Below are positions 1-30,632 of a stretch of DNA of 30,632 nucleotides, one piece after another. The DNA is from a virus, in the IMG/VR virus record IMGVR_UViG_3300037328_000122, positions 1 to 30,632 of that record. One strand, 5' to 3'. Within the stretch, counting starts at the first letter, position 1. Every line of letters starts with the position of its first letter. Both the position numbers and the translations under genes were made by a program. The notes beneath the pieces are model-generated. The model searched no databases and had not been told where the DNA came from. It saw only the letters and a list, made by a program, of their open reading frames with translations.

Positions 1-34
1 AAAAAAGGCTACTCCATTTTCAATGAAGTAGCCT
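1..34 (-). terminator. Intrinsic terminator of the minus-strand membrane-protein gene
   Basis: An 8-bp inverted repeat (AGGCTACT at 6-13, AGTAGCCT at 27-34) is followed, when read on the minus strand, by a run of six T. This is the canonical shape of a Rho-independent terminator. It lies just downstream of the stop of the minus-strand gene that ends at 63, so that gene is probably a self-contained transcription unit. Confidence 0.85.
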
Positions 35-62
35 AACTCTAAACAAAACCAAATTAAAATCA

Positions 63-1601
63 TCATTTCCACCAATCTTTCAACACAACTCGAATCCTTT
101 TATAAAATTCAAATATAGGTGAAATATTGTTCTTTTCCGAACGAATGACAATAAGCTTTTTGTAGTAATTTATCAAAACATTTGAAGAGATAACTTTATT
201 ATCTGCCAAAGTTTTAATCAAATCGTCAAGGCTGTCCGAAATTTCAATCAATGACTTTTTACTTTCACCCGACTTGGATAGTAAGACAGTAAGCACAGGC
301 AAAAGCAAACTAAAGGCCGTCAACTTTGCCGCATTTATAAAACTTGCCAACCCATCTGGATAGGCAAGTTCTAATTGGATGAAGGAACTAAAGGATGACC
401 ACTCGCACATTGCAAAGATTGTCATGGCGATATTTTTCCAAATGCCATCCTGTACGTTGTAAGCAGTCCAAACCAAAGCCATTCCCAAACAAATAGAAAC
501 TATTACCAAAGCAGTTCCCGAAGTCCAATGCTGATTTGTTTGTCCTGTAAAGGAGGAGTATAATTCAAAGTAACCAATTGTTATGGTACCAAAAATAACC
601 ATGCACAAATAAATAGATTGAAATATTGGATCCGTGGCTACCCGGCTTAAAAAATTCTTACTTTGTGTCGTATTGGATAATTGATTATCTAACAAATCAC
701 TATCTTTTTTCTGAAAGTCATCTTCTAAAGTTCCATACTCCACTTTCAATTTTTCTAATTCCAAAAGAATCAAATCAGTAGCCTTTTTATTTTCAACCTT
801 GAGTGCATTGATAGATTCATTGTGTTTAGAAACTAGGAGTCCATCCTTATACACTTTATCTTTGGAGTTTGCGTCTTCATTATTTTTCATAAATGCGACC
901 TTTTGATTATATTTTAACTCCAAATCATTAATGAATTTATCATTAATCGCTTTAATTCTAACCAAATCATCTTTATGCTTTTTATCTAATTCTCTCTTTT
1001 GTCTGTCCGCTGCCTCTATTACCTTTAAGTCGAGTGTCGCCTTACTAAACAAATCACCAACTTGTCCATCATATCGGTTTCTTAATTTATTAATTGCGGC
1101 ATCGTTTTCATTAGCTAATAGTGTCGAAATCTTTGAACAGGCATCCTTTATTTTTTCCGTCACTTCAATCTCGAAAAACATTTTACCAATTTGAGTTTCT
1201 AAAGAATTTATCTCATTTTGCTTTAGTATAGAATCTCTCTTATACTCCAATAGATTATCATATTCAGTCTTTAGGATTAAAACATTTGAGTTGTCAATTA
1301 TTATTGATTTGGCTCGTTCTTTAGATTCTTCTATAATAGACAACAAAGATTTGAGATTATAAGGCTGATTCTTTATTGCATCCTCAAATACCGAAACCTC
1401 GATACAGTTACCATTTAAAGCAGAAATGTTTTTCACATAAGACTCATTCTCTTTTTTTATCTGCCTTACTATTGTTTGAGCGTGTCCCGATATAAACACC
1501 GCAAAGTCGGAAACCTTTATGTAATCTTTTCCATCATGCTCGTGTGTCGTTAACGTTTCAAGGTTAAATTTTGGCTTATTCAATAAATTTTCAAAAGTCA
1601 T
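63..1601 (-). CDS. Coiled-coil, four-TM membrane protein of unknown function
   Basis: A protein of 512 residues that I do not recognise as a named family. Residues about 25-80 are a compact region reminiscent of a small helix-turn-helix or winged-helix fold (YIKVSDFAVFISGHAQTIV), but this is only an impression. Residues about 85-310 are charged, leucine-spaced and probably coiled coil. Four hydrophobic segments follow at about 327-346, 363-381, 388-407 and 419-442, then a basic C-terminal tail of about 70 residues. There is no signal peptide, so the large N-terminal part is probably cytoplasmic. The gene runs against all neighbouring phage genes, shares a divergent intergenic region with the next gene and has its own terminator. 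That arrangement is typical of accessory genes expressed independently of the lytic programme, such as superinfection exclusion or defence genes. This role is inference from context only. Confidence 0.85.
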   Translation of the reverse strand: MTFENLLNKPKFNLETLTTHEHDGKDYIKVSDFAVFISGHAQTIVRQIKKENESYVKNISALNGNCIEVSVFEDAIKNQPYNLKSLLSIIEESKERAKSIIIDNSNVLILKTEYDNLLEYKRDSILKQNEINSLETQIGKMFFEIEVTEKIKDACSKISTLLANENDAAINKLRNRYDGQVGDLFSKATLDLKVIEAADRQKRELDKKHKDDLVRIKAINDKFINDLELKYNQKVAFMKNNEDANSKDKVYKDGLLVSKHNESINALKVENKKATDLILLELEKLKVEYGTLEDDFQKKDSDLLDNQLSNTTQSKNFLSRVATDPIFQSIYLCMVIFGTITIGYFELYSSFTGQTNQHWTSGTALVIVSICLGMALVWTAYNVQDGIWKNIAMTIFAMCEWSSFSSFIQLELAYPDGLASFINAAKLTAFSLLLPVLTVLLSKSGESKKSLIEISDSLDDLIKTLADNKVISSNVLINYYKKLIVIRSEKNNISPIFEFYKRIRVVLKDWWK

Positions 1602-1642
1602 TAGTTATTGATTTATTTATTTGTCATTAAATACCTATTCAA

Positions 1643-1673
1643 TTGTAAATTTAAAATAATTGTTTTAATATTG
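1643..1673 (+). promoter_or_regulatory. Candidate Bacteroidota-type promoter for the rightward genes
   Basis: TTG at 1643-1645 and TAATATTG at 1666-1673 are 20 bp apart. They match the Bacteroidota sigma pattern (TTG, 19-21 bp, TAnnTTTG) with one mismatch in the -7 box. A second overlapping TAATATTGT copy at 1677-1685 forms a direct repeat. The predicted start point falls just before the palindrome at 1682-1698 and about 30 bp before the first rightward gene. Confidence 0.5.
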
Positions 1674-1681
1674 TGCTAATA

Positions 1682-1698
1682 TTGTAAACAGTTTACAA
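1682..1698. promoter_or_regulatory. Perfect 17-bp palindrome, probable operator
   Basis: TTGTAAAC-A-GTTTACAA is a perfect 8-bp inverted repeat around a single base. It sits immediately downstream of the candidate -7 box, in the only divergent intergenic region of the window, and is not followed by a T-run. The geometry suits a dimeric repressor binding site rather than a terminator. The regulator is not identifiable here. Confidence 0.6.
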
Positions 1699-1710
1699 AA
1701 AAAAACAAAG

Positions 1711-2067
1711 ATGCCGAAAAAAGAAATACTCGATAGTAACAAAAGACCTATCAAAGGACTGTATGGAGATGAAGAGATAAAATTCTCAGAGGATAAAATT
1801 CAATCCGTATTCTCTAATTTTCAATATGAGGATGAGAAAGGAATAAGACTTGCCTTACAGCAGTTCGTGGCTGCCGTAGCTGGGGTAAACTTTAGTACAC
1901 ACTTGGAATTTACACAGAGCACAGAAGTTAATGCAAGTGCTTTCTCCACTTATCTTGGTAGTGACAATCCAATGAGCATTAAAATAATTTCAAAGGCTCT
2001 TGCGCAACAAAGTGCAACCGTGACGATAGAAGTTAACAATGTCAAAATGATTTTAAAACCGTTATAA
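1711..2067 (+). CDS. Hypothetical protein, 118 aa
   Basis: First rightward gene after the divergent regulatory region. The N-terminus is charged (MPKKEILDSNKRPIKG), and the remainder is a mix of helix and strand with no cysteine, signal peptide or TM segment. I do not recognise the family. It ends 16 bp before the exonuclease gene, so the two are probably cotranscribed from the palindrome-controlled promoter. An A-rich leader precedes the ATG, as in most genes here. Confidence 0.75.
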   Translation: MPKKEILDSNKRPIKGLYGDEEIKFSEDKIQSVFSNFQYEDEKGIRLALQQFVAAVAGVNFSTHLEFTQSTEVNASAFSTYLGSDNPMSIKIISKALAQQSATVTIEVNNVKMILKPL

Positions 2068-2083
2068 AATTAAACACTTAAAA

Positions 2084-2722
2084 ATGGAATCAATTAATTT
2101 TTTATTTTTCGATACCGAAACTTGGGGACTACCTAAACAATTTGGTAAGCCATACTATGAAGATTTGGACAACTATCCTCGCATTGCTTCTATTAGTTGG
2201 ATTCTTTGTAAGCAAAATGGAGAAAGACTGTCAGAAGGTGACTTCATTGTTATTCCCGAAAACTTTAAGCCAGACAAAGATTCGATTGAGATACATGGAA
2301 TTTCTGAAGAGTTGGCAAAAGAGAAGGGCAGACCATTAAAGGATGTATTGATGGACTTTGTAATGGATTTTCAACAAGTGGATAAAACTATCCTAGTCGC
2401 TCATAACATGGAGTTCGACTTTAATGTAGTATTTTCGGAACTTGCCAGAACATTCCCAAAGGCTACTTTTCCTAAAAATGTAGTTTCTATTGACACAATG
2501 AAGCCATTATCACGTTACATTGGTATTAAAAATTATCATGGTTTCAAGTGGCCGTCGTTACAGGAAATGCACTTAAAGCTATTTGGTAAAAAATTTGATG
2601 GTGCACATAATTCAAAAGCCGATACGGAAGCTTTGTTGGCTTGTTTCTTCAAAGTCATGGAGGATAAAAAGGGCAAAATAATTTTAATGAGTCAAATAGA
2701 ACCTAATGTACTACTCACGTAA
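2084..2722 (+). CDS. DnaQ-like DEDDh 3'-5' exonuclease
   Basis: This 212-residue protein carries the RNase H-fold exonuclease motifs in order. Exo I is FDTETWG (D10, E12), Exo II is AHNMEFDFN (H107 to N114, with D112), and Exo III is HNSKAD (H175, D180). These are the four acidic residues and the histidine of the DEDDh subclass, which includes the DNA polymerase III epsilon proofreading subunit and RNase T. The family removes nucleotides from 3' ends using two metal ions. No polymerase gene is nearby, so it probably acts as a free exonuclease in phage DNA metabolism, or as a host-interaction factor. The length is close to a bare exonuclease domain. It lies in the short rightward operon after the divergent promoter. 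Confidence 0.92.
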   Translation: MESINFLFFDTETWGLPKQFGKPYYEDLDNYPRIASISWILCKQNGERLSEGDFIVIPENFKPDKDSIEIHGISEELAKEKGRPLKDVLMDFVMDFQQVDKTILVAHNMEFDFNVVFSELARTFPKATFPKNVVSIDTMKPLSRYIGIKNYHGFKWPSLQEMHLKLFGKKFDGAHNSKADTEALLACFFKVMEDKKGKIILMSQIEPNVLLT

Positions 2723-2951
2723 AAAAAGACCAACTCCAAAATGTTACTTCGTATGTTATTTAATAATGTATGCGGACGGAGGTACAGGAGGAGGTTCAAA
2801 CGTTGTAATGTTAAACAATGGAGTATTTGATTCTAAATTAATTAAAAGGCTGTTGAAGCTTAAAATCAATGGAGTTCAAGATATTGGAATCACGAGTATT
2901 ACTCAAATATCAATAAAAGACTTTCGTAGTGAAAGAGATGCAATAAATTAA
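2706..2951 (+). CDS. Small hypothetical protein, 81 aa or 61 aa
   Basis: The frame overlaps the exonuclease gene by 17 bp if it starts at 2706. An in-frame ATG at 2766 behind an AT-rich leader is an equally good start and gives 61 residues beginning MYADGGTGGGSN. The protein has a Gly-rich segment and then a helix/strand region (LIKRLLKLKINGVQDIGITSI). I do not recognise it. It is the last gene before an intrinsic terminator, which supports it being a real member of this short operon. Confidence 0.6.
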   Translation: MYYSRKKRPTPKCYFVCYLIMYADGGTGGGSNVVMLNNGVFDSKLIKRLLKLKINGVQDIGITSITQISIKDFRSERDAIN

Positions 2952-2962
2952 TAAAACCAAGA

Positions 2963-2997
2963 GTCACCATTGATACTATTCATCTTGGTGGCTTTTT
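2963..2997 (+). terminator. Intrinsic terminator of the short left operon
   Basis: GTCACCA (2963-2969) pairs with TGGTGGC (2986-2992), with one G-U pair, and is followed by five T. It lies 11 bp after the preceding stop codon and separates the exonuclease operon from the packaging/structural genes. Confidence 0.75.
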
Positions 2998-3010
2998 AAT
3001 TTCTTTATAT

Positions 3011-3106
3011 ATGGAATTTAGAATATATGAAGTCGTAAAGGATAATAACACAATATACTTTATGAAAACAGAAGCTATTTTAGCAATTTTAGATGTTTTA
3101 TCGTAA
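3011..3106 (+). CDS. Possible very small protein, 31 aa
   Basis: An ATG at 3011 opens a 31-codon frame ending TAA at 3106 (it begins MEFRIYEVVKDNN). It sits alone between the terminator at 2963-2997 and the terminase leader. The amino-acid composition is plausible, but no start signal or relative supports it. It may be chance. Confidence 0.25.
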   Translation: MEFRIYEVVKDNNTIYFMKTEAILAILDVLS

Positions 3107-3117
3107 CAACTTGCTTA

Positions 3118-3200
3118 TAGTAAAATTAAAGCCAACTGCACACTTATAGGAATGCACACTCGCATAAAATCTATTTTACTAAAAGTGTTTATTATTTTTG
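3118..3200 (+). promoter_or_regulatory. Candidate late-operon control region upstream of terminase
   Basis: TATTTTTG at 3193-3200 matches the Bacteroidota -7 consensus TAnnTTTG exactly, but no TTG stands at the right distance upstream. Instead the region has a 9-bp inverted repeat (TAGTAAAAT 3118-3126, ATTTTACTA 3173-3181) that encloses two direct copies of TGCACACT (3137-3144 and 3153-3160, 16 bp apart). A promoter needing an activator at the repeats would fit. A terminase recognition site is also possible, because such sites often lie just before terS. Confidence 0.4.
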
Positions 3201-3286
3201 CATCCTTAATTACTATTAAAAATCAAAAACTTAAAATTGGATGAACCTATTTATAAATCATTAGTGGAATATTAATCTTGTAATAT

Positions 3287-3892
3287 ATGCCTCGAACAAA
3301 TAGAAAAAAAATGAACAAAAGGAGTGAAGCCGAGATAAAATCGGATGCTCCACTTATTGCTGAGTTGTTTCTAAGGGGTGACACACATCAAGAGATAACG
3401 GATAAATTATGTCTTAAAAGAAAGGTTGAAGGCTACGTAACACGAACAACAGTTACGAGGGACTTACAAAAAATAGTAAAGGATTGGCAAGAACAAAAAA
3501 TCGACTTCATAGAAGATAAAATGCTTATCGAGTTGACCAAAATTGATAAGTTGGAAAGCAAGTTATGGACTATGTACGATGAAATGATGGAGGCTTGGCA
3601 AAAGTCTAAAGAATTTACATTAACTGAAGAAAGACAAATTGGTAAAAAAATAAGTAAGTTGGACATGAATGGGAATCCTATTAGCACCGATACTCCCGAT
3701 TCAATGGAACAACAAAACACCATAACAAGAACACCGGGTGAGGTTTCTTATATGCGAGAGGCGAGAGCCATAATGGATTTAATATCTAAACAATGCGAAA
3801 GGAGAACAAAGCTATTGGGACTCGATAAAATTAAAATTGAATTAGAGGGGAATTTAAACGTTCAGCAAATTATAGGAATGAAAATTTTGTAA
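3287..3892 (+). CDS. terS: Terminase small subunit (TerS)
   Basis: A protein of 201 residues with a basic N-terminus (MPRTNRKKMNKR). It has a helix-turn-helix-like DNA-binding region at about 20-65 (IAELFLRGDTHQEITDKL, then VTRTTVTRDLQKI), a charged central helical region, and a C-terminal helix with the pattern ERRTKLLGLDK often seen at the end of phage small terminases. It should recognise the packaging start on concatemeric DNA and deliver it to TerL. The stop codon is directly followed by the terL ATG, the classic pairing, and this is the main support for the call. The 180-bp non-coding stretch just upstream may hold its binding site. Confidence 0.85.
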   Translation: MPRTNRKKMNKRSEAEIKSDAPLIAELFLRGDTHQEITDKLCLKRKVEGYVTRTTVTRDLQKIVKDWQEQKIDFIEDKMLIELTKIDKLESKLWTMYDEMMEAWQKSKEFTLTEERQIGKKISKLDMNGNPISTDTPDSMEQQNTITRTPGEVSYMREARAIMDLISKQCERRTKLLGLDKIKIELEGNLNVQQIIGMKIL

Positions 3893-5293
3893 ATGGAAAT
3901 ACTATTCGATACAAACGGAAATCTAAAGCAAAAGGAATGTTCAAAGTTTTGGATAGATGACACGACAGAAGAAATTGTATATGGTGGTTCTAAAGGTAGT
4001 GGCAAGTCATATGTAGGATGTTCACTAATATTTGGAGATGCTTTAATCTATCCAGAAACTTTTTATTTTATAGCTAGGAGAACCTTAAAAGATTTAAAGA
4101 AATTTACTGTTCCATCCATACTTGAGGTATTGGAAAATTGGGGCGTGACGAATCAATATTATAAGTATAACGGTCAAGAAAGTTGTTATAAGTTACATAA
4201 TGGCAGCAAGGTCTATCTTTTGGATGCAAAATATATGCCTTCTGACCCTTTATTCGAGAGGTTTGGTTCAATGCAAATGACAAGGGGTTGGATAGAAGAA
4301 GCTGGAGAGTTCACGGAGTCCTGTAAGAATAATTTACAAATTTCAATTGGTAGATGGAATAACGACAAGTATGGATTAAAGGGTAAATTATTACAGACTT
4401 GTAATCCATCAAAAAACTACCTGTATTCAATCTATAAAAAGAATCAAAGTAATACTTTAGAAAGGCATATTAAGTTCATCCAAGCCTTGCCAACTGACAA
4501 TAATATGTTAGATAGTGGCTACCTTGACAGTTTAAATAGAATATTAAAGGGTGCTGAAAAGGAACGTCTGCTTAAAGGTAATTGGGAATATGACGATGAC
4601 CCTAATACACTTTGCGAGTACGATAAAATTATGGACTTATTCCATAACGACCATATTGGACTTAATGAAATCGGAGATGAAATAGAAGATAAGAACAAAC
4701 AATACTTAACTTGCGATATTGCGGCTTATGGCTCAGACAAGTTCATAGTTGGGCGTTGGAATAATTGGCGATTAAAGGAAGTTCAAAGCTTTGAAAAGTC
4801 GGGAGGTGCTTTAATCATAGGTGCTATTAAACATCTCCAAACAAAACACGAAATTCCTCAAAGGAATATTGCTTTTGATAGTGATGGTGTCGGTGGATTA
4901 ATTGGAGGGAAAACAGGATTCTTACCAAGGGCGGTGGCTTTCGTGAATAATGGAACTCCATTAAAACCACACAAAGGAGATGAAGTAGAACAATATCAAA
5001 ATGCACAGGCACAATGCTGTTATAAACTTGCCGAAAAGATAAACTCCAATGGAATTTATATAGATGCTATCCTGACGACAAACGAAAAGGAACAGATTAT
5101 TCAAGAACTTGAAACTTTAAAACGGCAACCGAGTAATGACCAAAAGTTACGGATTGTGGATAAAAAAACTATTAAAGAACAAATAGGACGTTCACCCGAT
5201 TGGAGAGATATGATAATGATGCGTATGGCTTTCGAGTACAAGTCAAAAACTGCAACTATCCATGTTGGGAAAAAAGGGAAAAGTGAATGGTAA
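3893..5293 (+). CDS. terL: Terminase large subunit (TerL)
   Basis: The DNA-packaging motor ATPase/nuclease, 466 residues. The Walker A motif is GGSKGSGKS (31-39), the Walker B region GWIEEA (132-137) carries the catalytic acidic pair, and the coupling motif is TCNPS (169-173). The C-terminal nuclease has the RNase H-like acidic residues in CDIAAYGSD (D275), AFDSDGVGG (D329, D331) and SPDWRDM (D436, D439). The protein would bind the portal, translocate DNA with ATP and cut the concatemer. The ATG directly follows the terS stop. The length is near the usual 420-560 residues for the family. The SKGSGKS loop and compact N-terminus resemble PBSX/Terminase_6-type large subunits, but I cannot assign a subfamily without a search. 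Confidence 0.96.
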   Translation: MEILFDTNGNLKQKECSKFWIDDTTEEIVYGGSKGSGKSYVGCSLIFGDALIYPETFYFIARRTLKDLKKFTVPSILEVLENWGVTNQYYKYNGQESCYKLHNGSKVYLLDAKYMPSDPLFERFGSMQMTRGWIEEAGEFTESCKNNLQISIGRWNNDKYGLKGKLLQTCNPSKNYLYSIYKKNQSNTLERHIKFIQALPTDNNMLDSGYLDSLNRILKGAEKERLLKGNWEYDDDPNTLCEYDKIMDLFHNDHIGLNEIGDEIEDKNKQYLTCDIAAYGSDKFIVGRWNNWRLKEVQSFEKSGGALIIGAIKHLQTKHEIPQRNIAFDSDGVGGLIGGKTGFLPRAVAFVNNGTPLKPHKGDEVEQYQNAQAQCCYKLAEKINSNGIYIDAILTTNEKEQIIQELETLKRQPSNDQKLRIVDKKTIKEQIGRSPDWRDMIMMRMAFEYKSKTATIHVGKKGKSEW

Positions 5294-5312
5294 TTATTTA
5301 ATCAAAACAACT

Positions 5313-5522
5313 ATGGAAAAGCAAACTAGCAACGTGGCCCCGAGTGAACACCAAAAAGAAGAAACTCTTCGCCAACAAATCAAAGATGGACTTCTGCAAA
5401 TATCTATTGATATGGATAAACTTTGTGTGATGCAAAAGAATTTAAAATATAGAGGCTTACCTAGATTTAAGCAAGGGCAAAGAGCAGTTAGAAAAATTTA
5501 CAATATGCTACTTGAAAAGTAG
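5313..5522 (+). CDS. Small basic protein, paralogue of the next gene's C-terminus
   Basis: The frame is open from 5262, but the start at 5313 is preferred because it avoids overlapping terL and has an A-rich leader. It gives 69 residues. The C-terminal half (LCVMQKNLKYRGLPRFK, then KIYNMLLEK) aligns with the C-terminus of the next protein (LHQKTNFRGRSRFK, then KILKKLNFLD). They share N-x-x-R-G-x-x-R-F-K and a following helix with K-I. I do not recognise the domain. A position directly after terL suggests a packaging or head-completion accessory, but this is inference. Confidence 0.75.
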   Translation: MEKQTSNVAPSEHQKEETLRQQIKDGLLQISIDMDKLCVMQKNLKYRGLPRFKQGQRAVRKIYNMLLEK

Positions 5523-5557
5523 TGAACTTTTAACATCAAAAATTAAATATTGCAATT

Positions 5558-6121
5558 ATGGAAAATGAAATTAAAGGCAGCGGTGATGAACTTCAAAAGA
5601 AACCTACCAAGGCTGTCCGCAAACCTCGAAAAAAAAGAGTCACGACACCGAAAAAAAAGACTGTGAACGAATTGGAACCGACTCTGGATAAACCATTGGA
5701 TGAACCGATGAAAAGTCCTGTTGATGAAGCTATGGACGAATCATTGGATAAACCATTGGATAGTCCGTATGATGAACCATTGGAAAGTGATGAAGGAGAT
5801 CCACGGGGTGAAATAATTAAACCGTATGAACCAGATGAACCGATGGAAACTCCATTTGATAGTTCTGAAGACGACCCGTTGTTGGATAATTTAGTTGTTG
5901 ATGACACATTGCCTTGGAATATTAAACCAGCTGAACAAACGGATGAACAAACGGAAGTTTATTTTCGTAAGGAACTCGAAATGCTTTTTAATTACCTATT
6001 GGAATCATTTGATGAACTTGATGAACTCCATCAAAAAACTAATTTTAGAGGTAGGAGTAGGTTCAAAAGGTCAAGAAAGGAATTAGGCAAGATTCTAAAA
6101 AAACTAAACTTTTTAGACTAA
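5558..6121 (+). CDS. Basic/acidic low-complexity protein with shared C-terminal domain
   Basis: A protein of 187 residues in three parts. Residues about 14-36 are strongly basic (KKPTKAVRKPRKKRV). Residues about 40-110 are an acidic Pro/Asp/Glu repeat with units like LDKPLDEP, LDKPLDSP and YDEPLE, also visible in the DNA as recurring ttggataaaccattggat. Residues about 130-187 form a helical domain related to the preceding small protein (NFRGRSRFK at 162-170). The basic block could bind nucleic acid, and the repeat is probably disordered. I do not recognise the family. It lies between terL and the tail chaperone. Confidence 0.8.
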   Translation: MENEIKGSGDELQKKPTKAVRKPRKKRVTTPKKKTVNELEPTLDKPLDEPMKSPVDEAMDESLDKPLDSPYDEPLESDEGDPRGEIIKPYEPDEPMETPFDSSEDDPLLDNLVVDDTLPWNIKPAEQTDEQTEVYFRKELEMLFNYLLESFDELDELHQKTNFRGRSRFKRSRKELGKILKKLNFLD

Positions 6122-6128
6122 AATAAAT

Positions 6129-6959
6129 ATGGTACAAAGAGAGATGAACGGCAGCACCGTGATAAATATTTGTGATGAATGGAGAGATGTAACCTTAAAA
6201 CAGGGCGTTGAACTATATAAAATTGCAATGAGGTTTCCCGATGCTGTCAAAAAGATTTATGCTTTCGCTATTGAAAAGCAAACTGACGAGATGGCTAAAG
6301 AGATTGGCATCCTAAACAGTTCACTAACTGATGAACAATTGATTAAGACGTTGCCAATACTCTATGGTGAGGTCATAAAATGCCTCACAGATATAGATGA
6401 GAATTTGGTTGACCAACTAATGCCAACTCAAAGGACAACATTCTATCAACAGTATTTGAGTAGGTTCATCATCGGCGTATTGAATTTTCCTATTGATTTG
6501 AAAATCAAAAAAATAAGTTCATTCGATTTTCGGGGACAGACTTTCTATCTGCCAACGGTGAACCGATTTAAGATAGGTAATTTATCCATTGAACAACCGA
6601 TGAACAACGTTACTGCAATCGAATTTACAGAGGCAGCAGACTTACAACTTGCGGAGAAGGCACTAGATGGTGGGCGTATTGAAACCCTATCAAATATAAT
6701 TGCTATTCATTGCAGACTGAAAAATGAGAAGTATGATGAACAGAAATCCTTGAGTCGTGCTGAACTCTTTATGGATGAACTGACGATGGATGTCGCTTGG
6801 GAGGTTTTTTTTTGCTTAGTAGAACTTTTCAACACCTTGAAGAAACGTTCCCAAATATTTTTGCTGGCAGCGGAGTTAAAAAAGGAGACGACACCGAACT
6901 TCAACAGTTTGGATGGTATGCTCAAATCGTATCACTTTCAGAAAGTCCAACAGAAGTAA
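6129..6959 (+). CDS. Tail assembly chaperone, short (G-type) product
   Basis: The 276-residue product made without frameshifting. It is mostly helical and lacks signal peptide and TM segments. An in-frame Met at codon 6 is an alternative start. The strongest evidence for function is architectural. Near its 3' end is a run of nine T in the right phase for -1 slippage, and a long overlapping -1 frame begins there and extends past this gene's stop. This matches the G/GT tail assembly chaperone pair of long-tailed phages, in which the G protein coats the tape measure before tail tube assembly. The neighbours are tail-completion and tail proteins. The tape measure gene lies 5.9 kb further on, farther than usual. 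Confidence 0.75.
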   Translation: MVQREMNGSTVINICDEWRDVTLKQGVELYKIAMRFPDAVKKIYAFAIEKQTDEMAKEIGILNSSLTDEQLIKTLPILYGEVIKCLTDIDENLVDQLMPTQRTTFYQQYLSRFIIGVLNFPIDLKIKKISSFDFRGQTFYLPTVNRFKIGNLSIEQPMNNVTAIEFTEAADLQLAEKALDGGRIETLSNIIAIHCRLKNEKYDEQKSLSRAELFMDELTMDVAWEVFFCLVELFNTLKKRSQIFLLAAELKKETTPNFNSLDGMLKSYHFQKVQQK

Positions 6960-7057
6960 AAAAAGTCGAACAAATGAACCTCTATGATTTTTTTAGGCTT
7001 GTGTCTATAAAAATTGCAGAAAGTAATTATGCGAGTTCATTATATGACAAATCATAA
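6129..7057 (+). CDS. Tail assembly chaperone, -1 frameshifted (GT-type) fusion
   Basis: A predicted fusion of 309 residues. The zero frame is read through the codon at 6810-6812 (228 residues), then the ribosome slips back one base on T-TTT-TTT and continues in the -1 frame (81 residues, beginning LLSRTFQHLEETFPNIF) to the stop at 7057. The -1 extension has clearly protein-like composition, with the pattern W-Y-A-x-I-V-S-L followed by L-Y-D-F-F-R-L-V-S. It has no plausible ATG of its own; the frame's earliest initiation-type codon is TTG at 6797, inside the G gene. In lambda-like systems the T domain recruits tail tube subunits. Frameshift efficiency and any stimulatory structure cannot be judged here. 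Confidence 0.75.
6805..6813 (+). promoter_or_regulatory. Slippery site for -1 ribosomal frameshifting
   Basis: Nine consecutive T follow GAGG. In the zero frame the codons are GTT TTT TTT TGC, so T-TTT-TTT is correctly phased for tandem -1 slippage of two Phe tRNAs. Both frames remain open around it: the zero frame for 147 nt more, and the -1 frame for 246 nt including the stop. Such a homopolymer would normally be selected against unless used. Confidence 0.75.
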
Positions 7058-7086
7058 ATTTATCAATAAATAATAAATATTAGTAT

Positions 7087-7227
7087 ATGAATATCGTTGA
7101 AGAATACTTTTACAAAAAAGGGAAGTTGGCAGTCATTGAAAAGCTAAAAGGAGATACTTTTACTCCATGTAGCCAAAGTGGAAAGTTGAAACACTATTTG
7201 GATTCTCAAACAATTCTAAAGATATGA
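7087..7227 (+). CDS. Small hypothetical protein, 46 aa
   Basis: An ATG at 7087 starts a 46-codon frame (it begins MNIVEEYFYKKGKLAVIEKL) that ends in TGA overlapping the next gene's ATG (ATGA at 7224-7227). The tight overlap and the 29-bp gap after the chaperone stop argue that it is a real operon member. The product is basic and soluble, with one Cys. I do not recognise it. Confidence 0.65.
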   Translation: MNIVEEYFYKKGKLAVIEKLKGDTFTPCSQSGKLKHYLDSQTILKI

Positions 7228-7640
7228 GCTTCACAAAACTTAAAGAAGACTTTGGCAATGTAGCGATTAATAAAATTGGTTTTCAAACTTTTACATTTGG
7301 ATTCTTATCACTAATGAATGACGGGAATATTAACTATCCATTAATGCTTTTAACGCCTCCACGGAAAAGGAGTAATTTTGAAAACGATAGTATCTCTTTT
7401 GATATTGTAATCTACATTAGTGAACTCGATTTTTATCGCAATGGAGAACAATTAGCAGAAGAAGATAAAACCGATATTTGGGACAGTTTGGATAAAATGA
7501 TGTTAGAATTTTGCGAGGAACTACCTAATGAATATCGAATCCAAGGCGGTATAACGACGGAACCCAACTCGCATTCCTTTAATGATTCTGTAATACTCCA
7601 TAAAGTAGTGTTTACAGTAATACTTGATAAATATTGTTAG
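7224..7640 (+). CDS. Putative tail terminator/minor structural protein
   Basis: A protein of 138 residues with alternating strand and helix and no TM or signal. It contains the segments LMLLTPPRKRSNFENDSISFDIVIYI and VILHKVVFTVILDKY, which suggest a beta-rich core with two long strands. Size and position (between the tail chaperone and a gp10-like neck/tail-completion protein) suit a tail terminator or head-tail joining protein, but no diagnostic motif is visible. It starts inside the stop of the preceding small gene. A gap holding the compound palindromic element follows. Confidence 0.6.
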   Translation: MSFTKLKEDFGNVAINKIGFQTFTFGFLSLMNDGNINYPLMLLTPPRKRSNFENDSISFDIVIYISELDFYRNGEQLAEEDKTDIWDSLDKMMLEFCEELPNEYRIQGGITTEPNSHSFNDSVILHKVVFTVILDKYC

Positions 7641-7663
7641 GATGAGAATACAATAAACAAAAC

Positions 7664-7707
7664 AGTACTTAAATATTTCGAGTACTGTCTTAAAAACTTT
7701 TTAAGTC
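7664..7707. repeat. Compound palindromic element, copy 1
   Basis: Two AGTACT arms (7664-7669, 7681-7686) flank a central AAATATTT. With flanking AC and GT the stem becomes 8 bp. A second near-perfect palindrome, CTTAAAAA-C-TTTTTAAG, follows at 7689-7705. The whole lies between two late genes, 6 bp before the ATG at 7714. A second copy lies at 29419-29460, where the 23-bp first part is the exact reverse complement of this one while the second part keeps the same orientation. It could act as a terminator, an RNA-processing hairpin or a protein-binding site. Confidence 0.85.
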
Positions 7708-7713
7708 TGGATA

Positions 7714-8190
7714 ATGAAGAAAGGATTGTTACCAATTGCGAAAACACTTGAAAACATGATTAAAGAGGAATTACAATCTCAAAATCATATTGCCAAAAAA
7801 AATCTTTACAATAGTATTGAGGTAATTGTGGCACAAGAAATTGGAGGGTGGAAAATAGTTGGTAAGTATCTTTATTATGGCGACTTTGTGGAAAGTGGCA
7901 GAAAGGCTGGGGTGAAGCGTGTGCCTTTGGATGTCTTAATTGAATGGATAAAAGATAAGAAGATTAATTTACGAGGTAAGGACGAACGCTCGGTGGCGTT
8001 CGCAATCCAAGCGGCAATATTTAAAAAAGGTATTCCAACGGATGGAGATGACAAAAAGAAGAAATTTGTAAGTCGTACTTTGGAGGAGAATCAAAAGCAA
8101 ATTGAAAAAATGATAAGAGATGCCGTTTACGTTCTTTTTGAGGCATCTATAAACCACTTTATTACTAATACTCAAATCGAAATAAAATAA
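7714..8190 (+). CDS. HK97 gp10-like neck/tail-completion protein
   Basis: A protein of 158 residues. It shows the recurrent pattern of the HK97-gp10/tail-completion group: YYGDFVESGRK (54-64), a following Pro (71), EWIKDKKI (77-84), AFAIQAAIFKKGIP (95-108). In known phages this protein sits at the head-tail interface or closes the tail. It starts 6 bp after the compound palindromic element, an unusual leader for this operon. The stop overlaps the next ATG (TAATG). The family call rests on motif memory and has not been checked by alignment. Confidence 0.75.
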   Translation: MKKGLLPIAKTLENMIKEELQSQNHIAKKNLYNSIEVIVAQEIGGWKIVGKYLYYGDFVESGRKAGVKRVPLDVLIEWIKDKKINLRGKDERSVAFAIQAAIFKKGIPTDGDDKKKKFVSRTLEENQKQIEKMIRDAVYVLFEASINHFITNTQIEIK

Positions 8191-8546
8191 TGTCTAGACG
8201 TAAAAAAATAGTTCTGAAGAAGGAAAAGGCGTTACCTTTCAATATAAAAGTAATGGCAGAAAAGACAGTCGAAGTGGCTAAAGAATATGGACTCGAAAAG
8301 GCTACTGAATTAATAGATGCCACAATGAGATTAATCTCTTCAGCATTCCAAGCTGGTCACTCTAAAATACAATTAAAAGTAAAATTCAATGCTTATCGAA
8401 GAGTTGTGGAGAACGCAAATGTGGGAATTAAAATAGATAACTCTGCCTTTGAAAAGCTTATTAAGATGACTGAAAACAGGATGTCGTTAACTGGTAAAAT
8501 AAGAAAATTGGACTCTAAATTCAACACCAATGATAACAATAACTAA
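8190..8546 (+). CDS. Hypothetical protein, 118 aa
   Basis: A basic, helical protein (MSRRKKIVLKKEKALPF at the N-terminus) with a middle helix-rich region (KATELIDATMRLISSAFQAG) and an Asn-rich C-terminal end. There are no TM segments or cysteines. It is coupled to the preceding gene by TAATG and overlaps the next by 17 bp, so it is translated within the tail cluster. I do not recognise it. A tail or neck accessory role is inferred from position. Confidence 0.75.
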   Translation: MSRRKKIVLKKEKALPFNIKVMAEKTVEVAKEYGLEKATELIDATMRLISSAFQAGHSKIQLKVKFNAYRRVVENANVGIKIDNSAFEKLIKMTENRMSLTGKIRKLDSKFNTNDNNN

Positions 8547-9603
8547 GAATCCGAGTGATCACAATAGCGTGTATAAATCTATAATATTCGTTTGTACAAG
8601 TAACGTGTCCGCTGCCTCTCTAATTTTAGAGTGCAAGGTTTATATTTCGTCATCTTTGGCAGTTACTTTGACTGCTAAAAAAGTTGATGGTGTCTTTGAA
8701 TTTAATTTGAACAATGTTTTAAAGGCTTTCTTGGAGTTTGAATTTGTAAACAATACGGTTGGAACTTATGACGTACCTAAGTCATTAAGACCGTTCTATT
8801 GTGTCTTTACGGAGTATTACGACAACTCCATTGGAATACTTAGTACGGGTAGTACAACGACATCAAGTACTTACAAAGCAAACATGATTAATCTTGACTA
8901 TTATAGTTCAAACCTTGATAGTTTTATCCTAAAAGATACTACATCTAATTTTCTGACAAACGCCCCAAATTATCAATATATTGGAATCAATGAAAAGGCA
9001 TATTTATATTTCATAACTAATCTAGAGTACGTTGTATTGGTAATTGAAAAATTTGTAGGAAACTCGAATACCGCAACTAATTATTCGGGTTCTATAACCA
9101 ACGGCTGCGGAGTTTTTATAGTTGAAGTCCCTGCATCCGATGTAGATAAGATGGAAATATGGCTTGAGGATAGTGGAGAAGAAAGAATATCAAAAGTCGT
9201 AACTTTTAAAGTTAGGAATCCTTGTAAGGCTTACAGACTTGAGTGGATTAATAACCTTGGCGGACTTGATTGTTTTAACTTTACAGGAAACGTCACAATA
9301 AGTAGTGAAACTCAAAAAACCGAAATTGAAAAGTATCTACCCAATAGCCATCAACCCGATTTTCACAAAGTTGGAATACTCCAAAGCAGTACTCAAAAAA
9401 TGGTAAATGTTTTTAGTGGATTCGTGAGCGAGTTAACAGCAAATTGGTTAGTGGAGTTACAAGCCTCAAAGTCCGTTTGGCTTAATGAAGAAGGAACCCG
9501 AAAAGCAATAACAATAAAATCGAGTTCCATTACATCCAAGAGTTCCGGAACTCTGGTTCAACTAAGTTTAAACTTTTCGTTTGAGGCTTTTGATAATTAT
9601 TAA
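8530..9603 (+). CDS. Tail structural protein, distal-tail type
   Basis: A protein of 357 residues, rich in Ser, Thr, Asn and aromatic residues in beta-like alternation. A region around 236-252 (YRLEWINNLGGLDCFNFTG) matches a pattern I associate with Bacteroidota phage and phage-like tail proteins (W-x-N-x-L-G-G-x-D). The C-terminal part (WLVELQASKSVWL) also looks like a beta-sandwich tail protein. It lies between a tail-completion protein and the large 865-residue tail protein, where a distal tail or tail-tip adaptor would be expected. The exact tail position is inference. Confidence 0.65.
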   Translation: MITITKNPSDHNSVYKSIIFVCTSNVSAASLILECKVYISSSLAVTLTAKKVDGVFEFNLNNVLKAFLEFEFVNNTVGTYDVPKSLRPFYCVFTEYYDNSIGILSTGSTTTSSTYKANMINLDYYSSNLDSFILKDTTSNFLTNAPNYQYIGINEKAYLYFITNLEYVVLVIEKFVGNSNTATNYSGSITNGCGVFIVEVPASDVDKMEIWLEDSGEERISKVVTFKVRNPCKAYRLEWINNLGGLDCFNFTGNVTISSETQKTEIEKYLPNSHQPDFHKVGILQSSTQKMVNVFSGFVSELTANWLVELQASKSVWLNEEGTRKAITIKSSSITSKSSGTLVQLSLNFSFEAFDNY

Positions 9604-9605
9604 TT

Positions 9606-9860
9606 ATGGCAAACTTACCAAGATTTAAGAATATTCCAGAGCCACCGATTAAAGGCGATGTTAACAGTAGAAATCAAAATTGTTGTATAATAGCTTTAGG
9701 ATATTTAATAGATGCCTATGAACTCGAAATCATAGTATTTGAAGATCTTAAAGTAGATTCTATTGATGTACACAGAGATATTGAATTAACTATTAAAATC
9801 ACTACTTTAAAAGTGGTAATAAATGATTTAAAAAGAATCGTCATCCAAAAAAATCAATAA
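9606..9860 (+). CDS. Small hypothetical tail-cluster protein, 84 aa
   Basis: An 84-residue protein with a CC pair at 27-28 and a strand-rich C-terminal half (LTIKITTLKVVINDLKRIVI). It starts 3 bp after the preceding stop and overlaps the next gene by one base (TAATG). I do not recognise it. The tight packing marks it as a genuine member of the tail operon. Confidence 0.75.
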   Translation: MANLPRFKNIPEPPIKGDVNSRNQNCCIIALGYLIDAYELEIIVFEDLKVDSIDVHRDIELTIKITTLKVVINDLKRIVIQKNQ

Positions 9861-10228
9861 TGATAAAACCTTTAAAAACCGAAGCGAGTACAGACTATTT
9901 AAGCAATGATAAAACATTTGGAAATGATTTGTTAGAATCCGCAATTAAAGTTGCCGTTGATGCTTACATGGTAGTATTTAAGAAGAAATTACTCGAATCT
10001 TTGTCTAAACTTGGATTCTTATTTGAAAATGAATTTGAATTTGAAGATTTTTGTTCCAACAGGGTAGGGAGGGTAGAATATGAAGATAAACTTAAAGTAG
10101 ATTATTTTCTGGACTATGAACCACAGAAACCCGACTGCATTTTATTAATGACAACGGAAGAAAAAAGTGTTCAAATAAAACAACTCGAATCCTCAAACGG
10201 AATTATTTATAATGTTTTAATCGGATAA
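9860..10228 (+). CDS. Small hypothetical tail-cluster protein, 122 aa
   Basis: An acidic protein of 122 residues. It begins with a helix (LLESAIKVAVDAYMVVFKKKLLESLSKLGFLF written here as a description of residues about 25-55 is too long to quote fully; key parts are LLESAIKVAV and KKKLLESLSKL), followed by an acidic stretch EFEFEDF. A central amphipathic helix and several strands are likely. There is no TM segment. It is translationally coupled to the preceding gene. I do not recognise it. Confidence 0.75.
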   Translation: MIKPLKTEASTDYLSNDKTFGNDLLESAIKVAVDAYMVVFKKKLLESLSKLGFLFENEFEFEDFCSNRVGRVEYEDKLKVDYFLDYEPQKPDCILLMTTEEKSVQIKQLESSNGIIYNVLIG

Positions 10229-10237
10229 AATCTAAAA

Positions 10238-12835
10238 ATGAATAACACACGCCTTTATATTAATAATGAATTACTCGATGTTTCCAAAAGCATTGAAACC
10301 CTATTCGATTATTCCGTAATTGACATTAGAAACACGAAAGAACGTTCTAATGCGGTTTCCTATTTAATCGAGTTGGATGCAACGGATAAAGTAAGACGTG
10401 TGTTTGGGTTTCCAGATTATATTACCTCAAAAGATGCCATCCGACTATCCAAAAAATATACCGCAAGGCTTGAGAGTTCTAGTACCTTAATTTCTGGTAG
10501 AGTAAAGTTTTCAAAAGTTAAGATAGTTGATAATAAAACAGTATTCGAGTTCTATATAATTGGGAATAGTGGTAATTGGGCAAACGATTTAATCGAGTTA
10601 ATGCTTTGGGACTTGGACTTTTGGGACTACTCGCATCCGTGGACCCAAACAAGCCAAGAGTCTGCTGAAGTTCCAAACGCCATTAAACCTTACATTTATC
10701 CTGTGATAAATAGTGACTTTTTAGGCGTTTTTTACGTTCACAAAGCTATTCTAGCAAACTCCAATAAAACAGAATTTATAATCAATGGAGAAGTATTCCC
10801 GAATGACTTTTCCAATAAAGATATATTGATTTTTAGATTTGAAGAAGACACCTATAATATTTTAGAGAACTCATTTACTGTCACCAATGACTATGATGGT
10901 AAAGGAAACTCTAAAATATTATGTGATAACATTCAATTTGTAGCAGATGGATATGGGTATATTGAAATAGTTGGCAGAAACAACAGATTAAGAGTTACGG
11001 ACAGGTACCCTGTTATAAACGTTGCTGAAGTATTCCAGAGAATCTTTTTAGGCATCGGTTTCAAGATAGAATCTAATTTCTTGAATAATATACTATCTAA
11101 AAAATACATCGCTCATGAGCAATTTACAGGCTTTGATGGTCAACTAAGATTTGAAGATAATTTCAAATTTAGAGCAGGTATTAATGAAGATAAAGTCGTT
11201 TCCAATGGAACATCAAGTACGGCCGAGTATATTATAGAATTTGACAATGTAGATTATCAAACCAATTTTGACAACACTAATTCCTTTGAAGTATCGAATC
11301 ATCTTTACAACCCGAGGGCAGCCTTAACACAGACTTTCTACTTCGCTTTAAGGTTTACTGTCACCAAATCAATGGTGTTACAATTCTTTGTAGTTGTTGA
11401 GGATGCCTCTGGAAATAAGTCATATCAAAATGGAGTTGGCACGGCTACTTATACAGGAACCCACTACATTGAAACGACTACATTTTCCTACATGGAAATT
11501 CCAATAACCTCAAAGGTCTATATTATAGTTAGATACTTGTCATCCGATGGAGATATAACATTTCTGAAGGGTGCTTGTCGGTTTGAGAATAGATTGAGAT
11601 TTATTCCAAAGAGCGAAGGAGATACCATCCATCTAATGCGATTCTTACCACAATGGTCACAACTCGAATTTATAACTTCTATAATTAGGAACTTTGAATT
11701 AATCGTTATGACAGACTTGGAGAAACGTGTTATATACATAGAAGATTACGACAAGTTTTACGACTACTCAAATGTTATAAGTTGGGAAGATAAAGTGGAC
11801 GCAAGTAAGGAACTTGAAATATTCGAGATAATGGATGAGAAGGGAAAAAATACTCGATATAAGTATAAACAGGATGACAATGATTTTCAACTTACTTACT
11901 TAAAAAATATTTTCAATATCGACTATGGCAGTTCCGTAGTTTCAAACAATAGCCAATTTAAGGGAAAGGAAACTGATGAGATAGAATTTGATTTTTCAGC
12001 TACATTTATGGACTTTATTGGACAAATTGGATTGAATGAGCTGAAGCTTCCGAAAATTCGATTAATTGAAAAGTTTGAAGGTCATGGAGTAAGAATCCTT
12101 CATTATGATGGCTTAAAGACATTGTCATCCGATACTTGGAAACAAGGCAGTACGACACGAACTAATGTACCACATTTATTCTTCTTCGATGACGAAAATG
12201 TAAACATGAATAGTTTAAATATGGATGACCAAGTTAATTGTGTCGGATTGGTAACTAAACATTTTCAGCAGTTCATAAATGAAGTAGAACAAAGCAAATT
12301 GCTTTCTGGGTACATATACTTTAGTCCTTATGACATCGCTGGTTTCAATAATGTTAATTCATTAAGGAGAGATTATAGGAGTATCTACAAAATAAGATTA
12401 AGAAATGAATTAATTTTGGCACGGATTAATAAAATATCAAAGTACGACCCTAATGATGTAGGTTCGACTTATACGGAGTTTGTACAAATCTTATCAAAAA
12501 GATTCTTACCAATTTATCAAATACCGATTTTTGAATTTTATGAAATTACGTCTTCATTCAATTTAGAGGCAGAAGAACTTACAATTACAGTTAAGGTTAA
12601 AAATATTGGTGGAGTGACTGGTACAACTTCTGTTTCCTTTAATTATAGAGGCACCGAACAAACAGAATCCAAACAACTATATTCGGGTGAAATTGACACC
12701 TTGAGTGTTACTTTTGAAGTTACGGCAATCGTATTTGGTGGAGGTCTTACAATTAATGTGAGCAGCCTACCCGGACGTGTGGAATGGATTTATTTTGGCA
12801 AAGACTTTGTCAAATCTTACTTTTTTCAGTACTAA
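10238..12835 (+). CDS. Large tail-tip/hub-type structural protein
   Basis: A protein of 865 residues. The N-terminus (SIETLFDYSVIDIRNTKERS) followed by YLIELDATDKVRRVFG resembles the start of large tail proteins of Bacteroidota phages, which open with a short beta domain describing parameter-like strands. The centre is beta-rich with many aromatic residues. The last 90 or so residues (LTITVKVKNIGGVTGTTSV and onwards) read as an immunoglobulin-like beta-sandwich of the CARDB type. Position just upstream of the tape measure and after a distal-tail-like gene supports a tail-tip or baseplate hub role. I see no lysozyme or peptidase motif. Function is inferred from order and composition. Confidence 0.7.
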   Translation: MNNTRLYINNELLDVSKSIETLFDYSVIDIRNTKERSNAVSYLIELDATDKVRRVFGFPDYITSKDAIRLSKKYTARLESSSTLISGRVKFSKVKIVDNKTVFEFYIIGNSGNWANDLIELMLWDLDFWDYSHPWTQTSQESAEVPNAIKPYIYPVINSDFLGVFYVHKAILANSNKTEFIINGEVFPNDFSNKDILIFRFEEDTYNILENSFTVTNDYDGKGNSKILCDNIQFVADGYGYIEIVGRNNRLRVTDRYPVINVAEVFQRIFLGIGFKIESNFLNNILSKKYIAHEQFTGFDGQLRFEDNFKFRAGINEDKVVSNGTSSTAEYIIEFDNVDYQTNFDNTNSFEVSNHLYNPRAALTQTFYFALRFTVTKSMVLQFFVVVEDASGNKSYQNGVGTATYTGTHYIETTTFSYMEIPITSKVYIIVRYLSSDGDITFLKGACRFENRLRFIPKSEGDTIHLMRFLPQWSQLEFITSIIRNFELIVMTDLEKRVIYIEDYDKFYDYSNVISWEDKVDASKELEIFEIMDEKGKNTRYKYKQDDNDFQLTYLKNIFNIDYGSSVVSNNSQFKGKETDEIEFDFSATFMDFIGQIGLNELKLPKIRLIEKFEGHGVRILHYDGLKTLSSDTWKQGSTTRTNVPHLFFFDDENVNMNSLNMDDQVNCVGLVTKHFQQFINEVEQSKLLSGYIYFSPYDIAGFNNVNSLRRDYRSIYKIRLRNELILARINKISKYDPNDVGSTYTEFVQILSKRFLPIYQIPIFEFYEITSSFNLEAEELTITVKVKNIGGVTGTTSVSFNYRGTEQTESKQLYSGEIDTLSVTFEVTAIVFGGGLTINVSSLPGRVEWIYFGKDFVKSYFFQY

Positions 12836-12845
12836 AAATAATAAT

Positions 12846-15800
12846 ATGGCAAACAAGACAATTGCTTTTGAAATAGAAGTACTTGGTCATTCAAAAACAG
12901 TCGAGAATATTGCCAAGGTAGAAGTAGCCTTGGCAAAAACATCCAAGGCGAAATCCGATTTAAAAAAGGAAATCAAGTCAGCAGATAAGGTCATAAGCCA
13001 ATATGACGACAACCTCAAAAAACTAACGGATTCTTATAAGGAATCCAACTCTAATTTAAAGTTATACGCCGATGCTCAAAGGAAAGTGGAGAAGCGTGTA
13101 AGAGATGGCAAAATGACAACTACCGAAGCGGACTCTGCACTGTTTAAGCTATCCAAAAGATTAAAGTCCAATATTGTATCGGAACAACAATATAATAAGG
13201 CTGTGAAGGCTTTGAACGACAGCAGAGATAAATCTAATCTCATTCTGTCCAAAGAAGAAACACAATTAAAAAAAATAATTGCAGAAACAAAGGTCTTACA
13301 GAATCAAAAAAAGTCACTAAACAAGGCTTTAAACGATGAGAGTAAGGCTTTGGAGAAAAATGTAGGCTCGATGTCGCATTTTCGAGTTGAAGTAAAGAAT
13401 CTTCAAGATGAATTGGATGGTCATGTGAAAGGAATTTCCATAACAAATAAGGCATATGACGAACTTTACAAAAAAGTTGGGGAAGGCAAAAAGAAAATAG
13501 TGGATTTTGATCAGGGTTTAAACGACGGAAGGTCAAACGTGGGAAGGTACAAAGACAGTTTGATGAACTTGGCTGGTGGCTTTGGTGACTTTGGCGGTTT
13601 AATTTCTGGACTTGGCAAAGGTGCTGCAACGGGTGCTATATTTGGGGCAATTGCTACTGGTGCCGTGGCAGCGGCAGTTAAGGTGAATGAATTGGTTTCC
13701 GAGTTTTCAGTATTTCGTGATAAAGTAGCTTTGTTAAGTAACGCCACAGGAGATGAATTGGATAAAATTGTGGTCCAAGTGGATAAAATTGCCAACACGT
13801 ATGGTAAGGAACAGGATGAACTATTGGAAGCTACCAAAAACTTTTCATTGCAATATGGAATATCTTTTTTAGAGGCATCGGAATTAATTGAGGGTGGCTT
13901 TCAAGGCGGTGCCGATGCGAGTGGTAAGTTTTTGGATTTGGTAAAGGAGTACCCATCGCAATTTAAAAATGCGGGTCTGTCTGCAAAGGATTTTATAGAT
14001 GCCGCAACTGCTAATGAACTCTTAGGATTTTATAATGACAAAGGAGTTGACGCAATAAAGGAGTTTGGACTTTCTGTCACCGAACAAAGTAAGACAACTG
14101 AAGATGCATTCCAAAAAGCTTTTGGAGTAGAATACGCAGATAAATTCTTCAAAGACATCAATGATGGAACCGTGTCTGTGGGGAGTAGTATAGAAGTTTT
14201 TGTTAAAAAGATTCGAGATTCTAATCTACCAATTAAAGAACAACAGACTTTAATTGCAGACGTGTTCAAAGGTGCTGGTGAGGATGCCGCAATCCTTTCT
14301 GAAGTCGGTCTTCAGTATCTTGAAACCGTAACTGATATGCGTAATGGTACTAAAGAATTGACAGTCGAACAACAGGCATATTTGGACAGAACCAATAATT
14401 TAGCGGATGCCAACGAACGACTATCTACTGCTAAAAATGAATTGACTAAATTACTGGCAGACGAGAGCGGTGCTTTTAACGTTTTGCAGACCGAGGCACA
14501 AGCCTTTTTAATAGAAACCCTCAATGAATTGATAGTCGCATTTTCGCCTGTCATTGAAACTTTTAAGGAGTTGTTTAGTAGCCTTGGCGAGTATTACTCA
14601 ATGCTATTCGATACGGGAGAAGCTACGGAGGGTGTATCGGATGAAGGCAGTATAATGGCAGAAGTTTTTGATGTAGTTGCTGGGGTGCTTACTTTTGTTG
14701 TGGATGTATTGACAAACGTTGTAGATGCCGTGTTGTGGGGAATTAAAAACATAGATCTATTATCATTTGCATTTGATTTGTTAAGAAATTATGTCCAAAA
14801 TTGGATGAACCTTCTCAAAAATCTACCCAATATTTTAAATGGTGTAATTGCTGGTGCTACTCAAATGAAGGACAATCTTATAAACGCCTTTAAGGATATT
14901 TTACTACAGATGGAAATCTTAAAACTGGAGGCAGAAAAACTTAATCCCTTTGGTAAGACGAGTGAAAATTTAGATAAAGAAATACTAAAACTAAAGGCAA
15001 AAAGAGTAGATATATTGCGTTCGGGCAAAAGTGTTGGCGAGGCATTTAAAGAAGGGTTCACTGGTAGTATAGATGACTTGGAAACTGAAAAGGCAGTTAG
15101 CAAGGCGAGTGCGGATGCGGCTGCAAAAGCTAAAGAGGATGCGGCAAAAGCCGAAGTTATGGAACAGAAGGCGATGGAAAAAGCCAAACTTACCAAAGCC
15201 GAAAATGAGAAGGCAGCGAAGGCAGCTGAAAAGAAAGCGAAGGCAGCTGAAAAGGAGGCTGAAAAACTTAAAAAAGAACAGGAGAAGAAAGCAGAAGAAA
15301 AGATTAAGGCAGCTGAAAAATTGGCGAGTGAATTACAAAAAATACAAAGAAAGGCAACAGAAGAAGAGTTAAAAAACCTCGAAGATGGAATAATAAAGGA
15401 CAAGAAATTAAAACAAGATAGATTCTCAAACGATATTGAAGACTTGAAACTCCAATTAATCAATAAGGAATCACTATCTAAAAATGAGATCCTTTTTAAC
15501 GAGTCAATTAATAAAATAATTGAGCAACGTGAAATAGAACATTCTAGCAACCTTTCTGACATTGATGAAAAATATGCTTTGAAGTCTAAAGCGGAAACAG
15601 AAAATTCTTATAAATTCAAAGCAGATAAACTGGATGACGAACTTGCCATTCAAAACAATTTTGCCCAACTTACAATAGTTGGGGAAGAAGAGTTGGCGGA
15701 AGCTAAAAAGAAAATTGCTTTAGATATTGCCAATCAAAAGTTAAAACTAATAAGAGCCGAGTTGGAATCTACAGGAGTATTGAATGAAGACCAATTAAGC

Positions 15801-16817
15801 CAACTGAAAAAATTGCAGTCCGAAATTCAATCCTTACAGGCACCTGTTAAGGCTACAGGATTCGTAAACAAAGCGAATGACTTTAGACAGGATTCGGGAA
15901 CTGCTATCAATACAGGCATTGGTAACTTGTTTGGTACGGATGAAGAAGGTGGTCAGCAAGTCAAAGATGCCGCAATTGGATTGGCAAATGACGTGTTTAA
16001 TGGAATATCGGATGCAAAGGCTGCCCAAATTCAAAGCCAATTACAACAGGACTTGGAATATTACAAGAGTCGTGCAGAAATGGAGTTACAGACTTTGGAT
16101 GCTCAAAAAGCAGCTGGATTAATTACTGAAGAAGAATACTCCAAAGGTAAGGAAGACATAGAAACCAGAGCCAGAGTGCAGTCCGAGAAAGCTAGTGAAA
16201 TAGCACTCGAAAAGGACAAGAAGTTAAAAAAACGAATGGCGGTAATAAATGCAGCGGCAGCCATTCTTACTGTATTGGCGACTACTCCATTTCCAGCTTC
16301 GCTTTTTGCAGCGGCAGCCATTGGAGTAAAGGCGGCTTTTGAAGTTGCGGCAATTGACAAAGCAGAAAAAGGTATGTACTTAGATACAGGTCGTCTTCAT
16401 AGCGAAGGTGGAGAATTAATCGAAATTGAAAAGGGGGAGGCAGTAATAAACCGAAAAGCTTTGGCATCAAAAGAAAGATTAAATCTAACAGGTACTCCAT
16501 TACAAATTGCAGATTCTTTAAACACTTACAAGGGTACAGGACGGAGTTTTTTGAAGGGTGCTGGAATAAAAGCCGTGGGAGGTAGATTACCAACTTTGGC
16601 AAATGGTGGCTTTAGTGGTAAGTTGCCAACTTCATTAACGCCACCATTTGTTCAACAACAGCAGATGAATAACAATAACATGAACAAATTTGGAGAGATG
16701 CTATCCGATAGAATTACTAAAGCGATTAATGATAAAAAAGTAATTGTGACGACTAAAGACATAATTGCAAAAACGGATGAGGTAGAACAGGTAAAAATAA
16801 ATTCTACATGGCTTTAG
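12846..16817 (+). CDS. Tail tape measure protein
   Basis: The frame is open from 12777, but the ATG at 12846 is preferred because it lies after the preceding stop and follows an AT-rich leader. The product has 1323 residues. It has long coiled-coil stretches (about 15-220 and 750-1000, including an Ala/Lys/Glu-rich block near 750-840). There is a Gly/Ala hydrophobic segment near 245-285 (GAIFGAIATGAVAAAV), more hydrophobic helices near 560-650, and an Ala-rich hydrophobic stretch near 1135-1170. The C-terminal motif SEGGELIEIEKGEAVINRKAL is characteristic of tape measures. The protein sets tail length and may insert in the host membrane during DNA entry. At about 0.15 nm per residue the tail would be near 200 nm. 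Confidence 0.93.
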   Translation: MANKTIAFEIEVLGHSKTVENIAKVEVALAKTSKAKSDLKKEIKSADKVISQYDDNLKKLTDSYKESNSNLKLYADAQRKVEKRVRDGKMTTTEADSALFKLSKRLKSNIVSEQQYNKAVKALNDSRDKSNLILSKEETQLKKIIAETKVLQNQKKSLNKALNDESKALEKNVGSMSHFRVEVKNLQDELDGHVKGISITNKAYDELYKKVGEGKKKIVDFDQGLNDGRSNVGRYKDSLMNLAGGFGDFGGLISGLGKGAATGAIFGAIATGAVAAAVKVNELVSEFSVFRDKVALLSNATGDELDKIVVQVDKIANTYGKEQDELLEATKNFSLQYGISFLEASELIEGGFQGGADASGKFLDLVKEYPSQFKNAGLSAKDFIDAATANELLGFYNDKGVDAIKEFGLSVTEQSKTTEDAFQKAFGVEYADKFFKDINDGTVSVGSSIEVFVKKIRDSNLPIKEQQTLIADVFKGAGEDAAILSEVGLQYLETVTDMRNGTKELTVEQQAYLDRTNNLADANERLSTAKNELTKLLADESGAFNVLQTEAQAFLIETLNELIVAFSPVIETFKELFSSLGEYYSMLFDTGEATEGVSDEGSIMAEVFDVVAGVLTFVVDVLTNVVDAVLWGIKNIDLLSFAFDLLRNYVQNWMNLLKNLPNILNGVIAGATQMKDNLINAFKDILLQMEILKLEAEKLNPFGKTSENLDKEILKLKAKRVDILRSGKSVGEAFKEGFTGSIDDLETEKAVSKASADAAAKAKEDAAKAEVMEQKAMEKAKLTKAENEKAAKAAEKKAKAAEKEAEKLKKEQEKKAEEKIKAAEKLASELQKIQRKATEEELKNLEDGIIKDKKLKQDRFSNDIEDLKLQLINKESLSKNEILFNESINKIIEQREIEHSSNLSDIDEKYALKSKAETENSYKFKADKLDDELAIQNNFAQLTIVGEEELAEAKKKIALDIANQKLKLIRAELESTGVLNEDQLSQLKKLQSEIQSLQAPVKATGFVNKANDFRQDSGTAINTGIGNLFGTDEEGGQQVKDAAIGLANDVFNGISDAKAAQIQSQLQQDLEYYKSRAEMELQTLDAQKAAGLITEEEYSKGKEDIETRARVQSEKASEIALEKDKKLKKRMAVINAAAAILTVLATTPFPASLFAAAAIGVKAAFEVAAIDKAEKGMYLDTGRLHSEGGELIEIEKGEAVINRKALASKERLNLTGTPLQIADSLNTYKGTGRSFLKGAGIKAVGGRLPTLANGGFSGKLPTSLTPPFVQQQQMNNNNMNKFGEMLSDRITKAINDKKVIVTTKDIIAKTDEVEQVKINSTWL

Positions 16818-17056
16818 AAACAAAGTATAAATCAATACTAACTGCCGCATCCTATGTACTTGGAGTAGAAATAAATGATGTTTCGCAATTATCGGACAGT
16901 CAATTGATATTCTTTAGTAGTCTGTCAAAATACGAGTTGAACCGTACCTTCATTCAGTCAGAGATTCTTCAAGGGCGATTTTATACGGAAATAGCTAATA
17001 AGTATAATGTGAGTAAAGAACACGTTAAGGATGTCGCAAATAGGCTTAAAAAGTAG
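16808..17056 (+). CDS. Small HTH-like protein at the end of the tail operon
   Basis: An 82-residue protein overlapping the tape measure gene by 10 bp. The C-terminal part (GRFYTEIANKYNVSKEHVK at about 56-74) has the spacing of a helix-turn-helix: helix, short turn around N-V-S, recognition helix. It could be a DNA-binding regulator or a packaging accessory. It is the last gene before an inverted repeat and a 240-bp non-coding gap, so it might control the head operon that follows. I do not recognise a family, and the HTH reading is by eye. Confidence 0.7.
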   Translation: MALETKYKSILTAASYVLGVEINDVSQLSDSQLIFFSSLSKYELNRTFIQSEILQGRFYTEIANKYNVSKEHVKDVANRLKK

Positions 17057-17090
17057 TTTAAAAGTGGATGTTCATCCAATAAAGTAAAAA

Positions 17091-17119
17091 TTTAGCCAAC
17101 AATAATTACGTTGGCTAAA
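17091..17119. terminator. Ten-bp hairpin after the tail operon
   Basis: TTTAGCCAAC (17091-17100) pairs perfectly with GTTGGCTAAA (17110-17119) around a 9-nt loop. On the plus strand only ATAAAC follows, so it is a poor U-tract terminator for the tail operon. On the minus strand TTTTTACTTT follows, which is canonical, yet no minus-strand gene is evident here. It could be bidirectional, or an RNA-stabilising 3' hairpin. Confidence 0.6.
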
Positions 17120-17298
17120 ATAAACACTTTAAAAATCGAATATTCAAAGGTATATTATTGTGTTTATTTTCGCAATATAATGTGGGAATAATTAAAAAAG
17201 GAGTGCAAACGTGCCTACTTAAATCAATATGCTTTTTTAGTGTGGGCGTATATTATCATATTTGTAAAACATTTTATAAAGTTCAATATCGAAAATTA
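17120..17298 (+). promoter_or_regulatory. Non-coding leader of the head operon with weak promoter candidates
   Basis: About 180 bp between the hairpin and the preferred protease start. TATTTTCG at 17164-17171 and TATTATTG at 17153-17160 each differ by one base from TAnnTTTG. No convincing TTG partner is seen. The protease frame remains open upstream to 17158, but that part encodes a cysteine- and tyrosine-rich sequence unlike a protease N-terminus, so it is treated as untranslated leader. Confidence 0.35.
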
Positions 17299-18360
17299 AT
17301 GAATAACGATACTAAAGGCAGTAGAAATGCAACCGCATTAGGGGTGAAAAATAAGAGGCTCGAAATTTCTGCAAACTTTAAAAAAGCGGAAAAGGCGGAA
17401 GGCGATGTAGATGGATTCATATACATAGAAGGCTACGCAAGTACGGACGAAATTGACAGACACGGTGATATAATTCCTCCATCCGCTTGGAATAAAAAAG
17501 CCTTGAAAAATTTCCGTGCGAATCCGATTGTATTATTTAATCACTCGCTTGATAAAGTCATTGGAAAAGTCGTGGAACTTTTGGTTGACGAGAAAGGACT
17601 TTTTGTAAAATGTGCAATTGACGTTTCAGATGTAGCCGGGCGGAAAATTTCAATGGGTCTGCTTAAAACTTTTTCAATCGGATTCTATCTTTTAGACTTT
17701 GACTACTCTCCAGAAAAAGAGGCTTGGATAATTAAAGAATTGGAGTTGTTAGAAGTTTCTGTCGTTTCAATACCAGCAAACCAAGGTGCTACTTTTTCAC
17801 TTGAAAAGCAGTTGGGAATTAATGAAGTTAAGGAATACAAAAAATCAATCTTAAAAGAGAATACTATGTCAAATGAAATGAGTGTTTGGGACAAATTTTG
17901 GGGAAAGGATGTAACTGAAGAGGCAGCAGTTTCCAAATTGGAAAAAATTAGCAACGCCAAAACAGCTTTAGAAGCTAAGGTTTCTGTCTTGGAAACTGAA
18001 AAGGCTACATTGGAAAATGAAAAGACCGCCTTGGAACTTGAAAAGACCACATTGCAAACTGAAAAGGCTGCTTTGGAAAATGAAAAGACTGCCTTTGGAA
18101 CTGAAAAGACTACTTTGGAAACTGAAAAGACCGCTTTGGAAACTGAAAAGGCTGCTTTGGAAACTGAAAAGGCTACATCCTTAACTGAAGTTGCTGCCTT
18201 GAAAGTAGAAGTGGATGCTTTGAAAGTCACCATCTCCAAAAACAAAGGATTAAAGAAACAAGTTGCTGGAGGGCAGGATCCGATTGTGAAAAAAGTACGA
18301 AAGTACAAAGGAAACGAGGCGGCATCGGAGTTGAATTACAAGGCTTTAATGAGCAGATAA
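17299..18360 (+). CDS. HK97-type prohead protease fused to coiled-coil scaffold-like region
   Basis: With the start at 17299 the protein has 353 residues. Residues about 20-170 match the HK97 prohead protease family (serine peptidase with a His-Ser-acidic triad). IYIEGYASTDEIDRHGDII opens the domain, FNHSLDKVIGK supplies the probable catalytic His (H82), LLKTFSIGF the Ser (S126), and LELLEVSVVSIPAN a nearby Glu (E149 or E152). Residues about 190-310 are a long coiled coil with a seven-residue repeat of the type LETEKAA, encoded by tandem 21-bp DNA repeats. The C-terminus is basic. The tail probably serves as the capsid scaffold, removed after assembly. An internal ATG at 17866 (Met190, MSNEMSVWDKFWG) could give a separate scaffold product. 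The major capsid gene follows. Confidence 0.88.
   Translation: MNNDTKGSRNATALGVKNKRLEISANFKKAEKAEGDVDGFIYIEGYASTDEIDRHGDIIPPSAWNKKALKNFRANPIVLFNHSLDKVIGKVVELLVDEKGLFVKCAIDVSDVAGRKISMGLLKTFSIGFYLLDFDYSPEKEAWIIKELELLEVSVVSIPANQGATFSLEKQLGINEVKEYKKSILKENTMSNEMSVWDKFWGKDVTEEAAVSKLEKISNAKTALEAKVSVLETEKATLENEKTALELEKTTLQTEKAALENEKTAFGTEKTTLETEKTALETEKAALETEKATSLTEVAALKVEVDALKVTISKNKGLKKQVAGGQDPIVKKVRKYKGNEAASELNYKALMSR
18004..18192 (+). repeat. Tandem 21-bp repeats encoding heptads
   Basis: Eight consecutive 21-bp units of the form gctgctttggaaactgaaaag (18004-18171), plus a ninth degenerate unit, encode the heptad A-A-L-E-T-E-K. The unit at 18088-18108 reads TAFGTEK because an extra T and a missing A compensate each other within the unit. 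The array could change length by slippage while staying in frame. Confidence 0.92.
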
Positions 18361-18420
18361 ATTCTTGTTTTCAGTTTTCAGTTTAGCTTTTAATATTATA
18401 AAGAAAAAAAATAATAAGTC

Positions 18421-19491
18421 ATGGCATTGGAATACAATGGAACTCTGGATTACAGCGGTGAGAATATAGAAGAATTATTCATTCAACCAGCTGAAGTAAT
18501 GATGTTACCTGAAGGGGTGACAATTTGGACAACTGTGGACAACGCAAAAAACCTAACTTACTTAGGAATTGCGGATGACAATGTTTACAAACGAACTAAA
18601 GGCTACATGGGTGGCGACTCTGGTGCTTTAATTCCTGTCAGAATTGTTTGTGAACGTTTCAAAAAAGAAATGTCTTTGGACTTAGATACTTACTTGGATC
18701 GAGTTCAAAGAAGATTATTGGCAAACAACCCCGGATTTGACATTGGTGACTTGGATGGTACCGACATCGAAGAGGCAGAAACAGGTATTTTACTTGAGGC
18801 GACCATGCGAGGCTTGATAAAGAATATGTGGTTGGGTGATAAGTCAAAGACACACGGTAGCGGTGGCAACTATGTAACTGGTGACTCATCTACTAGTTTT
18901 TCAAATGGAGATGGTGACAGACGTTACAACGCAATTGACGGTATTTGGACAGCCATTGTGGCATCGCAAAGTGAAACAGGCGGTGAAAAGGTGAAATTAT
19001 ACGCCTTGACAAACTCGGACGTAAATTCTGACCAGTCATTGAAAGATGACGTGGCACTTGCTTATTTCAAGAAGATGTATCGTAACGCAGACCGTATCTT
19101 AAAGTCTATTCCAGCAGTCGAATTGAGAATTTATGCGACTGATGAATTTAGAGAAAATTATGAGGACACGTTATCGGATTCGGACAGCTTGGATTCGAGT
19201 CGTACTGCTTTGGTTGATGGTATTGTTCGATTGACATATAAGGGCATTCCAATAGTACCCATGCCGATTGAAACCGCTCTCGAGGCAGACTTTGGAAACA
19301 GCAAAAGACACCGTGCGATTTTGTCAACACCTGGTAACTTATTTATGTTGTTTGGTTTGGGAACGCATACGGACGCACGTATTTGGACAAACTTGGATGA
19401 AGAGGAAAGACGTTCACGTTTGAATTTCGAGTTTAATGCTGGGTTTATTCATCCGCAATTGATTACAGGGACTTGGGGAGAGAATGCTTAA
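18421..19491 (+). CDS. Major capsid protein (HK97-like fold expected)
   Basis: A protein of 356 residues, directly downstream of the protease/scaffold gene and ended by the strongest terminator in the window, as expected for the most abundant virion protein. The sequence has the mixed alpha/beta character of Bacteroidota-phage capsids. It has an N-terminal arm, a stretch VTIWTTVDNAKNLTYLG, a probable axial region with LRIYATDEFRENYED and GIPIVPMPIE (I-P-I-V-P-M), and a C-terminal RRSRLNFEFNAGFIHPQLI motif resembling a capsid end. A long A-rich, probably unstructured leader precedes the ATG. Position and pattern support the call. Fold assignment is from family knowledge. Confidence 0.87.
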   Translation: MALEYNGTLDYSGENIEELFIQPAEVMMLPEGVTIWTTVDNAKNLTYLGIADDNVYKRTKGYMGGDSGALIPVRIVCERFKKEMSLDLDTYLDRVQRRLLANNPGFDIGDLDGTDIEEAETGILLEATMRGLIKNMWLGDKSKTHGSGGNYVTGDSSTSFSNGDGDRRYNAIDGIWTAIVASQSETGGEKVKLYALTNSDVNSDQSLKDDVALAYFKKMYRNADRILKSIPAVELRIYATDEFRENYEDTLSDSDSLDSSRTALVDGIVRLTYKGIPIVPMPIETALEADFGNSKRHRAILSTPGNLFMLFGLGTHTDARIWTNLDEEERRSRLNFEFNAGFIHPQLITGTWGENA

Positions 19492-19518
19492 TAAAGATTA
19501 GTTAAGAATACTTAGGAC

Positions 19519-19533
19519 TGATTTAATAAATCA
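19519..19533. repeat. 15-bp perfect palindrome upstream of the capsid terminator
   Basis: TGATTTA-A-TAAATCA is perfectly self-complementary around one base and lies 3 bp before the terminator stem. It is AT-rich, so chance is possible. It might stabilise the capsid mRNA 3' end. Confidence 0.5.
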
Positions 19534-19535
19534 TT

Positions 19536-19572
19536 AAGAGGCTTTAGGTGAGATTGCCTAAAGCCTCTTTTT
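19536..19572 (+). terminator. Strong intrinsic terminator after the capsid gene
   Basis: AAGAGGCTTTAGG (19536-19548) pairs perfectly with CCTAAAGCCTCTT (19557-19569) around an 8-nt loop, followed by a T-run through 19572. The next ATG is only 14 bp downstream and no promoter fits between them, so downstream genes (tail tube, portal, connector, fibre) probably depend on read-through. This would give excess capsid over portal. Confidence 0.93.
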
Positions 19573-19586
19573 AATATAAAAAAACA

Positions 19587-20120
19587 ATGTTATATTTATT
19601 AGCAGGATATTTAAAAAGTGCGGACTGTGGTGCTAGACGTTCTGGGGTCGCAATTATCTACTTAATTCAAGTGGTGGATCTAACGGAATTTACACTCTCT
19701 TCTGACTCAAGTGATTGGTCAGCGGTGACTCCTGTTACTGACAAAGTATTTAAAAAATACGAGTTCAAAAAAGGCGAAGCAGAATTATTGATGAACCCAA
19801 CTCCAGCTAATGGAATCGTGGCTTCAGAAAATTCCATTGAGTTTAATATGGATAAATTGTCTCAACTTTCGAGAGATGCCGTACAGGAAATTTCGGATGC
19901 CTCTAATTGTGGTTTAATTGCAATCGTAAAGACCAACCAAGGCGATAATTGGGTATTGGGGTACGACAACTACTTTCAAAAAGAGCACTACTTGGAGTTG
20001 ACGAGTGGCACAGGTACAAGTGGAAGGGCATTGACAGACCTACAAGGATTTGTTCTTACTTTGGCAAACACGTCACCAGAGTTACCTCGAACGTTTACAG
20101 GTTCTGTACCACTTACTTAA
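19587..20120 (+). CDS. Probable major tail (tube) protein
   Basis: A protein of 177 residues that begins MLYLLAGYLKSADCGARRSG. It has the compact beta-rich composition and size of siphovirus tail tube subunits. The C-terminal segment LELTSGTGTSGRALTDLQG, followed by an L-T-L strand, fits a pattern I recall in Bacteroidota tail proteins, in which a short Gly-rich turn precedes D-L-x-G. It lies directly after the capsid terminator, before the portal, an unusual place for a tube gene. A head decoration or minor virion protein is the main alternative. The cysteine at 14 might be structural. Confidence 0.5.
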   Translation: MLYLLAGYLKSADCGARRSGVAIIYLIQVVDLTEFTLSSDSSDWSAVTPVTDKVFKKYEFKKGEAELLMNPTPANGIVASENSIEFNMDKLSQLSRDAVQEISDASNCGLIAIVKTNQGDNWVLGYDNYFQKEHYLELTSGTGTSGRALTDLQGFVLTLANTSPELPRTFTGSVPLT

Positions 20121-20142
20121 TAGTAAAATAAAATAAATTTAT

Positions 20143-20373
20143 ATGGCAGATGTAACATATAAAATTCCATTAGAAATGCAAGGTTTGAGGGTTTTCGCTC
20201 GACCTTGCGAATGGAATAAGTCTGGAGTCTTCTTGTTAGATTCTAATTTGACGCAAAAAGATTTAAGATATTTAAAAGAAGTTATTGGCTACCCAATAGA
20301 AGTAGTCAAGAAACCTATCGTTCAAAAAAAGAAAAAAGTAGATGCGGCAAAAGACAAAGACATTTCAGATTAA
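20143..20373 (+). CDS. Small basic hypothetical protein, 76 aa
   Basis: A protein of 76 residues, with a folded-looking N-terminal part (about 1-55, containing FARPCEWNKSGVFLLDS) and a lysine-rich tail (VQKKKKVDAAKDKD). Its end overlaps the portal gene by 32 bp in another frame, so the two are probably translationally linked. I do not recognise the family. Position suggests a head or neck accessory. Confidence 0.7.
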   Translation: MADVTYKIPLEMQGLRVFARPCEWNKSGVFLLDSNLTQKDLRYLKEVIGYPIEVVKKPIVQKKKKVDAAKDKDISD

Positions 20374-21544
20374 TAGTTCTAAAGTCCCCGTTGCAACGCC
20401 AGATTCTCTAATTTCTGAACGGCTTATAAAAAGGTTTGGAGTAATTCCTTTTGGGTCTGATAATCTTTTCCCACAAGCCATTGCGGCTTTAAACAGGAAA
20501 AGTGGAGTTCATAGAGGTATATTAAATAAGAAGATGAACTTCATTGGCGGACATGGTTTTCGTACTGAAGACGAAAACCTATTCGAGTGGACTAAAAATG
20601 TAAATTCGAGTGGTCAAAGTTTGACAGAGGTTTTAAGGAATCTAATTTTAGATAGGTTATCGGATGGTAACGCCTACTTGGAATTTATAACGAATAGTAA
20701 TAATGAATTTCTGAACCTTGAGCACCATGACCACACGACAGTAAGAATTTCTGAAGATAAATTGGGCTTTGTAATAAAAGCAAACTGGAGAGATAAAAGA
20801 AGCTTACCAGAGTACTTACCAAAATTCCCTTATGTATCGGATGCGAATAGTGATGGAATAATTAGGACTATGGTTCATATTAAGAGTTATGAACCCGAGT
20901 TTGTTAATTATGGCATAATGGATTGGGTAGCTGGTTTGGATGCCTCAGCGATAGCATATAAGACAAACAGATGGAATATCGCAAGGCTTGATAATAGTTT
21001 TCAGTCAAGTGGAATAATGATGGTGTCTGGAGAGTTTGAAAGCGAAGAGGCAAGTTTGGAACTAAAAAACGAACTTGAGGCAGAGTATAGTGGAGAAGAT
21101 ATGCAGGGGAAAGTCGTCTTCATAGTTTCGGACTTGGATGGTAAGCAATCTAAATTTATCCCTATTGAACAAAAGTTTGAAGGTGATTGGCATAAAATGT
21201 CTGAAGAAGCAATTAGGGAGTTAATATCGGCTCATAGTTGGTACCGCTCTTTGATGTCGTTAGGTGACTCAAATGGATTCGATAAGGACAAGATTCTTAA
21301 TGAATACAACATGGCTTTGCTAGATACCATACTGCCAGAACAAAATTTGATGTTAAGTCCAATTAAACTTGCGTTGAATACTATTTTAGGCATTGATGCA
21401 ACCAATTTGACCTTTATAAATAAGTCACCAGTAAAGTCAGAACTTGATAAATTCCTTAAAGTTTGGGAAGCTAGAGCAGAGCGAGGTTTGCCTTATGATG
21501 AAGAAGATGAAATGCAAAAGAAATTCTTATTTGAAGTTATGTAA
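20342..21544 (+). CDS. Portal protein (HK97-type)
   Basis: A protein of 400 residues with the layout of HK97-type portals. The N-terminal region has SDNLFPQAIAALNRKSGVHR, where a 'chain of residues tested on either side of the membrane' is not involved. The sequence NKKMNFIGGHGF, the NLILDRLSDGNAYLEF motif (a core strand with D-G-N-A-Y), and a C-terminal region with long helices (MALLDTILPEQNLMLSPI) follow. The portal is the dodecameric ring through which DNA enters, and it binds TerL and the connectors. Location after the capsid and more than 15 kb from the terminase is atypical. Start at 20342 gives a 32-bp overlap with the small gene upstream. Confidence 0.85.
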   Translation: MRQKTKTFQINSSKVPVATPDSLISERLIKRFGVIPFGSDNLFPQAIAALNRKSGVHRGILNKKMNFIGGHGFRTEDENLFEWTKNVNSSGQSLTEVLRNLILDRLSDGNAYLEFITNSNNEFLNLEHHDHTTVRISEDKLGFVIKANWRDKRSLPEYLPKFPYVSDANSDGIIRTMVHIKSYEPEFVNYGIMDWVAGLDASAIAYKTNRWNIARLDNSFQSSGIMMVSGEFESEEASLELKNELEAEYSGEDMQGKVVFIVSDLDGKQSKFIPIEQKFEGDWHKMSEEAIRELISAHSWYRSLMSLGDSNGFDKDKILNEYNMALLDTILPEQNLMLSPIKLALNTILGIDATNLTFINKSPVKSELDKFLKVWEARAERGLPYDEEDEMQKKFLFEVM

Positions 21545-21555
21545 AAACAAAGTCA

Positions 21556-22131
21556 ATGGTTCTATTAATTACGGCAGATGAGATAGTGACATTATCTTTT
21601 ATCGAAGGCAGAAATTTTAACAGTGCAAAGATTCAAGATAGTGAAATTCTGACTACTCAATATGAGTGGATTCGACCAATATTAGGAAAGGATTTTTACA
21701 ACTTACTTTTAGTCGAAGTTGGGACAGAAAACTTGTCATCCGAAAATACTACTCTATTGGATGACTTTATCAAGCCTTGCCTTGCTTATTATGTAAAATA
21801 TAGAATACTGCCTAAATTGATGTTACAACTTACCAACAAAGGCGGACAGAAGGCGAACAGCGAGTATTCGGAAACTATTACCTCTGGTGAAAGGAATGAG
21901 AAGAGAGATTCGGAAAAGTTGACAGCAGATGGACTTAGGACTATCTTAGTGGACTTTTTAAACGATAATGAGAATGACTATCCATTGTTTGAACAAACCT
22001 ATCAAAAAGGTAAGAAGTCAACCCGGGGAGGATTCATTTTAAGGAAAAGGAATTTAATCAAAAGGCGATGCAATTGCGGCAATGGTAATTGTAACGTCTG
22101 CAATCAAAATGATGAATGTTATGATTACTAA
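21556..22131 (+). CDS. Head-tail connector-like protein with Cys-rich C-terminus
   Basis: A protein of 191 residues that is largely helical. It has an N-terminal part (VLLITADEIVTLSFIEGRNF) and a central segment LDDFIKPCLAYYVKYRIL that fits the helical bundle of gp6-type head-tail adaptors, which stack below the portal. A Bacteroidota-phage adaptor family (I recall DUF6712) has this shape, but I cannot verify the match. The last 25 residues are unusual: RRCNCGNGNCNVCNQNDEC, five Cys in C-x-C-x4-C-x2-C-x5-C spacing, a possible metal-binding or disulphide cap. The gene directly follows the portal and overlaps the next gene by 11 bp. Confidence 0.7.
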   Translation: MVLLITADEIVTLSFIEGRNFNSAKIQDSEILTTQYEWIRPILGKDFYNLLLVEVGTENLSSENTTLLDDFIKPCLAYYVKYRILPKLMLQLTNKGGQKANSEYSETITSGERNEKRDSEKLTADGLRTILVDFLNDNENDYPLFEQTYQKGKKSTRGGFILRKRNLIKRRCNCGNGNCNVCNQNDECYDY

Positions 22132-22597
22132 AATAGAAAAGACTAAAAAGGGTAATTTGCTTTTGAGAAATGCGAGTGACATTATTTTATATATTTTGCC
22201 TCCCCACCCAATTTTACTTCCAAAAGTTGGTACGGTAGATACAATATCTATTTGTGAAAGTTTGGGACATAGAAATAATGTGGATGTTAAGGCATCGGAT
22301 ATTACACACTTCAACGGAGTCGCAAAAACTTTCACTACTCAAGAACTTTTAAGCAAGTTGGAAACTGTCCAAAGGGTTGGTCTTTTTGGTGATTACGTGG
22401 ATTCTTATACGGATTCAAGGTTTCAATTACAACAGGATTACGTGGAACCGTCTGAAATACAAATGATAAAAACAACCATAACAGGCAGTCAAATTTTAAG
22501 AGAATTTTATTTAACTAAAGTTGAAGATTTATCACAAATTTCTACACTTTGGACAAATAGAGATTCTGACATTTATGATAATTTGATAAATTTATAG
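22121..22597 (+). CDS. Hypothetical head/neck protein, 158 aa
   Basis: The frame is open from 22082, but the ATG at 22121 gives a shorter overlap (11 bp) with the connector gene and a cleaner N-terminus (MITKIEKTKKGNLLLRNASD). The protein is mixed alpha/beta, with a strand-rich N-terminal half containing PKVGTVDTISICESLGHRNN and a helical C-terminal part. There is no TM segment or cysteine cluster. Its position after portal and connector, two bases before the fibre gene, suggests a neck or tail-interface role. I do not recognise it. Confidence 0.7.
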   Translation: MITKIEKTKKGNLLLRNASDIILYILPPHPILLPKVGTVDTISICESLGHRNNVDVKASDITHFNGVAKTFTTQELLSKLETVQRVGLFGDYVDSYTDSRFQLQQDYVEPSEIQMIKTTITGSQILREFYLTKVEDLSQISTLWTNRDSDIYDNLINL

Positions 22598-22598
22598 G

Positions 22599-25500
22599 AT
22601 GAGAAAATCACCATTTACATTCCGAAATAACAAGCTTCCCGAGTCTATCTTATCAAGGTATCGGATGCAAAAGTTGGGGAAGGTTTCTGAAAAATATTGG
22701 GAAGATGAAGTTGGCGATTATCATGGAATCCAACACGAAAAATACGTTTATGATTTTGATGGGGTAGATAGTATCTTGTCTTTAGGTTCGGGATTAGTAA
22801 TAAGTGGGGAGTTTGAAGTAAATGTAGTTTTTAGAATTACAACAGACCCATCTGACTTAGCTTATTTATTTACGTCTGGAGGAATTTTAGATAGTTTGTT
22901 TGTCTTAAATAGTGGTCTTTTTATGCGACTAGGGGGTATTCAAATAACTACAAACATAGCAGTAATTGTAGATGAGTGGCAATCGCTAAAAATAACTAGG
23001 GGTTCGGACAATGTAGTTAAGGTATATTCAAACAACTTATTAACGGCATCTTCTGTAAAAACAGCCGATTTAAAAATTAGTCAAATAGGCGGACTAACCT
23101 CTTCAAACGCTTACTTAGAAATGGAACTCGCTAAATTTACAGTGAGTAACGGAATTGATACTTTATTAAATTACAATTGCGAAGAGCAAGTTGGTACAAT
23201 TGCTTTCGATAGTTCGGGAGAAAAAAATCATGGTGCTTTTGTTGGCGGTGTGACACATACAACGGCTAAAGTAATGCCGCAGCCGTTTTTGAAATCTTTT
23301 TATAATTTTGATGGAACAGATGGTTATTTAGAATCGGATGATGTACTTAACGGAACAGTTACTGATTTTGATATTAGCTTTTCAATGAAAACCTCAGACA
23401 CAGACGGATTTGTATTGGGAAGTTTTAAAGGTGCTACTGCTCAGCGTTCATTATTTGTTGGTACTTATAATGGCAATTTTCAAATAATTTTAAATGCTAT
23501 TGGGCAGAGTTGGGGTAACTATACCCAAAATTACGATGATGCTAATATTGTTAATTCAGAATGGTCAAATTACAGAATTGTATTCGATGGGACTATTCTA
23601 AATTTTTATCAAAATGGTATTTTAAAGACTCCAGATTCAACAAGTGGTAATATACCGTCTTCTATTTACGATAATAGTATTCCCTTTTCGATTGGCGGAC
23701 GGACGGGGTACACCACAAATTGTATGGAAATGCAACTTTCAGATTTTGTTGTAAAAAGTGGTGGTGTTACTTTGCTTCATGCACGTTTAAATGAAGGTCA
23801 TGGAACAGTAGCATACGATTCTTCGGGAAATGACAACCATTTAGATTTTATTGGTGGCATTACGCACGTAGATATAGCTTCGACTTATTCTAATGAAGCG
23901 TATAGTGCTGTCACTTCATTGCAAGGTAATGCCCATTATAGTTGTGGCACGGTAACTATTGGCTCTAATGTGACGTGGGAAGCGGAAGTTGATATTGTTA
24001 TAAATAAATTCGTAGATTACATAACACCTTTTGGTTTTGGTGACTTTGCATCGGGTATAGGTATGTTTATAAACTATACAGCCGATTTAAGAGCATTTTC
24101 TAAAGATCAAGGTGGGAATTTCACTAGAGTAGTGCAAGATGTTATTAATAAGCTAACTAAATTTACGTATGGTTTTAACGGAACTGATTTATACGTAAAC
24201 GTAAATGGAATTCGTGTATCTACTCTTGTTCCTACAACAAGTCAGTCAAATTCTAGGACAGGAAATTTAGAAATTAACCAACAAACTTTAAGTCGAAATG
24301 GATTGAATGTAAAAAATGTCAAATTCACTATAAATAATGTTTTAGTTCGTCATTATCAAAACATAGTTCCAAGTGCAACACTAATCGACTTGACAGGCAA
24401 CGAGAATGCTACCGCAACAAACGGACAAGGTGATTTGGTTATCATACCAACTTCTGCTGAAAATCAAAGTAAAGATATTTTTGGTGAGCCGTTAAACTTT
24501 GCAGCCGAAGTTAAAAAGGTTTTGTCCGTTAATCATACAAATGAATTTGGGTATAGCAATGGCGTAAATATGTTAAAATATAGCGAAGATTTTACAGCCA
24601 GAATCCCTGGCTCAGGTTGGTATAATCAAACTGTAAATGGTGGAAATGCTGCTTTAGTAACTAATGATTATGCTAATGACCCAAATGGAAATAACACTGC
24701 AAAAAGACTTCAAGCTTCTTTTTCAAACACAGGAGGAGATGATATTTCTTTAGTTAATCAGATTTTAACTACATACATATCAAACCAACAAGTTGTTTTT
24801 TCGATTTGGATAAAGTCTAATACTGCGTCTAATCAAACTGTTTTAATTCGTGTAGGTAATGAGCCAAATACATTTACAGCAAACCAAACGTGGCAAAAAA
24901 TAGAAAGTTTATCTGATGGAGCACAGAATGTTATAGTTAAAATAGGACTAAGAAGGCTTATTAAAGCTTCTCAAACCTCATTAGATATATTGATTTGGCA
25001 ACCACAATTACAGGCAGGTTTAACTTCTACTCCTTACCAGAAAACAGGAGTTGATAGTAATATAGGCGTAATTATACCTTGTGACGAAGCCAACATTACA
25101 AAAGATGTACTAGGAAACGACTTACAGTTTTCGGGACAGGTGGCGAGTGATATGGAGTTATTAAACAGTAATTGCATTGAACTGGACGGCACGGACGGTT
25201 ACGCAACTTCAATAGACCTTGGTGTAAACAAGTTAGTTGATGAAGTAGAATTTTTCGCTTACAGTGCAACTGAAATTACAGGTTCTTCTTCGCCAAAGTG
25301 GGTTTTAGGTACATATACTCAACAAAATGTTCCGTATCGAGGTCTAATATTTGGCAATTTTGGCGGTGCTTTGACAGGTCAAGTTTTTTCAGTTGGAAAT
25401 GACGGAAGAAGAACAGCGTCAAACGAAAATATTTCAGCAGGAACACATTTTTATAAAGTAGTTTGGAATAATGATATTACAGATTATGATATTTATATTG

Positions 25501-26645
25501 ATGGTAATAAAAAAAGCACAATAAATGACAGAGGAACGGCTATAAAATTGAACGTTCGTAAGTTTTGGGTTGGTTGTAGGTCTGCAATTGAAAACTACTT
25601 TGAGGGAAAAATATTTGGTCTAAAAATTACATCGGGTGCAGAAGTTATTGAATTTCCAATTTCCGAGGGCAACGGCACAACGTCCTATCAAAAAGAAAAC
25701 CAAGCGGGAGATATTAGTTGGTTTGGAGGTGCGACTTGGGCAACTCAAGATTCGTTTCACCATAACATTAATGAAGGCTTTAATTTTGCACCTTATTTTG
25801 ATGGGCTTACAAGTAAAGTTGTTTTTGATTCTTTTGATTTAAGGAACGCCACTTTTAGAATGAAGTTTATATATAATGAAAATGCTCCAGAAGCACAAAT
25901 AATCTCTTTATATGATAATAGCAATTCAGCAAGAATATTGAATGCTACTATGAATGTAACGTTAGGTGGTGCTAACAACGATTTTGTTATACAGTTAAGA
26001 GATTTATCACAGAATAATTTAGGAAGTGCTGCTTGGAATGGATTACTTACAGGAGAAGTATATGAATTAGTAGTTAAATTTGATAGTACAGCAGATGATT
26101 TTGTTATAAAAACTTTAAATGGTGTAACTTCTACAATTACTACAGTTATTAGTAGAGGTGCAGGTACACAAACAGCTGATACATTCTATTTAGGAATTAG
26201 AATCGCAGGTGCTTTTCCATTTAATGGTACAATATTTAGTTGCGAAATCGTTGGTTTACATAAATGGGAAGGCATAAATAATTGGGTCGATTCTATTGGA
26301 AATAATAATGGCATTGTAACGAATCCATTAACCGTAAAACTGCCTTTCAAAATTGGTGGAAAATTTACGAACCCTCCGTGCAAAGGTCTTAACGGAGCAG
26401 AAACAGAATTACGGCAAACTGTCTTTAGAGAAGGCTTGGCAGCTTCACAATTGCATTTTGACGCATCCGATTTGTCAAGTAATGTAATTGGATATGAAGA
26501 GATTATAAACAGCTCTAGCGAAGTCTTTATTGACGAAGGATTGAATAACAAAAGCAACGTTGAAACATTTATAAATTTTGAACACGTAACTTTATCAAAT
26601 AGAAAGGAACATGGACTACGTAGTAATAAAAATTCCAAGTATTGA
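22599..26645 (+). CDS. Giant multi-LamG fibre/receptor-binding candidate
   Basis: A protein of 1348 residues built from repeated concanavalin/LamG-like beta-sandwich modules. Four or five modules are suggested, beginning near 48 (KYVYDFDGVDSILSLG), 233 (SFYNFDGTDGYLESDD), about 440, 858 (NCIELDGTDGYATSIDLG) and 1064 (PYFDGLTSKVVFDSFD). The linkers carry the recurring signature F-D-S-S-G-x-x-N-H (202-211 and 406-414). Residues about 655-815 (NMLKYSEDFTARIPGSGWYN and following) resemble a carbohydrate-binding-like module common in phage tail proteins. LamG modules generally bind glycans, so a receptor-binding fibre or virion adhesin is inferred. No trimerisation or chaperone segment is recognised. 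The part encoding residues about 1130-1240 uses TTA leucine codons almost exclusively. Confidence 0.85.
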   Translation: MRKSPFTFRNNKLPESILSRYRMQKLGKVSEKYWEDEVGDYHGIQHEKYVYDFDGVDSILSLGSGLVISGEFEVNVVFRITTDPSDLAYLFTSGGILDSLFVLNSGLFMRLGGIQITTNIAVIVDEWQSLKITRGSDNVVKVYSNNLLTASSVKTADLKISQIGGLTSSNAYLEMELAKFTVSNGIDTLLNYNCEEQVGTIAFDSSGEKNHGAFVGGVTHTTAKVMPQPFLKSFYNFDGTDGYLESDDVLNGTVTDFDISFSMKTSDTDGFVLGSFKGATAQRSLFVGTYNGNFQIILNAIGQSWGNYTQNYDDANIVNSEWSNYRIVFDGTILNFYQNGILKTPDSTSGNIPSSIYDNSIPFSIGGRTGYTTNCMEMQLSDFVVKSGGVTLLHARLNEGHGTVAYDSSGNDNHLDFIGGITHVDIASTYSNEAYSAVTSLQGNAHYSCGTVTIGSNVTWEAEVDIVINKFVDYITPFGFGDFASGIGMFINYTADLRAFSKDQGGNFTRVVQDVINKLTKFTYGFNGTDLYVNVNGIRVSTLVPTTSQSNSRTGNLEINQQTLSRNGLNVKNVKFTINNVLVRHYQNIVPSATLIDLTGNENATATNGQGDLVIIPTSAENQSKDIFGEPLNFAAEVKKVLSVNHTNEFGYSNGVNMLKYSEDFTARIPGSGWYNQTVNGGNAALVTNDYANDPNGNNTAKRLQASFSNTGGDDISLVNQILTTYISNQQVVFSIWIKSNTASNQTVLIRVGNEPNTFTANQTWQKIESLSDGAQNVIVKIGLRRLIKASQTSLDILIWQPQLQAGLTSTPYQKTGVDSNIGVIIPCDEANITKDVLGNDLQFSGQVASDMELLNSNCIELDGTDGYATSIDLGVNKLVDEVEFFAYSATEITGSSSPKWVLGTYTQQNVPYRGLIFGNFGGALTGQVFSVGNDGRRTASNENISAGTHFYKVVWNNDITDYDIYIDGNKKSTINDRGTAIKLNVRKFWVGCRSAIENYFEGKIFGLKITSGAEVIEFPISEGNGTTSYQKENQAGDISWFGGATWATQDSFHHNINEGFNFAPYFDGLTSKVVFDSFDLRNATFRMKFIYNENAPEAQIISLYDNSNSARILNATMNVTLGGANNDFVIQLRDLSQNNLGSAAWNGLLTGEVYELVVKFDSTADDFVIKTLNGVTSTITTVISRGAGTQTADTFYLGIRIAGAFPFNGTIFSCEIVGLHKWEGINNWVDSIGNNNGIVTNPLTVKLPFKIGGKFTNPPCKGLNGAETELRQTVFREGLAASQLHFDASDLSSNVIGYEEIINSSSEVFIDEGLNNKSNVETFINFEHVTLSNRKEHGLRSNKNSKY

Positions 26646-27138
26646 ATTGTTAACGAATCAATTGATAATTAATTTATCAAGTAAGAGTCTAAGTCTGGGT
26701 GCGAGGGTTGAAGGTTCAGAAGGTGGAGTCACGACTTATGGCAATATAGGCAATCATGGTTTGACTTACTCGATCCTAACTTACTCGGTTGTTAAGGACA
26801 TAATAGATTTGGGTGGCAACGTATTAAATTATAGAAGCTTCATAGAAGTTGATTTGGATGCAAACGTGCCAAGTTATATTCGTGAATTTGAGGTTATTGA
26901 TGAAGACGGTGAAACTATCAATTTATCTTGGGGAGATTGGGTTCATACAAACCAACCCCCGGCTTTAATTGATGGAAAGTATTACATTTCTGGGTACGGC
27001 CGTTATGCTGGTTTTTCTTCTTTAGATAAGCCTAAAATGCATCTTGATGGAATAGAGTTGTGTTCTCTAATTGCAGATGGGTACAACGTTTTGAACAAAG
27101 ACCAATTTATCACATTAAAAGAGTCACAAGATTCTTAA
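26611..27138 (+). CDS. Fibre-associated hypothetical protein, 175 aa
   Basis: The gene overlaps the end of the LamG gene by 35 bp in another frame and produces a beta-rich 175-residue protein. The central part has N-W-x-W-like and Gly/Tyr-rich strands (LSWGDWVHTNQPPALIDGK, then YYISGYGRYAGF). Position and overlap suggest it works with the fibre, as a tip, cap or assembly factor. I do not recognise the family. The overlap makes translational coupling likely. Confidence 0.7.
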   Translation: MDYVVIKIPSIELLTNQLIINLSSKSLSLGARVEGSEGGVTTYGNIGNHGLTYSILTYSVVKDIIDLGGNVLNYRSFIEVDLDANVPSYIREFEVIDEDGETINLSWGDWVHTNQPPALIDGKYYISGYGRYAGFSSLDKPKMHLDGIELCSLIADGYNVLNKDQFITLKESQDS

Positions 27139-27139
27139 T

Positions 27140-27457
27140 ATGGACTTATTTAATTTTATCGAAAGCCAAGTAGGAAACGAATTTTTCTTGCTTGGTTTAT
27201 TTTATATGCTTATTGTATCGCTTACAAAAATAGTTTATGACAATAATCAAAAGGGGCAATCTACAAAAATTGCAGACTTGGTACTGCTATTTTCGATGGT
27301 TCTAATTTTGTTATTCGTATTCATTTTTGGTCATCCGTTCTCGATTTTTTTTAAGTCATTCGTCGCTCTTTCTTGTACGAGGTTTTGGTATACAGGATTG
27401 AAATATATAGAAAAGTTGTATATGTATATTTTAGATTACATTTATAGGGAGATGTAA
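27140..27457 (+). CDS. Candidate holin-like membrane protein
   Basis: A protein of 105 residues with a short N-terminal segment and two or three TM helices: about 14-32 (FFLLGLFYMLIVSLTKIV), 45-64 and about 67-82, the last two nearly continuous (LVLLFSMVLILLFVFIFG). A short charged loop KGQSTK separates the first two, and the C-terminus is basic. The size and topology match small phage holins, which form pores to release the endolysin. It starts one base after the preceding stop. No endolysin is recognisable next to it, so the role rests on shape and position. Confidence 0.6.
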   Translation: MDLFNFIESQVGNEFFLLGLFYMLIVSLTKIVYDNNQKGQSTKIADLVLLFSMVLILLFVFIFGHPFSIFFKSFVALSCTRFWYTGLKYIEKLYMYILDYIYREM

Positions 27458-27510
27458 AATAGGGTAGATAAGCATATCAAAAAAAGAACCTAAAAAACAA
27501 CCTAAAAATT

Positions 27511-27852
27511 ATGAGTGAATTTGATTTGTTAATGAAGATTTTTGGCAGCCTTGCGGCAACGGTTGCCGTAATAGTTGGAATATATAAGGCACTTAGTTTA
27601 TTTAAGAACGACAAAGCCACAAGTGCTAATGAAGTAACTGATAAGCTACTTAATGACCTTCTGTTATTGCGTGAAAACTTTGCAAATTTTAGTAAAGAAA
27701 CACATGAATTGAATACTTCTCAAAATATAAAAATTCGAGAATTAGAAAAATGTAAGGATGAGCTCAAATTGAATAATGAAGAATTAACAGATAAGGTACG
27801 TTTGTTGGAACAGGAACTCGAAATATTAAAAAATGCAGACAAAAATAGGTGA
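27511..27852 (+). CDS. Single-TM coiled-coil protein, 113 aa
   Basis: One TM helix near the N-terminus (about 11-30, FGSLAATVAVIVGIYKAL) followed by a soluble coiled coil (about 45-110) rich in Leu, Glu and Lys (LRENFANFSKETHELN, then LEQELEILK). The arrangement resembles small accessory membrane proteins in lysis modules, such as holin partners or haemolysin-like proteins, but no family is recognised. It is preceded by a 53-bp A-rich gap and overlaps the cupin gene by 20 bp. Confidence 0.65.
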   Translation: MSEFDLLMKIFGSLAATVAVIVGIYKALSLFKNDKATSANEVTDKLLNDLLLLRENFANFSKETHELNTSQNIKIRELEKCKDELKLNNEELTDKVRLLEQELEILKNADKNR

Positions 27853-28255
27853 TGTAATTTCGGACTTTAATAATGAGATATTTATTGAAAGAGAAAAAAT
27901 TGCAAGGTTGAAGCAATGCAATGACTTCATTTGGAATCCTTATGGAGAGGCAGCGGAGTGGTGTAATTTGAAGTCCTACTCTAAAGCTATGGAAACGAAA
28001 TCTTGTCTTTTCCGTTCTAAAGACAATTACAAGATGGAATCTCATATACACAGGAATAGTTATGAACGTGTGACGGTAGAAACAGAAGCTTGTGAATTAA
28101 TTTTATTCTTAATAACTGGTGAACAAATTTCTATGAAGTATAACGATACTTTTGTAATACCGAAAGGAGTTTTTCACATTTTGTGGATTAAAACGGCAGG
28201 CACTTTGAAGTTGGACTTTGATAATGGAATAGATTTAATTAACCATTTTAAATGA
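27833..28255 (+). CDS. Cupin-domain protein
   Basis: A protein of 140 residues with both conserved cupin motifs. The first is HIHRNSYE (H71, H73, E78: H-x-H-x4-E). The second is PKGVFH (P110, G112, H115: P-x-G-x2-H). These are the metal-binding positions of the small beta-barrel fold, so a metal-binding beta-barrel is likely. Substrate and reaction cannot be deduced: cupins include enzymes, sugar-binding proteins and regulators. An N-terminal region of about 60 residues (KIGDVISDFNNEIFIEREK and following) has no known match. It is placed among lysis-type membrane genes, overlapping the preceding gene by 20 bp, an uncommon position for a cupin. Confidence 0.85.
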   Translation: MQTKIGDVISDFNNEIFIEREKIARLKQCNDFIWNPYGEAAEWCNLKSYSKAMETKSCLFRSKDNYKMESHIHRNSYERVTVETEACELILFLITGEQISMKYNDTFVIPKGVFHILWIKTAGTLKLDFDNGIDLINHFK

Positions 28256-28261
28256 TGAATT

Positions 28262-28738
28262 ATGTTTCTTAGGGTGATAGAAATAGCAGGAAAGGGGTAT
28301 AATCTTTTAAAGATTATTGGAGTATTAATCTTAATTTTACTTTCTGCTTTTTTAGTAATTCGATTTTTTTGGAAATCGAGTATTAAGAAGGCATCCTTTA
28401 GGACGGAAGAACGTTTGACTAAAGAGTTTAACTTGGAAACTTTGAAGAATTTAGAGTCTTTCAAGGTGAGTGTAAAAGGACTAAAGACTTCAACCGGGTT
28501 GGATAGTGCCACAATATCAAATTTGCGAGTCAATTTAAAGGCTTACAAGGCTCAAAATGCTAAATTGATATATAGTGTGGAAAAATTAAATAGGACTCGT
28601 CAAGCGGAGAGGCTTGAGGGTCAACAGCGATTTGAGGCATTGAAACTGAAGTGGATGCAATTACAATCTAAATTAGATTTAAAAAGGGATTCACTTATAA
28701 ATGAAATCAAATTTTTTGAAGGTCAAAAAATGGAATGA
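28262..28738 (+). CDS. Inner-membrane coiled-coil protein, i-spanin-like
   Basis: A protein of 158 residues: a TM helix at about 15-37 (LLKIIGVLILILLSAFLVI) and a long charged coiled coil of about 110 residues afterwards (LKAYKAQNAKLIYSVEKL, then RQAERLEGQQRFEAL). One N-terminal TM helix followed by a periplasmic coiled coil is the layout of phage i-spanins, which disrupt the outer membrane with an o-spanin partner. It ends ATGA-overlapping the next gene, whose product is also secreted or membrane anchored, so the pair may be a spanin complex. No sequence motif is diagnostic. Confidence 0.6.
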   Translation: MFLRVIEIAGKGYNLLKIIGVLILILLSAFLVIRFFWKSSIKKASFRTEERLTKEFNLETLKNLESFKVSVKGLKTSTGLDSATISNLRVNLKAYKAQNAKLIYSVEKLNRTRQAERLEGQQRFEALKLKWMQLQSKLDLKRDSLINEIKFFEGQKME

Positions 28739-29412
28739 TGAGAATGAAAATTGTAATTGTGTTATTACTTGGCGTATTGGTGTGTAATTTAGCCGTAGGT
28801 CAAAGGATAAATGAAAATGCGGTAAACTATAAAGAATCTTGTGCGGATTACGTGAGAGGCACGGAGAACGTTCCGAAGTTATATTCTGAAGTAATAAGCA
28901 CAGGTAGTTACTTGTACTTTAGTGGTAGATACATAGGTGCGAGTAATTCTGACACAGTAGTTTTTCTGCAAAGTGGAAATATTTTATCGAGTAGAGAATA
29001 TTCCCTTTACACGAATCTTAAAAGGGAGTTTATTTCTGGGTATAGGAATCAATTTTCGGACAGCCTCATCCAAATTTTAAACATCCAACTCGAAAAGGAG
29101 AAGCAATTTTCGGACAGCCTACTTAAAAAGTTAGAAGGATTAAAGGTTGCTAATCTTTTTTATGTGCAAAGTACTGAAGGCGACATAAGGGAAATGGAAA
29201 TTAATAATGGAAATTTGAAAATCATTGTCAAGGCTCTAGCCGATGACGTAAATGATAAAGATTTAATAATTAAAGGTTTCCAAGCGGATGCGGCAAAGGA
29301 TGCGGCAAAGGCTAAAAAAGCGATTAAAAAAGTAAAGAGAAGGAATCGTGTGATAATTGGTTTGTCAACTGCAATATCGGCTTATATTGGATATTTGGTT
29401 TTATCAAAATAG
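28735..29412 (+). CDS. Secreted/membrane protein with signal peptide and C-terminal TM
   Basis: A protein of 225 residues. Residues about 1-22 form a signal-like hydrophobic segment (MKIVIVLLLGVLVCNLAVG) with no clean lipobox. A middle domain (about 25-100) with several Tyr and Ser is followed by a charged helical region (about 100-200) that contains a duplicated QFSDSL (106-111 and 124-129). A basic stretch (KKAIKKVKRRNR) precedes a C-terminal TM (about 205-222). Two membrane-interacting ends suit a periplasmic bridging protein. Its coupling to the preceding TM/coiled-coil gene suggests a spanin-like lysis partner. Several Met codons (28735, 28738, 28744) are possible starts. Confidence 0.6.
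   Translation: MMRMKIVIVLLLGVLVCNLAVGQRINENAVNYKESCADYVRGTENVPKLYSEVISTGSYLYFSGRYIGASNSDTVVFLQSGNILSSREYSLYTNLKREFISGYRNQFSDSLIQILNIQLEKEKQFSDSLLKKLEGLKVANLFYVQSTEGDIREMEINNGNLKIIVKALADDVNDKDLIIKGFQADAAKDAAKAKKAIKKVKRRNRVIIGLSTAISAYIGYLVLSK
29050..29120 (+). repeat. Short in-frame direct repeat
   Basis: CAATTTTCGGACAGCCT occurs at 29050-29066 and again identically at 29104-29120, 54 bp (18 codons) apart, encoding QFSDSL twice. Identical DNA over 17 bp in a short interval suggests a recent in-frame duplication within the helical region of the secreted protein. Confidence 0.8.
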
Positions 29413-29418
29413 TAAGAG

Positions 29419-29460
29419 AGTACTCGAAATATTTAAGTACTGTCTTAAAAAGTTTTAAGG
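29419..29460. repeat. Compound palindromic element, copy 2
   Basis: The AGTACT arms at 29419-29424 and 29436-29441 enclose AAATATTT, and a second palindrome CTTAAAA-AG-TTTTAAG follows (29444-29459). The first 23 bp are the exact reverse complement of 7664-7686, but the following part is in the same orientation as at 7687-7707. It begins 6 bp after the last gene of the rightward cluster, where a transcription end or processing signal would be expected. Confidence 0.85.
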
Positions 29461-29530
29461 ACTATCTACCTTGAGCATACTTTCAACTAAAAGTTTAGTT
29501 TTGAAACCCGAAAATAATAGTCTAAAAAAA

Positions 29531-29569
29531 AGAAGTCCCGAATCCTTAATATTGGATTCGGGAACTTCA
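29531..29569 (-). terminator. Intrinsic terminator of the right-edge minus-strand genes
   Basis: A long stem, GAAGTcCCGAATCC / GGATTCGGGaACTTC (29531-29569, one bulge), is preceded on the plus strand by eight A, which become a T-run on the minus strand. Plus-strand transcripts would meet the stem without a T-run. It therefore best terminates the small minus-strand genes to its right, and may slow the convergent late transcript. Confidence 0.85.
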
Positions 29570-29619
29570 TAAATGCTCATGGAAGTATCTTTCAATTTTC
29601 TTCTTTCAATCGGATGAAC

Positions 29620-29790
29620 TCACTCAAGATCCCATTTCCAAGCCTCTTCACCAACTTGTTCTATTGGTAGTCCTAATCCATCAGCATAAAAATCTTTGAA
29701 CCACACCATACGTAATTTTCCATCGGAGAAGTAAGCTTGTGACTTATCAATGGAACCGCCTAAAAATTTTACAATTGTTACAATTTTCAT
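29620..29790 (-). CDS. Small hypothetical protein, 56 aa
   Basis: A 56-codon minus-strand frame starting at 29790 and ending TGA at 29620 (begins MKIVTIVKFLGGSIDKSQAY; ends EEAWKWDLE). It is followed by the minus-strand terminator at 29531-29569 and preceded by another small minus-strand gene, so it is probably the last gene of that unit. It is Trp- and Asp/Glu-rich near the C-terminus. Family unknown. Confidence 0.65.
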   Translation of the reverse strand: MKIVTIVKFLGGSIDKSQAYFSDGKLRMVWFKDFYADGLGLPIEQVGEEAWKWDLE

Positions 29791-29815
29791 ATTATTGATT
29801 TATAGATTTGAATAA

Positions 29816-30019
29816 TTAATTTTCAAAAAAGCAGATTTTTATTTCGGAATTGGAGTTGATCCATTTTTCTTTTTTGGCTCTGCTCAAGCCGTAGTTGATG
29901 TTTGTATATTGGCTCTCGAGTCCTTCTTGGTTGCAAAGGCTTTTTAGATTTTTGTAGTACTTTGGTTCGGAAGTATCTTGTATTGAAATTATTTTGTAGA
30001 ACCGTTTTGGTGTCGCCAT
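29816..30019 (-). CDS. Small hypothetical protein, 67 aa
   Basis: A 67-residue protein with a basic, Tyr- and Asn-rich sequence (FYKIISIQDTSEPKYYKNL, then LSRAKKEKWINS). The segment KNLKSLCNQEGLESQYTNINYGLSRAK has the look of a small helical DNA- or protein-binding fold, but this is impressionistic. It is in the middle of the right-edge minus-strand cluster, 25 bp upstream of the 56-residue gene. Family unknown. Confidence 0.7.
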   Translation of the reverse strand: MATPKRFYKIISIQDTSEPKYYKNLKSLCNQEGLESQYTNINYGLSRAKKEKWINSNSEIKICFFEN

Positions 30020-30023
30020 TTTT

Positions 30024-30173
30024 TTAGTTTTGATAGATTATTTGACCATCCAATTTACACACAATATCGTGGCCCGAATAAATTAATTTAGATAACATTT
30101 GGTAAAAATTTATACAGGAATCATAAGTAAGAATTTCTGTAAGGTCTGAAATTATAGTAATTGAATATTTCAT
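30024..30173 (-). CDS. Small hypothetical protein, 49 aa
   Basis: A 49-codon minus-strand frame starting at 30173 (begins MKYSITIISDLTEILTYDSC) and ending TAA at 30024, four bases before the next small gene's start at 30019. The AT-rich leader and the very close spacing to that gene support it as real. Two Cys, no TM segment. Family unknown. Confidence 0.6.
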   Translation of the reverse strand: MKYSITIISDLTEILTYDSCINFYQMLSKLIYSGHDIVCKLDGQIIYQN

Positions 30174-30203
30174 TGATTATTAATTTTTGAATTTTGAATT
30201 AAT

Positions 30204-30242
30204 AGTTATGGCAGAGGCAGTCCGTCTGCCATAACTTTTTTT
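30204..30242 (+). terminator. Strong plus-strand hairpin terminator between minus-strand genes
   Basis: AGTTATGGCAGA (30204-30215) pairs perfectly with TCTGCCATAACT (30225-30236), followed by seven T on the plus strand (30236-30242). On the minus strand no T-run follows. It is oriented to stop rightward transcription, although the genes on both sides are leftward. It could block read-through of the late operon. Confidence 0.85.
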
Positions 30243-30251
30243 ACAATAGCA

Positions 30252-30485
30252 CTAACTTAAAGGAAACAATCTAAAGCGACCGTCACGGCATCCTTTGGCT
30301 ATTTTGTCCGTGCCGTAGGTCTTAGGTTTGTTATTGTTAGCATGGTTTGAAGTCAATGTACAGGTGCCTCCACTTTTAGATACTTGAGAGATTTGAAAAC
30401 GCTCTCCAAGTTTCCTGTCAATTAATATGAAATCCTGTAACGCTAAAGCCGAAGTGGGAGAAACTAAACTGATTGATAAAGCCAT
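30252..30485 (-). CDS. Small hypothetical protein, 77 aa
   Basis: A 77-residue protein, with start at 30485 behind an A-rich leader. The first 17 residues (MALSISLVSPTSALALQ) are hydrophobic and could be a weak signal or a beta strand, and the rest is basic (GCRDGRFRLFPLS at the end) with a Cys pair. It is the first gene of the right-edge minus-strand cluster, separated from the others by the hairpin at 30204-30242. Family unknown. Confidence 0.65.
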   Translation of the reverse strand: MALSISLVSPTSALALQDFILIDRKLGERFQISQVSKSGGTCTLTSNHANNNKPKTYGTDKIAKGCRDGRFRLFPLS

Positions 30486-30532
30486 AATGTAAAAATTGAA
30501 AAATAAAAAGTGAAAAAAAAATTTGGAATTAA

Positions 30533-30557
30533 GCAGAAGTCATTGGATGACTTCTGC
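30533..30557. terminator. Eleven-bp hairpin upstream of the minus-strand cluster
   Basis: GCAGAAGTCAT (30533-30543) pairs perfectly with ATGACTTCTGC (30547-30557) around a 3-nt loop. On the minus strand a nine-T run follows about 10 bases later. On the plus strand CATAAAAAAA follows. It may end an incoming minus-strand transcript from beyond the window, or act as a leader structure for the gene starting at 30485. Confidence 0.6.
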
Positions 30558-30632
30558 CATAAAAAAAATAATCATTGAAATTCTCATGTTAATTCGATTT
30601 TTAATTTGTTTAAAAAAGTTCCTCGTTTCTAA

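Follow-up and report, generated by a model that had tools for sequence, protein, structure and literature searches.

Point mutation, tip exchange and diversity-generating systems are thought to account for most host-range change in phages. The same kind of domain exchange between matching fibres of distant phages that we describe below was reported for mosaic receptor-binding proteins by Smug et al. 2023 (PMC10684548). In the parts of that study considered here, the exchanged units are C-terminal or single domains, whereas our fibres have successive slots, ordered linkers and one module found in two slots, and LamG goes unmentioned (no occurrence of laminin, lectin or concanavalin). In Alteromonas phage V22, the fibre gp26 is directly followed by gp27, a protein similar in size to the partner protein described below and needed for binding (PMC7289586); according to the portions of that paper considered, gp27 is unrelated to T4 gp38 and Mu Tfa and carries DUF4376, whereas our partner family is without any Pfam match, and no LamG array is described for gp26, unlike the fibre studied here. 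The contractile-tail Pseudomonas phages Pa193 and E217 have beads-on-a-string tail fibres (9b45, 8env; PMC11042391) in which one bead has a CBM-like fold with 20% identity over about 150 residues to the CBM module of our fibre, while the sections considered show no LamG array or linker set of the kind found here. Laminin_G_3 (PF13385) proteins resemble the first two LamG modules of our fibre with their DSSG joint but cover only part of it, the remaining slots holding other modules. Shuffling of domains and fibre chaperones encoded downstream are already known in kind; in the literature, we found no description of a slot-and-linker LamG/CBM fibre family.

We analysed a window of 30,632 nucleotides, i.e. 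the whole stretch of DNA under study, from a record of a Bacteroidota-type tailed phage. A single open reading frame (22599..26645; this and all features below are on the + strand) encodes a LamG/CBM mosaic fibre of 1348 aa. We consider it likely that this is the receptor-binding fibre of a tailed phage, a member of a slot-and-linker family defined here, that has a probable assembly partner, is spread as a cassette and is diversified by module exchange between conserved linkers. Specifically, the N-terminal segment would attach the fibre to the phage particle, the sandwiches would bind host surface glycans and the partner would cap the C-terminal domain or aid its folding; recombination would swap modules, the conserved joints making such swaps tolerable, and the swaps would change receptor specificity. 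More tentatively, and with clearly less confidence, we suggest that the linkers are standard connectors, preserving mechanical compatibility among the beads, as well as recombination landing sites, that beads are traded into any slot and even moved between slots among phages and neighbouring prophages, and that the dedicated, unnamed partner, by recognising nothing but the constant C-terminal domain, permits folding whatever the combination of beads, making the pair a host-range plug-in across phyla. If several internal slots of a fibre are interchangeable and its joints constant, this would account for attachment modules common to very different phages, and slot-and-linker fibres would provide natural examples with visible exchange points. 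Based on fold and gene position, a putative role as host-range determinant is reasonable, with the receptor and the oligomeric state presumed. Other tail genes are also present in the record.

The N-terminal segment (aa 1-49; 22599..22745), which among relatives is common only to the fibre of locus L039 by blastp, is probably the virion anchor. It is followed by LamG1 (aa 50-195; 22746..23183) and LamG2 (aa 231-398; 23289..23792), which align with 32-33% identity. With the whole fibre as query, Laminin_G_3 scored 30.7 bits, above the curated cut-off of 27.6, over two stretches, the best being 238-371. When five regions were cut out and compared with this profile, only two reached E < 0.001: LamG2 gave the best match (26.3 bits) and LamG4 (aa 870-1039; 25206..25715), which aligns with the fibres of L010 and L038, gave 22.5 bits (E 1.4e-4), both below the cut-off, and LamG1 alone had no Pfam match. 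The initial annotation had counted four or five LamG-like sandwiches; because LamG4 falls below the cut-off and two further regions lack a family match, we count two as sure, one as probable and two as unproven. The latter are a probable beta module (aa 428-612; 23880..24434), previously taken as the third LamG, and the slot III-IV module (aa 1066-1248; 25794..26342), previously taken as the last; their Pfam matches were no better than noise and their models were poor. Weak Pfam matches to fibre regions included CVNH, Cellulase, InlK and MACPF (E 0.006 to 0.22). The structure model of residues 425-1348 had a mean pLDDT of 47.3 and was poor outside the CBM module, and therefore we claim no fold for aa 428-612, 870-1039 and 1066-1248. 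Self-BLAST detected no internal repeats, and a PDB sequence search with the fibre returned only weak T4 lysozyme matches to 632-687, which we took as chance (best E 0.21).

The different beta module expected at about 655-815 was found at aa 652-822 (24552..25064). An HMM built solely from other phage loci matched the window at 656-816 with an i-E of 2.1e-24, and this module is the sole well-modelled part of the fibre (pLDDT block means mostly 62-94). Its model matched the Pa193 tail fibre 9b45_1 with a Z of 16.1 (2.2 A over 149 residues; VIA-align), the E217 tail fibre 8env with a Z of 14.1 and CBM4-2 (2y6j) with a Z of 12.9. As judged from this model, the module is a CBM4-like or galactose-binding-like sandwich and a putative glycan binder. 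Structure matches to binary-toxin receptor domains and others were read as reflecting the common sandwich fold only. CBM-like modules fill a slot in several relatives, and thus this is not a lone insert in a LamG fibre.

The modules are joined by linkers I to IV, all of which are present in order. DSSGNxNH is a common motif beside LamG domains, and the signature FDSSGxxNH had been proposed to be shared by all four or five sandwiches; its literal form occurs only at aa 204 and 407, and the other joints are altered. The first copy of linker I (FDSSGEKNH; 23184..23282) was matched with an i-E of 4.7e-8 by a model that left the window out, and the second copy (YDSSGNDNH; 23793..23873) with 1.4e-7. 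Linker II (beginning IPCDEANITKDVLGNDLQFSGQV; aa 825-869; 25065..25205) reached an i-E of 3.2e-21, again in a model built without the window, and a degenerate second linker II at aa 615-640 (24441..24518) is weak (i-E 0.012). Further along are linker III (ATQDSFHHNINEGF; aa about 1040-1065; 25716..25793) and linker IV (TNPPCKGLNGAETE) together with the C-terminal domain (26343..26642). The linkers were chosen by eye for conservation, and because of this choice their higher identity is partly circular.

Directly downstream lies a partner ORF of 175 aa (26611..27138), the first 35 nt of which lie within the fibre gene. A profile HMM of four members, searched against 2274 ORF segments of 43 sequences, recovered its own members when each was left out (E 7e-23 for the window, 2.1e-7, 1.1e-10 and 9.5e-27) and matched ORFs outside the model after the fibres of L042 (3.1e-10), L044 (1.3e-7) and L043 (0.017, weak), as well as a fragment upstream of the L042 fibre (0.037). 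Further partners, new to the analysis, come after the fibres of L054 (7.6e-20) and L061 (2e-6). Altogether, an unannotated partner of 130-200 aa lies directly 3' of the fibre in nine of the ten testable loci (one of the nine weak), at a distance of -35 to +11 nt; in L055, none follows the tandem fibres and a partner-like ORF lies upstream instead. We hold it unlikely that the partner merely adjoins the fibre as an independent structural or lysis-related protein. Such a protein would agree with the lack of a family match or clear structural kin: the window partner matched no Pfam family even with E as high as 1, those of L010, L038, L042, L043 and L044 matched none at E up to 0.5 and that of L039 gave only noise (E 0.035 and 0.22), and no sequence profile match to the Tfa, gp38 or V22 gp27/DUF4376 chaperones was found. 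Similarly, the partner model (pLDDT 79.8) had no PDB or viral structure match at E below 0.001, and its ferredoxin-like first half, with a Z of about 5-6 (up to 6.1), is unspecific; known chaperones are absent among the structure matches listed, which excludes nothing. However, the close spacing recurs in nine loci, in phages in which the window's terminase and portal were not detected, and the partner and linker II profiles match the same two of 385 alphaproteobacterial genomes. Across 8 loci with an uncertain alignment, divergence of the C-terminus went only weakly with that of the partner (r 0.50; Mantel P 0.017), and we place no weight on this. We favour a fibre-related role, the partner probably being a fibre-assembly or fibre-tip protein, and propose these ORFs as a new candidate family of partners for phage fibres.

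The neighbourhood bears on where on the virion the fibre would sit. In the window, a protease (17158), a probable capsid protein (18421), the portal (20342), a DUF6712 protein (21556) and the ORF at 22082..22597 precede the fibre, and the tape measure gene lies further upstream at 12777. Because the fibre follows the portal and connector genes and not the tape measure gene, it could be a head or neck decoration near the portal, binding glycans and providing weak general adhesion to mucus or the cell surface; the ORF at 22082..22597, directly beside the fibre, is also common to L039 (27% over 162 aa, E 3e-14), in line with such a placement. On the other hand, the fibres of L010, L038, L040 and L061 lie towards the end of the structural gene block, and an ORF that by eye resembles an M15 peptidase is close to those of L010, L038 and L061. 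Such positions would be expected of tail fibres, and the partner pattern resembles that of tail fibre chaperones. We therefore regard the head or neck placement as improbable. The window's terminase and portal were present in the one sister record and were detected in none of six other cassette-bearing virus records. A second ORF common to L039 lies at 27833..28255 (27% over 118 aa, E 1e-9); by eye only, it has a cupin-like look.

The relatives support the initial annotation of the fibre as a mosaic of multiple modules more strongly than the window itself does. Eight records contain eleven further fibres, which have up to four linkers (I-IV) in fixed order with differing slot modules; among eight fibres compared in detail of order, seven keep it, L044 lacks I and II, and L039 repeats III-IV. 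The slots hold LamG-like, CBM4-like or short beta modules, or nothing, as between linkers I and II of L043, and internal modules share 13-34% identity between relatives. The linker II profile matched two of 385 alphaproteobacterial genomes, G001 (a model member) and G140 (a non-member, in three places), and only G001 among 398 Pseudomonadota. The three fibres of G140, A and B in tandem and C at another locus, are slot-by-slot mosaics: the first LamG is 85% identical between B and C and 26% between A and C, slot III-IV is 72% identical between A and C and 23% between B and C, and the C-terminus is 92% identical between A and B and 52% between A and C. Moreover, slot I-II of A matches slot II-III of C (46%, 1.9e-51), and one module appears, from these alignments, to have changed slot. 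On contig G006, the fibres of L040 and L054 have common flanks around slot III-IV (85.7% over 280 nt and 91.1% over 271 nt), but the slot holds a CBM-like module in one fibre (i-E 1.5e-7) and an unrelated module in the other; the two may be tandem genes, population variants or assembly products, and a circular map with L054 after L040 was rejected for want of terminal overlap. Searches by tblastn detected no kin of the window fibre in 50,697 phage records; in an annotated phage collection, such searches detected none for the isolated CBM module, for the fibre and partner of L039 or for the L010 fibre. Viral-contig scans with the whole fibre, the ORF at 22082 and a three-partner alignment found no relative; because these scans need short conserved peptides, they give no measure of partner spread. 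A history in which an ancient LamG array diverged gradually, with linkers as conserved edge strands and slot differences as decay, would suit the frequent DSSGNxNH motif, the low module identities and the partly circular linker identity, but it is very improbable, because uniform decay is contradicted by the mixed G140 identities (85% in one slot, 26% in the next) and by the matching G006 flanks around unrelated modules, unless these are assembly artefacts, and CBM and LamG, different folds, occupy the same slot.

The abundance of TTA codons in the last module had been read as a hint of its separate origin. In this module (1063-1248), 12 of 16 leucines are encoded by TTA versus 53 of 98 in the gene (P = 0.057 for this stretch alone, or 0.77 when every stretch of 16 leucines is considered), and none of the seven modules tested departs from the gene in codon composition (permutation P 0.06 to 0.97); separate origin is therefore unsupported by the codons. 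Because synonymous codon use is uniform while the relatives contradict a single history for all modules, the mosaic claim stands and the codon clue falls. Slot III-IV, the place of this last module, is a swap site in relatives.

The window makes up one complete IMG/VR virus record (30,632 bases). Because its large terminase shares 35–40% identity with those of Flavobacterium phage 11b, Cellulophaga phage phi10:1, Polaribacter phages P12002L/S and several Bacteroides phages, the phage is, judged by sequence, a tailed phage of Bacteroidota. Its fibre ORF (22599-26645, 1348 aa) follows genes for a portal (20342), a DUF6712 protein (21556) and a small ORF (22082), and its end is overlapped by 35 nt by a small partner ORF (26611-27138, 175 aa). 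The whole fibre protein scored above the curated cut-off of Pfam Laminin_G_3, and the modules LamG1 (residues ~50-195) and LamG2 (231-398) aligned with 32–33% identity. LamG4 (870-1039) is a probable LamG module, matching the Laminin_G_3 profile with an E-value of 1.4e-4, yet under the cut-off. The initial annotation had counted four or five LamG sandwiches; LamG1 and LamG2 are supported and LamG4 is probable, but residues 428-612 and 1066-1248 had neither family support in the profile scan nor a usable structure model. The signature FDSSGxxNH, thought to be shared by all of these sandwiches, occurs literally only at residues 204 and 407. Nor is the last module set apart by its TTA leucine codons, as had been proposed: TTA makes up 12/16 there versus 53/98 in the gene (P 0.057 taken alone; P 0.77 for the best of all equal-length runs), and in synonymous codon use no module departs from the gene as a whole.

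The insert at residues 652-822 had been called carbohydrate-binding-like, and this is correct for the fold because its model matched the tail fibres of Pseudomonas phages Pa193 (Z 16.1, 2.2 Å, 149 residues) and E217 (Z 14.1) and, next best, CBM4-2 xylan-binding modules (Z 12.9); sugar binding itself is predicted. The module recurs widely among other phage proteins: scanning with a five-member alignment yielded 27 viral loci, some on contigs that an earlier scan had already picked up, and an HMM built from 13 such loci detected it in the window at 2.1e-24. Many of these loci have high G+C and encode proteins that otherwise differ from the window fibre.

Scans with LamG1/2 and with an alignment spanning linker II and LamG4 identified fibres of the same build at seven loci (L010, L038, L039, L040, L042, L043 and L044), of which L038 is a contig of a Robiginitomaculum MAG. 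Four joints recur in constant order in these relatives, namely DSSGNxNHGTITNATxSTFH...NxxGY (I), IPRDESxxxxDVLGNxLQYTGxV (II), TTQDVFHHNIxxGF (III) and TNPxxxGHNxAET (IV), except that L044 lacks joints I and II and L039 has joints III and IV twice. Mean pairwise identity was 0.53, 0.49 and 0.43 for joints I, II and III versus 0.20 for two compared modules, a contrast that is partly circular because the joints were picked by eye. A linker II profile built without the window detected window residues 825-869 at 3.2e-21. Among 385 alphaproteobacterial genomes, the seven-member linker II profile matched only the source genome G001 and, at three places, the new genome G140; among 398 Pseudomonadota genomes, it matched G001 only.

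The fibre is accompanied by its partner. The window partner is 42% identical to that of L039 over 187 aa (2e-43) and homologous to the ORF after the fibre in L038 (1e-7) and L010. The four were combined into an HMM, which recovered each of them on leave-one-out; searched against 2274 ORF segments of 43 sequences, it matched the ORF directly 3' of the fibre in the non-members L042 (3.1e-10), L044 (1.3e-7) and, weakly, L043 (0.017); partners outside every model directly follow the fibre in L054 (7.6e-20) and L061 (2e-6). The partner therefore lies directly downstream in nine of the ten loci with readable DNA past the fibre (gaps of -35 to +11 nt), a count that leaves out L040 (contig ends 12 nt past the fibre) and L007 (fibre runs off the contig). 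At the tenth locus, the tandem pair L055, a partner-like ORF is upstream (5.5e-7) and none downstream. Among the 385 genomes, the partner profile matched just the pair that linker II had matched, G001 (a model member) and G140. The partner had no Pfam or PHROG match above noise, and its structure model (pLDDT 79.8) is ferredoxin-like in the first half only and without clear kin. The sole other HMM match in the 43 sequences was a fragment 5' of the L042 fibre (6518-6769; 0.037, or 2.4e-7 with a profile including the L042 partner), which may be left over from a previous cassette. In L043, a second ORF (10319-11557) directly follows the partner, and its start, short and compared by eye, resembles the N-terminal segment of the L043 fibre, which suggests another fibre on the same anchor.

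Fibre and partner recur in otherwise different surroundings. The window and 16.7 kb around L039 have only four ORFs in common (22082, fibre, partner and 27833), and none of the six further virus records with the fibre gave a match to the window terminase or portal. Both match the sister record G751 (L002), which is 95–100% identical to the window over most shared ORFs; it gave no fibre match, its contig ending near window position 22,128, 470 bases before the fibre start. Such a break is as expected if the fibre locus varies among the sample's strains, although a single break proves nothing. Separately, L008/L009 (5875-8126), viral contigs putatively of hot-spring or similar habitat, encode adjoining small single-LamG proteins (215-267 aa) after capsid-like genes; these lie outside the linker family.

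The content of the slots between joints differs. Slot I-II holds an unassigned region and the CBM-like module in the window and a CBM-like module, recognised weakly by the HMM from the 13 external loci (2.5e-4), in L039, and is empty in L043 (53 residues joint to joint). Two data sets show exchange directly. At the end of the G006 contig lies the fibre L040, and at its start the 3' part of a second fibre, L054; stretches of 280 nt (85.7% identity) and 271 nt (91.1%) flank slot III-IV, where one fibre has a CBM-like module (i-E 1.5e-7) and the other an unrelated one. The two could be tandem genes, variants within a population, or a product of assembly. In genome G140, on a contig of 1.66 Mb, tandem fibres A and B (L055) lie 217 kb from a third fibre, C (L061). 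Protein identity in the first LamG is 85% for B-C and 26% for A-C, in slot III-IV 72% for A-C and 23% for B-C, and at the C-terminus 92% for A-B and 52% for A-C; the joints are all 51–72% identical in any pair. Slot III-IV is a LamG (Pfam) in fibre A and a CBM-like module (7.5e-6) in fibre B, and the slot I-II module of fibre A is closest to slot II-III of fibre C (46% over 176 aa, 1.9e-51). Module exchange, plus one change of slot, is the simplest account of these patterns.

We suggest that the N-terminal 50 residues, a stretch common only to the window and L039, anchor the fibre to the virion and that the sandwiches, given their fold, may bind host-surface glycans. The C-terminal domain past joint IV would be a constant end at which the partner acts, either as a chaperone or as a bound tip, as gene order and size suggest. 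Module exchange between joints would alter fibre binding. Phage receptor-binding proteins are established to undergo domain shuffling (PMC10684548), some tail fibres carry Concanavalin A-like domains (PMC11058221), and beads-on-a-string fibres are known (PMC11042391), as are fibre chaperones encoded downstream and without kin, such as V22 gp27, which the partner resembles in gene order and size (PMC7289586). Among the titles and abstract openings listed from an open-licence library, none describes a family of LamG/CBM fibres that combines ordered linkers with this partner.

The gene order of the window (3893-22131) is odd, running from the terminase (3893) through tail genes including the tape measure (12777) to the head genes, with the head protease (17158), a probable capsid protein (18421), the portal and the DUF6712 protein last. 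Towards its C-terminus, the head protease ORF (17158-18360) contains a coiled stretch rich in LETEKAALE-like repeats, and the corresponding ORF of the near-identical sister phage (L002, 6736-8016) is 14 residues longer. The ORF at 27833-28255, found on the same side of the fibre in the window and L039, looks by eye like a small cupin, which is unexpected in a late-gene block.
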